Shown: positions 1 through 64,000 of the stretch, piece by piece | How the letters are laid out: every line of letters starts with the position of its first letter | Position numbering within the stretch: position 1 is the first letter of the stretch | Source: Caulobacter ginsengisoli | Lineage (GTDB): Bacteria > Pseudomonadota > Alphaproteobacteria > Caulobacterales > Caulobacteraceae | Length of the DNA: 64,000 bases | NCBI RefSeq assembly: GCF_030814835.1 | Contig: NZ_JAUSVS010000008.1 | Span: forward strand, 1-64,000 | Reading direction: 5' to 3' | Position numbers and translations under genes: made by a program | Notes under the pieces: model-generated | Told to the model about the DNA's origin: nothing | Seen by the model: only the letters and a program-made list of their open reading frames with translations | The model's database searches: none

Positions 1-15
1 ACCACTCCACCGACG

Positions 16-46
16 GCCCGCCTGACGCTCAGAACGTCAGGCGGGC
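16..46. terminator. Strong GC-rich stem-loop
   Basis: A perfect 12-bp stem (GCCCGCCTGACG at 16-27 pairs with 35-46) closes a 7-base loop. There is no T-run on either side, so intrinsic termination is uncertain. It may end a gene lying left of the window. Confidence 0.45.
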
Positions 47-177
47 GTCCCGGAAGACAGCCTCACAATAACGGCAAGCCAACAGACAAGTGGGCCGTGG
101 ACCACACGGAGCTTCAGGATCGAGCACAGTCGGAGTTGGGCTTCGTTCGCCTGTGTGCGGGCTGAAGAGCCCACTCC

Positions 178-212
178 ACCACTTCGTGGTCCCCCTCGCC
201 CAACGGGCGAGG
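178..212 (-). terminator. Double stem-loop after the dioxygenase gene
   Basis: Two adjacent perfect hairpins follow the stop codon at 215-217 on the minus strand. One is CCTCGCCC/GGGCGAGG with a 3-base loop (194-212) and the other is ACCAC/GTGGT (178-190). They lack a T-run but sit exactly where the operon should end. Confidence 0.5.
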
Positions 213-214
213 AA

Positions 215-1135
215 TTAGGCGGCGACGGCGTCCTTGGCCACGCCGGGAACACCTTCGGACAGATTGAAGCTGGGCGGCAGGATGCGCGGGTTGGGCTTGA
301 TCAGGCCGGCGGCCTTGGCGGCGCGGGCGACCAGCACCTTGGCCAGGTTGGCCGGACCGACGCCGCCCTTCAGGGCCGGGGTCCAGCCCAGCTTCCGGCG
401 CAGAACCCCGTTGCCGTAGATGACGTTGGCGCGCAGCAGGGCCGGGGCGGTCATGAACTCGATGGAGAGCGAGACATTGAGCATCGGCCCGTTCTCGATG
501 CGGTGCGGGGCGTTCTGTTTCCAGGTCACCATCGAGCCCGGCGTCAGGTCATAGACCGCAGCCCCGGCGTCCCAGGCCGGATTGAAGTCGAACTGCTCGG
601 CGGTCTCGCGCAGCACGATCCTTTCCAGCGCCTCGGGCCCGACATAGGGCTCGGTGGGCGGATAGACCCAGACCCGCTTGTGGCCGCGGATCTGCCAGAG
701 CGACACCAGCGGCACGTCCAGATGATAGAAGACCTGGGCGTTGGCCGAAGAGATCAGCACGCCGACATCCTGCTTGAAGGTCTTCACGCCCGTATTGGCC
801 GCCTTGTCGGCGAAGATCTCGCCGCTCAGCGCAGCGTAGTCGTCGAGGAAGTCGTTGCAGGCCCGCAGGTTCAGCCAGATGCGGCCAGCCTTGGCGGCTT
901 CTAGCAATTCCGCGCCCGACAGGTCGCCGGCCAGACCCCGCCGCCAGGACCGCCAGGCGACCGGGTCATCGCCCATGGTGAAGACGCCCAGATGTTCGCG
1001 CGGATAACGGTCGAGCAGGCTGGCCAGCCCGGCGTCGTCGAACATCGGCCGCTCGTGCAGGCGGTGGTTGAAGGCCAGATTGCCCTGGGTAAAGTCGCGC
1101 GCCTTGTCGGCCGACCAGTCGGTGATCACGCTCAT
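215..1135 (-). CDS. JmjC/cupin-8-like Fe(II) dioxygenase family protein
   Basis: This 306-residue protein resembles the cupin-like (JmjC) oxygenases that use iron and 2-oxoglutarate. The metal site is visible as H138-x-D140 in FYHLDVP, with a distal H211 in the strand APHRIEN. The segment LWQIRGHKRVWVYPP after the HxD is typical of this fold. The start is the ATG at 1135, overlapping the upstream glycosyltransferase stop by 4 bp (ATGA), so the two are translationally coupled. It is the last gene of an operon with a glycosyltransferase and a GNAT protein, which suggests hydroxylation of an envelope glycan or protein. The substrate is unknown and that role is inference. Confidence 0.7.
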   Translation of the reverse strand: MSVITDWSADKARDFTQGNLAFNHRLHERPMFDDAGLASLLDRYPREHLGVFTMGDDPVAWRSWRRGLAGDLSGAELLEAAKAGRIWLNLRACNDFLDDYAALSGEIFADKAANTGVKTFKQDVGVLISSANAQVFYHLDVPLVSLWQIRGHKRVWVYPPTEPYVGPEALERIVLRETAEQFDFNPAWDAGAAVYDLTPGSMVTWKQNAPHRIENGPMLNVSLSIEFMTAPALLRANVIYGNGVLRRKLGWTPALKGGVGPANLAKVLVARAAKAAGLIKPNPRILPPSFNLSEGVPGVAKDAVAA

Positions 1136-2040
1136 GTCGTTCGCCCGTAGAAGCCGATCTTGAAGGGACCCCACCACAGGGTCTTGCCCAGCCCGCGCGC
1201 CGCCCGGTCCAGCGCCCAGGCGCGGTCGGGGGCCTGGATCACCCATTTGACGGCGGCGACCAGGCCGAACAGCGCGGCCTGCACCAGGCCAATGGCCATC
1301 CAGCGGGCCACGCCCAGCCGGTCGGCCCGCACGGCGGCGGCCGAGGACGGACCCTGGCCATAGGCGAAGGCGCGGGGGATGGCGTAGCGCAGTGAGAGGC
1401 GGTCCGGCACGGGGTCTTCCCAGACCCAGGCCTGCGGGGCCCAGGCGAAACGCGCGCCGGCGGCCTTCATCTGGCCGAACAGCATGTCGTCCTCGCCGCC
1501 GATGAAGTTGCGCAGGGCCGAGAAGGGTTTGACCGGATCGGGCAGGGCCGCGCGGCGGACCAGGCTGTCGCCGCAGCCGAAATAGTCGTCCATCAGCCCG
1601 GCTTCGGCGGGGCCGGGGCGCGAGAAGAAGGCTTCCAGATAGGGCCGGTGCAGGCGGACGGTGTCGGGCGCTCGGGCGCGGACGGGACCGAACACAGCAT
1701 CCGCCTGAAACTCAGCCTGGACGGCCAACAGGGTGGCCAGCCAGTGCGGCGGGGCTTCCTCGTCGTCGTCCAGGAAGGCGATGAACTCGCCGTTCGCCAC
1801 GGCCATGGCGGCGTTGCGGGCGTTGGCGACGCCGGCCACCGGCTCATGGACGTAGACAACCGGGAACGGCGCGGTCAGCGCCTCGACCGCCGCCTGGGCG
1901 GAGGGCTTGGCGTCGTTGTCCACCACCACCAGTTCCAGATCGGCGACATCGACACCCTGCTGGGCCACGACCGAGGCCATGGCCGTGGCCAGCCCTAAGG
2001 GCCGGCGCTGGGTGGGGATGATGATGCTGATCTTCGGCAT
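1132..2040 (-). CDS. Family 2 glycosyltransferase
   Basis: A GT-A fold glycosyltransferase of 302 residues. The N-terminus ISIIIPTQRRP is the nucleotide-sugar start of GT2 enzymes. The metal-binding FLDDDEEAP and a later GGEDDMLFGQM acceptor-side motif are both present. A hydrophobic segment near residues 245-265 (MAIGLVQAALFGLVAAVKWVI) probably tethers it to the inner membrane. The gene lies 2 bases after the GNAT gene and overlaps the dioxygenase gene by 4 bp. Donor and acceptor sugars cannot be told from the sequence. The neighbours suggest synthesis of a surface polysaccharide. Confidence 0.85.
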   Translation of the reverse strand: MPKISIIIPTQRRPLGLATAMASVVAQQGVDVADLELVVVDNDAKPSAQAAVEALTAPFPVVYVHEPVAGVANARNAAMAVANGEFIAFLDDDEEAPPHWLATLLAVQAEFQADAVFGPVRARAPDTVRLHRPYLEAFFSRPGPAEAGLMDDYFGCGDSLVRRAALPDPVKPFSALRNFIGGEDDMLFGQMKAAGARFAWAPQAWVWEDPVPDRLSLRYAIPRAFAYGQGPSSAAAVRADRLGVARWMAIGLVQAALFGLVAAVKWVIQAPDRAWALDRAARGLGKTLWWGPFKIGFYGRTT

Positions 2041-2042
2041 GG

Positions 2043-3194
2043 CTATCCCAGTTCGCTCTCCACGACCGAGCGGCGGCGGCCCTGGGCCGCGACCGCCTCA
2101 ACGAAGCCGCGCACGCGGCCGGCGGTGGTCAGTTCGGTGGTGGCGATGACATCCAGGCGCCGGCGCAGCTTGCCGACCGGCCCGGCCCGGCGGGCGCCGG
2201 CCAGGGTCCAGGCGCTCTCGACCCCGCCCGCCATGCGGCCGGCAGGGCTGGCGGCGGCGGCCAGGCCTTCGCCGACTTCGGCGCCCGGCAGGGCGTAGTG
2301 GCGCTTGTAGTGGTCCTGGCTGGGCCCCAGGTCATAGGTGGTCAGGCCCAGCTCCGGCATGGCGGCGATGGCGCGAGCCAGCACGGTGATGCCGGGCGAC
2401 CAGGGCGCGAACTGCGGGTCCGTGGCGGCGATCCAGGGGTGATAGACCGCCCCCTGCCGCACGCCGAAATGCCCGCCGACCATCTGTTCGCCGGCATAGA
2501 GCATGACCAGCAGGCCCTGGGTGTCGCCCCGGCGCCGCTCGAAGAGATTACGCAGCAGGGCCCGCGTCCAGGTCGGCCGAAGGAAGTCGGCCAGGCCCGT
2601 GCGGGCCAGCTGGGCGCGCTTCCAGTCCAGCAGGGTCTCGAAGGCTTCGTCCGACAGGTCGCGGCCGACCAGGCGCAGCGGGCCGACCTCGCGGTCCAGC
2701 TTGCTGTCCAGGCGGCGGTAGTTCTTGAAGCGCTTGGGGCTGGCGGCGCGCAGGGCCTCCAGATAGTCGGGGGCGGATTGCTCCAGCTGGACCACGAAGC
2801 TGGGCGAGCGCTCGGCCACCGCGTCGGCGAAGACGCCATGCGGATCGACCAGGCCGGTGAAGCGGAAGGCTGAGATACCGGCCAGGGCCAGGGCCTGCGG
2901 TCCCTTCAGGCCCGCGTCGGCCGCGCCAACCAGGGCATGGTAGTCGGAAAACGGCGAGCCGATCGGCCGCGCCAGGCCGCCGGGCCGGCGATGATGGGGC
3001 AGAAAGCCGACCGGCCGGTGATCCCGGCGCCAGATCGCCACCCGGGCGTCGTCGCGCACCCGCCCGACCTCGAGCGCGAAGTCAGGGCCCAGCAGTGGGC
3101 TGGCGAACGCCGGATGGGCGGCGGCCAGGACCCGCCACGCGGAAAGATCCGCGCCGCTCAGGTCGCTCGGGTGAAGGGTTTCCGCCGTCAGCAT
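2043..3194 (-). CDS. GNAT acyltransferase, CelD/BcsL (FemAB-like) family
   Basis: This 383-residue protein has the double-GNAT layout of the CelD/BcsL (Acetyltransf_6) family. The second half shows the characteristic run KRFKNYRRLDSKL, then VGGHFGVRQGAVYHPWIAA and TYDLGPSQDHYKRHY, which is the DFGxGxxxYK-like end of the fold. Caulobacter HfsK, which modifies holdfast polysaccharide, belongs to this broad family, but I cannot claim orthology. The start at 3194 is supported by a Shine-Dalgarno sequence (AAGGACGG). It is the first gene of the three-gene operon, and a role in N-acylating a surface glycan is inferred. Confidence 0.75.
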   Translation of the reverse strand: MLTAETLHPSDLSGADLSAWRVLAAAHPAFASPLLGPDFALEVGRVRDDARVAIWRRDHRPVGFLPHHRRPGGLARPIGSPFSDYHALVGAADAGLKGPQALALAGISAFRFTGLVDPHGVFADAVAERSPSFVVQLEQSAPDYLEALRAASPKRFKNYRRLDSKLDREVGPLRLVGRDLSDEAFETLLDWKRAQLARTGLADFLRPTWTRALLRNLFERRRGDTQGLLVMLYAGEQMVGGHFGVRQGAVYHPWIAATDPQFAPWSPGITVLARAIAAMPELGLTTYDLGPSQDHYKRHYALPGAEVGEGLAAAASPAGRMAGGVESAWTLAGARRAGPVGKLRRRLDVIATTELTTAGRVRGFVEAVAAQGRRRSVVESELG

Positions 3195-3297
3195 CGCATC
3201 CGTCCTTACGCTGTCCCGGTTAGGGATTCGTGCAGACGGGGCAGCAAACCGCGGGCCAATGGTTAACGTGGCAAACGAAACCTTAACGGGCGACCCC

Positions 3298-3834
3298 TCA
3301 AGGGACGAGGAGGGCGGCGATCTTCTCCAGCCAGGCGGCGTCGGTCTCGTCAAAGGCGGCGAGGCGGTCGGAATCGACGTCCAGCACGGCGATCAGGGCG
3401 CCGGCCTTGTCGAACACGGGGACCACCACCTCGCTCTGCGAGCGGCCGTCGCAGGCGATGTGTCCCGGAAAGGCGTGCACATCTGGCACAAGCTGGGTCT
3501 GACCCGTCTCCGCCGCCGCCCCGCAGACCCCCCGCCCGAAGGCGATGCGCAGGCAGCCGAGCGTGCCCTGATAGGGGCCAACCACCAGTTCCCGGTCCCT
3601 GTCCGGGTCGACCACATAGAAGCCGGTCCAGAAATAGTCGTCGAAACTGGCCGCCAGCATCGAGGCCACCGTGGCCATTCGCGCGGTCAGGTTGGGCTCG
3701 CCGTCCAGCACGGCGGCGATCTCCTCGAGGAGTTCGGCATAGCGGGTCACCCGGTCGGCGGAGAGGGTCTTGTCGTTGAAGGCTTCGGCCATGGCGCGGA
3801 TATAGGCCCGATCGGCGGCCCGCGGGAGGCCCAT
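3298..3834 (-). CDS. msrC: Free methionine-(R)-sulfoxide reductase (GAF domain)
   Basis: A 178-residue single GAF-domain enzyme of the fRMsr (YebR/MsrC) family, which reduces free methionine-R-sulfoxide with thioredoxin. The diagnostic cysteines are seen in GTLGCLRIAFGRGVCG and HIACDGRSQSEVVVP, and the fold signatures SFDDYFWTGFYV and AVLDVDSD are intact. I chose the start at 3834, two bases after the upstream stop, because an AAAGGA Shine-Dalgarno precedes it. A downstream ATG at 3792 has none. It is co-oriented with the DUF3885 gene and probably co-transcribed. The length is normal for the family. Confidence 0.88.
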   Translation of the reverse strand: MGLPRAADRAYIRAMAEAFNDKTLSADRVTRYAELLEEIAAVLDGEPNLTARMATVASMLAASFDDYFWTGFYVVDPDRDRELVVGPYQGTLGCLRIAFGRGVCGAAAETGQTQLVPDVHAFPGHIACDGRSQSEVVVPVFDKAGALIAVLDVDSDRLAAFDETDAAWLEKIAALLVP

Positions 3835-3836
3835 CG

Positions 3837-4466
3837 TCAGCTGTCCTTTGCACCGAACCGCTGGCCCATCAGCCAATCCGGAAACCGGGCGGCCAGCGGC
3901 CCGATGACCGACGCATCCGCCGCCACCACGTCCATTCCCCGGTCGTCATAGGGCCAGACGGCCACGCGTCTTTCGAAATCCACCAGATAGACGCCGCTCA
4001 GGCCGGATACCCTGGGGTGGACCCCCATGTCCGTGGCCAGCGGGGTCCACAGCAGCCGGGCGAAATCCGCGGCGTCCGGCGCCATGACGGCTTCGTGCAG
4101 GATGCAAATACCGACCTGGTCCTCTTCCATCCGGACGTCATCGCTCGCCATGGGGCGGACTTCGTGTCGGAAAAAGCTGTGTTCGAAACCGACCCCGGCA
4201 AGTCCTTCGAAAATTGGAGACTCGTGAGGCGCGCTCCCCTGATCGGCGAACTCCCGGGCGATGACCGTGATTTCCGTGCGGTCGGCGAACAGGGCGGCCA
4301 GAACGGCCCTCGCCCGGTCCATTGCCGTCAGGAACCGCGCCGGTCCGCCGCGCGTGTCGCCGGCCAGCTCGAAGCGGAGGGCGAAATCGAACTCGAAGAA
4401 CAGGCCGTCCGGAAACGCCGGAACGCCGAACGCCTCCTGAAGTCTCTCGGACAGGCTGCTATCCAT
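3837..4466 (-). CDS. DUF3885 domain protein
   Basis: A 209-residue soluble protein without signal peptide or membrane segment. The C-terminal third contains VYLVDFERRVAVWPYDDRGMDVV, the hallmark of DUF3885 proteins, whose function is unknown. The start is the ATG at 4466 (MDSSLSER). Longer readings would run into the divergent gene region. It ends 2 bases before the methionine sulfoxide reductase start, so the two form a short operon. No catalytic motif is visible. Confidence 0.65.
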   Translation of the reverse strand: MDSSLSERLQEAFGVPAFPDGLFFEFDFALRFELAGDTRGGPARFLTAMDRARAVLAALFADRTEITVIAREFADQGSAPHESPIFEGLAGVGFEHSFFRHEVRPMASDDVRMEEDQVGICILHEAVMAPDAADFARLLWTPLATDMGVHPRVSGLSGVYLVDFERRVAVWPYDDRGMDVVAADASVIGPLAARFPDWLMGQRFGAKDS

Positions 4467-4541
4467 CGACGCCCCAAAATCTCGCGATAGGTCCGATATA
4501 GGCGGGATTGACGCCGCCGGGGAGAGGTCCATCGTCCACCG

Positions 4542-4961
4542 ATGCGCGCCGCCCTGGCCCTCGCCTTCCTGCTCCTGCCCGCCGCCGCCCAGGCCGCCGC
4601 TCGACCGGCTCAGGCCGAGATCGTCGTCCAGGACGCCCGCGAGCCGGATCAGGCCAACCTGGACCTCGATGTGATGGACGGCCGACGGATTGCCTTCCAC
4701 TTGAGTTGCCGGGGCGATGGCAGGACGGTGCGCTGTGTTCTCGTCCGCAGAGGCGCGCCGGTCGCCGGCATCGGCCTCGATCCGGACGCCGTCCTGGCGG
4801 GCGGCGCCCGCCAGACGGCCTGCCGGGCGGAGGGCGTCCAGCTGACCCTTTCAGTTAGCGACCTCATCCAGACCCTGCCCGCCCCTGTCGCCGACGGCTA
4901 CCATCTGCGGGTCGCGGTCGCGCCAGCCGCCGCCAGCCAGGCGCCGCTCTGCCGCCTCTAG
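4542..4961 (+). CDS. Small exported protein of unknown function
   Basis: The 139-residue product starts with a clear signal peptide (MRAALALAFLLLPAAAQA), so it is probably periplasmic with a mature chain near 120 residues. Four cysteines in the mature chain (in LSCRG, VRCVL, TACRAE and the final PLCRL) could form two disulfides. I do not recognise the family. It diverges from the DUF3885 gene with a 75-bp gap that must hold both promoters. Its last 4 bases overlap the end of the convergent exported-protein gene. Confidence 0.6.
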   Translation: MRAALALAFLLLPAAAQAAARPAQAEIVVQDAREPDQANLDLDVMDGRRIAFHLSCRGDGRTVRCVLVRRGAPVAGIGLDPDAVLAGGARQTACRAEGVQLTLSVSDLIQTLPAPVADGYHLRVAVAPAAASQAPLCRL

Positions 4962-5821
4962 TCGTAGGCGGTGATGGTGAATTCGAGAGCCATCGCGCGG
5001 ATTTCCAGGAGATCCAGGTCGTCCGGCGCCGAGGGCGGGTTGCGTGGGCCGTAGTCCTGGCCATTCTGCAGCAGGGCGCGGACGCGCACGGTCCAGACCG
5101 ACTGCTCGTTCGCGCCGCCGGCCTGGAGGAACTCGCCTTCGACACAGGTCAGTTCCGGGGCGTCCGGGCAGGGCTTGCGGCTGACCGACATCAGGCTCGC
5201 GAGCTTGAGCCCGGCCAGCGTCGCGACAGGCTGGGCGCAACGCTCCGGCCCTTTGTCGGAGATGGAGACACAGGTCGGGACAACCGGCCCGCCGGCGGCG
5301 TCGATCGCGTGCTGCAGCACCCGCGCGCCCTGCCAGGCCGCATAGTCGTCGTCAGCACGGAAGAAGCCGACCTGGCCCATGTCGGCCGACTCGGTGGGCA
5401 ACACCCGGCCAGCGATGCGGCAGTTGGCTGGTTTGTCGCGGTGACCCTTCTTGGCCGGCTCAAGGCTGCCGACCACCTTGTAGGCTTGAGAACTCCCCAG
5501 CGGCGCGCCCGGCCTTTCGGCGTCGGCCGACCAGCCGATGCTAACCCACGCGACGGTCGCCTCGCACAGGCCTGGATGCCCCGATACCCACGGCCGGGTG
5601 GCGAACATCAAACTCGTGATCGGCTGCTGCCCGAACATCCCGGAGAAGGTCGGCCGCTCGACCTCGACAAAGGCGGGGCCTAGCGCCTTGAGCGCGTCGC
5701 GGGCAAGAACCTGCGGGTCGTCCTTCAGCGCCCGCGCCCGGTCGGGTGCGCCGGCGGCCAGGGCGGCGGCGGGCGGCAGGGCCAGCACCAGGGAGAGAAT
5801 CAGCGGAGCGAGGCGTTTCAT
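4958..5821 (-). CDS. Exported protein of unknown function
   Basis: A 287-residue protein with a typical signal peptide (MKRLAPLILSLVLALPPAAALA). The mature part has about seven cysteines spread evenly, as in a disulfide-bonded periplasmic protein, and no recognisable enzymatic motif. Its 3' end overlaps the 3' end of the convergent small exported-protein gene by 4 bp. Both flanking genes are on separate transcripts by spacing and orientation. No function is assigned. Confidence 0.65.
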   Translation of the reverse strand: MKRLAPLILSLVLALPPAAALAAGAPDRARALKDDPQVLARDALKALGPAFVEVERPTFSGMFGQQPITSLMFATRPWVSGHPGLCEATVAWVSIGWSADAERPGAPLGSSQAYKVVGSLEPAKKGHRDKPANCRIAGRVLPTESADMGQVGFFRADDDYAAWQGARVLQHAIDAAGGPVVPTCVSISDKGPERCAQPVATLAGLKLASLMSVSRKPCPDAPELTCVEGEFLQAGGANEQSVWTVRVRALLQNGQDYGPRNPPSAPDDLDLLEIRAMALEFTITAYD

Positions 5822-5880
5822 GGCCCTATGATTTCACCCAAAATCGGCGTCAGGCCACCGCCGCCGGCGCCCTGCTCCTG

Positions 5881-6270
5881 TCAGCTGATGACCGCCGTCG
5901 TCTCGATCTCGATCCGCGCGGCGTCCTCGATCAGCCCCTTCACCTCGACCACCGCCATCGCCGGATAGTGGGGTCCGACCAGCTCGCGCCAGGCGGCGCC
6001 GATCTCGCGCAGGGCGGCCAGGTATTCGCGCTTGTCGACGACATACCAGGTCATGCGGACGATATGCTCGGGCCCCGCCCCGCCCTCGGCCAGCACGGCC
6101 AGGGTGTTGGCGAGGGTCTGGCGGAACTGGGCCGCGAAGCCGTCCGGGAAGGCGCCGGCCTCATCCCAGCCGATCTGGCCGGCGACGAAGACCATCCGCC
6201 CCTCGGCGGCGATGCCGTTGGAGTAGCCCTTTGGCCGGGGCCAGCCTTCGGGGAGCAGGACCCGGTTCAT
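5881..6270 (-). CDS. RidA-family enamine/imine deaminase
   Basis: A 129-residue RidA/YjgF/UK114 protein. The conserved stretch KGYSNGIAAEGRMVFVAGQIGWD and the end VEVKGLIEDAARIEIETTAV are typical. The binding arginine usual in the middle of the fold is not obvious here, where HYPAMAVVEVKGL replaces RPAxxxV, so it may belong to an aminomuconate- or aminoacrylate-unlike subgroup. The gene overlaps the aryl-CoA ligase gene by 4 bp and is the last gene of the aromatic operon. A plausible role is hydrolysis of the enamine ring product of 2-aminobenzoyl-CoA breakdown, releasing ammonia; this is inference. Confidence 0.8.
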   Translation of the reverse strand: MNRVLLPEGWPRPKGYSNGIAAEGRMVFVAGQIGWDEAGAFPDGFAAQFRQTLANTLAVLAEGGAGPEHIVRMTWYVVDKREYLAALREIGAAWRELVGPHYPAMAVVEVKGLIEDAARIEIETTAVIS

Positions 6271-7853
6271 GGCGTCTCCTTGAGCCGGAAGCGTTGCAGC
6301 TTGCCGGTCTGGGTCTTGGGCAGGGCGTCCGTGAACTCCACGGCGCGGGGATATTTGTAGGGGGCGATGACGCTTTTGACGAAGGCCTGCAGTTCGGCCT
6401 TGAGCTCGGCCGAGGGCTCTGTGTCGGGGTTGAGCACGACGAAGGCCTTGCAGATCTGGCCGCGCTCGGGGTCGGGCGCGCCGATCACCGCCGCCTCGCA
6501 GACGGCCGGGTGGCGCATCAGGGCGTTCTCCACCTCCGGCGCGCCGATGTTGTAGCCGGCCGAGATGATCATGTCGTCGGCCCGGGCGACGAACCAGAAA
6601 TAGCCCTCGGCGTCGAGGCGGTAGACATCGCCGGTCAGGTTCCAGCCGTCCTGGACATAGGCCCGCTGCCGCTCGTCGGCCAGGTAGCGGCAACCGGTCG
6701 GGCCGCGAACGGCCAGTCGGCCGGTCTCGCCGGCGCCGAGCGGCGCGCCGGCCTCGTCGATGATGCGGGCCTCAAAGCCCGGCACCGGCTTGCCGGTGGC
6801 CCCGGGGCGGATGTCCTCGCCCCGGGCCGAGATGAACACATGGAAGAGCTCGGTGGAGCCGATGCCGTCGATGATCCGCACGCCGGTCGCCTCATGCCAG
6901 GCGTCGGAGGTGGCGGCCGGCAGCGGCTCGCCGGCCGAGACGCAGGTCCTCAGGCTCGAGAGGTCATGCTGGCCGGCCAGCCTCAGCAGGGCGCGATAGC
7001 CGGTGGGGGCGGTGAACAGGGCGGTGGCGCGGCGGCGTTCGATGGTCTGAGCCAGGGCCTCGAAGCCCGGGCGCTCGGCCAGTGCGGTGGCCGCGCCGGC
7101 GGCGGCGGGGAAGACCACCAGCCCGCCCAGGCCGAAGGTGAAGGCAATGGGCGGGGTGCCGACCACGATGTCAGCGGGGGTCAGCCGCAGGATGTGGCGG
7201 CCGAAGGTGTCGGTCAGGGCCAGGATATCGCGATGGAAGTGGACGCAGCCCTTGGGCCGGCCGGTCGTCCCGGAGGTGAAGGCGATCAGGGCCGGATCGT
7301 CTGCCGCCGTCGCTATCGCCGCGAACCCTGCCGGCTGGCGGGCGGCGGCGGCCTGGAAGGCGTCGCCGTCCATGACCTGGGCCGGGGCCGAGCCGGTGGT
7401 CGCCTCGGTCAGCGCGGCATCGACCAGGGCGTGGCTGATGCGGGCCTTGTCGATGACCGTGGCCAGTTCGCCGGCCCGCAGCATCGGCATGGTGGCCACC
7501 ACCACCCCGCCGGCCTTGAGGATGGCGAACCAGGCGGCGATGACCCAGGCGCTGTTGGGGCCGTGCAGCAGCACCCGGGCGCCAGGAATCAGGCCCATCT
7601 CATCGGTCAGCACCCGGGCCATCCGGTCGGAAAGGGCGTCGACCTCGCCCCAGGTCAGGTCGCCGGCGGCCGACAGCAGCGCCGGGCCGTCCGGTCCGGC
7701 GGCTTCCATGGCGCGGCGCAGCAGCTCGACGGCGGCGTTCAACTTGCCGGACCAGGCCAGTTCGGGCCGCTCGAAGACCAGGGTTGGCCACTGGTCCCGC
7801 GGCGGCAGGTTGTCGAGGACGAACCGGTCCTGGTGCGCCGACCCGCCGGTCAT
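6267..7853 (-). CDS. Aryl-CoA ligase (2-aminobenzoate/benzoate-CoA ligase family)
   Basis: A 528-residue AMP-forming acyl-CoA synthetase. The ATP motif AFTSGTTGRPKGCVHFHRD, the DGIGSTELFHVF motif, GDVYRLDAEGYFWFVAR and the C-terminal catalytic lysine in LPKTQTGKLQRFRL are all intact. The GSTE-FHVF region and the overall pattern match benzoate/2-aminobenzoate-CoA ligases. It would activate anthranilate, salicylate or a related aromatic acid to its CoA thioester, supplying the monooxygenase/reductase in the same operon. The start is the ATG at 7853, four bases after the enoyl-CoA hydratase stop. The exact substrate is not readable from sequence. Confidence 0.85.
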   Translation of the reverse strand: MTGGSAHQDRFVLDNLPPRDQWPTLVFERPELAWSGKLNAAVELLRRAMEAAGPDGPALLSAAGDLTWGEVDALSDRMARVLTDEMGLIPGARVLLHGPNSAWVIAAWFAILKAGGVVVATMPMLRAGELATVIDKARISHALVDAALTEATTGSAPAQVMDGDAFQAAAARQPAGFAAIATAADDPALIAFTSGTTGRPKGCVHFHRDILALTDTFGRHILRLTPADIVVGTPPIAFTFGLGGLVVFPAAAGAATALAERPGFEALAQTIERRRATALFTAPTGYRALLRLAGQHDLSSLRTCVSAGEPLPAATSDAWHEATGVRIIDGIGSTELFHVFISARGEDIRPGATGKPVPGFEARIIDEAGAPLGAGETGRLAVRGPTGCRYLADERQRAYVQDGWNLTGDVYRLDAEGYFWFVARADDMIISAGYNIGAPEVENALMRHPAVCEAAVIGAPDPERGQICKAFVVLNPDTEPSAELKAELQAFVKSVIAPYKYPRAVEFTDALPKTQTGKLQRFRLKETP

Positions 7854-7857
7854 GGCT

Positions 7858-8667
7858 TCAATTCCCCTCGAAGACCGGCGCCCGCTTGGCGGCGAAGGCC
7901 TCGTAGGCGCGGCGGAAGTCGGCGGTCTGCATGCAGATGGCCTGGGCCTGGGCCTCGGCCTCGATGGCCGCGTCCAGCCCCATGTCCCATTCGACATTGA
8001 GCTGGGTCTTGGTCATGCCGTGGGCGAAGGTCGGGCCGGCGGCCAGGCTCAGCGCCAGTTCGCGGGCGGCGTCCATCAGCGCCTCGGGCTCGACCAGGCG
8101 GTTGTGGAAGCCCCAGCGTTCGCCCTCCTCGGCGGTCATCGTCCGGCCGGTGAACAGCAGTTCGCTGGCCCGGCCCTGGCCGATCAGCCGGGGCAGGATG
8201 GCGCAGGCCCCCATGTCGCAGCCGGCCAGACCCACCCGGGTGAACAGGAAGGCCGTCTTGGTCCGGGCCGTGGCCAGGCGGATGTCGGAGGCCATGGCCA
8301 GGATGGCCCCCGCCCCGGCGCAGACCCCGTCGAGGGCGGCGATGATCGGCTGGGGGCAGGCGCGGATGGCCTTGACCAGGTCGCCGGTCATGTGGGTGAA
8401 GGCCAGCAGCTCCGGCATCGCCATGCGGGTCAGCGGCCCGATGATTTCGTGCACGTCGCCGCCGGAGGAGAAGTTGCCCCCTGCCCCGCTGAGGACTGCC
8501 ACCTTGCAGTCCTCGGCCTGGGCCAGGCCGCGGAACAGGTCGCGCATCTCGGCATAGGATTCGAAGGTCAGCGGGTTCTTCCGCTCCGGGCGGTTGAGGG
8601 TCAGGGTCCCCACCCCATCCTGCACGGACCACAGGAAATGCTGCGCCTGGTACTGGCTCGCCTTCAT
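7858..8667 (-). CDS. Enoyl-CoA hydratase/isomerase family protein
   Basis: A 269-residue crotonase-fold enzyme. The oxyanion-hole regions are visible as [16 protein letters not shown] and [23 protein letters not shown], and the second catalytic region is [21 protein letters not shown] Cys-Asp pair stands where classical hydratases have a glutamate, so it may be a ring-opening or hydrolytic member rather than a plain hydratase. It overlaps the MarR gene by 4 bp. Within the operon it would act after ring reduction in beta-oxidation-like steps. Confidence 0.83.
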
Positions 8668-9167
8668 CGGCTCGGTTCCTTGTGGGTGGTGGCCTGCAGC
8701 GAGCGCTTGGTGCGCTCCAGCAGGCGGGTCAGGTCCTCGGCCTCGCCGACGGTCAGGTCGGCGAACAGGGCTTCGATCCAGCCTTCATGGGCGGCGGCCA
8801 TTTCGGAAAAGCGCGCCTGGCCCAGCGCGGTCAGCCGCACCCGCTGGACGCGGCGGTCGGCGCCGGCGACGCCCTCGATCATGCCGTCGGCCCTCAGCCG
8901 GGCGGCCAGGCCCGTGACGTTGCCGTTGCTGACCATCAGCATGCGCGAGACCTCGCCCATGGTCAGGCCCTCCGCCCCGGCCCGGTCGAGGGCCGAGAGC
9001 ATGTCGAAGCGCGGCAGGGTGGAGTCGAACTCGTCGCGCAGGCGCTGGGAGATGCGCTGCTCGATGGCCGTGGAACAGGTCAGCAGCCGCAGCCACAGGC
9101 GCAGGGAGCGCTTGCCGTCCGGGGCGCCGCCCAGGCGGTCGGGCAGGAGGGGCTGGACCGCGCTCAC
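8664..9167 (-). CDS. MarR-family transcriptional regulator
   Basis: A 167-residue winged-helix protein with the MarR core: [41 protein letters not shown] (recognition helix region), then the wing [19 protein letters not shown] chose the GTG at 9167, which overlaps the SDR stop as GTGA; this coupling is used repeatedly in this genome. Being inside the operon, it probably regulates its own transcript, with an aryl-CoA thioester as a likely ligand. The perfect palindrome at 12224-12237 in front of the first gene is its best candidate operator. Confidence 0.85.
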
Positions 9168-9925
9168 AGCTCGCCCCCGGCCACCGGAATGGCGGCGCCG
9201 TTGATCGCCGAGGCCTCCGGACCGCACAGCCACAACACCGTGGCGGCCACCTCGTCCGGGGTGATCAGCCGGCCCAGCGGGTTGGAGGCGAAGAGCGCCG
9301 CCTTGGCCTCCTCGGGATCGCGACCGGACTTGCCGACGATGACCTCCACGGAGCGGGCGACCAGGTCGGTGTCGGTGAAGCCCGGGCAGACGGCGTTGAC
9401 CGTGACCCCCTTGGTCGCCACCTCCAGCCCCAGCGCCCGGGTCAGGCCGACCAGTCCATGCTTGGCGGCGACATAGGCGGAGACATACGGGTAGCCCTTG
9501 AGACCGGCCGTCGAGGCGATGTTGACGATCCGGCCCCAGCCGGCGGCCAGCATGGCCGGCAGCAGCAGGCGGGCGGCAGTCGCCGGAGCTTCCAGATTGA
9601 GGGCGAGCATGGCGCGCAGGTCCTCGGCCGAGGTCTTGAGGAAGGGCGCTGAAGACGCCGCGCCAGCGTTGTTGACCAGGATATCCACCGGACCGAACCG
9701 GCCCTGCCCTGTCGCGATCGCCGCGGCCAGGGCTTCGGCGTCGGTGACGTCGGCGGGCGCGACCTGAGCGTCAGCGCCGATCAGCGCCGCCGTCTCCTCC
9801 AGCGCCCCCGACCGGCGGCCGACCAGGGTGACGCGGCAGCCGGCGGCCGCCAGCTTCAGGGCGCTGGCCCGGCCGATGCCGCCGCCCGCCCCGGTGACCA
9901 GGACGTGTCGTCCCCGCAGGTTCAT
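9164..9925 (-). CDS. Short-chain dehydrogenase/reductase (3-hydroxyacyl-CoA dehydrogenase-like)
   Basis: A 253-residue classical SDR. The NAD(P) motif [12 protein letters not shown], the NNAG motif in [12 protein letters not shown], and the catalytic Ser-Tyr-Lys ([23 protein letters not shown]) are all present. It overlaps both neighbours by 4 bp. In related aryl-CoA clusters such an SDR oxidises a hydroxyacyl-CoA formed after ring reduction. That specific role is inferred from context. Confidence 0.87.
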
Positions 9926-12222
9926 ACCGGCCCTCCCTGCTGCTGGCGTTCCAGGTTGCGGGCCAGCTGGGCGAAGCCGGCCAGGTACTGGATCGGCGGC
10001 GGGGCGCCGAACCAGCCCTGCTCGGCGGCCGCTCGCAGCGTCCAGTTGGGATCGGCCAGGTGCGGCCGGGCCAGGGCGCAGAGGTCGGCCCGGCCGGCGG
10101 CCAGGATCGAGTTGACGTGGTCGGTCTCGTAGATGTTGCCCACCGCCATGGTCGCCACCCCCGCCTCGTTGCGGATCCGGTCGCTCAAGGGGGTCTGGAA
10201 CATGCGGCCATAGACCGGCTGGGCGTCGGGCGAGGTCTGGCCAGCCGAGACGTCGATCAGGTCGCAGCCGGCGTCGGCGAAGGCCCGGGCGATGGTCACC
10301 GAATCCTGCGGCGACAGCCCCTCCTCCACCCAGTCGGTGGCCGAGAGCCGAACCGACATCGGCCGCTCGTCCGGCCAGGCGGCGCGCATGGCGGCGAACA
10401 CCTCCAGCGGAAAGCGCAGGCGGTTCTCGACCGAGCCGCCGTAGTCGTCCGTCCGGCGGTTCGACAGCGGGGTGAGGAAGGAACTCAGCAGATAGCCGTG
10501 AGCGCAGTGCAGCTCGACCATGTCGAAACCGGCCTGGGCGGCCAGGCCCACGGCGCGGACGAAATCGTCCCGCACCCGGTCCATGTCGGCGCGGGTCATC
10601 TCGCGTGGCGTCTGGTCCTGGTCCGACCAGGGGATGGCCGAGGGGGCGATCAGCTCCCAGCCGCCCTGCAGCAGCGGCTGGTCGGCGCGCGGTCCCCAGG
10701 GCCGCTCGACCGAGCCCTTGCGGCCGGCATGGGCCAGCTGCAGGGCGATGCGGGCGCCCTGGCCGTGCACGAAGTCGACGATCCGCTTCCAGGCGTCGCG
10801 GTGCTCGGGGGCGTACATGCCGGCGCAGCCGGGGGTGATGCGGCCGTCGGCCGAGACGTCGGTCATCTCGGTGAACACCAGCCCGGCCCCGCCCAGCGCC
10901 CGGCCGCCCAGATGCACCAGGTGGAAGTCACCCACCGTGCCCTCGGTCGCCGAATACATGCACATCGGCGAGACCACGACGCGGTTGGGCAGGGTCAGGC
11001 CGCGCAGGGTCAGGGGCGCGAACATCGGCGGCGGTGGCCGGTTCTTCGGCGCCGCCCCGGCGGTCTCGGCGAACCAACGCTCGACCCCGGTCAGGAAGTC
11101 GCCGTCGCGCAGCCGCAGGTTCTCGTGGCTGACCCGTTGGCTGCGGGTCAGCAGGCTGTAGGCGAACTGCAGCGGGTCCAGGTTGGTGTAGCGCTCCAGG
11201 CTCTCGAACCATTCGGTGGAGTTGCGCGCCGCGCTCTGCAGCTTCAGCACCTCGACCCGGCGCTCCATCTCATAGTCGGTGAGATTGGCGTCCAGCTCGC
11301 CCGCGTCGGTCAAGGCCTGGGCCAGGCGGATGGCGTCCTCGAAGGCAAGCTTGGTGCCCGAGCCGATGGAGAAGTGGGCGGTGTGGGCCGCATCGCCCAT
11401 CAGCACCAGCCGGCCGTCGCGCCAAGTCGAACAGGCCACTCGCGGGAAGTTCAGCCAGGCCGAGCCGCGCAGATGCCGCGCATTGCTCATCAGGGCGTGG
11501 CCGTCCAGCCAGTCGGCAAACAGCGCCTCGGCCGCCCGGCAGGTCTGGTCCTGGTCCATGGCGTCGAAACCCAGGCCCCGCCAGGTCGCCTCCGAGCACT
11601 CGACGATGAAGGTCGAGCCGCCCTCCTCGAAGCGATAGGCATGGGCCCAGATCCAGCCGTGCGATGTCTCGACGAAGGCGAAGGTGAAGGCGTCGAAGGC
11701 CTTGGTCGTGCCCAGCCAGATGTATTTGTTGGCCCGCACGTCGATATCGACGCCGAACACCTGCGGCCGCTCGTTGCGCGCGCGGCTGTTCAGCCCGTCG
11801 GCCGCCACGACGATGTCGGCGTCCAGGGCCAGGGCGTCCTCGACCTCGCTCTGGAAGCGCAGATCGACGTCCAACGAGCGGGCGCGATCCTGCAGGATGG
11901 AGAGCAGCCGTTGGCGGCCTATCCCGGCGAAGCCGTGGCCGCCGGAGCGGATGGTCTGGCCATGGATATGGACGTCGATGTCGTCCCAGTGGACGAAGCC
12001 GGCCTCGATGGCGGCGGCGGTCTCCGGGTCATTGGCCTTCAGATTGGCCAGGGTCTGGTCGGAGAACACCACGCCCCAGCCAAAGGTGTCGTCCGGCCGG
12101 TTGCGCTCATGGACCACCACGCTCAGCGAAGGGTCGCGCAGCTTCAGCGAGATGGCGAGATACAGCCCGCCCGGCCCGGCGCCCACGACGGCGATGCTTC
12201 TGACGGCTCGTTCCGGCGACAT
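9922..12222 (-). CDS. Bifunctional 2-aminobenzoyl-CoA/salicylyl-CoA monooxygenase-reductase
   Basis: A 766-residue fusion of two flavoenzymes. Residues 1 to about 390 are an FAD monooxygenase ([17 protein letters not shown] at the start, [18 protein letters not shown] as the GD motif). Residues from about 395 onward are an old-yellow-enzyme barrel ([20 protein letters not shown], then [19 protein letters not shown]). This layout is that of salicylyl-CoA 5-hydroxylase/oxidoreductase and of Azoarcus 2-aminobenzoyl-CoA monooxygenase/reductase, which hydroxylate and then reduce the ring of the CoA thioester. It is the first gene of the operon. No Shine-Dalgarno is visible; the palindrome at 12224-12237 occupies that place, so the mRNA may be leaderless. 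Confidence 0.88.
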
Positions 12223-12223
12223 G

Positions 12224-12237
12224 TTTTAAGCTTAAAA
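12224..12237. promoter_or_regulatory. Candidate MarR operator (perfect 14-bp palindrome)
   Basis: The sequence TTTTAAGCTTAAAA is fully self-complementary and lies one base upstream of the first ATG of the aromatic degradation operon. Its position over the expected promoter or ribosome site, and the MarR gene in the operon, make it a candidate repressor site. The assignment is inference. Confidence 0.55.
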
Positions 12238-12264
12238 TGATTGACCCGAGTCGTCCAGCGCCGT

Positions 12265-13692
12265 TCAGGCCACCGCCTGGTGGCCGTCCTCCGGCTTGTC
12301 GCCGTTGGCGGCCTCGGGCGGCGGTCCGCGCAGCGCCGCCACGAAGCGGTCGCGCCAGGCGTTGACGTCGTCGCGCTTCACACCCTCCAGCAGCCGCTCC
12401 CAGCGCATGCGGCGCTTGGTCAGCGGCATGGCCAGCGCGCGGCGGATGGCGTCGCTCATGTCCTCGCGGCTGAAGGGGTTGACCAGCACCGCGTCGGTCA
12501 TCTGGTCGGCGGCCCCGGCGAAGCGGGAAAGGATCAGCACGCCGGGGTCCTCGGGGTCCTGGGCGGCGACGAATTCCTTGGCGACCAGGTTCATGCCGTC
12601 GCGCAGCGGGGTGACCAGGGCGACGTCGGCGGCGCGATAGATGCCGGCCAGCTGGTCGCGCCGGTAGCCGCGGTTCACATAGCGGATCGGCACCCAGTCG
12701 ACGGTGGCGAACTCGCCATTGATGCGGCCGGCCACGCCGTCCAGGCGGTGGCGGATTTCCTGATAGGCCTCGACCTCGTCGCGGCTGGGGGTGGCGATCT
12801 GCAGCAGGAAAACGTCCTCCTGCTGCTCGGGATGATCGATCAGGAACTGCTCGTAGGCCAGGAACCGCTCCTCCAATCCCTTGCTGTAGTCCAGCCGGTC
12901 GACCCCCAGCACCATCCGCCGGCCGGCCAGGCTGGTCTGCATCCGGTCGAACTGCTGGGTGGCTTCGTCGGATTTCGCCGCCTCGATGAAGCCCTGGGCG
13001 TCGATGCCGATCGGGAAGGAATCCACCTGGACGGTGTGGTCGAAGGCGGTCAGCCGGCCCGGCCCGGCGACCGACCCGTGCGCCTCGTGGATCACATAGT
13101 CCTCGAAGGCCTCGCGGTTGTCCTCGGTCTGGAAACCGATGACGTCATAGTCGAACAGGGTCTCCACCAGCGCCCGGTGCTTGGGCAGCGTGGTCAGCAG
13201 CCGCCGGGCCGGCCAGGGGATGTGCAGGAAGAAGCCGATACGGTTCTTCACCCCCAGCTTGCGCAGCTCCCGGGCCATGGGGATCAGGTGATAGTCGTGG
13301 ACCCAGATCAGGTCGTCCGGCTCGAGCAGCGGGACCAGGGTCTCGGCGAAGCGGCGGTTGACCCGGGCATAGCCCTCGTCGAACGAGCGCTCGTAGCTGG
13401 TCAGGTCGGTGCGGTAGTGGAACAGCGGCCAGAGCGTCTTGTTGGCGTAGCCGTTGTAGTATTCCAGCCGGTCCTGTTCCTCGAGATCGACCAGGGCGAT
13501 GGTCACCCCGCCGACCCTCTGCATGCGGATCTGGCCGGTGAAATGCTCGGTGGTCTCGCCGCTCCAGCCGAACCAGACGCCGCTGTATTCGCGCAGCGCC
13601 GCGGCCAGGGCCATGGCCAGCCCGCCGGTGGAGCCCAGTCCGGGGTCCGCTGGCGGATTCACGCGATTGGAAACCACGATCAGTCGGCTCAT
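12265..13692 (-). CDS. otsA: Trehalose-6-phosphate synthase
   Basis: A 475-residue GT20 enzyme that joins UDP-glucose and glucose-6-phosphate into trehalose-6-phosphate. The substrate motifs are clear: SNRVNPP and GGLAMAL at the N-terminus, WFGWSG, the [16 protein letters not shown] motif, WVHDYHL, and [21 protein letters not shown]. Late motifs such as [15 protein letters not shown] and LSRFAGAA are intact too. It overlaps the GH15 gene by 4 bp and closes the otsB-GH15-otsA operon. The C-terminal 25 residues ([19 protein letters not shown]) are a disordered tail. Confidence 0.96.
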
Positions 13693-15500
13693 CTGACCGA
13701 ACTCCAGGGTCGGCTGAGCAGGACGGCGCAGTTGATCAGCCCGACCAGGCTGTAGGTCTGTGGATAGTTGCCCCAGAGCTCGCCGCCCTCGAAGGCGATG
13801 TCTTCGGAGAGCAGGCCGGCGCGGGTGCGGCGGTTGAGCATCTCGACGAACAGCTCGCGGGCCTCCTCGTCGCGTCCGACCAGTTTGAGGGCCTCGATGA
13901 ACCAGAAGGTGCAGAAGTTGAACGCCGTCTCGGGCCGGCCGAAGTCGTCGGGGTTGGAATAGCGCAGGAAGTAGGAACCTTTGCGCAGGTCGGCTTCCAG
14001 GCCCTTGAGGGTGGCCAGGTGGCGGGGGTCGTCGGGCTTGATGAAGCGCAGGTCGATGAGCTGCAGCAGGCTGGCGTCGGTTTCCTCGCCGCCGAAACTG
14101 GCGGCGAACCGTCCGACATCGGCGTTCCAGGCGTCCTTTTCGATGCGGGCCCGGATGGTCTTGGCGCGGTTGTTCCACAGCTCGGCGCGGTCGGGCAGGC
14201 CCAGCACCTCGGCGGCGTTGCCCAGCCGGTCGCAGGCGGCCCAGCACATGACGGCCGAATAGGTGTGGATGCTGGCCCGGGTGCGGAATTCCCACAGGCC
14301 CGCGTCCGGCTGGTCGTGCAGGGCGAAGGCCTGTTCGCCCACCTCCTCCAGCGCCTCGAAATCGGCCATCGAGCCGCGCCGCAGCAGCCGCTCGTCGAAA
14401 AAGGCGTGGACGCTGGAGAGCACGATCTGGCCATAGACGTCGAACTGGTCGTGCTCGGAGGCCTGGTTGCCGACCCGGACCGGGCCCATGCCGCGATAAC
14501 CGGCCAGGTCCGGGGCGGTGCGCTCGGTCAGCCGGGCCTCGTAGCCCACGCCATAGACCGGCTGGATGCGGCCGCCGCCCGCCTGGGAGACGATGTTGCG
14601 CAGGTAGCCGAGGTAGTTCTCCAGAATGTCCATCGCCCCCAGGCGCGTCAGGGCCTGGATCACGTAATAGGCGTCGCGCAGCCAGCAGTAGCGGTAATCC
14701 CAGTTGCGCCCCGACCCCGCCGATTCCGGCAGCGAGGTGGTCATCGCCGCGATGATCGCCCCGGTCTCCTCATAGACGCAGAGCTTCAGCCCGATGGCGG
14801 CGCGGATCACCGCCGACTGCCAGTCGAGCGGGATGGCCAGGGTGCGCACCCATTCGCGCCAATAGGCCTCGGTGCGGCTGAGCATATGGCGCGCCCCGGC
14901 CTCGATCTCGCCGCCGAACGGCTCGTCCGGGCCCAGGAAAAAGGCCAGGTCCTGCTCCAGCCGGAAGGTCCGCTCGTCGGCGATATGGCTGACCGGGCAG
15001 TTGGTCGACAGCCGCAGGGTGAGGTTGGAACAATCATAGCGGATGTGATTGGAGCCGGCGGTGGCCTGGGCGGGATACCCGCCGTAGTCGCAGGTTGGCC
15101 GCAGCCGCACGGTGATCCGGGGCGAACCCTTCAGCGGCCGGACCATGCGCACGTAGGCGGTGGGGCGATAGATGCGGTCGAGCTGGCGATAGCGCGGACA
15201 GAAGTCGAGAATCTCCACCGACGCGCCATGGCTGTCGGTCAGTTCGGTGCGCAGGATGGCGGTGTTGGGTAGGTAGGCCTGGGTGCTCGACACGCCGTCG
15301 GCCAGGGTGATGGTCCAGCAGCCCCGAGCTTCAGCGGCGTCGGCCGGAGCGTCATTGAGCAGGGCGCAGAACAGCGGATCGCTGTCGGGCCGAGGCGCGC
15401 AGGCCCAGACGAACGCGCCCTCTGCATCGACCAGGGCGCTGACCGTGCAGTTGCCGATCGGCGAGAGATCGACATTGGCGGGCGAAATGATGCCGGTCAT
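13689..15500 (-). CDS. GH15 family glycoside hydrolase (trehalase/glucoamylase-like)
   Basis: A 603-residue inverting glycosidase of the GH15 family. The N-terminal beta-sandwich (residues 1 to about 230) is followed by an (alpha/alpha)6 barrel with NWDYRYCWLRDAYYVIQAL, and a late GGELWGNYPQTYSLVGLINCAV holds the usual catalytic-base region. Proteobacterial GH15 genes inside ots operons, and mycobacterial GH15 enzymes, include trehalases, so trehalose hydrolysis is as likely as maltodextrin hydrolysis. It overlaps otsA and otsB by 4 bp each, so all three are coupled. No signal peptide is present, which places it in the cytoplasm. Confidence 0.88.
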   Translation of the reverse strand: MTGIISPANVDLSPIGNCTVSALVDAEGAFVWACAPRPDSDPLFCALLNDAPADAAEARGCWTITLADGVSSTQAYLPNTAILRTELTDSHGASVEILDFCPRYRQLDRIYRPTAYVRMVRPLKGSPRITVRLRPTCDYGGYPAQATAGSNHIRYDCSNLTLRLSTNCPVSHIADERTFRLEQDLAFFLGPDEPFGGEIEAGARHMLSRTEAYWREWVRTLAIPLDWQSAVIRAAIGLKLCVYEETGAIIAAMTTSLPESAGSGRNWDYRYCWLRDAYYVIQALTRLGAMDILENYLGYLRNIVSQAGGGRIQPVYGVGYEARLTERTAPDLAGYRGMGPVRVGNQASEHDQFDVYGQIVLSSVHAFFDERLLRRGSMADFEALEEVGEQAFALHDQPDAGLWEFRTRASIHTYSAVMCWAACDRLGNAAEVLGLPDRAELWNNRAKTIRARIEKDAWNADVGRFAASFGGEETDASLLQLIDLRFIKPDDPRHLATLKGLEADLRKGSYFLRYSNPDDFGRPETAFNFCTFWFIEALKLVGRDEEARELFVEMLNRRTRAGLLSEDIAFEGGELWGNYPQTYSLVGLINCAVLLSRPWSSVR

Positions 15501-16249
15501 GCGCGGACGATCTCCTGCAGCCAGGCCAAGACAGCCTCCACGTCCGCGAGACGGCGGCTGGCCGCCGTCTCGCGCGCCGGCCCTACCAGAACGCCCATCC
15601 CACCGCTCCGTTCGACAAAGGCGAAGGCGTCTTCGTCAGTCAGGTCGTCGCCGACGAACACCGGCCGGCAGCCCGCGAAGGGCGGCTCGGCCAGGAAGGC
15701 GGCCACGGCGTCGCCCTTGTCGGGACCAGGCGTGCGCAGTTCGACGACGCAGCTGCCCGCCTGCAGCGTCAGGCCTGTCCGATCCGCCAGGCGCCGGGCC
15801 AGGCCGATGGCGCGGTTCTCGAAGTCCGGGGCGCCGCGATAGTGCAGGGCGACGCTGGCGCCCTTGTCCTCGACCAGCAGGCCCGGCGCGCCAGCCGCAA
15901 GCCGCTGGAAGTCCGCGCGGACCTGGTCCAGGGCCGGATGAACGGGCGCCGCGAAGCGGGCGCCCAATGCCGATCGGCGTTCCAGGCCGTGGATTCCGGA
16001 CACCGCAGCGACGGCGCTCTCCAGGATGCGGTCGATGTCGTCGATGGTCCGCCCGCTGATCACCGCCAGGCGACCGCCGAGGCGCTCGGCCGTCCGCGCC
16101 AGAAGCCGGTTGCGGCGGGTGTCGATTCCGACGTCTTGCGGCCGCGGCGCGATCGGGCTCAGGGTGCCATCCAGATCGAGGAACAGGGCCTCGCCGCCGG
16201 ACAACGGATCGGGGCGGGTAAGATGCGCAACGGTCTCAGCGAGGCTCAT
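15497..16249 (-). CDS. otsB: Trehalose-6-phosphate phosphatase
   Basis: A 250-residue HAD-superfamily phosphatase that completes trehalose synthesis. The nucleophile motif LFLDLDGTLSP, motif II VISGRTIDDID, the cap-domain signature HGLERRS, the lysine in PDKGDAV and motif III/IV FVGDDLTDEDAFAFV are intact. It is the first gene of the ots operon, ahead of GH15 and otsA. I see no clear promoter in the 150 bp upstream. Confidence 0.94.
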   Translation of the reverse strand: MSLAETVAHLTRPDPLSGGEALFLDLDGTLSPIAPRPQDVGIDTRRNRLLARTAERLGGRLAVISGRTIDDIDRILESAVAAVSGIHGLERRSALGARFAAPVHPALDQVRADFQRLAAGAPGLLVEDKGASVALHYRGAPDFENRAIGLARRLADRTGLTLQAGSCVVELRTPGPDKGDAVAAFLAEPPFAGCRPVFVGDDLTDEDAFAFVERSGGMGVLVGPARETAASRRLADVEAVLAWLQEIVRA

Positions 16250-16399
16250 GACACGGCCATCCTACAGCCCACGCGATAGGGCGCGCGGCCCGAGGCCGTT
16301 CGGAAGAGGGATCGCCGCCCAGACATGCGCCTGTTGCAACGCCCCAGCGAGCTTCTGGTTCGCGGATTGCCCGGAAGGGCCTCTGCTGGCGCTAGGATT

Positions 16400-16790
16400 C
16401 TATTTGTTCCACTCGATGACCGCCTTGACCAACGGCCAGCGCCCCTCGGCTTCGGACTTCAGGCCGGGCGCGAGGACCTGGCTGACCGTCGAGGTGTTGC
16501 CCCTGGCCCCATTGACGGAATCCACCAGGTCGGAGCTCGTTCCTCCCTCCGGCCAGAAAACACTGAGATGGCTTAGGCCCGAGCCGGCTACGAGATCCCG
16601 GAACAGGGCTTCGCTCCCGGCCGGGCCAGTGGTTTCGGTGGCGAGGTCATGGGCGATCTGGAAAATCAGAACGAGATCGTCCTCGCCGTAGGCCGTGCCC
16701 AGCCCCCTGCCGGCTTCCATCCGGCGCAGCTCGAATTCGGGCCGAAACTGCCCAGCATCGCCGTGCCGCCGGAGGGTATCGAAGAATCTC
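16400..16790 (-). repeat. Duplicated 3' segment, copy 1
   Basis: This stretch and 18010-18400 align without gaps at an offset of 1610 bases. From 16507 to 16608 only one base differs (16559). Similarity falls to roughly 80 percent toward 16740. The rest of the two genes is unrelated, so this is a duplicated or gene-converted domain. Confidence 0.85.
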
Positions 16791-17971
16791 TGCACTGCGG
16801 TCTCGATACTCGTTGCCCCCCGGCTCGGCGGCGGGCGCGCGGGTCTCTCGCTGGACGGATGCGGCGGCGGCGGCATGCTAAGCGGGACTTTCGAGGCCCG
16901 GACGAGCAGGGGCAGGAACTGCAGCTTGACCCTGCGGTCGGCGGCGATGTCGGGCAGCGGCGGTTGCGTCCCGGCCGTCACGTCCACCAGGGCCTTGTAG
17001 ATTTCTTCCCCCAGTTCGAAACCCGGGCGGCGCAGTCGGGCGACGCGCAGCCGGCCGGCCTGCCCCTCGAGCGGCCTGGCCGGCTCATGCCGCCGACGAT
17101 CGAAGGTCTCACCGGGCTTGGGCCAGACCAGGGTGATCCTGGCCTCAAGCATGCCCATCAGCCAGGCCTCGCAAGCCCAGCGGGCGGCCGCGTCGGCCGG
17201 CACGCCGTCCGTCATCAGCCCTACCGCCCCCAGGACCTGACCCACCCGCGCCGTGGCCGATACGCTCCGCCCGCCCATCTGGCCGAGGCAGAATTGGGTG
17301 GTCGGGAGATCCAGCCCGAGCACATCCAGCCACTCCGCCGTCGCCGCCACCCGCAAGGCCTCGAACACATCGGCGCGCCGCGCCTTGGCGTCGCCGAACC
17401 CCCGATCCGCCATCAGGCCGCGCACGATTCCGCGGTCCTCCAGCGCTGCGCCCAGGTCCCGCGCCAACTGCTTGGGGCTTGAGCGAGTCGGCCGTCCCTG
17501 ACCCGCGGTCCCGACAGGCGGCGGCTTGAGCGGCGGGCTCTCCAGGACGGGAGCCGGCCCCTGAGGTTCCGGCTGCGGCTCCGGCGGCGCTTCCGACTCC
17601 GGTTCCAGGGACATCACCGACGGGGATGGATCGGCAAGAGGCCGAGCAGGATCTGCCGGGACGGGAGGCTCGGCGGCAGACTTGGGTGGAGAGACCGCCG
17701 GCGGCGGAGGCGGCGTTGGCGCCTGCAACGACGGCCGGGACGGCACAGGGACGGCGGTCGGCGTCTCGACGGCGGCCGGCCGGGCGGCGGGGGAATCCGA
17801 CGCCGGCGAGAGGTTCAGGAATCCCTCAAGCGGTTGCGATCGTCCGGTCACCCAGCGCCGAACCCCCAGAAGGGCGATCAACATCCCTGCTCCCGTCATC
17901 GCGAAGCGCAGAATGTCCAGAGCCTGCCCAGGCAGGCTCCAGGTCACCTCATCATTCAGTGGCGACGACAT
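16400..17971 (-). CDS. Membrane-anchored protein with shared C-terminal domain (tubulin/vWA operon, gene 7)
   Basis: A 523-residue protein I cannot match to a named family. One membrane segment (about residues 18-37, ALDILRFAMTGAGMLIALLGV) is followed by a long proline-rich linker (about 50-160), a middle globular domain (about 165-350) and a C-terminal domain of about 125 residues. The last domain (motifs GTAYGEDDLVLIFQIAHD, FRDLVAGSGLSHLSVFWPEG, ending VIEWNK) is almost identical to the end of the adjacent upstream protein. Most of the chain would be cytoplasmic. It lies 38 bases after its paralogous neighbour and is the last gene of the seven-gene operon. The two tails may dock onto the same partner, perhaps one of the NTPases. 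Confidence 0.8.
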   Translation of the reverse strand: MSSPLNDEVTWSLPGQALDILRFAMTGAGMLIALLGVRRWVTGRSQPLEGFLNLSPASDSPAARPAAVETPTAVPVPSRPSLQAPTPPPPPAVSPPKSAAEPPVPADPARPLADPSPSVMSLEPESEAPPEPQPEPQGPAPVLESPPLKPPPVGTAGQGRPTRSSPKQLARDLGAALEDRGIVRGLMADRGFGDAKARRADVFEALRVAATAEWLDVLGLDLPTTQFCLGQMGGRSVSATARVGQVLGAVGLMTDGVPADAAARWACEAWLMGMLEARITLVWPKPGETFDRRRHEPARPLEGQAGRLRVARLRRPGFELGEEIYKALVDVTAGTQPPLPDIAADRRVKLQFLPLLVRASKVPLSMPPPPHPSSERPARPPPSRGATSIETAVQRFFDTLRRHGDAGQFRPEFELRRMEAGRGLGTAYGEDDLVLIFQIAHDLATETTGPAGSEALFRDLVAGSGLSHLSVFWPEGGTSSDLVDSVNGARGNTSTVSQVLAPGLKSEAEGRWPLVKAVIEWNK

Positions 17972-18009
17972 GGTTCACAGCGCTTTCGGGTGACGGCGCC
18001 TCTCTGATG

Positions 18010-18400
18010 CTACTTGTTCCACTCGATGACCGCCTTGACTAGCGGCCAGCGCCCCTCGGCTCCGGACCTCAGGCCGGGCGCGAAGACCTGGCTGACCGTT
18101 GAGGTGATGCCCCTGACCCCATTGACGGAATCCACCAGGTCGGAGCTCGTTCCTCCCTCCGGCCAGAAGACACTGAGATGGCTTAGGCCCGAGCCGGCTA
18201 CGAGATCCCGGAACAGGGGTTCGTTGCCAACAGGACCAATAGTGTCGGCGGCGATGTCGTGGGCGATCTGGAAGATCAGAACGACGTCCTCCTCGCCGTA
18301 CGCCGTCCCCGGCGCCCTGCCGGCTTCCAGGCGCCGCTGGTCAAATTCGGATCGCACGGGCGCGGTGTCGCCGTGGTGCAGGAGTTTGTCGAAGAACCTA
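18010..18400 (-). repeat. Duplicated 3' segment, copy 2
   Basis: Partner of 16400-16790, ending the upstream gene. See copy 1 for the alignment. The near-absence of silent changes in the central 102 bases implies recent duplication or conversion. Confidence 0.85.
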
Positions 18401-19905
18401 TTGAGCGCGGCCTCGATGCTTTTGACCGACGGGGCGGGCGCCGGCGATAGCGGCGAAGTATCGGGGAACGAGGCGGCGACAGCCGACGGCTTTGCGCCGG
18501 GCTTAGCCTCTTCTTCCTGTTGCGCTTCCTGGGAGCCGCCGGCCTGGTTGGCCAGGACTTCGTCCACCTTCCCCAGAAGCTTCAGGACCAGGTCGGCCAT
18601 CTCCCGGGTTTGGCTTTCCAAGGTATCCAGTCGCCCGGCGATGAGCGACACCGATGCGGCTTCGTCGGCTTGCGGCTGTTGGGCGCCCTTCAGTTCTTGC
18701 TGCAGCTGTTGCAGGTTGGGAAGCGCCTTGGCTGTATGATAAATCAGATACAGCGCCTTTTGGACTTCCTTCAGCTCCTCAGACATCGCTTCACTTCCAG
18801 ACGAGTGGAGCGACCATGCCTCCTCAGGGTTAACGGGCAATGACTGGCTCGTAGATGCCGCTATGGCCCTGGCCAGCGGTGCGAAGAGTTGCCCAAGCTG
18901 CTGAATCGGCAAGGCGGAATCCACGCTCGGACGTCCGTTCTCGATCCGCTCCGCCGCGGCCACCAGCCTGGTAAGCAGAGCGTCAATCAGGGCCTCGCGC
19001 GGACCCAGCCCGTCGCTGTCCTCGGGCTTCGGCTCGGGCTTCGGCTCAGGCTTTGGTTCGGGTTTCTCGGGCTCGGGCTCGGAGTTAGGGTCAGGGTCGG
19101 GGTCAGGCTCAGGCTCGAGCTTGAGCGGCGGTGGTTTTGGTTTTTTCCCCCTGACCGCCCTCATGATGCTTGCGATAAACTCTAGTGGGGATTTCCCGCT
19201 TTTCCGCTGGAAGTAAATGAAAATCCCCAGAAAGACGGCGAGGCCGACGGCTCCCACGAGCCACGCCAGCCAGTTCTGTTCCGGCTTCCAATCGGGAGCC
19301 TTCCGGACAACGGCCCTCGCTTGAATGAGATTTTCTAAACCCGCTTTGCTGATATCGCAGCTGCTGGTCCGCTCGTCGCATTTAAACAATTCAAACAGAT
19401 CGCGTCTATTTTCTTTAGATAAAATGTAGTAGAGTAATTCATTATTGCATACCGGCTTTCCGTTCCCATCGCATTCAGCGGTAAGCGAGAATTTCCCCCT
19501 CCTGGCATAGTCTTTCAATTCAGTGTCGAGTTTCTTTCGCTCAGAATTGAGATTTCTGCTCTGAATTGCTTCCTGAATACTATCAATTTTGCTCTCGAAA
19601 TCTTTTATTACGGGTGCAAAGGCGCTCTCTGAGCAAAAAGCCTCCGTATCTCTTACGGAAACGGCACATTTCGACTCGGTCTCGTTGGAGTAGACGCGGT
19701 CGCCTTTGCGATACAGCAGCAGGAACGTCTTGGCGCGGTGCTGAAAGCAGGACTGCGCTGCGCCAGGACATTTGAGCGCCGCCCAATCGGGGTCCTGGCT
19801 GATCGCCGCCAGCTTGTCCTCAAGCGGCGTAGCGGATGCGGCGGTCGCCGCAACAGTCCCGCCCAGCAGCAGGATGAGCATCAGCCAAAACCTGACCGCG
19901 GACAT
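18010..19905 (-). CDS. Single-pass membrane protein with Cys-rich outer domain (tubulin/vWA operon, gene 6)
   Basis: A 631-residue protein of unrecognised family. A signal peptide (residues 1-25) leads to an extracytoplasmic domain (26-205) with eight cysteines in four close pairs (46/53, 80/91, 145/153, 176/183), probably four disulfides. One membrane span follows (about 212-232), then a Glu-Pro-Lys linker (about 265-300), a helical region with likely coiled coil (about 375-460), and the C-terminal domain shared with the next gene. The layout is that of an envelope sensor or anchor. The stop of the Hsp70-like gene overlaps its ATG by one base, and AGGAGG precedes it. The outer domain is AT-rich (about 19380-19680), unlike everything around it. 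Confidence 0.82.
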   Translation of the reverse strand: MSAVRFWLMLILLLGGTVAATAASATPLEDKLAAISQDPDWAALKCPGAAQSCFQHRAKTFLLLYRKGDRVYSNETESKCAVSVRDTEAFCSESAFAPVIKDFESKIDSIQEAIQSRNLNSERKKLDTELKDYARRGKFSLTAECDGNGKPVCNNELLYYILSKENRRDLFELFKCDERTSSCDISKAGLENLIQARAVVRKAPDWKPEQNWLAWLVGAVGLAVFLGIFIYFQRKSGKSPLEFIASIMRAVRGKKPKPPPLKLEPEPDPDPDPNSEPEPEKPEPKPEPKPEPKPEDSDGLGPREALIDALLTRLVAAAERIENGRPSVDSALPIQQLGQLFAPLARAIAASTSQSLPVNPEEAWSLHSSGSEAMSEELKEVQKALYLIYHTAKALPNLQQLQQELKGAQQPQADEAASVSLIAGRLDTLESQTREMADLVLKLLGKVDEVLANQAGGSQEAQQEEEAKPGAKPSAVAASFPDTSPLSPAPAPSVKSIEAALNRFFDKLLHHGDTAPVRSEFDQRRLEAGRAPGTAYGEEDVVLIFQIAHDIAADTIGPVGNEPLFRDLVAGSGLSHLSVFWPEGGTSSDLVDSVNGVRGITSTVSQVFAPGLRSGAEGRWPLVKAVIEWNK

Positions 19906-22900
19906 CAGGAGCCTCCTGCTGTTGAATTGATTCTGGTCAGAACCTCATCGGCCGACTGCGCCTCAAGAAGATCCGCCTGGATCGCAAGTCCGGCGCGGCG
20001 GGCGTACAGCCACCATTGGTCAGGATCGGCCTTGGCCGCCTCGGTCAGGGCGACCCTAGCCAGAAACCGGGGCGGGTCGCCGAGTTCGAAAAGTTCGAGT
20101 TCCTCGGAACCCTCGAAATCGACGTGGCGCTCGGCCACCGTCGATAGTCTCGCCGCCACGACCGGACCAATCCGTTCGAGCTCGACAAGGTCGGGAATAT
20201 CATCCACCCCCCGCCCGACCAGGACGCCCGCCGAAAGCGGCTGCGCGCCCAGATCGATCCGGAAACGGAACATTCTATCTTCCAGCCTGCGGGCCAGTGA
20301 AAGCCCACCCCAGCTGGTGATCGATTTGGACGCGACCGGCTCCAACGTACTGTAGCTGGCCTTCTCGTCCGTTAGCCGGGCGACAGCCGCATAGATGAGT
20401 AGTCTGGCCAGGGGAAACGCGCCCCCTCGGCCGGAAGGCACGATCCGGACGAGCTGCGCCTTGCGCTCCTCGGGCCTTGCCTCCAGGTAGGCGTCAAGCC
20501 CGCTCCGTTCGAGCAACCCATCAATAATGACCGGCAGCGCGCCAGCATATTGTTTCAGGAACCGTTCCACCAACATCTCGACCAGGCGTCCCAGGTTTTC
20601 GGTGTCGATGACGAGTGGCGCGCCGTCGGGATTGAGCAACTCGATGGGTAGATAGGCCCTCGCCGCCCGCCGGGCGTCGCTCTTGGGCGCGAACGACTGG
20701 GAGGCGACCTTGGCCACATCCTGGATAGACATCCGGCCGGCAATGAGACTCGGAAACACACGCTCAAGTTCCAGCTGAAGATAGCCCTCGGACAGGATGC
20801 CGGGATGGTACTGCAGCGCCTGGACGGCGCGCCGGAAAGCGGCGCGCGCCGACGCCGGCGAGTTGCGCCGGGCGCCGATGGCTTTGGCCAACGCCTCCCG
20901 GCCGGTGGAAGCCAGCCCTCTGGATCGCCGCTCCTCGACCGCCCAGTCGATCAGAACCTCGGTCGTCAACTTCCAGAACTCTCGGCCGACGAAAGCAAGG
21001 TCAGTGTGGCCGCCCCGTTCGCGGACGGCCTGATGTTTGCCCTTGGGAGCGATCTCGACCACCGAGAAGTCGGCGCTGCCGGCGCCCACATCACAGACCA
21101 GCAGCCAGGCCGAGGCCCTATCGCGCGCGGGATCATCGGGTTCGGGAATGGCTTGGAGCGACAGCCCTCGGTCGAGCGGCAGCATCGCCTGCTTGTACTG
21201 GGCATCCGACATCCGGGCGCTTTGGAGGACGAAATGCAGCGGCGACCAACTTTCGGCGATGAGGCTTTGTTCGCCCGACACCAGCGTGATCCGCGGATCG
21301 CCGAAACCCGCCTCGTCGAAGGCGGCCAGCAGCCGCTCGGTGCGGCCTTGGTCGAAGACGGTCGGCCGGGTGGCGCAGACCCGGGTTTCCCCGTCGATGG
21401 CGGCGGCGACGGCGGGATGGTTCTCGATCAGTTCCTTGACTACCTTGAGATAGGCTGCGGCCAGATTCTGCCCGCGCGCGCCGCCGTCCTTCTGGCCGTC
21501 GTCGAGCAGCCATTTGAACTCGGTCGCCACCTCCTTTGGGCGTTCCAGGGTCTCGGGCCAGGGGTGGCCGTCCTCGGTGAGTTCATGGGCCTGGACGAAT
21601 AGCGCGGCGTCATCACCGGTCTTGAAGCCGCCATCGGCCATCTCGACCACCACGGTGGGCAGGAATCGGCCCGACCGGTCCTGCAACTGCTGGTCTTCCG
21701 GGTCGTGGCGCAGAGGCACACGGCCCAGGTCGATGACGATCGCCGGCTTGCCGTCATCCGGCATGGCGGCGGCTCCGCTTTCGCTGGTGCCGAAGTCGAT
21801 GCAGATCCAGCCCTTGAAGCAGGTTTCGGCGGGGTTGATGCGGGCGTCCTTGGCGTCGGTGGCCGGGTCCAGTTCGGCCCCGTCCTCGGAGATCGCCTCT
21901 ACCGACAATCGCAGAGTGGCGGCCCCGTCTTTCGCCGGCAGCTGGGGTCGAAGCTCGACGAAGGCCTCCTCGCCCGGGTCAATCGGGCGGCGCCATTCGA
22001 GCGGCATCGGCGTTTCCAGCGCCTGGCCGTCGAGCGTGACCGTCAACGCCCGCACCGTCAGCACCGAGCCGCCGGTGTTGCGCAGCACGGCCCCGATGCG
22101 GGCGCGTTGCCCGGCGCGACCGCGGACACGCTTGGCCAACTCCACGACGAACCCGGCCTCGCGGGCGCAGAACAGATAGGCCCTGTCGGCCACCGTCAGG
22201 TTACTGGTGGCCTGGGCGACCGCCAGAACCAGATCGAACTGTTCGACCAGGGTCAGGTCGATCCGGCCAGTGCGCGGGCGGCCGTCCTCGTTCAGGACCG
22301 CCAGTTCGTCGTCGGTGATCCAGGCTTCCAGCAGGATCCGTCCGTCCCGGGGCAGCAACACCCGGGTGTCAGAGGCGGCGTCGGGAAAGTCCTCCTCGCC
22401 GGCCGCCACCCCGTCCACCCGCAGCCGGGCGCTGGCGATCAGCAGGGAGGGGCCGCGGTTGGCCACCTCGATGGTTATCTGTTTCCAGCCGCGGCGGGTC
22501 CCATAGGCGCCGGCGAAATCGACAAGCCGTTCGACGAGTCCGACGGACAGCCCGCCCTGGCTCCCTTCCCGCCGGAAAATTGCCCTGTCGAGGACGTTGG
22601 TCGCCCGGCCCCGCTTGTCGCCGCGGCCGGTCAGGGCCCGCAGCTGCAGGGCCTGCTCTCCCCCCGGCGGCAGGACGACCAGCTTCCCGCCAGGCTCGTA
22701 TTCGCCGGGCAGCGAACGCTCGGCCCGGATCTCGCGCTCCTGGTCGCCCTCCAGGGAAAACAGACCAAAGGGGATGTCCGTAAACGGCGGCTGGGCCTTT
22801 TCGGCCCGGATCAGCGGCGCGCCGCCGCCGGGTGTCGCCTTGACGCCCAGCGAGGGCGCCGGCCCCAGGAACGCGCCGCAGCCGCCGCAGAAAGCGTCGC

Positions 22901-22943
22901 CCTCCCCGGCCGGCCAGTCTCCACATTCCAGACAGAGGCTCAC
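19905..22943 (-). CDS. Zinc-ribbon plus Hsp70/actin-fold ATPase (tubulin/vWA operon, gene 5)
   Basis: A 1012-residue protein. Residues 4-22 form a CxxC...CxxC zinc ribbon (CLEC and CGGC). A beta-rich region of about 350 residues follows. Then comes an actin/Hsp70-type nucleotide-binding fold: phosphate-1 loop ICIDFGTSESGAA, and phosphate-2 loop WLLVCDVGAGSADFSVVEI. No substrate-binding domain like that of DnaK is evident. Size and fold recall the SrfB group of Hsp70-like proteins, but I cannot show a relationship. It sits 13 bases after the tubulin-like gene, giving the operon both an ATPase and a GTPase of cytoskeletal type. Confidence 0.85.
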   Translation of the reverse strand: MSLCLECGDWPAGEGDAFCGGCGAFLGPAPSLGVKATPGGGAPLIRAEKAQPPFTDIPFGLFSLEGDQEREIRAERSLPGEYEPGGKLVVLPPGGEQALQLRALTGRGDKRGRATNVLDRAIFRREGSQGGLSVGLVERLVDFAGAYGTRRGWKQITIEVANRGPSLLIASARLRVDGVAAGEEDFPDAASDTRVLLPRDGRILLEAWITDDELAVLNEDGRPRTGRIDLTLVEQFDLVLAVAQATSNLTVADRAYLFCAREAGFVVELAKRVRGRAGQRARIGAVLRNTGGSVLTVRALTVTLDGQALETPMPLEWRRPIDPGEEAFVELRPQLPAKDGAATLRLSVEAISEDGAELDPATDAKDARINPAETCFKGWICIDFGTSESGAAAMPDDGKPAIVIDLGRVPLRHDPEDQQLQDRSGRFLPTVVVEMADGGFKTGDDAALFVQAHELTEDGHPWPETLERPKEVATEFKWLLDDGQKDGGARGQNLAAAYLKVVKELIENHPAVAAAIDGETRVCATRPTVFDQGRTERLLAAFDEAGFGDPRITLVSGEQSLIAESWSPLHFVLQSARMSDAQYKQAMLPLDRGLSLQAIPEPDDPARDRASAWLLVCDVGAGSADFSVVEIAPKGKHQAVRERGGHTDLAFVGREFWKLTTEVLIDWAVEERRSRGLASTGREALAKAIGARRNSPASARAAFRRAVQALQYHPGILSEGYLQLELERVFPSLIAGRMSIQDVAKVASQSFAPKSDARRAARAYLPIELLNPDGAPLVIDTENLGRLVEMLVERFLKQYAGALPVIIDGLLERSGLDAYLEARPEERKAQLVRIVPSGRGGAFPLARLLIYAAVARLTDEKASYSTLEPVASKSITSWGGLSLARRLEDRMFRFRIDLGAQPLSAGVLVGRGVDDIPDLVELERIGPVVAARLSTVAERHVDFEGSEELELFELGDPPRFLARVALTEAAKADPDQWWLYARRAGLAIQADLLEAQSADEVLTRINSTAGGS

Positions 22944-22956
22944 TCGCTTCCCCCGT

Positions 22957-25900
22957 TCAGAAATCGAGACGCCGGAAGCCCGAGCCCTCAGGGGCCTCCT
23001 TGCTCCAGGTTTTCAAGCCTGGCACCAGGCTCGTGGCCATGCGCTTGGCCTCCTCGCCCCCATCCTTGGCCAGCTTCTGGGCCAGCTCGTTGGCCTTGCG
23101 CTTGAACAGGCGGTTGGAGCGCAGCGGATGGTCCGACTCCTCGTTGGCGTAGTAATCGATCAAGGCCATCAGTTCGGCGCGCGAGGTCGAGCCGCCGTCA
23201 CGGATCTTGGCCTCCCGCTCCTGCACCTGGGCCTGGATGGTCTGGGCCTCCGGGGCGTTCTCCCGCGCCAGAATGCGCAGCACCTTGGTGTGCGGACCCA
23301 GCTTGGTGACCTGCTGGCGCAGTCCGACATCGCTCTTGAAGCTGAACTCCACGCCCCCGGTCTTGTCATTGCGCGTCCCGTCGAGGACGCCGCAGGCGAC
23401 CGCGCGCAGGAACAGGTCCATGGCCTCGGCCGAGCGCTGCGCCTGCCGCGCATCGGGCTTGATCAGGTCGGCGTACTTGTCGATGTCCCCTTCCAGGTGC
23501 AGGGCGGTATTGGTGAACTCGCCCGCCCCTTCGACGATGCCGGCCATCATCGGCTCGTAGGCCTGGTCGCGGTAGGTGCGCAGGCTGGGCACCTGGAACA
23601 GCGGGAAGCCGGTCACGTGCTCCTCGATGATCACCTGGTCCTGGGGGCCGTTGATCGGCTCGCCGGCGCCGTCCAGGCCCAGCTGCAGCAACTCGCGCCG
23701 CAGCCGGGCGCGCTCGTCCGGATCGCCGCCGCACATCACCAGCCGATGAGTCTGGATCGGCGTATTGGCCTCCCAACCTGCGCTGGCGTCGCGCTGCACG
23801 TCGAGCCAGATGGTGGCGTTGTCGACCACCGGCCGCAGGGAGGAGCGGTAGTCGTTGTCATCGGTCCGGGTCCGGTCGAAGGCGGCCAGGGCGTCGGTCC
23901 GTTCGCGCAGCACATGATCCAGCCGGGCCTTGGCGAAGTCGATGAAGGCGGCGATGAACTTGGCCCGCCCGGCCCCTTCGAGCTGCTGGCGGATGGGCCA
24001 GGGCCCCAGGGGCGCGGGGGTTTCGAGCAGCAGGCCCCAGCGCGTGGCCGGCTCCTCCAGCGACACCCCCAGCTCGGTGTGGTAGCCCTCGCCGGCCGAG
24101 GCGGTGATCAGCTGGTTCAGCTTCGAATGCGGCCGCTGGGCCAACTGGATCTCGGTGCGGCCCAGTTCGTCGCGCAGCCGGCGCAACTGCAGTTCCAGTT
24201 CGCCCAGCTCGCGCAGCTTGTCGCCGACCAGCTTGGCCATGGCCGTGGCCAGCTCGGCGGTCCGGACATAGATCTGCCGGCCGATCTCGCTGAGGAAGGC
24301 GTCCTTCTGCTTATTGAAGCAGACGCGGGCCACCACGCCTTTCACATAGGCCGAGCCTTCGTGGAACTGCAGGCGGTCCGTCGCATCGCTGTCGAAGCCG
24401 CGCGCGGCCTCGGCCTCGGCTTCCACATGAGTGGACGCTTCCTTGGCGATGAAGTCGTAGTCGTTCTTCAGCCCGGTCAACACCTGGCGGGCGCAGGTGA
24501 CGCCCCGGGCCTGAACGCCGAGATAGCCGGTGACCAGGGCCTCGAGTTGGGCCGCGTCCCGGTTCTCCCGCAGTCGGCCATAGTCGCGGCAGGTGCGGGC
24601 GAAATCGCCCTTACGCTCAAGGGCGAGATCGTCGTCCGAAATCTTCTGGCCGCGATAGCGCTGGCGCCATTGCGAGAAGGTTTGCTCGAAATCGTCCTGC
24701 CGTTCGGGACCGGTGACCTGCTCGCGCTCGGTCTCGAGGGTCTCGACCACGACGTCCAGGAGCGAGGTGCCGGCGTTGGCGTTGTCGATCGAGCGGGACA
24801 GGGCGAAGATCCGCTCGTCCATCGGCCGTTCGTCGGCGTCGAGCGGCGGCAGGTCGCTGGTCAGGTTCAGCGCCATGCGGGCGTTGCGCAGTTCGCTCTC
24901 GATGACCGGGGCCTCGAGATTGGTCTCCTGCAGCCAGTCGCCGATGATGTCGCGGGTCAGGCGATAGGCCAGCTGCTCCTGGACCAGGCTGGAGGGCGCG
25001 TGGATCTTGGCCAGGCCCAGCGAGGCGTAGCGCCGGCTGAACTCCAGCCCGCCGTCCACCGACTCGCGCGCCTCGCCCTCGTACACGTCGATCCGCGCTG
25101 TGGCGTTCAGCTCCAGCTGCATGGCGTTGCCGATGAGGTAGGAGTTGATGACGTTGCCGAAGCTCTGGCCGACCGGGCTGGAACGCAGGTACAGCCATTC
25201 GGCGATCATGCCGGTCAGGGCTCGCTTGTCGCCGCCCTCGGCGCCCAGCCGGGTGCCCGAACGGGTGGATGAGACGCCCCGCGAAACATTGCCGACCAGC
25301 CAGACGGCGTTGAAGACAGGCCCCACCAGGCGGGGCGGCTCGCCGCTGCCGCTGTAGACGCCCTCCCAGTGGACCGGAAACCAGCCATCGCTGGTGCTCT
25401 GGTCGCGCTTGATCGAGTAGTATTCGATCTCCATCAGCGCGGCGTAGCTGTTGGCGAAGACCCGGTGCCGCGGATCGTTGCTGAAGGCGGTGGGCAGCAG
25501 CACCAGCGCCTCCAGGGTCAGGGTGACGCCCTGGAAGTCCTGCATCAGCCGGCGCACCAGGAAGGCGGTGTCGAGAAACATGCCCGAACCGGTGCCGCCG
25601 GCGACCGAGAAGACCAGCTGGACCTTGAGGTTGTTGTTCTCCAGCCCGATGCCCAGCTTTTCGGCGCCCGACCGGGCCTCGGGACTGAGCAACCGTTCGA
25701 TGGCGGCCTTGATGCGCTTGGAAATCTCGACCTGGTTGTGGAAGAAGGCCAGCCGCCCCCAGGGCCGGGTCTGGCCGCAGCCATGCTCGGGAATGCCCAC
25801 CGACTCGAGCGAGAAGTCGTACCAGTCGCGATAATGGGGATGGGTGTGCGGCTCGCGATAGAGGTTGGCGGCCTTGGCGGCGTCGATCTTGATGTCCAGC

Positions 25901-26163
25901 ACCTCGGCCCCGCTCAGGGCGGCGGCCTCCAGCACCGGGTCGAAGCGGTTGCCGTCCAGGTCCAGCAGGCGGTCGTCGGTGTCGATACTGAGCAGCTCGG
26001 TATGGGGAACCCGGCCCGTCGGATAGCTGGCCCGATAGGCGGCCCGCCGCTCGCGGTCGCGAGGCGTGATGTAGGGATCGTCCTCCAGATACAGGCGGCG
26101 GATCTGCATCAGGGTCTGGCGGCCGGTGCCGCCGAGCCCGATGATGAGGGTGGGGGTGGTCAT
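22957..26163 (-). CDS. Tubulin/FtsZ-superfamily GTPase, large tubulin-like (Tubulin_2 type) protein
   Basis: A 1068-residue protein beginning with a tubulin-like GTPase core. The T1 loop is GLGGTG (9-14), a SIDTD strand end (59-63) corresponds to the FtsZ NTD region, and the glycine-rich T4 signature AGGTGSG is at 188-194. The remaining 800 or so residues are mostly helical, with long charged stretches suggesting coiled coil around residues 590-700, and have no motif I recognise. Large tubulin-like proteins of this kind (FtsZl families) are known from comparative genomics, in some cases next to vWA proteins, and were proposed to remodel membranes. No membrane segment is present, so it acts in the cytoplasm. 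The start ATG at 26163 is 23 bases after the small membrane-protein gene. Confidence 0.88.
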   Translation of the reverse strand: MTTPTLIIGLGGTGRQTLMQIRRLYLEDDPYITPRDRERRAAYRASYPTGRVPHTELLSIDTDDRLLDLDGNRFDPVLEAAALSGAEVLDIKIDAAKAANLYREPHTHPHYRDWYDFSLESVGIPEHGCGQTRPWGRLAFFHNQVEISKRIKAAIERLLSPEARSGAEKLGIGLENNNLKVQLVFSVAGGTGSGMFLDTAFLVRRLMQDFQGVTLTLEALVLLPTAFSNDPRHRVFANSYAALMEIEYYSIKRDQSTSDGWFPVHWEGVYSGSGEPPRLVGPVFNAVWLVGNVSRGVSSTRSGTRLGAEGGDKRALTGMIAEWLYLRSSPVGQSFGNVINSYLIGNAMQLELNATARIDVYEGEARESVDGGLEFSRRYASLGLAKIHAPSSLVQEQLAYRLTRDIIGDWLQETNLEAPVIESELRNARMALNLTSDLPPLDADERPMDERIFALSRSIDNANAGTSLLDVVVETLETEREQVTGPERQDDFEQTFSQWRQRYRGQKISDDDLALERKGDFARTCRDYGRLRENRDAAQLEALVTGYLGVQARGVTCARQVLTGLKNDYDFIAKEASTHVEAEAEAARGFDSDATDRLQFHEGSAYVKGVVARVCFNKQKDAFLSEIGRQIYVRTAELATAMAKLVGDKLRELGELELQLRRLRDELGRTEIQLAQRPHSKLNQLITASAGEGYHTELGVSLEEPATRWGLLLETPAPLGPWPIRQQLEGAGRAKFIAAFIDFAKARLDHVLRERTDALAAFDRTRTDDNDYRSSLRPVVDNATIWLDVQRDASAGWEANTPIQTHRLVMCGGDPDERARLRRELLQLGLDGAGEPINGPQDQVIIEEHVTGFPLFQVPSLRTYRDQAYEPMMAGIVEGAGEFTNTALHLEGDIDKYADLIKPDARQAQRSAEAMDLFLRAVACGVLDGTRNDKTGGVEFSFKSDVGLRQQVTKLGPHTKVLRILARENAPEAQTIQAQVQEREAKIRDGGSTSRAELMALIDYYANEESDHPLRSNRLFKRKANELAQKLAKDGGEEAKRMATSLVPGLKTWSKEAPEGSGFRRLDF

Positions 26164-26186
26164 GGGTTATATCCCTTGGGGATCGG

Positions 26187-26579
26187 TCAAAGAGCGCCGG
26201 GGCGCAGGCCGAAGGCGGTGAGGGCGGCGACGGCCAGCAAGACCAGCAGCGCCACACCCACCACCAGCCGGGCGCCGGAAGCGAAGGCGATCACCATCGC
26301 CAGGATCAGGGCGACGGCCGCCCACAGGAAGCCCCAGCCGGAGAAGACTCCGACCACGGCCGCACCGAGCGCCAGGGCCAGAGCGAAGGATTCCAGGCGG
26401 ACGTTTCGCGGCGAGGTTCCACGGTCGACCGCCGGCTCCAGCCGGGCGCGGAACCAGAAGTGGTTGGCCAGGACACCGATCAGCACCGCCGCCAGCAAGG
26501 CGATCAGCGACATCAGGCCGAAGTCCGGCGTGAAGTCCGTCAGTCGTTCCAGCAGTGAGCCGTTGTCAGCGCCGTCCAT
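26187..26579 (-). CDS. Small multi-pass membrane protein (tubulin/vWA operon, gene 3)
   Basis: A 130-residue protein with about four hydrophobic segments (near 23-40, 62-80, 82-98 and 103-125) and a short cytoplasmic or periplasmic loop after the first. I chose the ATG at 26579 because AAGGGG lies 7 bases upstream; a GTG at 26585 is the alternative. I do not recognise the family. Between the vWA gene and the tubulin-like gene, it may form the membrane platform that joins them. Confidence 0.75.
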   Translation of the reverse strand: MDGADNGSLLERLTDFTPDFGLMSLIALLAAVLIGVLANHFWFRARLEPAVDRGTSPRNVRLESFALALALGAAVVGVFSGWGFLWAAVALILAMVIAFASGARLVVGVALLVLLAVAALTAFGLRPGAL

Positions 26580-26609
26580 ATGCACGCCCCTTTTCCTGAT
26601 CCTGCGTCT

Positions 26610-28379
26610 CTAGCGGCGGGATCGCCCCCGCCTGCGGTGTTGTCCCGGCTTGGGTCGGCCCGACCCGTTGTTTCCGCCGGCCTTTGCAATTCGTTTGATG
26701 GTGAAGACTGGCGCCCCTGGTTTACTGGTCCGCGCCGGGCCGCGGATGCTGCCGCCCCCGGGGCCCAAAAGCTGCATCCCGCCGCCCATGCTGGCCGTCA
26801 TCAGCAAGCCCCAGAAGGTGACCGTCGCCTTCATCGGCGGCGTGATCGAGGAGGCCGCCGTCAGGGTGCGCGAACTCATGAAGCCCAGGGTGAAGGGCGC
26901 CTTGTCCGTCGCCCCGGTGGCCTGGAAGCTGGCGGGTCGCGAGAGGAACCAGACAGCAGGGCCAAGCAGGGCCAGCAGTAGCGCGACGGGCCACCCGGCC
27001 TTGAACAGCAGTTCCAGCACGGGAAGGGGGGACTGGCCCTGCTGCAGCTTCAGCGGAACGGTCTTGATCACCACCGTGTGGTCGGCTGTGGGGATCATGT
27101 TCTCGAGCAGCTGGGGCAGCCGGTAGACCCGCTCATGAACCTCGGCCCGGTCGCTGGCCAGGGCCATCCGGTCGGCCTCGTCTTGCGGGTTCATGCCATA
27201 GAACTGCTGCAGCGGGCCGCGCAGGGTCAGGTCGCCTTTCTTGGCCTTGATGGCCAGGACCAGCTCGCCGGACCGCCAGGCCTTGCTCTTCTTGGCCAGC
27301 GCCAATTGCTGCTCCGGCGTCAGGCTGTTCCAGACGGCGGGCACGGGGCAGATGATCGAGATGACGGCCTTCTGTCCCAGGCCCGGCTTCAGCGCCTTGG
27401 GCTCAACCGAGCAATCCGACCGTATCGGCGCACCGAAGAGCGGGTGCTTGGGGAACTTCAGATAGGCCTCGAAGGGCGCGCCGCCGAAGTCCCAGTTGGG
27501 GCCCGTGTCCACCGTCATCTTGCTGACCGCGAAGCGAGTGGCCTGGTCGCTCACGCCGCGCTTGACGATGATAGTCTTGCCGTCGATCGACACCCCCTTG
27601 CCCCCATCGAGAGGCTGGACCTGGACGTTGTCGTTGGTCACCGCATCGGGAAGGAACGGAGAAAGGCGGGCGATCGCGAAGGTCGCGCTGTCCGGCTTGG
27701 CGGCCCCGTTGAACAGTTTCAGCCCCAGGGCCAGCAGGTCGCCGCGCACATCGTTGAGGAAGGCCTCGTCGGTGCGGCCGCCCCGGCGTTCCAGCACATA
27801 GAGGGTCAGGGCGCGGTCGCCGGTATAGAACCCTTTGGGGGCTGGCTTGCCCAGGCCGTAGACGGGACCGGCGAAAGGGCGCCGGAAGATGATCACCGAG
27901 ATGTGGCTCAACTGCGAGGCCGGGTCGTCGAGCAGGCGGTAGAATCTGTCCTGCTCTGCGGCGGCGGCGTCATCGCCCGCGTCGGCGATATTGTCGGTCA
28001 GAATGACCAGCCGGTCGCGCGTCGAGCTTTTCAGCCAGAAGGCCAGCCCCTGGTCCAGCCGCGTCTTGCGGCCGAACGGCTTGGTTGGCCTGGCGTCGGC
28101 GAGCGGCCCGCGGTCAGGCCTCCAGAAGTCGGCGCCGTCGCCGACCACCATCGGCTCGGAACAGCGGCGCGAAAGGGTTTCGACCAGCTGGCGGTAGGGG
28201 TCGGCGCCGCCGGCGGGAAAGCCGGTCATCGACATCGACAGATCGAGCATCACCGAGCAGGGCCTGGCCGCCGGCGCCGCGGCGGCTGGCGGCGGATCGG
28301 CCGCGGCCGCCACGGCCGTCGCGACGACGACCCCGAGCAGGGCCCCCAACACAGCCAGCGCGCCCCCCCGCCGCCTCAT
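26610..28379 (-). CDS. Membrane-anchored vWA-domain protein (tubulin/vWA operon, gene 2)
   Basis: A 589-residue protein. An N-terminal signal or anchor helix (5-26) precedes a von Willebrand A domain whose metal site is DLSMS (46-50), with the later strand VILTDNIADAGDD. A second hydrophobic segment (about 485-510, FKAGWPVALLLALLGPAVWFL) probably crosses the membrane, followed by a basic tail rich in Arg, Lys and Gly. The vWA domain would thus face the periplasm, and the tail the cytoplasm. It overlaps the first gene by 4 bp. MIDAS-type vWA domains bind partner proteins through a metal ion. Confidence 0.85.
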   Translation of the reverse strand: MRRRGGALAVLGALLGVVVATAVAAAADPPPAAAAPAARPCSVMLDLSMSMTGFPAGGADPYRQLVETLSRRCSEPMVVGDGADFWRPDRGPLADARPTKPFGRKTRLDQGLAFWLKSSTRDRLVILTDNIADAGDDAAAAEQDRFYRLLDDPASQLSHISVIIFRRPFAGPVYGLGKPAPKGFYTGDRALTLYVLERRGGRTDEAFLNDVRGDLLALGLKLFNGAAKPDSATFAIARLSPFLPDAVTNDNVQVQPLDGGKGVSIDGKTIIVKRGVSDQATRFAVSKMTVDTGPNWDFGGAPFEAYLKFPKHPLFGAPIRSDCSVEPKALKPGLGQKAVISIICPVPAVWNSLTPEQQLALAKKSKAWRSGELVLAIKAKKGDLTLRGPLQQFYGMNPQDEADRMALASDRAEVHERVYRLPQLLENMIPTADHTVVIKTVPLKLQQGQSPLPVLELLFKAGWPVALLLALLGPAVWFLSRPASFQATGATDKAPFTLGFMSSRTLTAASSITPPMKATVTFWGLLMTASMGGGMQLLGPGGGSIRGPARTSKPGAPVFTIKRIAKAGGNNGSGRPKPGQHRRRGRSRR

Positions 28380-29698
28380 GGCTTGGCCGATCCCACGCAG
28401 CTGAAGCGCGCGACCTTCAGCGCCGCGGGCGTCAGGCCGCCCGGCTTGGGCTGCATTGCCACCCACAGTTCGTGGGCAGGCGGGCGCGAGGAGAAATAGC
28501 CGCAGATGGCCAGAGGATCGAACCCGGCCCCCAGCATGGCCACGGCGCCGCTCCGCTCGAAGGACCAGCTGTCGGTGACCTCCGGAATTTGATCGGCGTT
28601 GCGGACCAGTTCCAGGACCAGCGACTCGCCCCGCACCAACAGGAACAGCGCCCCGCCGGCGCGCGGCGCGGCGACCGCATTGTTGGTCGCATCGGCGCGC
28701 CCCTCCCGGACCTGGACCTGACCTCCGGTTCCGGGAACGAGGCGGAAGACCGCCTCAGCGCTGCGCGCCAGGACCGCACCAGTGGCGGCGGCCGAGGCCA
28801 GGGGCGGTGCGACATGGGAGGACACCACCGCCAGGGCCGGTCCGCCTTCTCCCCAGTGGATCAGACCCAGCCTTTTGTCCTGACAGGCAGCCAGCACCGG
28901 CTGGTCGCGCCGCCAGTTCCGCCAGACTCCTTCTCCCCGGGCCATGGTCCGCGCCGACAACCGCAGCGGCAGGGGAGCCACAGGATCGGCGTGCGTCATC
29001 GTCAGGCGCCGCCGGTCAGCCTCGAAGGCGCCGATCCGGCCCTGTCCCCAGAACAGGGCGTCGCCCGCGCGGTCGACGACGAATTCGAGCCATCCCTCCA
29101 CCTTGCCGGCGCAGGAGGCCAGCCGGCGCCAGGCGCCCTGGCCGCCGCCCCGCCACAGGACCAGACGGCCGCCATCCTGGCTGGCCAGGTACAGCTGCCC
29201 ATCGCGAGCGGCCGACAGGCCGACCGCCCGGCCCGGGGGAAGCGCGACGTCGGTCACCGGCTTGACGGGCCAGGCCAGGCTTGGCGGAAACGGCCGTGAC
29301 ACCAGCCGCAGACGCTCCTCGAATAGGACGAACAGGCCCCGGCGGGTCGCCTCGACCGCCATCACCTGGTCGAAGGGGCCAAGGGAGACGCCCGCCTCGA
29401 ACTGAGTCGCCACGCCATGCTGGTCGAGAATGCGGGCCTTGAGCGCGCCGTTGGCGTCTTCGGTCAGCAGCCAGGCGCCGGGACCGCCTGACACCCACAG
29501 GCGCGGACGCTCCGGGTGAAGGGCGCCAAGCGACACCTCCGGTCCCAGCGGTGGCGCTCGCTCGATCTGGGCCGAAAGAAAATCGGGATCGACGCCCAGG
29601 GGCTCGCCGCAGGTCGAACACCAACTCGCGCTCGCCGGGTTGGGCGAGACGCAAACGCCGCACAGCTCCTTTTCGTCGATACTGCCCAAATTGAGCAA
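28376..29698 (-). CDS. Zinc-ribbon protein with propeller-like repeats (tubulin/vWA operon, gene 1)
   Basis: The 440-residue product has an N-terminal zinc ribbon (C13xxC16 and C27xxC30), then a beta-rich region of repeated strands such as PRLWVSGGPGAWLLTED, GQLYLASQDGGRLVLWRGG and GDALFWGQGRIGAFEADRR, which looks like a beta-propeller. No signal peptide is present, so it is cytoplasmic. The start is a TTG preceded by AAGGGGGA; no better start is available. It is the first gene of the seven-gene operon. The zinc ribbon resembles that of the Hsp70-like protein, hinting at a shared partner. Confidence 0.75.
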   Translation of the reverse strand: MLNLGSIDEKELCGVCVSPNPASASWCSTCGEPLGVDPDFLSAQIERAPPLGPEVSLGALHPERPRLWVSGGPGAWLLTEDANGALKARILDQHGVATQFEAGVSLGPFDQVMAVEATRRGLFVLFEERLRLVSRPFPPSLAWPVKPVTDVALPPGRAVGLSAARDGQLYLASQDGGRLVLWRGGGQGAWRRLASCAGKVEGWLEFVVDRAGDALFWGQGRIGAFEADRRRLTMTHADPVAPLPLRLSARTMARGEGVWRNWRRDQPVLAACQDKRLGLIHWGEGGPALAVVSSHVAPPLASAAATGAVLARSAEAVFRLVPGTGGQVQVREGRADATNNAVAAPRAGGALFLLVRGESLVLELVRNADQIPEVTDSWSFERSGAVAMLGAGFDPLAICGYFSSRPPAHELWVAMQPKPGGLTPAALKVARFSCVGSAKP

Positions 29699-29757
29699 CG
29701 CGTCCCCCTTGGTCGGGCCGCTCGCGGCCTGCCCCTCAACGAGAGGTTAATTTCACC

Positions 29758-29788
29758 ATAAGCACACTTCCACTGCACGGGAAGTCAA
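29758..29788 (-). promoter_or_regulatory. Possible promoter of the tubulin/vWA operon
   Basis: On the minus strand TTGACT (29783-29788) is followed after 19 bases by GCTTAT (29758-29763), about 60 bases before the TTG start. The spacing is long and the match moderate. Confidence 0.3.
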
Positions 29789-29848
29789 GGCCGGAAAACC
29801 GCTTGAGATTGCACAACTCGCGGGATTTCCCCCGGCCGGCTTCGCGCT

Positions 29849-31804
29849 TCAGGCGCCGCAGCTCAACACGCCGGCAGACGGCTCGACCGCGAAGGGCTGG
29901 CCCCGCTCCAACTCGGCGTCAGACAGTTCGACCGGTCCCAGGCTGCGCACCCAGCCGGCGGTCTGGGCCCGCAGGAAGTCGTTGAGGATCAGCGACGGCA
30001 GGCCGGCGCCGGTGACGTCCTCCGGCCCCTCGGCGCCTTGCGGACCCATCCAGCCCACCCAGACGGCGATAACGAAATCCTGACCGAAGACAACGATCCA
30101 GCCGTCATGATGATCGTCCGATGTGCCGGTCTTGCCGGCCAGGGCCAGTGGCACGCCGGCTGCGGCGACCCGGCCGGTGCCATGAGTCATTACCCGGCGC
30201 ATCATGCTGCGCATCGTGCGAAGGCTGTCGGGATCCAGGCCGGACGCGGCGACGCGGCGATCCGATCGCTTCAGGACCTTGCCCTGTTGGGTGGCGAAGG
30301 TGTCGAACAGGAAGGGCGTGGCGCGTTCTCCCCTGGCGCTGGCGAACGCCAAATAGGCGGCCGCCAGATCCAAAGGCGCTCCGGCGCTGGCGATCACCCA
30401 GGTCTTGCCCGGCGCCAGCAGCACGCGCCGAAAGCCGACCGCATCCAGCACGGCCTTGGCGCGCGCGCGCCCCACCTGGTCTCCAAGCCGCGCGGCGACC
30501 CGGTTCGAGGACTTGGCGAAGGCCTCATAGAGAGTCAGTTCGTCGTCGCCGCCAGAATAGGCATTGCCCAACGGCCAGCCGTAATTCTCCGGCAGGGGCG
30601 TATCCAGGCAGGTGTCGCCCGGCCGCCCCCCGGCCAGTAGCGCCGCCTCGTAGACGAAGGGTTTGAGGGTCGAGGCCAGGGGACGCCGCCCGCGGCTGGC
30701 GATATCGAACTGGTTGCGGCCATAGTCGCGGGCGCCGATCAGAATCCTGACCGCCCCGGTGGCGTCGAGCGCCACCATGGCCGCGTCCAGGTCGTCACGA
30801 CCGTTCAATCGCCGGCTGATGATCGAAGCCGCCAGCCGCTGGGAGCCGGAGTCGAGCGTGGTGTTGACCCAGATATCGTCCCGAGCGTCCTGCGCCTGGG
30901 CGAAACCGTTGACCTGGGGCCGCAGTTCGTCGACCAGGTACAGGAAGGACCGGTCACGGTTGTCGACCGGAAGATCATCCGTCGCCAGCGCCCGCCGGTA
31001 GTCGGCCTCGTCAATGAAGCCGTACCGCCACATGTTGCCCAGCACCAGGTCGCGGCGTTTCTTGGCTTCCGGATAGTTGTTGAGCGGATTGAGCCGGTTC
31101 CAGTTGAGCAGCATGCCCGCGATCAGGGCGGACTGGCCGAGGGTCAGGTCCCGGGCCCGCCGGTTGTAATATCGCAGCGCCGCGTCCTCGAAGCCCAGCA
31201 CCGGCTGGTTGTGATGGAAGCCCAGCTCGATACGGGACATGTACAGGCTCAGGATGCGGTTCTTGCCGCCGCGCCGCCCGTATTTGCGCCGGAAATAGCG
31301 CTCCGCTTCGGAAGCGATGACGATCTCGCGCAGCTTGCGCCCTAGGGTCTGCGACTTGTCGCCATAGGTGTTCTTGACCAGTTGCTGCGTGATGGTCGAG
31401 CCGCCCTGCTGGGTGTCACCGGCCGTCAGGTTGGCCTTGCCGGCCCGCAGGATGCTGGAAAGGACGAACCCTCCATGCTCGTAGAAGCGGTGGTCTTCGG
31501 CCGCCAGGACCGCGTTGGGCACGTATGAGGGGAGAGTCTCCGTGTCGAGCAATGGCCCCGGCCGGTCACCCTCCACCCGCATCTGAGCGCCGTCTGAATA
31601 GGCATAGGTGATCGTGACCCGCTGGGCGAAGTCACGCTCCAGGTCCTTCAGTTTCGACAGGTCGGCCATCCAGGCGAACGTGACCAGAAGGCCGATCAGG
31701 CCAACGAAGGCGATCGCAAGGCCGGCGGGGCCGGAAGCCAGCCGTGGCAGGGACAGTCGGGATATCGGCTTGAGCCGCCGGCGGCTCCAGCGCCCGCTCT
31801 GCAT
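29849..31804 (-). CDS. Class A penicillin-binding protein (glycosyltransferase/transpeptidase)
   Basis: A 651-residue bifunctional peptidoglycan synthase. A membrane anchor (about residues 30-48) leads to the GT51 transglycosylase domain with AAEDHRFYEHGGF and QGGSTITQQLVKNTYG. The transpeptidase domain shows the serine motif STLK, SSN and KTGTSDD. It would polymerise and cross-link peptidoglycan in the periplasm. I chose the ATG at 31804; no strong Shine-Dalgarno is visible and an upstream start up to 31960 is possible. The cytoplasmic N-terminus is arginine-rich. It follows the tubulin/vWA operon's promoter region, with only 150 bp between, but is a separate transcript. Confidence 0.9.
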   Translation of the reverse strand: MQSGRWSRRRLKPISRLSLPRLASGPAGLAIAFVGLIGLLVTFAWMADLSKLKDLERDFAQRVTITYAYSDGAQMRVEGDRPGPLLDTETLPSYVPNAVLAAEDHRFYEHGGFVLSSILRAGKANLTAGDTQQGGSTITQQLVKNTYGDKSQTLGRKLREIVIASEAERYFRRKYGRRGGKNRILSLYMSRIELGFHHNQPVLGFEDAALRYYNRRARDLTLGQSALIAGMLLNWNRLNPLNNYPEAKKRRDLVLGNMWRYGFIDEADYRRALATDDLPVDNRDRSFLYLVDELRPQVNGFAQAQDARDDIWVNTTLDSGSQRLAASIISRRLNGRDDLDAAMVALDATGAVRILIGARDYGRNQFDIASRGRRPLASTLKPFVYEAALLAGGRPGDTCLDTPLPENYGWPLGNAYSGGDDELTLYEAFAKSSNRVAARLGDQVGRARAKAVLDAVGFRRVLLAPGKTWVIASAGAPLDLAAAYLAFASARGERATPFLFDTFATQQGKVLKRSDRRVAASGLDPDSLRTMRSMMRRVMTHGTGRVAAAGVPLALAGKTGTSDDHHDGWIVVFGQDFVIAVWVGWMGPQGAEGPEDVTGAGLPSLILNDFLRAQTAGWVRSLGPVELSDAELERGQPFAVEPSAGVLSCGA

Positions 31805-32014
31805 GGGGGTTGGGTTGTCCTGGCGCGCGCCGGTCGAACCCTGCCGCGGCGGGGCCTGCCTGCGGCTTGGCCAGCCGGAGCTGGCGTCTCTTCGCGGCGT
31901 GCGGGCCAATCTACCCCTCCAGCTGTCCCCGGTGGGGCCTGGCGCCCCATCCCTTAACAAGAAGTCGTGACGTTGCTAGCATCAACCGAAAGTTTCGAAG
32001 AGAGCCAGCGACCT

Positions 32015-32977
32015 GTGAAAAGTGTCTGGGTGCGCGGAACAGCTGTTGCGGCGATCTGGGTCGCCTTGGCTGCCTCGCCGGCCCTCGGCGCGCAGGGCGC
32101 CCAACTGAATGTCAAAAAGACCTGCCGGGAAGCCCACCGGGACGATCTCGGCGCCCAACTCGGGCTCGCCAACGGCTATTTCTACGACCCGGGCGGGACC
32201 GTCACGAATGACATCCCCCGACGCAAGGTGGCCTTCTGCCTCTATCTCGATGGGGCCAACCGGGGCGACGCGGAAGCCCAGTTGCGCGCGGCGTTCATGG
32301 CCGAGCTTGGCCTGGGCGGCGCAGCGCCTGACCCGAAACTGGCCGCGCATTGGTATGAACGGGCGGCGCTGCAGGGCAATCTTATCGCTCAGAAGGCCAT
32401 GGCGCGGGTAATGATGAACGGGCTGGGCCGGGCCCGGGACCCGGTCGCCGCGGTAGACTGGTGGCGACGAGCGGCGGAGGGCGGCGACCTTCAGGCCCAG
32501 CTGAACATGTCCGGATTTTACCAGCGGGGCGACATCGTCCCGAAGTCCGAGCAGCAGGCAACCTACTGGTGCGAGAGAGCGGCGAACAATGGCGACCTGA
32601 CCGCCCAGTTCGACCTTGGCCGGCATTTCCACCACGGCTACGGGCGGCCCATCGATCTGCAACAGGCTCGCAAGTGGTACAAGATCGCCGCCGACCGCGG
32701 CTGGGCGCCGGCCAAGGCCAATCTTGGTCTGATGTACGCCCTGGCGGAAGGCGGCCCGCGTGACGACAAGCAGGCCCAGCACTATCTCGAGCAGGCGGCG
32801 GCTCTGAAGGATCCGATTGGCCTCTACGGCCTGGGCTGGCTCTACCAGCAGGGGCGGCTGGGCCGCACCCGCGCCGAACGCAAGACCAAGGCCATCCAAC
32901 TGTTCCAGGAAGCAGCCAGGTTGGGCAATCCCGACGCACGCATCGCACTGTCCCAGCTCGGAGCTCCGATAAACTGA
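32015..32977 (+). CDS. Exported Sel1-repeat protein
   Basis: A protein of 320 residues with a signal peptide (VKSVWVRGTAVAAIWVALAASPALGA read from a GTG) followed by about six Sel1-like helical repeats, seen as recurring A-x-x-W(Y)xxRAAxxGxxxAQ units. Such repeats form superhelical scaffolds for protein partners, often in the envelope. I chose GTG at 32015 because it gives a normal signal peptide; a GTG at 31967 would add 16 residues with an acidic N-terminus. It diverges from the penicillin-binding protein gene and ends 6 bases before the convergent SH3 gene. Confidence 0.8.
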   Translation: MKSVWVRGTAVAAIWVALAASPALGAQGAQLNVKKTCREAHRDDLGAQLGLANGYFYDPGGTVTNDIPRRKVAFCLYLDGANRGDAEAQLRAAFMAELGLGGAAPDPKLAAHWYERAALQGNLIAQKAMARVMMNGLGRARDPVAAVDWWRRAAEGGDLQAQLNMSGFYQRGDIVPKSEQQATYWCERAANNGDLTAQFDLGRHFHHGYGRPIDLQQARKWYKIAADRGWAPAKANLGLMYALAEGGPRDDKQAQHYLEQAAALKDPIGLYGLGWLYQQGRLGRTRAERKTKAIQLFQEAARLGNPDARIALSQLGAPIN

Positions 32978-32983
32978 AGTTCC

Positions 32984-33697
32984 TCAGTAGGACTTGGGCG
33001 TTGGAATTTCCGTCGCCGGCGCGCCCCGGTCCCGGTCGGAGTATTTGGGCTTGGCCCTGGACCTGGCGGCGCGGGGCTTGAGGGGCGGTTTGGCCGGACT
33101 CGAGGGCGGAGAGACCGAGGCCCCGGCAGACCCGGCAACGGTGGGGCGCCGCTGCTTTCCCGGCCTCGGCGCCGGAATCGGCGAAAGCAGACGGAACTTC
33201 ACATAGCCGATGGCGCCCTGGTTGGTCCGGACCTCGGCCCAATCGGATTGGTCGTCGCCGGTCACCAGACCGAGGAAACTGAAGTCCTCCGCGCTTTCGC
33301 TGATGCTCAGGATGTGGCTTCGGGCGCTCGGCTCAAGACGAATATTGACCCTCGTCACCTTGATCTTGCCGTCCTTGCCAAACCCATAGGTTCCAGACGG
33401 CGAAGCCGGATAGGGCGATTTGAGGAAGGGGCGCTCGAACCAACTGAAACTGCTCGAAGGAGCGCTGCAGTCCGGCTCTCCGATCAGGCGGAACCGCCGC
33501 ACGACTGCGGGCGAGGAGCCCGGCCAGATCATCACCCGATCACCGCGTTTGATCGGAGCGCAGTCGCCAGCGCCGCTGAACGCGACATCCTGCTTGGCGA
33601 AGGCGGCGCGCCGCCCCAAGGGCGCAAACAGGCCCACGGCGACCAGCCCCAGGCCCGCCGCCAGCAGTAAGCACGCCTGTAGCCTTCCATTGCTCAT
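32984..33697 (-). CDS. Membrane-anchored bacterial SH3-like protein
   Basis: A 237-residue protein with an N-terminal hydrophobic anchor or signal (residues 5-25). A bacterial SH3 domain is likely at about 110-170 (KVTRVNIRLEPSARSHILSI then SDWAEVRTNQGAIGYVKFRLL), a fold that often binds peptidoglycan or peptides. The C-terminal 60 residues are rich in Pro, Lys and Arg and probably disordered. It converges on the Sel1 gene. Its function is unknown. Confidence 0.6.
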   Translation of the reverse strand: MSNGRLQACLLLAAGLGLVAVGLFAPLGRRAAFAKQDVAFSGAGDCAPIKRGDRVMIWPGSSPAVVRRFRLIGEPDCSAPSSSFSWFERPFLKSPYPASPSGTYGFGKDGKIKVTRVNIRLEPSARSHILSISESAEDFSFLGLVTGDDQSDWAEVRTNQGAIGYVKFRLLSPIPAPRPGKQRRPTVAGSAGASVSPPSSPAKPPLKPRAARSRAKPKYSDRDRGAPATEIPTPKSY

Positions 33698-33984
33698 GCC
33701 AGACCGGATTCCGCTTCGCCCAGGTGTCCGAGGCCTACACTAGCGCTGGAGTTGCGCCTGTCCAAATCCCGTCCTCGCCCGCGGCCGCCGATGGCGTCCG
33801 ACGGTTGACCTGGAGAACTCGCCTAACGCGGGAATGCAATTTAATCGACCAGTGAAATCCGAACTCGCGCTTTGGTTATCCCATTGACTGTGCAAGGAAA
33901 AACGGTGGATTGCCCTTGGTGAAATCTTGTAAGGACTGTTACCTTGGCCGGGATTTCGATGGGCCGCTTTGGGGGTAATAGATC

Positions 33985-34341
33985 ATGCAACGTCGTGCAT
34001 TTCTGGCTGGAGCCGCCGCCGTGGCGGCCGTCGCGCCGATCGCCGGCCAGAGTCAGGCGGCGACCGCCCAGGGGCAGGTGGTGACCATGAAGGGCTATCT
34101 GCGCAAGGTGACCAACTACTATCTGGTCCTGACGCCGACCGCCCAGAAGACCGACCCCAAGACCACGAATTACGCCGCCTGGCCGACCGACTGCGTGCGG
34201 GTCTATCCCAAGGACCTGGCCAAGATGCCCGGCCAGACCGGCGTCGTCTCGGTGACCGGCAAGCTGTGGAAGGGCAACCAGATGGACGCCGCCAGCAAGA
34301 CCGTCGCCACCGTGGTGATGACCGACGCGGTCCTGGGCTAG
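33985..34341 (+). CDS. Small Tat-exported protein of unknown function
   Basis: The 118-residue product starts MQRRAFLAGAAAVAAVAPIAG, a twin-arginine signal peptide. The mature part of about 90 residues (GYLRKVTNYYLVLTPT..., with one cysteine in WPTDCVRVYP) resembles no family I can name. GGGGG lies upstream of the ATG. Tat export implies folding in the cytoplasm before export, possibly with a cofactor. It stands alone, 6 bases from the end of the type II secretion operon on the other strand. Confidence 0.6.
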   Translation: MQRRAFLAGAAAVAAVAPIAGQSQAATAQGQVVTMKGYLRKVTNYYLVLTPTAQKTDPKTTNYAAWPTDCVRVYPKDLAKMPGQTGVVSVTGKLWKGNQMDAASKTVATVVMTDAVLG

Positions 34342-34347
34342 GGCCCG

Positions 34348-35037
34348 CTACTCTCTCAAATCCGGCATCGGCGTGAACCCCGGGGGCGGCTTTTCGCCCT
34401 TGGGGCCCGACCAGTAGCCCTTGCTGCCCGGCGGCAGGGGCGGCAACGGCTTGCGTTTGCGCAGGCCGGGCGGCGGCGCGGCCGTTGTTGACGGCGGACC
34501 GGCGGCGGTGGCTGCGGCCGGCGTTGATCCCGGAGTCGGAGCCGTCACCGCCATCGGCGGGCTGAGCGCGCCGGACCGGCCGGCGAACAGGGCGGTGGTG
34601 AGATGTCGCCGTCCCTTGGCCAGCCGAGCCTGGCGGCGGCTGAGCGAGACCACCTTCCAGCCATCGATGGTCTCGCCCCGGCGGGCCCGGTAGGTCCGGC
34701 CCTTGGACGAGAAATAGCCGACCGGCGCGGCGTCGGTCCCCGAGACCCCGACCAGCAGCGGCGTCAGATCGACCGGCGGCGGGGCGGGCGCGGCCGGGGT
34801 TGCGGCGGCCGTCGGATCGGCGACCGCCGGCGGCGCGGCGCCGGGCGGAGCGAAAGCGATCATCCGGGCGGCGGCCGAGGCTTCCAGGGTCGGGGCCGCG
34901 GCGTTCAGCAGGCGCGGGCGCTGGCCTTCCGGCAGCAGGCCGTCGGCGACCGTGTCGCGCTCCAGCGGCGGCCAGACCAGGATCAGCAGACCCAGCACGG
35001 CGGCGGCGATCAGGGCGATAAGGACCGGCCGGTTCAT
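34348..35037 (-). CDS. GspC-like type II secretion protein (or GspN-type)
   Basis: A 229-residue protein with an N-terminal membrane helix (residues 5-22), a Pro/Ala linker and a periplasmic stretch LLVGVSGTDAAPVGYFSSKG, RRGETIDGWKVVSLSRRQARLAK that matches the HR domain pattern of GspC. No PDZ domain follows; the rest is proline-rich. It is the last gene of the minus-strand operon and overlaps gspM by 4 bp. GspC links the inner membrane platform to the secretin. GspN is an alternative name for such short forms. Confidence 0.55.
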   Translation of the reverse strand: MNRPVLIALIAAAVLGLLILVWPPLERDTVADGLLPEGQRPRLLNAAAPTLEASAAARMIAFAPPGAAPPAVADPTAAATPAAPAPPPVDLTPLLVGVSGTDAAPVGYFSSKGRTYRARRGETIDGWKVVSLSRRQARLAKGRRHLTTALFAGRSGALSPPMAVTAPTPGSTPAAATAAGPPSTTAAPPPGLRKRKPLPPLPPGSKGYWSGPKGEKPPPGFTPMPDLRE

Positions 35038-35564
35038 GGCGCCCCCACCGTCACGGCCGCCAGCACGGTCAGCTCGGCATAGACCTGGGTGGCTGGCGCT
35101 CCGTCGGGTCCGATCGCGGCCTTCAACATGATCCGGCGCAACGCCACCGACCGGCCATTGGCCTCGACCCAGCGGGCGAAGCGGTCGACGGCGGGCGCAT
35201 CGCCGGTTCCCAGCAGGCTCAGCCGGACCATTTGCATGTTCGGCCCGGCCGGATCGCGGCCGACCGTATTGGCCTCGGTGATGGTCAAACCGGCCTCGGC
35301 CGCCTGCCGGCGCATGCGGGCCACCGCGGCGGCGGGCAGGTCCGGCAGTGGCGACGACAACAGGGCCACGCCGATGGGCCGGGCGCCCCGGCCGCCATAG
35401 TCGCGGACCAGATCCTCCTGGTAGCCGATCTCGTTGTGCAGGCTGTCGAGGCCCCGAAGCTGCAGGCCGATCCGCACCGCCAGCACGACGGTCAGCGCCA
35501 CGAGCACGACCGCGACGACCGGCAGCGCCTTCTCGAACCGGGCCAGGGCGGGCGGCAGGGTCAC
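35034..35564 (-). CDS. gspM: Type II secretion GspM-like protein
   Basis: A 176-residue protein with a single N-terminal membrane segment (about 14-35) and a small periplasmic ferredoxin-like region, the expected layout of GspM. It starts at GTG 35564 in a GTGA overlap with the GspL-like gene. Sequence identity with known GspM is low and the label rests on order, size and topology. GspM partners GspL in the inner-membrane assembly platform. Confidence 0.6.
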   Translation of the reverse strand: MTLPPALARFEKALPVVAVVLVALTVVLAVRIGLQLRGLDSLHNEIGYQEDLVRDYGGRGARPIGVALLSSPLPDLPAAAVARMRRQAAEAGLTITEANTVGRDPAGPNMQMVRLSLLGTGDAPAVDRFARWVEANGRSVALRRIMLKAAIGPDGAPATQVYAELTVLAAVTVGAP

Positions 35565-36334
35565 CGGCAGGCCCCCGCGTCCAGCTGGACCCGCCCGTCG
35601 GCCCCGGTCCGCGCGCCGAGGCTGGCCAGGCCCTGCGATTGGGTTGGGTTCAGGGGTTGGCTCAGGCCCAGATTGGCCGCCCCGTCGGCGACGGTGATGT
35701 CGCTCAGCATCACCTGCCCGCCCCCCACCGAGGCCAGGGCGTTGAAGGCGCAGGACACCATCCGGGCGTTGCGTGGCGCGGCGACGCCGTCCCACAGCCG
35801 GCGGGCGTCGCCCTGAAGGCGCTTCTGCTGGCTGGCCAGGCGCACGACCTGCTGGGTGGCCTCCAGCCGCGCCTGGGCGCGGTCGCTCTCCTGCGAGAGC
35901 CGCAGCGACAGGGCGCCCAGCACCAGCACGGCGCAGAGCCCGCCCACGGTCGCCAGGGCGATAATCTGTTCGCGCCCCTCGGCCAGGGCCCGGCTGCGAT
36001 AGGGGTTGTCGAACCGGAAGGTCATGGCCTCCCCGTCCAGTTCGCCAGTCAGGTAGAGGCCGGCGGGCCCCCGCGCGCCCTGCGCCGCCAGGTCTTCGAA
36101 TGCGCTGAGCGGGGCCAGGCCCACGGCGAAGCGGGTCAGGCCGTTCTCGGCCGGGCCGATCAGCCGGACGGCCGGGACGGTGTCGGCGGCGGGCATGGGC
36201 GAGAGGATGTCCAGCTGCATGGCCACCGCCTCGCGGGCCGCCCGCAGCGAGGCGGTCGGCAGATCGAGGGCGCGCACGAAGACCGGCGCGGCCGCGCCTT
36301 CCCCGTCCGATCCCTGCTCAAAGCCCCCCGACAC
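35561..36334 (-). CDS. gspL: Type II secretion GspL-like protein
   Basis: A 257-residue protein with a membrane helix in the middle (IIALATVGGLCAVLVLGALSL) and a periplasmic domain with coiled-coil start after it, matching the periplasmic half of GspL. The cytoplasmic part before the helix is short (about 130 residues) and has only one half of the actin-like domain of classical GspL. I chose GTG 36334 because GGGCGGAG lies 5 bases before it. A GTG at 36364 is possible. It couples the GspE ATPase to the platform. Confidence 0.6.
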   Translation of the reverse strand: MSGGFEQGSDGEGAAAPVFVRALDLPTASLRAAREAVAMQLDILSPMPAADTVPAVRLIGPAENGLTRFAVGLAPLSAFEDLAAQGARGPAGLYLTGELDGEAMTFRFDNPYRSRALAEGREQIIALATVGGLCAVLVLGALSLRLSQESDRAQARLEATQQVVRLASQQKRLQGDARRLWDGVAAPRNARMVSCAFNALASVGGGQVMLSDITVADGAANLGLSQPLNPTQSQGLASLGARTGADGRVQLDAGACR

Positions 36335-36348
36335 GTCAGCTCCGCCCG

Positions 36349-36792
36349 TCAGCTTCCACGGCACTCGCCCTTGGCGATGTCGTAATTGCACAACTCGGCC
36401 AAATCGCAGCGCAGGGCAATGACCGCCATCGTCGCGCCCCGCCGCTCGATGCTGGCGCTGGACCAGCCGCCGCGCGGCTGGCCGTCAGCGCGGTAGGCGG
36501 CGGCGGTGCGGACCTGCGCCTTCGCCGGCAAACCCATCAGCGGCGTATCCAGTTCGCCGACCCGGGCGGCCAGGCCGAACTGGGACTGGGCCAGGGTCGC
36601 CTTGGGGCTGGCGCAGCTGTCGAAGGTCCTGGCCTGCTGCTGCAGGGAGCGAACTTCGGCGTCCGGCCGCCCCTGGGCGAGGGCGCGGCGGGCCAGGGCC
36701 ACATAGTCGACCTGCAGCCACAGCAGGGCGGTGACGATCAGCCCGGCAATGGCGACGGCGACCAGGGTCTCGGTCAGCGCGAAGCCCTTCAT
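36349..36792 (-). CDS. Type II secretion pseudopilin (minor)
   Basis: A 147-residue prepilin-like protein. The processing site is right at the N-terminus: MKG|FALTETLVAVAIAGLIV, with glycine before the cut and glutamate at +5. The C-terminal half contains three cysteines (FDSCAS, LRCDLAELC, GECRGS). It would be a minor pseudopilin of the GspH/I/J class, too diverged to name. The start overlaps the previous pseudopilin gene by 4 bp. Confidence 0.75.
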   Translation of the reverse strand: MKGFALTETLVAVAIAGLIVTALLWLQVDYVALARRALAQGRPDAEVRSLQQQARTFDSCASPKATLAQSQFGLAARVGELDTPLMGLPAKAQVRTAAAYRADGQPRGGWSSASIERRGATMAVIALRCDLAELCNYDIAKGECRGS

Positions 36793-37175
36793 GCCCCCCC
36801 CCCGGTGATCCAGGCCTCGACCCGGTCGGACTGCGGCCGGCCGCCGGCCCGCCAGGTGACTTCCAGGCGCACCCGCTGCGGCCCGGCCCCGAACGGGCGG
36901 TCGACCAGGCCCAGCGGCAGGCGCCGCCAGCGATAGCGGCCGATCTGGCCGCCGGCGGGGCTGGCGAGTTGGACGGGCGAGGCCAGGCGCGCTTCCTCAT
37001 AGAGCCGCTCGACCACGGTGGCGGCCTCGAGCCGGGCCTTGGAGCGCTCCAGAGAATGGGCTGTCCAGACCAGCAGGGTCACCGCCACCGCGCCGGTGAC
37101 GGCCGCCAGGGCCACCGAGACCAGGGCGTCGACCAGGATGTAGCCCCTCATCTTCCTGGAATGGGACCGCTTCAC
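36789..37175 (-). CDS. Type II secretion pseudopilin (minor) with Asp at +5
   Basis: A 128-residue protein with prepilin leader KRSHSRKMRG and core YILVDALVSVALAAVTGAV. The +5 residue is Asp rather than the usual Glu. The GTG at 37175 overlaps the gspF stop as GTGA, the coupling pattern of this operon, so I prefer it to the ATG at 37151. It is probably GspI- or GspJ-like. Confidence 0.7.
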   Translation of the reverse strand: MKRSHSRKMRGYILVDALVSVALAAVTGAVAVTLLVWTAHSLERSKARLEAATVVERLYEEARLASPVQLASPAGGQIGRYRWRRLPLGLVDRPFGAGPQRVRLEVTWRAGGRPQSDRVEAWITGGGA

Positions 37176-38374
37176 ACGTCCACCGACTGGCTGATGGCCA
37201 GCAGCCCCTGGAAGACCACCAGCACGATGGTCCCGACCACCAGGCCGATGCTGAGCACGATGGCCGGCGTCAGCAGGGCCAGGAGCCGCTCGGTGCGCTC
37301 GGCGGCGCGGACGGCCATGGCCTCGCCGGCCTCGTCGAGCACCCGGGGCAGGTCCGAGGCGGTCTCGCCGACCTTGGTCAGGCTGACCAGCAGCACCGGC
37401 GCGCGCGTGGCGGCGAAGGCCCCCGACAGCTTGGCGCCCTCGCGCAGGCGCGCCTCCTGGGCCTCGAGCGGGCGGCGCAGGGCCTCGATGCCTATGGCTT
37501 CGACGCTGACCTTGAAGGCGCTGGCCAGCGGCACGCCGGCCCCGATGGCGATGGCCAGCCGCCGGGCCAGGCTGCCGTAGACGGTGTCGGCCAGGATGCC
37601 GAGGCCCACGGGCGACAGCATCAGGCCGTAGAGCAGGCGCTGGGCCAGCGCGCGGACGGGCGCCACGAAGGCGATGGCGGCGATCAGCCCGGCCAGGCCC
37701 AGCCCGATCAGCGGCGCGGCCTGACGCAGAATCCGGCCGGCCGCCAGGACCACCCGGGTCGAGGTCGGCAGGTTGGTCACCCCGGCGAAGGCCGGCTCCA
37801 GGGCCGGCAGCACCACGAAGGCGAAGAGGGTGATGGCGCCGGCGGCCATGGCCATCACGAACATCGGATAGATGATCATGGTCAGCAGCCGGTTCTTGGC
37901 CGCCGAGGAGGCCTTCAGCGCCGCCGCCCCGCCGCTGAGGATGTCGGTCAACCGGCCGGTGGCCTCGCCGGCCTTGGCCAGGGCCTGCAGATAGCGGCCG
38001 GTCTGGCCGGGCAGCATGTCCAGCGCCGCCGAGAACGGCCGGCCGGCCATCAGCTCGCCGCGCACGTGATGGGCCAGCCGCGCTGCCTGGGGCTGTTCGG
38101 CGGTGGTCTCGATGATCTGCAGGGTCTGGCCAAGCGAGAGGCCGCTCTTCAGGAAGCGGGCGATGTCGGCGCAGAAGGCCCCGGCCTGGGCCTCGTTCAG
38201 TGACAGCCTGGTCGAAGGTTGCGGCGCGAGCGATGCGACCAGCGGCGTGATGGTGAGTGGCGTCACCTTCTCGGCCAGCAGGCCATCGCGCAGCTGAGTC
38301 TCGTCGGCGGCCTCGCGGCGGCCGCGCACGGGCCGGCCGTTGGCGTCCATGCCCCTGTAGGCGAAGGCTGTCAC
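37172..38374 (-). CDS. gspF: Type II secretion inner-membrane protein GspF
   Basis: A 400-residue GspF/PilC-type protein. The N-terminus AFAYRGMDANGRPVRG is typical, and three membrane segments lie near residues 165-190, 215-240 and 370-395. The two repeated GspF domains carry FCADIARFLKSGLSLGQTLQ and the LARRLAIAIGAGVPLASAFK region of the second repeat. It forms the membrane core on which the pseudopilus is built. It overlaps gspE and the pseudopilin gene by 4 bp each. Confidence 0.9.
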   Translation of the reverse strand: MTAFAYRGMDANGRPVRGRREAADETQLRDGLLAEKVTPLTITPLVASLAPQPSTRLSLNEAQAGAFCADIARFLKSGLSLGQTLQIIETTAEQPQAARLAHHVRGELMAGRPFSAALDMLPGQTGRYLQALAKAGEATGRLTDILSGGAAALKASSAAKNRLLTMIIYPMFVMAMAAGAITLFAFVVLPALEPAFAGVTNLPTSTRVVLAAGRILRQAAPLIGLGLAGLIAAIAFVAPVRALAQRLLYGLMLSPVGLGILADTVYGSLARRLAIAIGAGVPLASAFKVSVEAIGIEALRRPLEAQEARLREGAKLSGAFAATRAPVLLVSLTKVGETASDLPRVLDEAGEAMAVRAAERTERLLALLTPAIVLSIGLVVGTIVLVVFQGLLAISQSVDV

Positions 38375-40116
38375 AGCCCGACTGCCCTGAACACATCGTC
38401 AAGGGAAACCTCGCCCGCCGCCGCTCGCGACAGCGCGTCCTGGGCCAGCGGCCGGAAGGCGGGCTGGGCGGCCAGGGCGTGGCGGATATCGGCGGTCGGG
38501 GCGCCGGTGGAGATCATCCGCTCGACCGTCTCATCGACGGTGAAGATTTCGCCCAGCGGCAGCCGGCCTGCCCGACCCGTCCCGGCGCAGGCGCGGCAGC
38601 CGGCGGCCTCGTGCAGGCGCGCGCCGGCCGGATCGACGCCGTGGGCGCTGAACAGGGCGCCTTCCTCGGCGGTCATCGTCCGGGGCGTCTTGCAGGCTTC
38701 GCAGAGCTTGGGGGCCAGGCGCTGGGCCGAGGCGCCGATCAGCACCCCGGCCAGCAGGTAGCGCTCCACGCCCATGTCGGCCAGGCGCGCCGGGGCGGTG
38801 GCGGCGTCGTTGGTGTGCAGGGTGGCCAGGACCAGGTGGCCGGTCAGGGCCGCCTGCACCGCCAGATGGGCGGTCTCGCTGTCGCGGATTTCGCCGACCA
38901 GGATGACGTCGGGGTCGTGGCGCAGAAAGGCGCGCAGGGCCGAGGCGAAGGTGACGCCGGCCGCCTCGTTGACCTGGGTCTGGTTGATGCCGTCGAAGAC
39001 GTATTCGATCGGGTCCTCGATGGTCAGCACCTTGCGCTGCCGCGTCGCCAGCCGGCGCAGGGCCGCATAGAGGGTGGTGGTCTTGCCGCTGCCGGTCGGG
39101 CCGGTGACCAGGATCAGGCCGTAGGGCTTGCGCAGCTGCTGGCTGAGGCTGTCGCGGAAGCCCTGGTCGAAGCCCAGGCTGTCGACGGTGAAGTCCAGGC
39201 CGTGGCGGACCAGCAGGCGCACCACCGCCGACTCTCCGAACACGGTCGGGGTGGTGGAGATGCGCAGATCGGTCGGCGCGCCCCGGATGGCGGCGGTGGC
39301 CCGGCCGTCCTGCGGCGCGCGCACCGAGGCCACGTCAAGGTCGGCCAGCACCTTGATGCGGGCGATGACCCCGGCCCCGAAGGCCGAACTCAGGGGGTCG
39401 ACGTCGCGCAGATCGCCGTCGATGCGGAAGCGGACCAGGCAGCGGTCGGCCTTCTGTTCCAGGTGGATGTCGGAAGCGCGCTCCTGCAGGGCCCGCTCCA
39501 GCAAGCCGTCCAGGTAACGGACCACGGGCGCGTCGCTGGCGAAGTCGCGCAGCCGCTCGGCGTCCTGGGCCAGGTCGGCCTCGGCGGCGGCCCCGGCCTG
39601 GGCGGCGACGGCGGCGGTGCGGGCCGCGCGCCAGAGATTGAAGGGCACGGTGCGGAAGCTGACCGGCTTGCCGGCCGCGAACTGCACGCCGCGCCGCAGC
39701 TCCACCGAGCCGGCGTCGACCAGCCCGATCTCCAGCCGCTCGGCGCTATCGTCCAGCACCAGGGCGTAGTTCTCGGCCAGGAACTTGTCGTTGAGCGCCG
39801 CGGGACCGGCGATGGGGGCCGGCGGCGGGCCATCCCAGAGCGGGGCGTCGTGCAGGCTGGCGCTGGCGGCGGCGATGGCTTCGTCCGGGGCCAGGGCCAG
39901 GCGGCTGGCGACCACGGCGGGAGGCTGGCCGGCCTCGACCACGGCGGCGCGCAGGCGTTCGCGGCCGGCGGGCTCCAGGTTCAGCGCACCGGCCAGGGCC
40001 TTGGCGGCCTCGGCCAGACGGCGGGACAGAGCCGGCAGAGTCAGATCGGGCGCGACACTGGGCCCACTCGCGTCGCCGGCGACCCCTGGTAGACTCGGCG
40101 GAACGGGCTGGGGCAT
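38371..40116 (-). CDS. gspE: Type II secretion ATPase GspE
   Basis: A 581-residue GspE/PilB-type ATPase. Walker A is GPTGSGKTTTLYAAL (about 339-353), the Asp box and Walker B are DPDVILVGEIRDSET, and a His box ATLHTNDAATAPARL follows. A C-terminal tetracysteine zinc finger (CEAC...CRAC) is typical of GspE. It supplies energy for pseudopilus assembly. It starts at ATG 40116, 37 bases from the divergent gspG. Confidence 0.95.
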   Translation of the reverse strand: MPQPVPPSLPGVAGDASGPSVAPDLTLPALSRRLAEAAKALAGALNLEPAGRERLRAAVVEAGQPPAVVASRLALAPDEAIAAASASLHDAPLWDGPPPAPIAGPAALNDKFLAENYALVLDDSAERLEIGLVDAGSVELRRGVQFAAGKPVSFRTVPFNLWRAARTAAVAAQAGAAAEADLAQDAERLRDFASDAPVVRYLDGLLERALQERASDIHLEQKADRCLVRFRIDGDLRDVDPLSSAFGAGVIARIKVLADLDVASVRAPQDGRATAAIRGAPTDLRISTTPTVFGESAVVRLLVRHGLDFTVDSLGFDQGFRDSLSQQLRKPYGLILVTGPTGSGKTTTLYAALRRLATRQRKVLTIEDPIEYVFDGINQTQVNEAAGVTFASALRAFLRHDPDVILVGEIRDSETAHLAVQAALTGHLVLATLHTNDAATAPARLADMGVERYLLAGVLIGASAQRLAPKLCEACKTPRTMTAEEGALFSAHGVDPAGARLHEAAGCRACAGTGRAGRLPLGEIFTVDETVERMISTGAPTADIRHALAAQPAFRPLAQDALSRAAAGEVSLDDVFRAVGL

Positions 40117-40120
40117 AACT

Positions 40121-40134
40121 AAACTGCACAGTTT
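40121..40134. promoter_or_regulatory. Inverted repeat between gspE and gspG
   Basis: AAACTG-CA-CAGTTT, a 6-bp-arm inverted repeat, lies in the 37-base gap between the divergent type II secretion operons. It is a candidate operator or divergent promoter element. No -10 or -35 is clear. Confidence 0.4.
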
Positions 40135-40153
40135 TGAGTAGGTCGGGACCACC

Positions 40154-40600
40154 ATGGCGGTTTTAGCTTCCAATCGGAAGACCAAACAGCGAGGCCGCCA
40201 GGCGCTGCCAGGTTACACTCTGACCGAAATGCTCGTTGTGGTGGCAATTATAGGGTTAATCTCGGCCGTGGTGATCCCGCAAACCATCGGACAACTGGGA
40301 AAAGCTCAAAACCGCGCTGCTAAGTTGCAAGCGCAAAGCGTCGCGAACGCCGTCGAACTGTTCCAGGGCGACAATGGCCGGCTGCCGACGGAGGAGGAGG
40401 GCCTGGGCGTCCTGGTGACCCGGCCGGCGGGGCTGGACGGCTGGACCGGACCCTATATCCGCACCCAGGCGCAGCTGAAGGACAGCTGGGGCCGGCCTTT
40501 CATCTACAGACAGGACGGCAGCGGCTTCACCATCAGTTCGCTGGGGGCTGACGGCAAACCGGGTGGCGAGGGGGCGGACCGGGACATCTCGGTCCAGTAG
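40154..40600 (+). CDS. gspG: Type II secretion major pseudopilin GspG
   Basis: A 148-residue major pseudopilin. Leader ...RQALPG|YTLTEMLVVVAIIGLI with glutamate at +5 and the downstream GspG landmarks LPTEEEGLGVLVTRP, GPYI and SWGRPFIYRQDG followed by SLGADGKPGGEGADRDI are complete. It is the first gene of the plus-strand operon. Confidence 0.95.
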   Translation: MAVLASNRKTKQRGRQALPGYTLTEMLVVVAIIGLISAVVIPQTIGQLGKAQNRAAKLQAQSVANAVELFQGDNGRLPTEEEGLGVLVTRPAGLDGWTGPYIRTQAQLKDSWGRPFIYRQDGSGFTISSLGADGKPGGEGADRDISVQ

Positions 40601-40611
40601 AGGCGCGAAAC

Positions 40612-42603
40612 ATGAACACAGTCAGGCTGATAGGCCTGCTCCTGGCGGGCTTGCTGCTCGCCGCCTGCGCCAGCGATCCGCGCCTGCCCGGCGGCAGCGG
40701 CGCCCTGCCCCAGGCCCAGCCGACCTCGCCCGCCGCCCAGGCCCAGGCTCAATCGTCCGCCGCCCGGGTGGCCGATGCGCCGACGCCGGACCGTCCCGGC
40801 TGGACCGACACCCCGCCCCAGGCGCCCGCGCCCGCCCCGACCGCCGGACCGGTTTCGCCCCGCGTCTCGATGAACGTCATCATGGACCGCGCCCCGATCG
40901 CCGCCGCCGCCGACGCGGTGCTGGGCGATGCCCTGCAGCGGCCGTTCCGCATCGACCCGGCCGTCACCGGCGAGGTCTCCTTCCGGCTGGTCGGCGACAT
41001 GAGCGAGGCCGACGTGCTGACCACCTTCGACCAGGCCCTGCGCGCCTCGGGCGCGGCCCTGTCCGGCGGCCCGGGCGGCGCCCTGACCATCGTCCCGGTC
41101 GCCAGCGGCCCGGCCTTCTCGGTGCTGCCGGGCGCCGACAGCCCCCAGCGCGCCTATTTCGCCGGCGGTGTCGCCATCTACCGGGCCCGCAATGTCGCCG
41201 CCGCCGAGCTGGTGCGGCTGCTCACCCCGCTGGCCGAGGGCCGGGCCCAGGTGCGGGCCGACCCGGTGCATGAGCATGTCTACATCTCGGGCGATCCCGG
41301 CTCGGTGAACAGCCTGCTGCGCACCGCAGAACTGTTCGATGTCGACTGGATGGCCGGCAACAGCTTCCAGTACTATCCGCTGAAATACGCGGCCGCCAAG
41401 GACGTGGCCGAAGACCTGCGCCGGGTCTATGGCGGGGCCGACGGGCCGGTGGGCACTCAGGTCGACCTGATCGACATCAATCGCCTGAACGCCATCATCA
41501 TCGTGGCCAAGTCGCCGGCCCTGCTGGCCCAGACCGCCAAGTGGATCGACCGGCTGGACCAGCCCGCCTCGCCCTCGGACCAGCGCCTGCGGGTCATCCC
41601 GCTGGACAACATCAAGGCCGAGGATTTCGTCAAGGTGATCGGCGGCTTCTTCGGCGGCCCCGGACCCCAGGCCCCTGGCTCCCTGGCCGGCCCGGACAGC
41701 GCCCCCTCGGCGCCGCAGGGCGCCAACAACGTCACCGCCGATCCGCGCTCCAACTCGGTGCTGATCTACGCCAACGACGCCGAGTATCAGAACCTGCTGC
41801 AGGTCGTCCGCCGGCTGGACGTGCCGCCCTCGCAGATCCTGATCGAGGGAACCGTCGCGGAGGTGCGGCTGAACGACAAGCTGAACCTGGGCGTCCAGGC
41901 CTTCCTGTCGAACAACGCCCGCTTCGCCGGCGGCATGTCGACCACCACCAACGGCAATGGCGCCCTGACCTTCCCGGGCCTGTCGCTGCAGTATTTGGGC
42001 CGTGACTTCAAGGTGGTGATCAACGCCCTGTCGGCCGTCACCGATGTCGAGGTGGTCTCGACCCCGCGCCTGCTGGTCTTGGCCAACGAGACCGCCACCC
42101 TGCAGGTGGGCGATCAGGTGCCGGTGATCACCCAGACCAGCACCGGCGACCAATCGACCAGCCTGACCGTCAACTCGGTCACCTATCGCGACACCGGGGT
42201 GGTGCTGACCGTGACGCCGCGCGTCGGCGAGGGCGGGCGGATCTTCATCGACATCCAGCAGGAGGTCAGCGACGTCTCGGCCACCACCACCTCGGACATC
42301 GACTCCCCGACCATCGCCCAGCGCAAGTTCCGCACCCAGATCGCGGTGGACGACGGCGAGGTCATCGCGCTCGGCGGCCTGATCCGCACCAGCCGCAGCA
42401 AGGGCGACACCGGCGTGCCGGGCCTGAGCCGCATCCCGGTGCTGGGCGCCGCCTTCCGGGGCCGCGAGAACGTCAAGAGCCGCACCGAGCTGGTGGTGTT
42501 CCTGAAGGCCACTCTGGTGCGCAACCGGGCCGACGCCGACCGCATCACCGACGAGATCTCGGCCGGGCTGACCGCCCTGGGCTTTGGGCGTGACCGGCGC
42601 TAG
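40612..42603 (+). CDS. gspD: Type II secretion secretin GspD (lipoprotein form)
   Basis: A 663-residue outer-membrane secretin. The N-terminus MNTVRLIGLLLAGLLLAAC ends in a lipobox, so this GspD is probably a lipoprotein. N-domains (about 85-330) are followed by the secretin core with VQVEGTVAEVRLNDKLNL-type, VVSTPRLLVLANETATLQVGDQ and RTELVVFLKATLVRN. A linker rich in Gly and Pro (around 345-370) separates the N3 domain halves. The secretin forms the exit pore. Its 3' end overlaps the gspK-like gene by 14 bp. Confidence 0.93.
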   Translation: MNTVRLIGLLLAGLLLAACASDPRLPGGSGALPQAQPTSPAAQAQAQSSAARVADAPTPDRPGWTDTPPQAPAPAPTAGPVSPRVSMNVIMDRAPIAAAADAVLGDALQRPFRIDPAVTGEVSFRLVGDMSEADVLTTFDQALRASGAALSGGPGGALTIVPVASGPAFSVLPGADSPQRAYFAGGVAIYRARNVAAAELVRLLTPLAEGRAQVRADPVHEHVYISGDPGSVNSLLRTAELFDVDWMAGNSFQYYPLKYAAAKDVAEDLRRVYGGADGPVGTQVDLIDINRLNAIIIVAKSPALLAQTAKWIDRLDQPASPSDQRLRVIPLDNIKAEDFVKVIGGFFGGPGPQAPGSLAGPDSAPSAPQGANNVTADPRSNSVLIYANDAEYQNLLQVVRRLDVPPSQILIEGTVAEVRLNDKLNLGVQAFLSNNARFAGGMSTTTNGNGALTFPGLSLQYLGRDFKVVINALSAVTDVEVVSTPRLLVLANETATLQVGDQVPVITQTSTGDQSTSLTVNSVTYRDTGVVLTVTPRVGEGGRIFIDIQQEVSDVSATTTSDIDSPTIAQRKFRTQIAVDDGEVIALGGLIRTSRSKGDTGVPGLSRIPVLGAAFRGRENVKSRTELVVFLKATLVRNRADADRITDEISAGLTALGFGRDRR

Positions 42604-43321
42604 CACCCGTTTCAGGGGCTTCACCCTGCCCCTCACCCTGGCCCTGGCCTTCTCGATCATGGCCGTCGCCTCGGGGCTGACCGGCATGGTCACCGTGCGG
42701 GCCAAGGCGGCGCGGCAGCGGGACAACGACGTCTATGCCCGCATCACCCTGGAATCGGCGGTGCAGGCGGGCCTGGCCCGGCTTGAGGCGGCCGGCGTCC
42801 CGCAGACCGATCGTTGGGAGAGCGTCGAGAGCCTGAACGGTCGGACGGTGCGGCTGACCTTCATGGCCGTGCGTTACTCGGCCGACATCAATGACGATCC
42901 GCCAGAGACGGTGGTGGCCGCCATCCCCAATCCCGCCCTGCAGGCCATGGCCGTCAAGGCTCTGACCACGCCCGGCGATCCGCCGAGCCGCGCGCACTTC
43001 ATGCGCTTGCGCGACTTCCTGACCGCGGCCGGCGCGCAGGGCTCGGCCGAGGACTGCCTGCGCGGCCTGCTGACCCTGGGCCGCCAGACCGGCGCCCCCG
43101 ATCCCCGCCCGGCCCGCACGGCGCTGAGGCCCGAAGCCGTCGCCCTGCTGCCCGGCGACACGGTGGTGGTGCGCGCGGCGCTGGGCTCGGCCAAATACCA
43201 GGACGTCCTGTGGGAGCGGGTTCGCTTCACCGGCCAGAAGGGCGTGGCCTGGCATATCCACGACTGGCGCCAGCTGCGCTTGGCCCCCGACGCCCACCTT
43301 TGCCCGCCGCCCGCGGCATGA
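42590..43321 (+). CDS. gspK: Type II secretion GspK-like protein
   Basis: A 243-residue pseudopilin-like protein. The leader FRG|FTLPLTLALAFSIMAV has no glutamate at +5, a known feature of GspK, the tip of the pseudopilus. The bulk of the chain is a large globular domain with no other motif I recognise. The start GTG at 42590 is inside the end of gspD, so coupling is likely. The label rests on leader type and position before the prepilin peptidase. Confidence 0.65.
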   Translation: MTGASTRFRGFTLPLTLALAFSIMAVASGLTGMVTVRAKAARQRDNDVYARITLESAVQAGLARLEAAGVPQTDRWESVESLNGRTVRLTFMAVRYSADINDDPPETVVAAIPNPALQAMAVKALTTPGDPPSRAHFMRLRDFLTAAGAQGSAEDCLRGLLTLGRQTGAPDPRPARTALRPEAVALLPGDTVVVRAALGSAKYQDVLWERVRFTGQKGVAWHIHDWRQLRLAPDAHLCPPPAA

Positions 43322-43947
43322 GCGCGATCGAGATCGCCGACCGTGTCGTCTGGGTTCTGGGTGGGGTCGCCCTCGGGCTGGTCGCCGGCGTCTTCGCCGC
43401 CCGCTGGCCCAGGCTGCCGACCTTCGCCAACCCAACGGGAGGGTCGCCACGCAGCCTGATACTCGGGGCGGCTTTCGGACTGCCGGCCGGCGTCGCGGCG
43501 ACCTTGGCGGTGAAGTCGACCGACAGCGCCTGGCTTATCCTCACCGGCGCGATCCTGGCCTATATCGGCCTGGTCGACCTGCGTCGGTTCAGCATTCCGC
43601 TTTTTGGCCTGGTCCTCCTCGCCATGTCGATCCTCCCCGAGCTGATCCTGAGCGGCGAACCGGTGGAGGGCCTGGCGACGGGTCTGGTCCTGGCCCTGGT
43701 CCTGGAAACCCTGCGACGCCTGGGCGGCCGCCAGGGCCTGGGGGCGGGCGATGTGGTGCTGGCGGGGCTGCTCGGGGTGCTGGCCAATTGGCGGCTGGCG
43801 CCGCTGATGATCGCGGCGGCCGCCCTGGCGCCGCTGACGATCCAGGCCGTGACGCGACGCCGGGGACCGACGCCGTTTGGATTCTGGCTGTGCCTGGCGG
43901 GCGTTGCGGTGCTGACCCTTCAAACAATCGGGTTCGCCCAGCCTTAA
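43318..43947 (+). CDS. gspO: Prepilin peptidase (A24 family, GspO-type)
   Basis: A 209-residue membrane protein of about six or seven helices. The two catalytic aspartates of A24 peptidases are seen in YIGLVDLRRFSIP and LGAGDVVLAGLLG (GxGD motif). It lacks the N-terminal methyltransferase domain of full-length PilD, so it is a short form. It overlaps the gspK-like gene by 4 bp and would process the four or five pseudopilins encoded nearby. Confidence 0.85.
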   Translation: MSAIEIADRVVWVLGGVALGLVAGVFAARWPRLPTFANPTGGSPRSLILGAAFGLPAGVAATLAVKSTDSAWLILTGAILAYIGLVDLRRFSIPLFGLVLLAMSILPELILSGEPVEGLATGLVLALVLETLRRLGGRQGLGAGDVVLAGLLGVLANWRLAPLMIAAAALAPLTIQAVTRRRGPTPFGFWLCLAGVAVLTLQTIGFAQP

Positions 43948-43959
43948 CGGCAAGCGCAA

Positions 43960-43991
43960 GGGCGGGAAGCCGGCTTGCCGGCTGCCCGCCC
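43960..43991. terminator. Convergent terminator stem-loop
   Basis: A long hairpin: GGGCGGG and CCCGCCC arms with one mismatched pair, then AGCCGG/CCGGCT around a CTTG loop. It lies between the prepilin peptidase and the convergent autotransporter gene. No T-run is seen, so it may act as a structural barrier for both. Confidence 0.6.
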
Positions 43992-44005
43992 CCGGACCGC
44001 TTAGC

Positions 44006-47000
44006 CTACCAGCGCCAGCGGAAGCCGACGTTGCCTTCCGTCGACTGGTAGTCGTCCTTGAACTTGGCCCCGACGGTGGCGAAGGCCGAGAAGGCGTTGA
44101 CCGTGCTGAACAGGTTCACGCTGGCCTGGACTTCGCCGAACGTGCCGGAGAAGTCATCGCCCAGCGGCAGGTCAGGCCCGCCCGTGTGGATGGTCAGACC
44201 ATTTTCGCCCTCGAACTCATCCCACACCCGGCCGGTCAGCGCGAACTTGGCGTTGAACGTGTCCATGGAGGCGTTCATGCCGATCCGGCCGCCCAGACTT
44301 CCGCGGAAGCTGGTCTGGTCGTCCCAATCGATCACAGCGCCAGGCACGGTCACATCGTCGATGTCCGTCTTGACATAGGCCAGGCTGGCCAGGGGCTCGA
44401 AGAAGCCCTGTTCGCCCAGCTTGAAGGTCCAGCCGCCTTCGACCTGACCGCCCAGCGACTTGAGCTGCGAGCGGAAGATGTTCGAACCGACCGGGCCCAG
44501 GGTGGGCGCCTGCCAGCTGAGGTCGAGGTTGTTGGCGTTGACGATCGCGTTGATGAACAGGCCGTCCGACAGGTAGGTGACGTAGCCGCCGATATCGTAG
44601 CCTTCCATCGACGCCACGGTGGGCGAGGCGTTGAAGGAGACGTCGGAGTCGACGTAGCCGACCATGCCGCCGAACAGCCAAACACCGTTGCTGGTCGAGC
44701 GGACCAGGTCGACACCGGTCAGCAGCGCCGAGGTGTTCTGGCTGTAGCTGGTGTCGAAGGTATAGGTCGTGCCCAGCACCGAGAAGGTCGAGGTCAGGTC
44801 ACGGTCGGCGGAGGCGCCCGTGATCCGCACCCAGACGCCCGTGCCGTTGCCGCTGATGTCGCCCACCTGATCGCGGATGTCGGCCTGACGGTCGGCCCAG
44901 GTTCCGGTGGTTTGATACCAGACCGACTGGGCGGCCTGGCCCAGGGTGGTGAACTCGAAGGCCTCGCCGTCCGGAACGCCGACCAGCAGGTGCTGCTTGC
45001 CGCTCAGGATCAGGTCATACATGAACAGACCCTTGTCCAGCACGCCGTCCGGCGAGCTGGGGTCGGCCCGCCAATGCGGCGAGGTCGGATCCAGCGAGAA
45101 GTTGGTCGCCGCCGTGGCCCCGGCCCCGGTGACGTCGACCAGGACGATGCCGCCCGGGTTGAAGCCGCCGGCGCCCGCGTTGGTGTCGGTGACCAGGATC
45201 AGGGTGCTGCCGGTGGTGGTGCCGCCCAGCAGGCTGAAGCAGTCGGCCGCGGTCAGGACCGCGCAGCTGGTCTGGACGGTGGCGCCGAGGTTGGCGTCCA
45301 TCACCAGGCGGCTGGAGCCGCTGCCGTTGAAGGTGGCGCCCGGGGCGAAGATCGAGTCGTTGGCGAAGCCGTCGGACGCCGCCGTCAGGGTCGTGCCGGA
45401 CGAGCCGAACACGATCCGGCCGGAGTTGTTCCAGGTCTCCAGGTTGGTGATGGTCAGGGTCGCCGCACCTTGGGCGGGCTCGCCGACGATCAGTTCACCG
45501 CTGTTGGCGAAGATGTCCGCCCCGCCGCCGAAGTCGAACGAGGTGGCTACGCCCCCGGCGTTGGTGAAGATGATGCCGGTGTTGTTCAGGGTGTCGGCGC
45601 CCGGGGAGAACGTCGAGGCCCCGGTGGTGTGCCAGCTGGTCGACGAGGTGTTGTTGAACACCACGTTGCCCGTCAGGCCCGAGAACAGGACCCGGCCCTG
45701 GATACGGCCGCCGTTGTTGATCACCACGCTGCCGCCGATGCCCCGGATGGCCAGGTCGTCATAGCCCGTGGTGGTGTTGTCGGTCGAACGGACCACGCTG
45801 TTGGCGCCGACCGTGAAGTTGGTCGTGCCGCCCACGGCGTTGTTCAGATCGACGACCCAGCCGTTCACGCCCGCGCCGGCCCCGATCAGGGTGGTGCCGG
45901 TGTTGGTGGTGATGTTGACCGTGCCGCCCGCCGAGGTGGTGCGGACCGCGCTGCCGACGGTGTCGGTGATGGTGCGGTTGGCGGCGCTGGCGACCGTGAT
46001 AGTCCCCGTGCCGGTGGTGACCGCGTTGATCGCCGCATTGCCCGCGCCGGTGGCCGTGACGTTGCCGTTGACGTTGAGCGTGGTGACGCCCGCGCCGGTA
46101 TTGCCGGTCAGGATGCCGTTCGCGCCGCCGGTGACCGTATTGTTGTTGGTCACGACGATGGCGGCGACGGTCGAGGAGGCTTCGATGCCGTCGGCCGAGC
46201 CCTGAACCGTACCGTTGGTGGTCACGGCGATCGCGCCGCCGGCCGACTGGGCGTGAATGCCGTCGCCGCCGTTGCCGGTCACGGCCGAGGCCGCGGCGGT
46301 GTCGACGGTGATGGCGCCCGCGCCGCTGTCGACCGCCAGGATGCCGTTGAGGGCGCCCGTGACGTTGAGAGCGGTGTCGATGTCGATCAGGCCGGTGACG
46401 CCGCTCGCACTGATGGCGTTGCCGGTCGTGCCGGTGACCGTCCCGTTGGCGGTGACGCGCACCCCACCCGTGCCGGCGTTGGTCGCCTCGATGCCCGTCG
46501 TGCCCGAGACGTTGCCTGCGGTCACGATGATCGCACCCGCGCCGGCGGCGTTGGTCTGCCGGGCGATGATGGCCGTGTTGCCGGTGGAGGTGACCGAGCC
46601 CGCGGTCACCGTCACCGCGCCGCCGGCTGTTTGCGCATAGATGCCGTTGCCGGTGGTCGCGTTGACCGCGCCAACGGTGGTCACCGTGGTCGAGCCCGTG
46701 CCGAAGTTCTCGGCGTCAACGCCGAACCGGGCGGTGATCGTGCTGTTGGCGGTGACGTTGATGTTGCCGGTCGCCGCGGCCGGGAGGATCGCCGCCACCA
46801 TGCCGGCGTTGCCAGCCTGGATGGCGCCGTTGGCCACTTCGGTGACGTTGCCGGTCAACGACTGGCTTTGAACGTCGATGGCGTTCTTGCCGGCCGCCAG
46901 CGCGGTAACGGCGCCGGTGGTGACGCTGACGCCCGTACCGGCCGCCACGTCACGAACAAAGATGCCGTTGCCGCCGGTCGAGCCGCTGGCGCCGGAGATG

Positions 47001-50000
47001 TTGACCGTGGTCGTGCCCGAGCCGTTGTTGAGGATGTTGGCCCCGTCGTCGGTCCCGCCGACGAAGCCGCCGGTCCCAGTCACCGAGATGTTGCCGGCCC
47101 CGCCGGTCCCGCCGATCAGCGACAGGCCACGGGTCGCGCCCGTCACCGTGTTGTCGACGACCACGGTCACGGCGCTGTTGCCGGTCGCGGTGATGCCCGT
47201 GGCGGCCGTGCCGGTCACCGTGCCGTGGGTCGTAACCCCGACTGTGCCCGTGCCGGCGTTGGTCGCCGTGATGCCCGTCGTGCCCGAGACTGTCCCGGCG
47301 GTCACGCTGACATTGCCGGCGCCCGCCGCCGAGGTCTGTTGGGCGATAATCGCCGTGTTGCCGGTCGAGGTGACATTGCCCGCGGTCACTGTAACAGCGC
47401 CGCCGGTGGCCAGCGCGAAGATGCCGTTGCCGGTGGTCACATTGACCGCGCCCACGGTGGTCACCGAGGTCGAGCCCGTGCCGAAGTTCTCGGCGTCGAC
47501 GCCGAACCGGGCGGTGATCGTGCTGTTGGCCGTGACGTTGATGTTGCCGGTCGCCGCGGCGGGGAAGATCGCCGCCACCATGCCGGCATTGCCCGCCTGG
47601 ATGGCGCCGTTGGCCACTTCGGTGACGTTGCCCGTCAACGACAGGCTTTGAACATCGATGGCGTTCTTGCCGGCCGCAAGCGCGGTAACGGCGCCGGTGG
47701 TGACGCTGACGCCCGTACCGGCCGCCACGTCACGAACAAAGATGCCGTTGCCGGCGGTCGAGCCGCTGGCGCCGGAGATGTTGACGGTGGTCGTTCCGGA
47801 GCCGTTGTTGAGGATGTTGGCCCCATCATCCGTGCCGCCGACGAAGCCGCCGGTCCCGGTCACCGAGATATTGCCCGCCCCGCCGGTCCCGCCAACCAGG
47901 CTCAGACCGCGCGTGGCGCCCGTCACCGTGTTGTCGACGACCACGGTCACCGCGCTGTTGCCGGTCGCGGTAATGCCCGTGAGGGCCGTGCCCGTGACCG
48001 TGCCGTGGGTGGTGACGCTCACCGAGCCCGTGCCGGTGTTGGTCGCCTCGATGCCTGTCGTGCCCGAGACGGCGCCCGCGGTCACACCGATCGCACCCGC
48101 GCCGGCGGCGCTGGTCTGACGGGCGATGATCGCGGTGTTGCCGGTCGAGGTGACATTGCCCGCGGTCACGGTCACAGCCCCGCCGGTCGCCAGCGCGAAG
48201 ATGCCGTTGCCGGTGGTCACATTGACCGCGCCGACCGTGGTCACCGTAGTCGAGCCCGAACCGAAGTTCTCGGCGTCGATGCCGAAGCGGGCGTCGATCG
48301 TGCCGTTGGCCGTCACGTTGATGTTGCCGCTGGCGCCCGCGTTGAGGAGCGCCGCCACCATGCCGGCGTTGCCAGCCTGCAGATTGCCGTTAGCGACCTC
48401 CGTGAGATTGCCCGTCAGCGACAGGCTCTGGACGTCGATAGCGTCCCGCCCGGCCGTCAGCGCCGTCACCGCGCCGGTGGTGACGCTGACGCCGGTGCCG
48501 GCCGCCACGTCCCGCACGAAGATGCCTTCGCCGCCCGCCGAACTGCTGGCGCCGGAGATGTTGACCGTGGTCGTTCCCGAGCCGTTGTTGAGGATGTTGG
48601 CCGCATCGCCGGTGCCGCCGACGAACCCGCCGGAGCCGGTCACAAAGATATTGCCGCTGCCGCCGGTCCCGCCGACCAGCGACAGGCCGCGGGTAGCGCC
48701 GGTCACCGTGTTGGCGACCGACACGAATACGCCGTCATTGCCGACCGCCCTGATGCCTTCGGCGACGGTGCCGGTCACCGTGCCGTTGGCGGCGACGCCG
48801 ATCGCGCCAGTGCCGAAGTTATGCACATCGATGCCCGTCGTGCCCGAGACATTGCCCGCGGTCACGCCAACCACGCCGGCGCCCGCCACCGAGGTCTGCT
48901 GGGCGATGATCGCGGTATTGTTGGTCGCGGTGACATCGCCCGCGTTCACGATGACAGCGCCGCCGGTCGACAGCGCGAAGATGCCGTTGCCGGTCGTGAC
49001 GTTGACCGGACCAACCGTGGTGACAGAGGTGTTCCCCGAACCGAAGTTCTCGGCATCGATGCCGAACCGGGCGGTGATCGAGCCGTTGGCCGTCACATCG
49101 ATGTTGCCGCTGGCGCCCGCGTTGAGGATCGCCGCCACCATGCCGGCGTTGCCCGCCTGGATGTTGCCGTTGGCCACTTCCGTGACGTTGCCGGTCAGCG
49201 ACTGGGCCTGGATGTCGATGCCGTCCTTGCCCGCCGTCAGGGCCGTGACCGCGCCGGTGGTGACGCTGATGTCGCCGCCCGCCGCCGTATCGCGCACGAA
49301 GATGCCTTCGCCGCCGGTCGAGCTGCTGGCGCCGGAGATGTTGACCGTGGTTGTCCCGGAGCCGCTGTTGAGGATATTGGCCGCATCGCCCGTGCCGCCG
49401 ACGAAGCCGCCGGTTCCGGTCACCGAGATGTCGCCCGTCCCGCCGGTCCCGCCAACCAGGCTCAGACCGCGAGTCGCGCCCGTCACCGTGTTGTCGACGA
49501 CGACGGTCACCGCGCTGTTGCCCGTCGCCAGGATGCCCTCAGCGACAGTGCCCGTGACTGTGCCGTGGGTGGTGACGCTCACCGAGCCCGTGCCGTTGTT
49601 GTCGGCGAGTATGCCGGTCGTGCCCGAGACATTGCCCGCGGTCACGCTGACATTGCCGGCGCCCGCCGCCGAGGTCTGCTGAGCGACGATGGCCGTGTTG
49701 TTGATGGCGGTGACATTGCCCGCCGTGACCGTCACAGCCCCGCCGGTCGCCAGCGCGAAGATGCCGTTGCCGGTGGTCACATTGACCGCACCAACGGTGG
49801 TCACCGTGGTCGAGCCCGAACCGAAGTTCTCGGCGTCGATGCCGAACCGGGCGTCGATCGTGCCGTTGGCCGTCACATTGACGTTGCCGCTTGCGCCCGC
49901 GTTGAGGATCGCCGCCACCATGCCGGCGTTGCCCGCCTGGATGTTGCCGTTGGCCACTTCCGTGACGTTGCCGGTCAGCGACTGGGCCTGGATGTCGATG

Positions 50001-51454
50001 CCGTCCTTGCCCGCCGTCAGGGCCGTGACCGCGCCGGTGGTGACGCTGATGTCGCCGCCCGCCGCCGTATCGCGCACGAAGATGCCTTCGCCGCCCGCCG
50101 AGCTGCTGGCGCCCGAGATGTTGACCGTTGTGGTCCCCGAGCCGTTGTTGAGAATATTGGCCGCATCGCCCGTGCCGCCGACGAAACCGCCGGTTCCGGT
50201 CACCGAGATATTGCCAGCGCCGCCGGTCCCGCCAACCAGGCTCAGACCGCGCGTCGCGCCGGTCACCGTGTTGTCGACGACGACGGTCACGGCGCTGTTG
50301 CCGGTCGCGGTGATGCCCGTGAGGGCCGTGCCAGTGACCGTGCCGTGGGTGGTGACGCTCACCGAGCCCGTGCCGTTGTTGAGCGCCGTGACGCCCGTCG
50401 TGCCCGAGACATTGCCCGCGGTCACGCTGACATTGCCCGCGCCCGCCGCCGAAGTCTGCTGAGCGACGATGGCCGTGTTGTTGATGGCGGTGACATTGCC
50501 CGCCGTGACCGTCACCGCGCCGCCGGTGGCCAGCGCGAAGATGCCGTTGCCGGTGGTCACGTTGACCGCGCCGACCGTGGTCACCGTGGTCGAACCCGTG
50601 CCGAAGTTCTCCGCGTCGATGCCGAACCGGGCGTCGATCGTGCTGTTGGCGGTCACATCGATGTTGCCGGTTCCCGCCGCCGGGAAGATCGCTCCCACGA
50701 TGCCGGCATTGCCCGCCTGAATGGCGCCGTTGGCGACAATCGTCACGTTGCCGGTCAGCGACTGGCTCTGAACGTCGATGCCGTCCTGGCCGGCCGTCAG
50801 CGCCGTGACGCTGTTGGTGGTCACTGAAATGCCGGTGCTGGTCGCCACGTCGCGGACGACGACGCCCTCGCCTGACGCCGCCGAAACACTGCCGGCGATG
50901 TTGATATTGACCGAACCGACGCCGCCGGTCTGAGTCGCGTTGAAGGCGTTGCCCGAACCGTTGTTGGCGATGCTGCCGCCCGTGTAGATGATCGGACCGC
51001 CTGCCGCCGAGACCGACAGGGCGGCCGTGCCGCCCGCGGTCGGCGTATTCCCCAGATCGACACTGATCGTGCCGCCGTTGGTGACGGTGACACCGCCGGT
51101 TCCGGTATTGACAGCCGACAGGCCAAATCCGCTGACCGTCGCTCCCGGATTGACGGTCATGATGATCGGTGTGGGGAGCAGGCCCTCGTAGTCGCGGTCC
51201 ACAGGCGCGTTGGCGGGGAAGGTCGTATCGGTGGTGACGGTGGTGTCGCACACCACCGTGTCGAAGCCGACGGCGCAGGCCGCCTGAGCCTGTTCGGGGG
51301 TCAGCAGGCTAGCGCCAGACGTGGCGGCTATGCCTATGGCCGACAGCAACGCCAGCCGGCTTGCCTGCGAGCGCAGGGTCCTCAGTGTTGCCGATTTGGT
51401 GGAAGATAGTCCGGGAAGCGAAATCGAACCAAAGGAAAACTGAACACGCGTCAT
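44006..51454 (-). CDS. Giant repeat autotransporter (type V secretion)
   Basis: A 2482-residue protein with a long signal peptide (about 57 residues, ending EQAQA) for Sec export. The passenger is a Gly-, Thr- and Asn-rich predicted beta-helix, of which roughly residues 175-1675 are built from 260-residue tandem units. A C-terminal autotransporter barrel of about 290 residues (from GVWVRITGASADRDLTS to the terminal GFRWRW) inserts in the outer membrane. It would display the passenger on the surface, probably for adhesion. It is the only gene in its transcript, with GGGGCAGG before the ATG. Copy number of units may vary between strains. Confidence 0.88.
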   Translation of the reverse strand: MTRVQFSFGSISLPGLSSTKSATLRTLRSQASRLALLSAIGIAATSGASLLTPEQAQAACAVGFDTVVCDTTVTTDTTFPANAPVDRDYEGLLPTPIIMTVNPGATVSGFGLSAVNTGTGGVTVTNGGTISVDLGNTPTAGGTAALSVSAAGGPIIYTGGSIANNGSGNAFNATQTGGVGSVNINIAGSVSAASGEGVVVRDVATSTGISVTTNSVTALTAGQDGIDVQSQSLTGNVTIVANGAIQAGNAGIVGAIFPAAGTGNIDVTANSTIDARFGIDAENFGTGSTTVTTVGAVNVTTGNGIFALATGGAVTVTAGNVTAINNTAIVAQQTSAAGAGNVSVTAGNVSGTTGVTALNNGTGSVSVTTHGTVTGTALTGITATGNSAVTVVVDNTVTGATRGLSLVGGTGGAGNISVTGTGGFVGGTGDAANILNNGSGTTTVNISGASSSAGGEGIFVRDTAAGGDISVTTGAVTALTAGKDGIDIQAQSLTGNVTEVANGNIQAGNAGMVAAILNAGASGNVNVTANGTIDARFGIDAENFGSGSTTVTTVGAVNVTTGNGIFALATGGAVTVTAGNVTAINNTAIVAQQTSAAGAGNVSVTAGNVSGTTGILADNNGTGSVSVTTHGTVTGTVAEGILATGNSAVTVVVDNTVTGATRGLSLVGGTGGTGDISVTGTGGFVGGTGDAANILNSGSGTTTVNISGASSSTGGEGIFVRDTAAGGDISVTTGAVTALTAGKDGIDIQAQSLTGNVTEVANGNIQAGNAGMVAAILNAGASGNIDVTANGSITARFGIDAENFGSGNTSVTTVGPVNVTTGNGIFALSTGGAVIVNAGDVTATNNTAIIAQQTSVAGAGVVGVTAGNVSGTTGIDVHNFGTGAIGVAANGTVTGTVAEGIRAVGNDGVFVSVANTVTGATRGLSLVGGTGGSGNIFVTGSGGFVGGTGDAANILNNGSGTTTVNISGASSSAGGEGIFVRDVAAGTGVSVTTGAVTALTAGRDAIDVQSLSLTGNLTEVANGNLQAGNAGMVAALLNAGASGNINVTANGTIDARFGIDAENFGSGSTTVTTVGAVNVTTGNGIFALATGGAVTVTAGNVTSTGNTAIIARQTSAAGAGAIGVTAGAVSGTTGIEATNTGTGSVSVTTHGTVTGTALTGITATGNSAVTVVVDNTVTGATRGLSLVGGTGGAGNISVTGTGGFVGGTDDGANILNNGSGTTTVNISGASGSTAGNGIFVRDVAAGTGVSVTTGAVTALAAGKNAIDVQSLSLTGNVTEVANGAIQAGNAGMVAAIFPAAATGNINVTANSTITARFGVDAENFGTGSTSVTTVGAVNVTTGNGIFALATGGAVTVTAGNVTSTGNTAIIAQQTSAAGAGNVSVTAGTVSGTTGITATNAGTGTVGVTTHGTVTGTAATGITATGNSAVTVVVDNTVTGATRGLSLIGGTGGAGNISVTGTGGFVGGTDDGANILNNGSGTTTVNISGASGSTGGNGIFVRDVAAGTGVSVTTGAVTALAAGKNAIDVQSQSLTGNVTEVANGAIQAGNAGMVAAILPAAATGNINVTANSTITARFGVDAENFGTGSTTVTTVGAVNATTGNGIYAQTAGGAVTVTAGSVTSTGNTAIIARQTNAAGAGAIIVTAGNVSGTTGIEATNAGTGGVRVTANGTVTGTTGNAISASGVTGLIDIDTALNVTGALNGILAVDSGAGAITVDTAAASAVTGNGGDGIHAQSAGGAIAVTTNGTVQGSADGIEASSTVAAIVVTNNNTVTGGANGILTGNTGAGVTTLNVNGNVTATGAGNAAINAVTTGTGTITVASAANRTITDTVGSAVRTTSAGGTVNITTNTGTTLIGAGAGVNGWVVDLNNAVGGTTNFTVGANSVVRSTDNTTTGYDDLAIRGIGGSVVINNGGRIQGRVLFSGLTGNVVFNNTSSTSWHTTGASTFSPGADTLNNTGIIFTNAGGVATSFDFGGGADIFANSGELIVGEPAQGAATLTITNLETWNNSGRIVFGSSGTTLTAASDGFANDSIFAPGATFNGSGSSRLVMDANLGATVQTSCAVLTAADCFSLLGGTTTGSTLILVTDTNAGAGGFNPGGIVLVDVTGAGATAATNFSLDPTSPHWRADPSSPDGVLDKGLFMYDLILSGKQHLLVGVPDGEAFEFTTLGQAAQSVWYQTTGTWADRQADIRDQVGDISGNGTGVWVRITGASADRDLTSTFSVLGTTYTFDTSYSQNTSALLTGVDLVRSTSNGVWLFGGMVGYVDSDVSFNASPTVASMEGYDIGGYVTYLSDGLFINAIVNANNLDLSWQAPTLGPVGSNIFRSQLKSLGGQVEGGWTFKLGEQGFFEPLASLAYVKTDIDDVTVPGAVIDWDDQTSFRGSLGGRIGMNASMDTFNAKFALTGRVWDEFEGENGLTIHTGGPDLPLGDDFSGTFGEVQASVNLFSTVNAFSAFATVGAKFKDDYQSTEGNVGFRWRW
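46430..50930 (-). repeat. Tandem 780-bp in-frame repeats of the autotransporter passenger
   Basis: Nearly six units of exactly 780 bases with no insertion or deletion. The marker GCCAGCGCGAAGATG recurs at 780-base steps near 46630 (diverged), 47410, 48190, 48970, 49750 and 50530. Between 49893-50095 and 49113-49315, 203 bases are identical. Each unit codes for 260 residues. Confidence 0.92.
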
Positions 51455-51522
51455 GAACCTGCCCCTCGTGCAGTCAATTCATGCGTCCCCCGATCCCGCC
51501 CGAACTGTGTTGTCGATTACTG

Positions 51523-51553
51523 ATTGTATGTCCGGGCCCCCCAGATGAGTCAA
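51523..51553 (-). promoter_or_regulatory. Candidate promoter of the autotransporter gene
   Basis: On the minus strand TTGACT (51548-51553) and TACAAT (51523-51528) are 19 bases apart, giving a leader of about 60 bases before the ATG at 51454. Both boxes match well; the spacer is long. Confidence 0.45.
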
Positions 51554-51700
51554 CGGGCTTCGGCGGGACAAGTGAGCTGCCGTGGTAAACGGCGAAGGCG
51601 GCAGGCCCGGAGGTTACCGAAACCGATTGAAACTACTATTGATTGCCCAGAGCGTTGCGGCGAATACCAACAAGAGTGTCAATAGTTGCACGCGACCGCC

Positions 51701-51723
51701 AGAGTGAATCGGACATTCACTCT
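51701..51723 (-). terminator. Stem-loop at the end of the Dlt-like operon
   Basis: A perfect 9-bp stem (AGAGTGAAT/ATTCACTCT) with a 5-base loop overlaps the stop codon of the last gene. There is no T-run after it. Confidence 0.45.
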
Positions 51724-53737
51724 AGCGCTCGCGAACATTCCTGGCAGGCTGGGGCCCGCTCTTTTCCTTTGCCGGCATGCGCGACTCGTGGGGTTCTGGC
51801 CGGCCGCCGAAGATCAGCTCATCGCGCCGAAACAGGGTCGCCAAACCGAACAGCAAGGTGTCGAGAGCGCCGAAATCCTCGACAATCCGCCGGTCGGCGC
51901 CCGTCACGTGGCGCAAGGCGACGGCCGCCTCGATCAGAAGCGTGCTCTCCAGGGAGAGCCACCGCCCGCCGACCGACATTTCCAGATGGCCGCCGGTCCG
52001 GACCCGTGGGGGCGCGAGGTCGGCAGCCAGAAGCGCCCCAAGCCGCTCCGCCAACGCCCCGTCATCTCCGCTCGGACGCCTGTATCTCCCGCCGATCGGA
52101 GCCTCTTCGCCAGCCCCCGGAATCATCAGCGCGAGGGCGCTCGTCGGTGAACTGTCGGGCCTGACGCCGATCTCGATATCGAGCCCCATCGCCATGCCGG
52201 CGACCAGCAGGATGAAGACGAGCGGGTCGGTGGCAGCGGGCAGTCCCAGGCGGTCACCCGCACGCAGGCCTTCCTCCTCCAGCAGCCTCGCCGCGGCGGC
52301 GACGGCGCGGGCGAAGTCTCCGCCGGTCAGACTGGCGCCGTCGGGCAGAGTCACCGCCGGCTTGGGATCATCCCACAGGGCCTCGATGAGCCGCGGCAAC
52401 AGGAGCCCGGGCTCCCCGGCCGGAAGTTGGTTGGCGTGGAAGCGCTGCATCTCGTGAGCCTGCGGCGACACCGTCACTGGCAAGAGGACCTCGGCGGCGA
52501 CCAGCCGGGTCAGGGGATCGTCCGTCGGCCGTGTCTTCGAGGGGCCGATCACGGCGTCGATCCGTGACCGCGTATGACCGGTAAGCGCCAGGCAGAGAAT
52601 CAGCCAGTCGATGGGAGAGACACTCAGGGGTTCGGCGGGGAGCCGTCGCTCGTAGATGGGGTGGCGGCTCAACAGACGTCCGACCTCGCCACTACGCAGG
52701 CCAGGATCGACGACCAGATCGCCCCGGCCCGGCCGCAGTCGCAGCAAGGGATTGACCAGAAAACGACCGTCCGGGTCCGGCAGGGCGGGCGGCGGCGCGA
52801 TCATCGGGGCGCGGGCCGGGTCGGCGATCAGGACCGCGCCGTTGTAGTGGGGGGTGTCCGGGGAGTCGTCCAGTCGGTCGCCGGCCCGCGCATTGAACAG
52901 ATCCGCCTCGCTCAGCACCCAGCCCTGGCGGCCACCGCCCGCCAGCACGCCGTCAAGCCAGGCCCGATAGTCCCTGCCGTGCAGCTGCCGGCATCCGCGT
53001 TCGAAGAAGGGGTCGGGTTCGGCGTTGCTGAGATGCAGATGGGCGAAGAGCAGGGCTGCGTCGGGCCGGGCCACCCGCAGGCATTCGCCCGCGAACGGAT
53101 ACAGCTCGTAGCGATGCAGGCTGTCCAGGGCGTAGACGGCGCCGAAAGCCCCATCCCTGAACGGCAGGGGGCGGTTTGGCGGTATGAACAGGATGTCGAG
53201 ATTGGCCGCCCGGCGATCGGGTCCCAGCCAGTGGCGGAAACCGCGGTAGCCGAGAACGCTGGAGTCACCCTCCCACAGGCTTATGACCCGGTTGTCGGGG
53301 AACAGGCCGGCCAGCCATTCACCGCTCCAGCCGGTCCTGCCCCAGACGTCGAGAATGACATCTCCGGGTTGCAGATGAGCGGCCAGGATTCCCAGCAGAG
53401 GCTCGGCCGCGCGCGTCGATTCGTTGAACGGCTGGAAGGCGGCATAGGCCTCCCACAGGTCGCGCCGGTCCTTGCTCGCACGATAGTCCTCGTAGGCGGC
53501 CGGATCGCCAAACAGCTGCCCCGAGAGCGCTTCGAGCGCCGGAGCGGACACCTGCCCGGCATGCATCCGCGGCTCGGTGAACAGCGGAAAACCCTCGATC
53601 ACCGGGATATGCAGGCCGCAGGCCGCGCAGTTCAGATAGCCCTGGCGGGTATCGCCCGTCTCGTCGGCGGGACCGTGGAGCTCAAACCCGCGCCGGCAGG
53701 TCGGGCAGGCCAGGATCGGAAGCGTCGCGCGCCGCAT
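51722..53737 (-). CDS. Trm112-like zinc domain plus methyltransferase fused to a partial adenylation domain
   Basis: A 671-residue protein. The N-terminus (LACPTCRRGFELHGP ... CAACG, residues 9-45) is a Trm112-like zinc finger with two CxxC pairs. A SAM-dependent methyltransferase-like domain follows (about 100-290; VILDVWGRTGWSGEWLAGLFP and FGAVYALDSLHR). The last 200 residues look like the N-terminal half of an AMP-binding ligase (AVTLPDGASLTGGDFARAVAAA, then GLRAGDRLGLPAATDPLVFILLVAG) without the ATP motif. It is the last gene of the Dlt-like operon, 5 bases after the microprotein gene. It may have a regulatory or scaffold function in acyl loading; the activity is uncertain. Confidence 0.65.
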   Translation of the reverse strand: MRRATLPILACPTCRRGFELHGPADETGDTRQGYLNCAACGLHIPVIEGFPLFTEPRMHAGQVSAPALEALSGQLFGDPAAYEDYRASKDRRDLWEAYAAFQPFNESTRAAEPLLGILAAHLQPGDVILDVWGRTGWSGEWLAGLFPDNRVISLWEGDSSVLGYRGFRHWLGPDRRAANLDILFIPPNRPLPFRDGAFGAVYALDSLHRYELYPFAGECLRVARPDAALLFAHLHLSNAEPDPFFERGCRQLHGRDYRAWLDGVLAGGGRQGWVLSEADLFNARAGDRLDDSPDTPHYNGAVLIADPARAPMIAPPPALPDPDGRFLVNPLLRLRPGRGDLVVDPGLRSGEVGRLLSRHPIYERRLPAEPLSVSPIDWLILCLALTGHTRSRIDAVIGPSKTRPTDDPLTRLVAAEVLLPVTVSPQAHEMQRFHANQLPAGEPGLLLPRLIEALWDDPKPAVTLPDGASLTGGDFARAVAAAARLLEEEGLRAGDRLGLPAATDPLVFILLVAGMAMGLDIEIGVRPDSSPTSALALMIPGAGEEAPIGGRYRRPSGDDGALAERLGALLAADLAPPRVRTGGHLEMSVGGRWLSLESTLLIEAAVALRHVTGADRRIVEDFGALDTLLFGLATLFRRDELIFGGRPEPHESRMPAKEKSGPQPARNVRER

Positions 53738-53742
53738 CGCCG

Positions 53743-53880
53743 CTAGAGCTTCATATAGGAGAAGGCGCCGAACGGCGTGTCGGAAAGCAGCACGACCAGT
53801 ACGATGGCGAGCGCCTCGATCGCTGCGCAGATCAGGGTCGCGGCCAGTTTGGGCAGCCGGCTGCTCAGGGTTGCATACAT
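53743..53880 (-). CDS. 45-residue single-pass membrane microprotein, DltX-like C-terminus
   Basis: A 45-residue protein with one membrane helix (about 11-33, LAATLICAAIEALAIVLVVLL) and the C-terminal tail FGAFSYMKL. The tail F-x-Y-x-x-(L) resembles the FxYxxF end of DltX, whose tyrosine I recall carries the acyl group between MBOAT and acceptor in D-alanylation. The ATG at 53880 lies 2 bases after the MBOAT stop with GAAAGGA upstream. A longer reading of the same frame (to 54213) covers the MBOAT gene and is rejected. The position beside an MBOAT gene supports the assignment. Confidence 0.7.
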   Translation of the reverse strand: MYATLSSRLPKLAATLICAAIEALAIVLVVLLSDTPFGAFSYMKL

Positions 53881-53882
53881 GC

Positions 53883-54992
53883 TCAGATCCTTTCGATGAG
53901 CCGTTCGACCAGCGTCGTGACCGTGAAGCTGAGGACGACGAAATTCAGCGTCAGAAACACCGCGAAGGCCGTCCAGGTATGACGTATCGGCGCGGGCAGC
54001 CGACCCATGGCGGGCGCCAATGCCGTGAAGCGCCGCCAGATCGACAGGCCCAGTGCGTGGTAGAGCCCCCAAAGCAGGTAGTGCAGGGAAATGGCGTGCC
54101 ACAGCCCCAGAACCAGCATCGAGGCGGTGATGGCCAGAAGGTGGCTGCGGGTCCTGGCCATGGCCGGCGCGTAGACATAGTCGCGGCACCAGGTCGAAAG
54201 GCTGATATGCCACCGGCGCCAGAAATCGCCGATGTTCCGCGCCAGGAACGGCCAGTCGAAGTTCTCACGCAGGCGAAAGCCCATCAGGGCCGCGAAGCCA
54301 ATGCCGATGTCGCTGTAGCCGCTGAACTGGAAGTAGAGATTGGCCCAGCTGAGCAGGCCGTGCCGATAGATATCCAGCGCCCCGCCCCCCAGCGGGTCGG
54401 TCTGGGCGCTATAGCCCAGCCGCTCGACAAGAATGAAGTTGCCGATGACCACGATCTTGCCGGCGCCGGCCAGGATTCGGCCCAGACCGCGTGAAAACAC
54501 GGCATTGTCCCAGCGTCGCCGCGCCAGATCGCGCTGGAACTCGTCGAAGCGATGGATCGGGCCGAAGAACAGGGCCGATGGCAGGAACTGATAGGTCGCA
54601 TAGTCGGCCAGGCTATGGGGCCGCAGGCGCCCGAGGTTGGCTTCGACGAGATAGTGGACCGTGCGCAGCACGTAATAGGCCATGCCAAGCGGCAGGATGA
54701 GCGATAGCCCGCTGGCTTGACGCGAGCCCCAGAGCAGCGCGGCGTAGGCGGCCGCCAGACCGGCGATCGTCAGGCTGACGCCAACGGACCGGAGGCGTGT
54801 CAGACGCGCCACGGAGAAACTGACGACCGTGCCGGCCCCGAGGACGGCCAGGGACGCCGGCGCATACCAGGCCAGCAACCCGCCGCCGCCCAGGCCGACC
54901 ACTAGGGGTTGCCATCGCGCCGGGACGAGCCAGGCGAGCGCGGTGATGGCGCAAAGCCAGGCGAACGCCGGAAGCAACAGGCCTTCATTCAC
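53883..54992 (-). CDS. MBOAT family membrane acyltransferase (DltB-like)
   Basis: A 369-residue protein with about ten membrane segments. The MBOAT signature is complete: DFWRRWHISLSTWCRDYVYAP and the later WHAISLHYLLWGLYH with the catalytic histidine. DltB and AlgI-type MBOATs transfer acyl groups across the membrane to envelope polymers. It starts at GTG in a GTGA overlap with the SGNH gene and is followed at 2 bases by the microprotein gene. The length is shorter than the typical 450-500 of AlgI and close to DltB. Confidence 0.88.
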   Translation of the reverse strand: MNEGLLLPAFAWLCAITALAWLVPARWQPLVVGLGGGGLLAWYAPASLAVLGAGTVVSFSVARLTRLRSVGVSLTIAGLAAAYAALLWGSRQASGLSLILPLGMAYYVLRTVHYLVEANLGRLRPHSLADYATYQFLPSALFFGPIHRFDEFQRDLARRRWDNAVFSRGLGRILAGAGKIVVIGNFILVERLGYSAQTDPLGGGALDIYRHGLLSWANLYFQFSGYSDIGIGFAALMGFRLRENFDWPFLARNIGDFWRRWHISLSTWCRDYVYAPAMARTRSHLLAITASMLVLGLWHAISLHYLLWGLYHALGLSIWRRFTALAPAMGRLPAPIRHTWTAFAVFLTLNFVVLSFTVTTLVERLIERI

Positions 54993-55885
54993 GGGGCTGC
55001 CCCGGGCGGCGTGGTGCGGATCAGGCGGACGATCTGGGGCGCGAGCCAGGCCATGTAGAGCCGGCGTCCCTGGGCGTTCAGATGACCCGCGTCGGCGTAG
55101 GCCGACTGAGGGAAGGCGGTCGGCGGACTCAGCCGTTCGTCCCCGGGATCCCGGGCCAGTTCCGCCAATGTCCGCCGGGCATGACTGGCCAGCCTTTCCG
55201 GAAATACGGCGGCCGCGGCCGGTGATCGCGTCACATCGATCAGCACCGTCCGCGCCCCTCGGGTCCTGAGGCCGGCAAGCTGATTCAGATAGGCCGCCCG
55301 GTCGGCCGCCGAACTGGCCCCGAGCTCGGAAAGCGCGCTCTGGTAGGCCTTCATCTCGGCGGCGGAAAGCACGGGCGGCGCCCCCGCGCCGCAGGGCGCG
55401 CGCCCAGCCACGGGGTCGTTGAAGGCGATGCGCTTGAGGCCAAATCGAATGCGCAGGGCGCGCTTGGCGCGGGCGCGCCAGGACACCGTTTCGAGCGCCG
55501 GCAATCGTCGATGCGTGTAGAGAACCAGGTCCTCCTCAAGCAACACCAGCGCGGGACGCAGGGTCGCCAGCCGCTCGAACGCGGGCCTTAGGTCCTCGTA
55601 CACCGCCCCCTGTCGCGTTATTCGAACGACCTGGGCTTCGACCCCAAGGGCCCGTATCCGGGCGGCAAGCTCATCATCGAAGCCGATCCCGCACTGCACC
55701 TTCGAGGAGCCGATGAGCACGACGATGGGTGTTTCCCGCGTCGCCACGCGGTCCAGCCGGGACAGATTCAGATCGCTGTTCGCATCCAGCCGCCCCGCCG
55801 GATCGGCGGCGAGGCCGGCCAGGACCGCGGCGGCAAGAGCCGCCGCCAGGGCCCAGCTCCAGAGCGGCTGGGTCCCGCGGGTCAT
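54989..55885 (-). CDS. SGNH-hydrolase-like membrane protein (DltD/AlgJ type)
   Basis: A 298-residue protein with an N-terminal anchor helix (about 9-24). The SGNH pattern is seen in IVVLIGSSKVQCGIGFD (nucleophile-strand region) and DAGHLNAQGRRLYM (the DxxH pair). In Dlt and alginate systems such proteins act in the periplasm and help pass the acyl group to the polymer. It overlaps both neighbours by 4 bp. Identity to named members is low, so the subfamily is inferred from context. Confidence 0.75.
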   Translation of the reverse strand: MTRGTQPLWSWALAAALAAAVLAGLAADPAGRLDANSDLNLSRLDRVATRETPIVVLIGSSKVQCGIGFDDELAARIRALGVEAQVVRITRQGAVYEDLRPAFERLATLRPALVLLEEDLVLYTHRRLPALETVSWRARAKRALRIRFGLKRIAFNDPVAGRAPCGAGAPPVLSAAEMKAYQSALSELGASSAADRAAYLNQLAGLRTRGARTVLIDVTRSPAAAAVFPERLASHARRTLAELARDPGDERLSPPTAFPQSAYADAGHLNAQGRRLYMAWLAPQIVRLIRTTPPGAAP

Positions 55886-57684
55886 CGAGATTCGATGAAC
55901 CTTGCCAGGATCCGCAGGCTGTCCAGCTTCATGATCTGCCGCGGCGACAGCTGGATTGCGAAGGCTTCCTCAGCCGCGAAGACGAGGTTGAGATGAGCCA
56001 GGGAATCCCATCCGCCGACGGTTCGCGGAGACGAGTCGAGCGAAAGCCCGTCGGCCTCCACGCCGAAGACCTCGGCCGCGACCTTCAACAGCCGCTGTTC
56101 GATATTGGAGCCGGCGTTGGAGCGGGTGGCGGCCTCGCTGGCCGCCAGCGCGCGCGCCTCGTCGAGAATCACCTTTCCCGAGCGGCCCTTCGGCAGATCG
56201 GTCGTCATGACGATACGGCCCGGAGTCTTTCGCGGCTCCAGGCGGTCCCGGCAAAACGCCAGCAGCTGCTCGGCGGTGACCTCGGCCTCCGCGGCGACCA
56301 GCGCGGTTACGGTCTCGCCCCAGTCGGTGTCCGGTTCGCCAAAGACGACCGACTCGCGGACGCCCGGGTGCTGGTTCAGCACCTCGGTGATCTCGTCGGG
56401 GTGAATGTTCAGTCCGCCCCGGATGATGACACTCTTCCTTCGGCCGCAGATCCAGTAGTCGCCCGCAGCGTCGCGGCGCGCGATGTCGCCGGTGTGCAGC
56501 CAGCCATCGACGAGGGTCTGCCGTGTCAGGGTCTCGTCGTCGAAATACCCCGACATGATGAGGTCGCCCCGGATCAGCAGTTCGCCTTCCGGCGCCTCGA
56601 CGCCGCAGTCGTCGATGATCCGCAGCTCGCAATCGACCGGCTGGCCGATACTCCCGCGCTGACCGCCGCCAAGGCCGCCACCCGCGAAGACCCCGCCGGC
56701 GACGGTCTCCGTCAAGCCGTAGCCATTGATGATTTCGAGGGAGAAGGTCTCCTCCATCGTCTTCCAGAGCCCGGCCTCCAGCGCGCCGCCGCAGGAAACC
56801 AGGTATTTGAAGTCGCCGCCCCGGAACGCGTCCGACCTGTCCCCTCCCAGTCGGGCGATCAGCGACATCATCGTCGGCACCGCGATCATGTGGGTGATGC
56901 GCTGCTGAAAGACGCTGTCCAGCACCCGCTCGATCGTGCCGATCTCGAACCGGACCGGACGATGGCAGCTGGCCCCCGTGGCGAAGGCCAGCAGGGGTCC
57001 CTGAACCTGGCCGTCGGCGTGGGACAGCATCAGCGTGTTGAGGATGCGGCTGGCGCCGTCGATCCGGTACACGCGCGCCAGGCTCTCAAGGTGGGCGAAG
57101 AGGGCGCGATGGCTGATGCAGACGCCCTTGGATTCGGCGGTCGTTCCGGACGTGAACAGGATGTAGGCCAGCGTCTCTTCGGGAACCGTGGCCGGGGGCG
57201 AACTGGCGGTCTCCGCCTTGAGCAGGACTTCCAGTCCCGAAACCGGCTTGCCGACGCCCAGAAGCGCGCTGAGGCCATGGCTGCGTCCCGCCGGGGGTGG
57301 GGACACCTTGACGACCGGCCAGGTCGCCGCGCGATCGCACCAGGCGGCGGCGAGGTCGGCGCTGAAGATGGCCAGGGCGGGCCTGGCTCGCCGGATCAGG
57401 GTGACGGCGCGATTGACCGGCGTCAGAGGGTCAATCTGGACGGCTGTCACGCCCTGACAGATCAGGGCCAGGAACAGGATCGCCGTATCTCCATCGTCGG
57501 GCAGGCCCGCCACGACCCGGTCGCCCGGTCGGACACCATGGCGCGCCAGCAGTCCCCCGACCCTCTCGATGCTGTCGGCGAGTTCGCCATAGGTGATGGG
57601 GCGCCCCTCGACGGACAGCCAGGTCCGGCGCGAAAGCGGGGAGTCTTTGGCCTTGTCGAACAACGCCCGTGCGGGACTGCTCAC
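55882..57684 (-). CDS. AMP-forming ligase with C-terminal carrier domain (DltA-DltC-like fusion)
   Basis: A 600-residue protein. The adenylation domain (1 to about 515) carries YILFTSGTTAESKGVCISH, YGLTETVAGGVF, GDIARRDAAGDYWICGR and the lysine of KGRSGKVILDE. The C-terminal 80 residues are an acyl/peptidyl carrier protein with the phosphopantetheine site in GGWDSLAHLNLV. This joins loading enzyme and carrier, which are separate DltA and DltC in Gram-positives. The specificity pocket cannot be read reliably. It starts at GTG 57684 overlapping the second ligase gene. Confidence 0.85.
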   Translation of the reverse strand: MSSPARALFDKAKDSPLSRRTWLSVEGRPITYGELADSIERVGGLLARHGVRPGDRVVAGLPDDGDTAILFLALICQGVTAVQIDPLTPVNRAVTLIRRARPALAIFSADLAAAWCDRAATWPVVKVSPPPAGRSHGLSALLGVGKPVSGLEVLLKAETASSPPATVPEETLAYILFTSGTTAESKGVCISHRALFAHLESLARVYRIDGASRILNTLMLSHADGQVQGPLLAFATGASCHRPVRFEIGTIERVLDSVFQQRITHMIAVPTMMSLIARLGGDRSDAFRGGDFKYLVSCGGALEAGLWKTMEETFSLEIINGYGLTETVAGGVFAGGGLGGGQRGSIGQPVDCELRIIDDCGVEAPEGELLIRGDLIMSGYFDDETLTRQTLVDGWLHTGDIARRDAAGDYWICGRRKSVIIRGGLNIHPDEITEVLNQHPGVRESVVFGEPDTDWGETVTALVAAEAEVTAEQLLAFCRDRLEPRKTPGRIVMTTDLPKGRSGKVILDEARALAASEAATRSNAGSNIEQRLLKVAAEVFGVEADGLSLDSSPRTVGGWDSLAHLNLVFAAEEAFAIQLSPRQIMKLDSLRILARFIESR

Positions 57685-59201
57685 TGAGCCAACTCCGGCA
57701 ACCGGTGGCGCAGGAGCTTGCCGTTGTTCTGGCGGGGCAGGCTCTCGACCAGCAGGATGAGGGACGGGCGTCGGCCCAGCCCCAGATGTTCGGCCGCGAA
57801 TTCGGCCAGCATCGGGGTCAGGTCTCTGGCGGCGTCGGCGACTGGAGCCGGAACGACCAGGGCGATGATCCGCTCGCCGCCCCCCGGCTCGGGGCGGCCA
57901 AACACCGCCGCCTCGACCACCTCGTCGTGACGCTCCAGCACCTGCTCGATCTCCTCGGGTTGAATACGCTCAGTCGCCAGGGTGTTGATGAAATGGCCGA
58001 TGCGGCCGACCAACTCGTAGCTGCCATCGGCGCGCCGCCGGGCCAGATCGCCCGTGCGCAGCCAGTCGCCGTCGAACCGCTCGGCGCTGGCCTGGGCGTC
58101 GCCCAGATAGCCGCTCATCAGGCGGGCGCTGCGAATCTGCAGCTCGCCCTCAACGTCGGTGGATGAGATCACGCCATCAGCGCCGACCAGCCGGGCCTGG
58201 CAGTCGACGGGATGGCCCAGCCCCACGTCGCCTGGCCGCCAGCCGCTCAACCGCTGGCTGAGGCACAGGCCCGCCGTCTCGGTAAGGCCGTAGTAGTTGA
58301 TCACCGGCACGCCCCACCGGGCGTGCATCCGCGCCGCGCTGGTCGCATCGAGGGGCGCGCCGGTGCAATAGATGGCCTTGAGACCGTCGAACATCGCCGC
58401 CGGAACCCGCGCGCCAAGCAGGGCCAGCTGCCGCAACAACAGAGGCCCGATCACCAGGCGCTGGCAGCGGGCCAGAGCCAACTTCTCGATCAGGCTGAAC
58501 AGGTCGCCCCGGTCGGGGCCGGGCAGTGGGACCCATTCGACGCCGCCCAGCGGCGCCGCCAGAAAGGCGTTCCGCAGACCGCTCATGGTGTGCGGGTCCG
58601 GCAGGTTGACCAGGCGCTCACCCGGCTCCCAGCCAAAAGCGTCGATGGTCGACCGGGCGCTCTGGATCAGGGCGGCGCGGCTCAACACGACGGCCTTGGG
58701 CGTTCCTGACGAGCCGGAGGTGTAGAGACAGGCCCCGGCGGCCGTGGCCGGAACGATGGCCGTCGCCCCCGTCCCCTCGGTCCCCGCCGCCCAGTCGGCG
58801 AGCGCCGAGAGACCGCCGAAGTCCGTCCCGCCGTCGAGGTGCAGGCTGGCCGCATCCGGAAAGACCGCGGCCGCGGCGGCGGAGGTGGTCACGACCAGTC
58901 CGGGCGCCAGCCGGCCGGCGGCGTGCGCCAGTTGAAACGCCGGCCACCCTTCGTCGACCGGGACGAAGACGCCGCCGACGATCATGCTCGCCCAGAACAG
59001 GACCAGCGCCGCCGCCTGTTGCGGTCCCTGGTAGAGGATGACCACCCCCGGCCCCACGCCCAGCTCCCCGAGCCGAGCGGCGACGGCGGTAACCAGCGGG
59101 GCGAGCGCGGCATGGTCCAGTGTCTGGGATCCGGTCAGATCACTGACGCGGACGCCATCTGGCAAGGCCAGGTCAAACGCCTTCCCGGGGGTGCACTTCA
59201 T
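57681..59201 (-). CDS. AMP-forming acyl/aminoacyl ligase
   Basis: A 506-residue stand-alone adenylate-forming enzyme. Motifs CLYTSGSSGTPKAVVLSR, NYYGLTETAGLC, GDLARRRADGSYELVGR and the lysine of RQNNGKLLRHRLPEL are intact. No carrier domain is attached. It is the first gene of the Dlt-like operon. Having two ligases suggests one activates the acyl donor and the other a second substrate, or that the two form an alternating or editing pair; this is inference. Confidence 0.82.
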   Translation of the reverse strand: MKCTPGKAFDLALPDGVRVSDLTGSQTLDHAALAPLVTAVAARLGELGVGPGVVILYQGPQQAAALVLFWASMIVGGVFVPVDEGWPAFQLAHAAGRLAPGLVVTTSAAAAAVFPDAASLHLDGGTDFGGLSALADWAAGTEGTGATAIVPATAAGACLYTSGSSGTPKAVVLSRAALIQSARSTIDAFGWEPGERLVNLPDPHTMSGLRNAFLAAPLGGVEWVPLPGPDRGDLFSLIEKLALARCQRLVIGPLLLRQLALLGARVPAAMFDGLKAIYCTGAPLDATSAARMHARWGVPVINYYGLTETAGLCLSQRLSGWRPGDVGLGHPVDCQARLVGADGVISSTDVEGELQIRSARLMSGYLGDAQASAERFDGDWLRTGDLARRRADGSYELVGRIGHFINTLATERIQPEEIEQVLERHDEVVEAAVFGRPEPGGGERIIALVVPAPVADAARDLTPMLAEFAAEHLGLGRRPSLILLVESLPRQNNGKLLRHRLPELAQ

Positions 59202-59379
59202 GGGTTTTCATTCGTTCGGCGGCGCGCGCTGGGTCAATCCCGCATTCAGGGGATACCACCCCACCGGGTCGGCCGTCTGGGCGACTACGGTCAATCGCGC
59301 GCGGACGGAAAGATCGTGGAAGGAGCAGACTTCCCCGCATGCCGGCGATCCTCCGGCGGATCGGCGCCGCGCCCAGGTT

Positions 59380-59396
59380 CCTAAGCGGATCTTAGG
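59380..59396. terminator. Small stem-loop
   Basis: CCTAAG-CGGAT-CTTAGG, 6-bp stem, lies between the GIY-YIG gene stop and the ligase start. It is weak and lacks a T-run. Confidence 0.3.
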
Positions 59397-59408
59397 GCGC
59401 CGAGCGCG

Positions 59409-59648
59409 TCACAGTCGCTTCTTGGCGAAGGCGCGCCCCGAGGCGGTCTTGAGATATTTTTCGAATTGAAAGGCCTGCGCCTCGTCGCTGAAGGCGATGT
59501 AGGTCTTGAGCTCCCAAGGACGGTACTTCGCCGTGTGGAAGACCTCGCCCTTGTTGTGCTTCTCGAGGCGTGCGCGGAGATCGGCCGTGACGCCGACGTA
59601 GTGGTGCAGATCGTCGCCCAGGCTTCGCAGGATATAGACGTATTTCAC
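59409..59648 (-). CDS. GIY-YIG domain protein (YhbQ/UPF0213-like)
   Basis: A 79-residue single-domain GIY-YIG protein. The motif starts KYVYILRSLGDDLHHYVGVTADLRARLEKHNKG, and the catalytic arginine and late glutamate (QFEKYLKTASGRAFAKKRL) are in place. I chose GTG 59648 because GAGGGG precedes it at 6 bases; a longer reading runs through the noncoding hairpin region. Small proteins of this type are widespread in alphaproteobacteria and their function is not clear. Confidence 0.82.
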   Translation of the reverse strand: MKYVYILRSLGDDLHHYVGVTADLRARLEKHNKGEVFHTAKYRPWELKTYIAFSDEAQAFQFEKYLKTASGRAFAKKRL

Positions 59649-59705
59649 TAGCTTCCCCTCGGCTCTCTCGACGGAGCGAAAGCTAATCACATCTGACGGT
59701 GGCCC

Positions 59706-59794
59706 GCCTACGCCTCCGGCTACGGCGCGGTCGCCTCGCGCTATTCTACGGGGAGCTTGCTGCGCCGTAGCGCGAAGCGCGAAGGCGAGTAGGC
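59706..59794. repeat. Nested inverted repeat near tRNA-Ile2
   Basis: The arms GCCTAC (59706-59711) and GTAGGC (59789-59794) enclose a second perfect pair, CTACGGCGC (59720-59728) and GCGCCGTAG (59762-59770). The outer arm touches the tRNA 3' end. It could be an extragenic palindrome or a transcript-processing structure. Confidence 0.45.
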
Positions 59795-59862
59795 CCGGAG
59801 GGACTCGAACCCCCAACCAGACCGTTATGAGCGGTCAGCTCTAACCATTGAGCTACGGGCCT
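59790..59862 (-). tRNA. tRNA-Ile2 (anticodon CAU)
   Basis: A 73-base cloverleaf on the minus strand with a perfect 7-bp acceptor stem (A1-U72 to G7-C66), anticodon stem GACCG/CGGTC and loop CTCATAA. CAU could mean methionine, but A1-U72 with C4-G69 and C5-G68 favours isoleucine tRNA modified to lysidine. The 3' CCA is not encoded; the discriminator base is A. Confidence 0.85.
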
Positions 59863-59871
59863 ATGGCCGCC

Positions 59872-59899
59872 GGTTAGCACGGCCACAACGGCGCTTAAA
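59872..59899 (-). promoter_or_regulatory. Possible tRNA promoter
   Basis: On the minus strand TTTAAGCG (59892-59899) and GCTAACC (59872-59878) are 13 bases apart, near the spacing of Caulobacter-type promoters, just upstream of the tRNA. Confidence 0.35.
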
Positions 59900-59969
59900 G
59901 CTGCGGTTCAGGTTGAAGACGTTCTAAGGTCGGCGACGAGGCCACTCACGGACCTCGCGGGAGAAGAAG

Positions 59970-60707
59970 ATGAAGTCCCTGTTCCGCGCCGCCGCCCTCA
60001 GCGTTCTGATCGTCGCCGGCGCGTCCGGCGCCGCCCTGGCCCAAACCGCGCCCACCGAAGCGGCCACGATATTCCAGGCCACCACGCTCAGCCTCTCAGC
60101 CTATGGCGAGACCCACGCCGCGCCCGACATGGCCACGATCAGCCTGGGCGTCCAGGTCGACGCCCCCACCGCCGCCGAGGCGCTGCGCGCCAACGCGGTG
60201 AAGATGAACCAGGTGATCGCCGCCCTGAAGCGCGGCGGCATCGCCGACAAGGACATTCAGACCTCGGGCCTCAATGTCTCGCCGCAGTATGTCTACCAGG
60301 AGAACCTGCCGCCCCGGCTGACCGGCTACCAGGTGACCAACCAGGTCACCATCGTGGTCCATGACCTGACCCGGCTGGGCCAGGCGGTCGACGCCTCGGT
60401 CAATGCCGGCGCCAATACGGTCGGCGGGGTCAGTTTTGGCTTGGAAGACAGCGACAAGGCCGAGAACGACGCCCGGTTTGAAGCGGTCAAGGCGCTGCAG
60501 ATGAAGGCCAACCTCTACGCTTCGGCGATGGGCTACAAGGTCGCCCGGCTGGTCACGCTCAGCGAAGGCGGCGGCTATGCGCCCCAGCCGCCGATGCCGA
60601 TGATGGCCTTCGCCCGCGACAAGGCCTCGGCCGAATCCACGCCGGTCCAGGCCGGCGAACTGAAGGTGCGGATCGACATCAACGCCACCTTCGAACTGGT
60701 GCGCTGA
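59970..60707 (+). CDS. Exported SIMPL-domain (DUF541) protein
   Basis: A 245-residue periplasmic protein with a signal peptide (MKSLFRAAALSVLIVAGASG, cut after ALA). The DUF541 pattern is seen in SLSAYGETHAAPDMATISLGVQ, KDIQTSGLNVSPQY and TGYQVTNQVTIVVHDLTRLGQAVDA. Members such as Brucella BP26 form outer-surface channels or rings. It starts after GGGAG in a good ribosome site, and is a single gene. Confidence 0.85.
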   Translation: MKSLFRAAALSVLIVAGASGAALAQTAPTEAATIFQATTLSLSAYGETHAAPDMATISLGVQVDAPTAAEALRANAVKMNQVIAALKRGGIADKDIQTSGLNVSPQYVYQENLPPRLTGYQVTNQVTIVVHDLTRLGQAVDASVNAGANTVGGVSFGLEDSDKAENDARFEAVKALQMKANLYASAMGYKVARLVTLSEGGGYAPQPPMPMMAFARDKASAESTPVQAGELKVRIDINATFELVR

Positions 60708-60726
60708 GCCACTGAGACAGGTCCGG

Positions 60727-61194
60727 CTAGAGCCCCGCCTTCGCCAGGGCGGGCTCCAGCCGGGCCTTGATCTCGCGGCCCGGCAGGGCGTTCACCCCCT
60801 CCATGTTGACGGCATAGACCAGCGGCCCGTGCTTGGCCCCCTCGCCCGCCGTCACCGGCCCTGACGCCCAGCCGACCCGGCTGGCGCCCCCCTGGATGTC
60901 GCAGCTCTCGGCGCGCTCGTCGCCCTTGGCCGCCAGGGCGATCAGGACGTCGGCGCTGATCACTGTCGGCGGAGTGCGGCAGTCGGTGAACTCGCGCCGG
61001 CAGATGCGGGGCTCGCCCAGGCGATAGACCACCTTGCCAGTGTCCTTCTCGGCCAGGATCACGCAGGTGGCCGGATCCCCGACCGCCGAGGCCACCGCAT
61101 TGTTGAGCGCGTCGATGTCGACGCCGCCCGGGGCGGGCTTTTCGCAGGCGGTGAGCAGCAGCAGGGCGGCGAGGCAGGGAATGGTAGCGCGCAT
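60727..61194 (-). CDS. Small lipoprotein of unknown function
   Basis: A 155-residue protein with a lipobox (LLTAC at residues 14-18). The mature part contains five more cysteines and no family motif I recognise. It is convergent with the SIMPL gene, 19 bases apart. The start at 61194 gives a normal lipoprotein signal. Confidence 0.6.
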   Translation of the reverse strand: MRATIPCLAALLLLTACEKPAPGGVDIDALNNAVASAVGDPATCVILAEKDTGKVVYRLGEPRICRREFTDCRTPPTVISADVLIALAAKGDERAESCDIQGGASRVGWASGPVTAGEGAKHGPLVYAVNMEGVNALPGREIKARLEPALAKAGL

Positions 61195-61298
61195 GGGATG
61201 TCCTCCGGAAACCCCAGAGTGGCCCTGTCCGGCTTGCGTCACAAGCGCCGGAACCTGGGGCCCGGCCGGCCATTCCCCTCCCGAACGGGAGACGGACC

Positions 61299-61670
61299 AT
61301 GGCCCTGACCGGACGCTGCCATTGCGGCCGCAACAGTTTCGAGATCGATGGCGAACTGCCGGAGAAGCTGACCCGCTGCACCTGCTCGTTCTGCTCCAAG
61401 CGCGGCCACCTCTACGCCTACTATCGGCCTGAGCAGTTCAAGGTCCTCCTGGCCGACAGCGACGCGGTCTACCGCTGGAACACCCGCCAGGTGCACAACC
61501 ACTTCTGCAGCGCCTGCGGCTGCGACCTCTATGCCGACAGCCCCGACTTCCAGCAGGACGGCTCCTGGGACGGCAAGAGCCGCCGCATCGCCGTCAACGC
61601 CCGCCTGCTCGACGATTTCGAGGCCGCCGACTGGCCGGTGATGGTCATCGACGGCAAACACCTGTGGTGA
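61299..61670 (+). CDS. GFA-family (CENP-V/glutathione-dependent formaldehyde-activating) protein
   Basis: A 123-residue zinc-binding protein. The metal cysteines are in GRCHCGRNSFEI, CTCSFCSKRG and FCSACGCDLYA. Proteins of this fold bind glutathione-type thiols; most do not have a proven activity. It ends 4 bases before the stop of the convergent regulator gene. Confidence 0.82.
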   Translation: MALTGRCHCGRNSFEIDGELPEKLTRCTCSFCSKRGHLYAYYRPEQFKVLLADSDAVYRWNTRQVHNHFCSACGCDLYADSPDFQQDGSWDGKSRRIAVNARLLDDFEAADWPVMVIDGKHLW

Positions 61671-61674
61671 GGCT

Positions 61675-61974
61675 TCAGCGGCCCTCGACCAGTTTGCTGA
61701 TGGCGTCGAGATAGGCCGAAAAGGCTTTGCGGCCGGCGGGGGTGATGCTGATCCGGGTCAGGGGCTTGCGGTCGACGAAGCTCTTTTCCACCCCAACATA
61801 GCCGGCGTCCTCCAGCTTGCGCAGGTGGGCCGAGAGATTGCCGTCGGTGGCCTGGAGCTTGGCTTTGAGAGTGTTGAAGTCGGCGGTACCGGCGCTGGCC
61901 AGGTAGGCCATGATGCCCAGCCGCACGCGGCCGTGGATCACTTCGTCGATATTGTCGATGTCGAAGCTGTCCAT
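61675..61974 (-). CDS. Winged-helix transcriptional regulator (HTH_34-like)
   Basis: A 99-residue DNA-binding protein with a winged helix: VRLGIMAYLASAGTADFNTLKAKLQATDGNLSAHLRKLEDAGYV, then the wing FVDRKPLTRISITPAGRKAF. It lies 11 bases after the membrane-protein gene, with which it shares an operon. The near-palindrome at 62681-62697 upstream of that operon is a candidate binding site, suggesting autoregulation. Confidence 0.85.
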   Translation of the reverse strand: MDSFDIDNIDEVIHGRVRLGIMAYLASAGTADFNTLKAKLQATDGNLSAHLRKLEDAGYVGVEKSFVDRKPLTRISITPAGRKAFSAYLDAISKLVEGR

Positions 61975-61985
61975 ACGCCTGACCC

Positions 61986-62615
61986 TTAGATGGTGTCCGA
62001 AGGTTCCTGCCGCATCAGCATGAAGCCGGGCAGCACGGCCAGCAGCATCAGGGCCGCCGCATAGACCAGGAAGATCACCGGGCTGGTGCAGAACCAGGCG
62101 ACGACCACCGCGGCGACATAGGAGCCGATGGCGGTCAGCCACAGCCAGGTCTTGCGGGCCATCGCCGCCGCCACCGACCAGCCGCCGCCGTAGAGCGCCA
62201 GGATCAGTGAGGGGAAGATCGCGGTGATGATGGGGCTGTGGGTCTTGTAGGCGATGACCGCGATGGCGCCCGAGAGCGCGAAAATGGTCCAGCCGACCGA
62301 GGCCCAGGCCATGCCGAACGCCCGATTGCCCGGCGAACCGGCGCCCGGCTTGCCGCCAATGCGCCGCCGCAGGACGGTCAGGGCCACGAAGAACACCGCC
62401 AGCGCCCCGCCCCAGATGATCAGCGGCGCCCAGCGCGTGCCCAGGCTCAGCTGGCCCGTCATCAGCGCCCAGTGGGCGACCGAGGCCAGGCCGAAGGTCA
62501 GTCCGGCGGCGACCAGGATGGCCCCACCCAGCAGCGGGGTCTGCTGACCTTCCTGCGCCAGGGCCTTCATGAAGGCGATGTCGTCCTTGAGGTTCTGTAT
62601 CTGGTTGTCGGTCAT
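61986..62615 (-). CDS. Integral membrane protein of unknown function
   Basis: A 209-residue protein with about six membrane segments after an acidic N-terminal 20 residues (MTDNQIQNLKDDIAFMKAL). I recognise no transport or enzymatic motif. Its partner gene encodes a small winged-helix regulator, a pairing seen for membrane proteins of unknown role in this class of bacteria. Confidence 0.7.
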   Translation of the reverse strand: MTDNQIQNLKDDIAFMKALAQEGQQTPLLGGAILVAAGLTFGLASVAHWALMTGQLSLGTRWAPLIIWGGALAVFFVALTVLRRRIGGKPGAGSPGNRAFGMAWASVGWTIFALSGAIAVIAYKTHSPIITAIFPSLILALYGGGWSVAAAMARKTWLWLTAIGSYVAAVVVAWFCTSPVIFLVYAAALMLLAVLPGFMLMRQEPSDTI

Positions 62616-62680
62616 GGCCCTGTCCCTTGAGTCCCCCGTTCTTCGATTCGGGGTCTCGTGGGTCGTCGTATGCGCCACTC

Positions 62681-62697
62681 ACTTTGCATTGTAAAGT
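62681..62697. promoter_or_regulatory. Candidate operator for the winged-helix regulator
   Basis: ACTTTGCATTGTAAAGT reads the same on both strands apart from one mismatched pair. It lies in the 145-base divergent gap before the regulator operon and the glutathione transferase gene. Confidence 0.5.
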
Positions 62698-62710
62698 ACT
62701 TTTTCTGAGG

Positions 62711-62738
62711 TTGACTGTCCGGAAGGCGCGCTAGTTTC
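62711..62738 (+). promoter_or_regulatory. Caulobacter-type promoter of the glutathione transferase gene
   Basis: TTGACTG (62711-62717) is followed after 12 bases by GCTAGTTTC, close to the TTGACGS...GCTANAWC form of Caulobacter housekeeping promoters. The ATG follows about 25 bases downstream. Confidence 0.5.
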
Positions 62739-62760
62739 TCTCCCCAGGGAGACCGCCAGC

Positions 62761-63681
62761 ATGACCAGCGAACCGATTCTGCACCACTTCGACGCCTCGC
62801 CCTTCTCCGAGAAGGTGCGGCTGCTGTTCGGGCTCAAGGGCCTGACCTGGCGGTCGGTGGACATCCCCTCGATGCTGCCCAAGCCCGACTATGTGCCGCT
62901 GACCGGCGGCTACCGGCGCACGCCTTCGATGCAGATCGGGGCCGACATCTATTGCGACACCCAGGTCATCCTGGCCGAGATCGAGGCCCGCTGGCCCGAG
63001 CCCCGGGCGGTGCGCGGCGGGCTGGACTGGGCCGTGAACCTGTGGGCCGACCGGCTGTTCTTCGGCGCGACCGTGCCGATCATCTTCGGGGTGCTGGGCG
63101 ACAAGGTGCCGGAGGCCTTCATCAAGGACCGCGAGGCGATGTCCGGCCGGCCGTTCGACACCGCCGCCATGAAGGCCGCCTCCAAACCGCTGGAGCAGCA
63201 ATGGCGGGGCGAGGCCGCCTGGATCGAGGACCAGCTGGCCCAGACCGGCACGGGCTGGCTGCAGGGCGACAAACCCGGGTTGGCCGACATCGCCGCCTAT
63301 ATGAACGTCTGGTTCCTGGGCAACGCCCTCCCCGGCAAGGTCGAGACCCTGACGCCCGGCATGCCGCGCCTGGCCGACTGGCGCAAAGCCGTGGCGGGCA
63401 TCGGCCACGGCAAGAAGGTTACGATGAGCTCGACCGAAGCGCTGGCCGTGGCGCGCGGCAGCGATCCCGCCCCGCCTCTCAAGCATGACGCCAATGACCC
63501 GCTTGGCCTCGAGCCAGGCGCCAAGGTGGTGGTGATGGCCGACGACTACGGCCGCGATCCGGTGGCGGGGACCCTGGTGGCGGCGACGCCCCGCAGCATC
63601 ACCATCGCCCGTGAGGACCCGGCGGTCGGCCAGGTCAATGTCCACTTCCCGCGGGCGGGGTTCTTCGTGGTTCCGGGATAA
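62761..63681 (+). CDS. Glutathione S-transferase family protein with C-terminal extension
   Basis: A 306-residue protein. The N-terminal thioredoxin-like domain (HHFDASPFSEKVRLLFGLKGL, SFSEKV-type active-site region) and the helical C-terminal domain (VNLWADRLFFG, WLQGDKPGLADIAAY) are those of GSTs. About 80 residues beyond the usual end (from about residue 225; PLGLEPGAKVVVMADDYGRDPVAGTL) form a separate beta-rich tail. It is close to the regulator operon but divergent. Confidence 0.82.
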   Translation: MTSEPILHHFDASPFSEKVRLLFGLKGLTWRSVDIPSMLPKPDYVPLTGGYRRTPSMQIGADIYCDTQVILAEIEARWPEPRAVRGGLDWAVNLWADRLFFGATVPIIFGVLGDKVPEAFIKDREAMSGRPFDTAAMKAASKPLEQQWRGEAAWIEDQLAQTGTGWLQGDKPGLADIAAYMNVWFLGNALPGKVETLTPGMPRLADWRKAVAGIGHGKKVTMSSTEALAVARGSDPAPPLKHDANDPLGLEPGAKVVVMADDYGRDPVAGTLVAATPRSITIAREDPAVGQVNVHFPRAGFFVVPG

Positions 63682-63691
63682 CCTTGTTTCT

Positions 63692-63716
63692 CCCTTCCTC
63701 CTCGATGGAGGAAGGG
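63692..63716. terminator. Bidirectional terminator
   Basis: A perfect 10-bp stem CCCTTCCTCC/GGAGGAAGGG with loop TCGAT, followed by TTCTT on the plus strand. It serves the convergent glutathione transferase and acyl-CoA synthetase genes. Confidence 0.75.
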
Positions 63717-63727
63717 TTCTTCCAGCC

Positions 63728-64000
63728 CTACAGCCGGAACCCGCCCTCGATCAGCTTCGTGTAGCTGGCCTTGGTCAGCTTGACGTAGGCCTTCTTGGTC
63801 GGGTTGCGGAAATAGATCGGGTCCTTGACCCGGGTCGGATCGAAGCCGTCCGCCACCAGGTCGACCTTGCGGTATTTGAAGGTGCCGGTGGTGGCGATCT
63901 CGCGCTGTAGCCGTAGGAAGACCGGCTGGGCGTAGGCCGGCATATGGCCCTCGATCTCGGCCGAGAGTTTCGCCAGATCGAAGTCCTCGCCCACCGCCAG
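63728..64000 (-). CDS. Acyl-CoA synthetase, C-terminal part (continues beyond window)
   Basis: The last 90 residues of an AMP-forming acyl-CoA synthetase: FLRLQREIATTGTFKYRKVDLVADGFDP contains the catalytic lysine (TFKYRK) and the end (DPIYFRNPTKKAYVKL) matches FATP/FadD6-type long-chain enzymes. The gene starts right of the window edge and reads left. Confidence 0.8.
   Translation of the reverse strand: MAVGEDFDLAKLSAEIEGHMPAYAQPVFLRLQREIATTGTFKYRKVDLVADGFDPTRVKDPIYFRNPTKKAYVKLTKASYTKLIEGGFRL

Follow-up and report, generated by a model that had tools for sequence, protein, structure and literature searches.

The seven-gene operon described here, from Caulobacter ginsengisoli, is probably a divergent and rare representative of an inner-membrane operon kind, widespread but apparently undescribed, in which a tubulin-like GTPase is coupled with an Hsp70-type ATPase and accompanied by an extracytoplasmic vWA-like anchored protein, a small protein with four transmembrane segments (4-TM protein), and membrane-anchored coiled coils. 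Bacterial tubulins and actin/Hsp70-type proteins are usually studied as separate systems; a recurrent operon containing one NTPase of each type, in fixed order and with membrane partners, would provide a testable case of their joint action. The operon lies in the window, the 64,000-nucleotide stretch of contig NZ_JAUSVS010000008.1 that was analysed.

The minus strand carries all seven ORFs, at the coordinates first read from the ORF list and its translations (16400-29698; Table 1), and all have coding-type base composition; the gene set and its motifs, as first read, are confirmed as real. From P0006 to P0001 the successive gaps are 24, 23, 13, -1, and 38 bases. The P0007/P0006 junction is -4 bases if codon 30 (ATG, base 28379) is the start of P0006 and -91 bases with the upstream GTG, so the spacing of -4 to 38 bases given by the sequence-only reading holds for the ATG start. 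The PBP1-type neighbour P0008 was considered as part of the conserved set and rejected, with clear relatives in 2 of the 85 loci described below (80 of them the best of 555).

Table 1. Genes of the tubulin/Hsp70 operon in the window, in order of transcription.
Protein	Coordinates	Strand	Description
P0007	28376..29698	-	440 aa; N-terminal zinc-ribbon-like Cys pairs; opens the operon
P0006	26610..28379	-	Predicted vWA-like anchored protein; 589 aa from ATG (codon 30), 618 aa from GTG
P0005	26187..26585	-	132 aa; small membrane protein
P0004	22957..26163	-	1068 aa; tubulin-like GTPase, long FtsZl1/Tubulin_2 clade
P0003	19905..22943	-	1012 aa; zinc-ribbon-like Cys pairs, middle region, predicted C-terminal Hsp70-type ATPase domain
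P0002	18010..19905	-	631 aa; anchored protein, shared tail 485-631
P0001	16400..17971	-	523 aa; anchored protein, shared tail 377-523

The assignment of P0004 as a tubulin is firm at the sequence level. As first reported for this 1068-residue protein, it contains the loops GLGGTG and AGGTGSG; it also matches Pfam Tubulin_2 (PF13809) at E=3.3e-45, which together with the coding-type composition of the seven ORFs takes the observation beyond chance; the match places P0004 in the same tubulin type as FtsZl1 vWA operons. In a tree P0004 clusters with 10 long proteins (support 100/100), in a long clade outside the short tubulin clade, and hhalign of P0004 against the canonical short-clade tubulin gives a probability of 12. 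"Canonical" refers here to the short-tubulin-clade/Hsp70 operon as defined in this analysis.

The pairing of the two NTPase genes is recurrent among short-clade tubulins. Of 85 short-clade loci, 66 have an Hsp70-like gene no more than 5 kb from the tubulin, 63 of them no more than 300 bases away, and going by record titles the pair is found in seven phyla; 80 of these loci are the best of 555 confirmed relatives and the query alignment was made from Hsp70-linked tubulins, so 66/85 is not an unbiased frequency. The canonical order is vWA-like anchored protein, 4-TM protein, tubulin, Hsp70-like protein, and anchored coiled coil, and the window has the same order. The 19 loci of this best-80-of-555 set that lack an Hsp70-like gene belong to Selenomonadales, going by titles; 10 of them have less than 9 kb of sequence past the tubulin, one having none. 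When a match at any place in a locus counts, with profiles derived from those same loci (80 the best of 555), presence of the five proteins is 67/85/80/58/58, where 67 is Hsp70, 80 is the 4-TM protein, and 58 is the vWA-like protein. One Hsp70 match, in L095, is a different Hsp70 on the opposite strand. Seventy of the 80 4-TM matches in these selected loci are directly upstream of the tubulin, and of the 58 vWA-like matches 37 are on the same strand within 1 kb upstream while 18 are within 1 kb upstream but divergent.

Two loci were drawn by their tubulin only. G677, drawn by Tubulin_2 and afterwards made a seed, has all five canonical genes; G138 has the vWA-like, 4-TM, tubulin, and Hsp70-like genes in that order and no match to the anchored-protein profile. 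The sequence-only reading proposed counting how often the two NTPase genes are neighbours, and the answer differs between clades: the pair recurs in the short clade, but an Hsp70-like gene is absent, by profile and by relaxed motif scan, from 11 other loci with non-short tubulins. The relaxed scan detects P0003 and, among the other tubulin loci scanned, finds only G677. Ten of the 11 were placed in the long clade; the 453-residue protein carried by the other, G623, was left out of the tree. The Tubulin_2 match of locus G472 is below threshold.

P0003 begins 13 bases past P0004, directly downstream of the tubulin as in canonical operons. It contains the phosphate-loop motifs IDFGTSESG and DVGAGSADF and an N-terminal Cys-pair zinc-ribbon motif; the putative ATPase domain begins at about residue 376, and the middle region appears Ig-like by eye. 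Four residues, D383, K477, E564, and D618, which we take to correspond to Hsc70 D10, K71, E175, and D199, are identical in 39 of 39 aligned canonical ATPase domains (from 42 chosen Hsp70-like proteins; L039, L107, and L115 were dropped because their first motif was missed by the pattern). The early description of P0003 as an actin/Hsp70-type protein behind a zinc ribbon is borne out by these motifs and catalytic residues but not by Pfam, where the HSP70 profile was absent and no family matched at E<=1. A low-confidence model of residues 370-1012 (mean pLDDT 56; canonical sequences were included in its input alignment) predicts an Hsp70 nucleotide-binding fold: Foldseek gives 187 PDB matches at E<=0.001, all 50 of the matches listed being Hsp70, and VIA gives Z scores of 11.7 and 11.6 against Hsp110 entries. 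P0003 resembles the Hsp70/MreB superfamily in its nucleotide-binding-domain motifs, its predicted fold, and a lysine at the Hsp70-type position, and differs from Hsp70 in lacking the Pfam match and in being fused behind a zinc ribbon and middle region.

The direct sequence link between P0003 and the canonical Hsp70-like proteins is weak. The canonical profile matches MreB (7.6e-10) and DnaK (1.2e-5) in the PDB; against P0003 it gives E 0.2 by hmmsearch among 8 proteins and, among 185 window ORFs, ranks P0003 top at E 4.6. The hhalign probability is 34, and BLASTP similarity of P0003 to the Hsp70-like protein of G677 is not significant. SrfB is an actin-like relative; an SrfB identity was rejected for P0003, which gave no match. 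Locus L113 encodes a second Hsp70-like protein, which matches SrfB weakly (1.4e-4).

A motif and a match to a profile are the basis for the vWA label of P0006, and the domain is a predicted one. P0006 carries DLSMS, within the MIDAS-like string DLSMSMTGF, and its long form has hydrophobic segments near residues 33 and 481. By hhalign the canonical vWA-like profile matches residues 67-225 with probability 79 and E 1.5e-5 (the score, 47.3, exceeds the highest of 30 shuffles, 23.2); P0006 is its best match among the eight window proteins tested and ranks first among 185 window ORFs (E 0.0067). By profile, P0006 takes the place of the vWA-like anchored protein that stands upstream of the 4-TM gene in canonical loci. 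The motif and hydrophobic segments agree with a membrane vWA protein as first read, but database and fold comparisons do not add to this: no Pfam vWA was found among 25 proteins scanned, P0006 has no Pfam match, no PDB match by sequence, and nothing at E<=0.001 in a fold search, and BLASTP similarity to the vWA-like protein of G677 is not significant. In a second fold comparison every Z is below 5, two vWA-type chains at 3.6 standing among unrelated rows. A Walker-A-like string in P0006 was judged spurious.

P0005, directly upstream of the tubulin gene, occupies the position of the canonical 4-TM gene. It has four hydrophobic windows, three of which run together, predicting three or four transmembrane segments; it has no profile match, and its score against the canonical counterpart (11.5) stays inside the shuffle range (maximum 11.9). 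P0007 has an N-terminal Cys-pair zinc-ribbon motif, so that the Cys pairs reported for P0003 and P0007 are present, but the zinc-ribbon matches of P0007 (DZR_2 E=0.039, DZR 0.066), its only ones in Pfam, are below cut-off, and the propeller of the first reading is a putative one. P0002 has hydrophobic segments at the N-terminus and near residue 210 and an acidic/proline linker; P0001 has a predicted transmembrane segment near residue 17 and a proline-rich linker. These two anchored proteins do have the same C-terminal tail, with 74% identity over 147 residues and 82% at the DNA level. P0002 resembles the canonical anchored protein in layout only: its score against the positional counterpart, 20.6, only just exceeds the shuffle maximum (19.3), the conserved C-terminal domain was not recognized, the profile of that domain (d1) has no significant match in the window, and BLASTP of the anchored proteins of the operon against those of G677 gives no significant similarity. 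An NCBIfam SrfA match of P0002 (E 0.084), mostly on the acidic/proline linker, was rejected.

Searches of family, order, and phylum genomes, contigs, plasmid records, and viral contigs found the exact set of seven genes nowhere else. Relatives of P0003 are present in 1 of 398 phylum genomes and 1 of 299 family genomes, in both cases its own genome, and in none of the plasmid records; relatives of P0004 are present in 2 of 299 order genomes, its own included, and a genome-contig scan gave 9 pattern matches and 0 relatives. Of 95 pattern matches in viral contigs, none was confirmed as a relative of the P0003 ATPase domain. The canonical tubulin is present in 1 of 220 order genomes and the canonical Hsp70-like gene on 6 plasmid records, four of which were examined. 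A rival explanation of the operon is a chance or recent patchwork, in which a single genome joined an FtsZl1 operon to an Hsp70-like gene of unrelated origin. The singleton status of the window set in these searches would fit, as would the 11 Hsp70-less non-short loci and the GC of 0.60 in the 2-kb bin 18001-20000 (mostly the P0002 gene), which is below the other window bins; yet gene by gene the order agrees with the canonical plan, the neighbouring vWA-like protein P0006 also fits the canonical profile, and the genes are tightly spaced, and we regard a patchwork as improbable. The window operon is more probably a divergent or hybrid member of the canonical kind.

No description of a combined tubulin/Hsp70 operon, and no published system with the same gene set, was found in the main text of the open-access PMC papers listed; the kind is apparently undescribed. 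The initial statement that no description of this exact set was known holds for the set, but parts of the idea are in print. The available text of one study describes vWA-tubulin (FtsZl1) operons and proposes for FtsZl1, from gene context and not from experiment, a role in membrane remodelling or vesicle formation (Makarova and Koonin, 2010; PMC2875224). These operons are like the window in tubulin family, vWA-like anchored partner, and predicted membrane association, and a remodelling or vesicle-forming system with the Hsp70-like protein as an accessory would account for that likeness. Such a role has a low probability for the window: the function was itself proposed from gene context, and a P-loop GTPase, kinase, or OmpA partner like those in that paper was not found in the window operon, in which Pfam finds no such GTPase family (as far as the available text goes, this partner is frequent, not universal). 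In its main text, as available, Hsp70, DnaK, MreB, and zinc ribbon never occur.

The other published parallel is with conflict systems centred on GTPases, in which the available text of Kaur et al. (2020; PMC7159879) places tubulin or HSP70; the GAP1-N2 DO-GTPase systems likewise make use of tubulins, HSP70, extracellular vWA, zinc ribbons, and transmembrane proteins. An anti-phage system of this type, or of the Zorya type, would use the vWA and membrane parts to sense infection or envelope damage and the tubulin and Hsp70 assemblies as threshold switch or effector. The patchy spread and plasmid occurrences given above are consistent with this, as is a Meiothermus plasmid on which a vWA-tubulin pair adjoins brxL and other defence-type genes. 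A likeness to Zorya is seen in 5 of the 85 short-clade loci (80 the best of 555), in which a ZorA/ZorB-like pair follows the canonical operon; the PADLOC check covered two of these five pairs, and none of the eight window proteins (operon plus P0008) is a relative of the pair in L073. The effectors of Zorya are ZorC, ZorD, and ZorE. Against defence, PADLOC is weak on the core proteins (P0003 0.0019, G677 anchored protein 0.0031, other scanned proteins none), and the viral contigs hold no relative of the P0003 ATPase domain. Many of the best 80 of 555 loci are cyanobacterial and four records carrying the canonical operon are from Pelagibacteraceae, whose genomes are streamlined. The GAP1-N2 DO-GTPase systems are, in the text available, nearly absent from cyanobacteria (PMC7159879). 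They are also described there as centred on a TRAFAC GTPase and GAP1, with "non-overlapping" tubulin and HSP70 themes, whereas the window and canonical operons pair both and no credible Walker A protein, hence no TRAFAC DO-GTPase candidate, is present in the window operon. An anti-phage role is on these grounds rather unlikely. The sole clear Walker A in the 8-42 kb stretch scanned is in an ORF at 38371-40185, in a secretion-like cluster.

The likeliest product of the tubulin/Hsp70 operon kind proposed here is a device that spans the envelope and serves in sensing or assembly. From the outer side of the membrane the vWA-like domain may bind a metal-dependent ligand or cell-wall component, and the 4-TM protein would relay its state inward and recruit the tubulin-like GTPase, which would assemble on the membrane. 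The Hsp70-type ATPase, as a clamp or remodeller driven by nucleotide, could then load, cap, or dismantle the tubulin assembly, with the anchored proteins as tethers and the zinc ribbons as docking modules. Some lineages may add a ZorA/ZorB-like proton-channel stator bound to peptidoglycan, which suggests that the sensed input is probably a local envelope disturbance. Taken together these steps are tentative and on balance somewhat doubtful; identity and mechanism combined, as the best explanation overall, stand about evenly poised. The original description of an envelope-spanning stress or remodelling machine is supported in part: envelope-spanning fits the anatomy of the operon fairly well, stress or remodelling is a putative role, and the 11 non-short loci, in which no Hsp70-like gene was seen, count against it. 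A broader reading, which we would put a little short of even, is of an undescribed trans-envelope machine spread over at least seven phyla, cyanobacteria and marine SAR11 among its carriers, with a core tubulin/Hsp70 pair slaved to an extracytoplasmic vWA-like sensor and sometimes a proton-driven Zor-type stator; in the window this plan would have survived replacement of the tubulin by one from the other Tubulin_2 clade. A genuine partnership with the Zor-type stator would tie the machine to envelope sensing or phage defence. A broad section of the Tubulin_2 family would also gain a function, as would a large family of Hsp70-like proteins of about 1100 residues that the annotated plasmid records examined label as hypothetical or unknown.

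The seven-gene operon of the C. ginsengisoli window is an unusual member of a recurrent family of tubulin–Hsp70 operons with a predicted role at the envelope; its exact form is so far a singleton. All seven genes lie on the minus strand. The first junction is -4 bases, provided that the vWA-like gene begins at an internal ATG, and those that follow are 24, 23, 13, -1, and 38 bases; because the motifs named in the sequence-only reading are also found in the translated proteins, its list of seven genes (spacing -4 to 38) and its motifs are correct. The 3' neighbors are trehalose-phosphate phosphatase and other sugar genes.

Residues 6-407 of P0004, tubulin-like as that reading had proposed, match Pfam Tubulin_2 (3.3e-45). 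In a tree of 40 N-terminal tubulin domains, P0004 joins ten further long proteins in one group (support 100/100), and 29 short tubulins form a separate group without it (100/100); the most similar sequence in the tree, from a Cylindrospermopsis plasmid, is 33% identical to P0004.

The proposal that P0003 is an Hsp70-like ATPase draws on catalytic residues and low-confidence fold matches, but not on Pfam: P0003 has no match at E≤1 in Pfam, NCBIfam, or PDB sequences, and a single weak PADLOC match (0.0019). In an alignment with 39 ATPase domains from canonical Hsp70-like proteins, those of short-tubulin operons, D383, G385, T386, K477, P527, E564, D618, and G620 of P0003 are the letters common to all 39, and W478 is shared with 38. 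The D, K, E, and D of this set, which we take to correspond to D10, K71, E175, and D199 in Hsc70 numbering, suggest that P0003 is probably an active enzyme, of Hsp70 rather than actin type. An AlphaFold2 model of residues 370-1012 is of low confidence (pLDDT 56, pTM 0.56); Foldseek matches it to 187 PDB chains at E≤0.001, with Hsp70 in all 50 matches listed, and a viral library gives seven matches at E≤0.001, every one named Hsp70. VIA-align scores are Z 11.7 to an Hsp110-Hsp70 complex entry and 10.7 to MreB. Canonical sequences are present in the model's alignment, so this fold evidence is not wholly independent.

The gene pair is also found outside the window. A Tubulin_2 search matched 8 of 398 genomes of the phylum, seven over the cut-off; among seven loci fetched (six from the phylum list and G249), only that of genome G677 has a short tubulin followed directly by an Hsp70-like protein (1191 residues, motifs IDFGTT and FDIGGGT), flanked by vWA-like, small TM, and anchored proteins in the order of the window. 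Searching with this protein (tblastn) recovered six plasmid records, from Picosynechococcus (three), Synechococcus NIES-970, Gloeothece, and Prevotella. In all four plasmids examined (Picosynechococcus PCC 8807 and PCC 7003, Gloeothece, and Prevotella), the tubulin adjoins the Hsp70-like gene, preceded by a small TM gene and followed by anchored/coiled-coil genes; a vWA-like gene lies upstream in each, transcribed divergently in Gloeothece. With the tubulin alignment alone as query, 220 genomes of the window's order gave a single match, G138, ordered vWA-like, 4-TM, tubulin, Hsp70-like; the anchored-protein profile gave no match there.

A scan of genome contigs with an alignment of five short tubulins returned at least 594 stretches, at least 555 of them confirmed; the best 80 of these and five earlier loci were compared. 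Titles among the 80 include Alphaproteobacteria (Caulobacteraceae, Brevundimonas, Novosphingobium, Sphingomonas, and four Pelagibacteraceae), Competibacteraceae, many cyanobacteria, Selenomonadales, Clostridia-type, Poribacteria, Nitrospirae, Aminicenantes, Acidobacteria, and Bacteroidota-type records, their grouping into phyla being partly presumed. Within these 85 short-tubulin loci, an Hsp70-like gene lies within 5 kb of the tubulin in 66 and within 300 bases in 63; the sequence-only reading had proposed counting how often the two are neighbors, and in these selected loci they recur as a pair. Each of the 19 loci that lack it has a title naming Selenomonadales, Quinella, or Anaerovibrio, and in 10 of them the contig ends within 9 kb. 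Anywhere in the locus, the tubulin is present in 85, the 4-TM gene in 80, the Hsp70-like gene in 67, and vWA-like and anchored genes in 58 each; all five occur together in 51. Within 1 kb upstream of the tubulin, 37 loci have a vWA-like gene read in the same direction and 18 have a divergent one. A group of Selenomonadales loci (including L059, L065, L067, L072, L077, L087, L088, and L097) keep the short tubulin, and often the 4-TM gene, without an Hsp70-like neighbor; four cyanobacterial loci (L046, L047, L049, and L055) carry an extra, shorter Hsp70-like copy downstream.

Eight window proteins and 185 window ORFs were searched with profiles built from the canonical genes. The vWA-like profile finds P0006 (hmmsearch 2.9e-4 among eight, 0.0067 among 185), which shares the signature D-x-S-x-S-M-x-G-F/Y; hhalign gives this match an E of 1.5e-5 at probability 79, and a score of 47.3 where shuffles reach at most 23.2. 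The tubulin profile finds P0004 (hhalign 34.0 against 23.4 for shuffles, probability 12; hmmsearch 0.08 among 185), and the Hsp70-like profile finds P0003 (42.3 against 21.7, probability 34), for which the hmmsearch E, 0.2 among eight and 4.6 among 185, is by itself not significant. For the 4-TM and anchored genes the correspondence is one of position and topology alone, their scores lying at or barely above those of shuffles. Eleven other loci with non-short tubulins (ten in the tree's long clade, and G623, outside the tree) lack an Hsp70-like gene by profile and by a relaxed motif scan able to catch P0003. In the window, then, the canonical vWA-like/4-TM/Hsp70/anchor plan comes with a tubulin of the long clade. 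The zinc ribbon-Hsp70 fusion is not unique to P0003, since an Acidobacteriales record (L113) encodes, after a canonical operon with an Hsp70-like gene of its own, a second Hsp70-like protein of the same layout, N-terminal zinc ribbon included.

Coordinates of the operon, its surroundings, and features of two other loci
Feature	Coordinates	Context	Length	Pfam
Operon	window 16400-29698 (-)	seven genes		
PBP1-type gene	window 29849-31960	directly upstream of operon		
Type II secretion-like cluster	window 36349-43450			
Large ORF	window 44006-51454	adjoins type II secretion-like cluster	2482 residues	no match
Zinc ribbon + Hsp70 protein	L113 11650-14400	after canonical operon	916 residues	HSP70 2.1e-9, SrfB 1.4e-4
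Defense-like cluster	L030 10210-18777	Meiothermus taiwanensis plasmid		

Gene additions bear on function. In 5 of the 85 loci (L062, L073, L098, L104, and L107) a ZorA/ZorB-like pair follows the anchored-protein gene. Two of these pairs were scanned: their first protein has a weak MotA/ExbB match, with PADLOC ZorA mainly over the coiled tail, and their second has an OmpA match and PADLOC ZorB matches (2.7e-19 and 1.9e-15). By these matches the pair probably forms a peptidoglycan-linked proton channel. DUF805 proteins are added in several loci, some alphaproteobacterial, and a zinc-ribbon TM2 protein in a Selenomonadales-type locus. These additions, with the anchors, speak for an envelope device. 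Patchy distribution and plasmid carriage would fit a conflict system; sensing, defense, and remodeling are all candidate roles for the predicted envelope device. On the Meiothermus plasmid, vWA, Tubulin_2, a hypothetical gene, and brxL stand in a row beside genes for DUF1156, Swt1-HEPN, and helicase proteins, an arrangement that resembles a defense island employing a tubulin-like protein.

FtsZl1 partners include vWA, GTPase, kinase, and OmpA proteins (Makarova and Koonin, 2010; PMC2875224), and a term search of that main text finds no Hsp70, DnaK, MreB, or zinc ribbon. GTPase-centered systems, in which tubulin and HSP70 are non-overlapping themes of GAP1-N2 neighborhoods, are nearly absent in cyanobacteria (Kaur et al., 2020; PMC7159879). 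A 2023 tubulin phylogeny names Tubulin_2 proteins as divergent relatives; in the passages searched, the CoCoNuT paper covers Hsp70-like domains, vWA, and zinc ribbons, with no occurrence of tubulin. Searches of open-access papers turned up no account of the combined operon; the sequence-only reading likewise knew of none for its exact set.

The PBP1-type gene has a match at E≤1e-60 in 29 of 30 other genomes of the genus, at no more than 38% identity, and two more relatives in its own genome. The cluster beyond it is type II secretion-like by eye.
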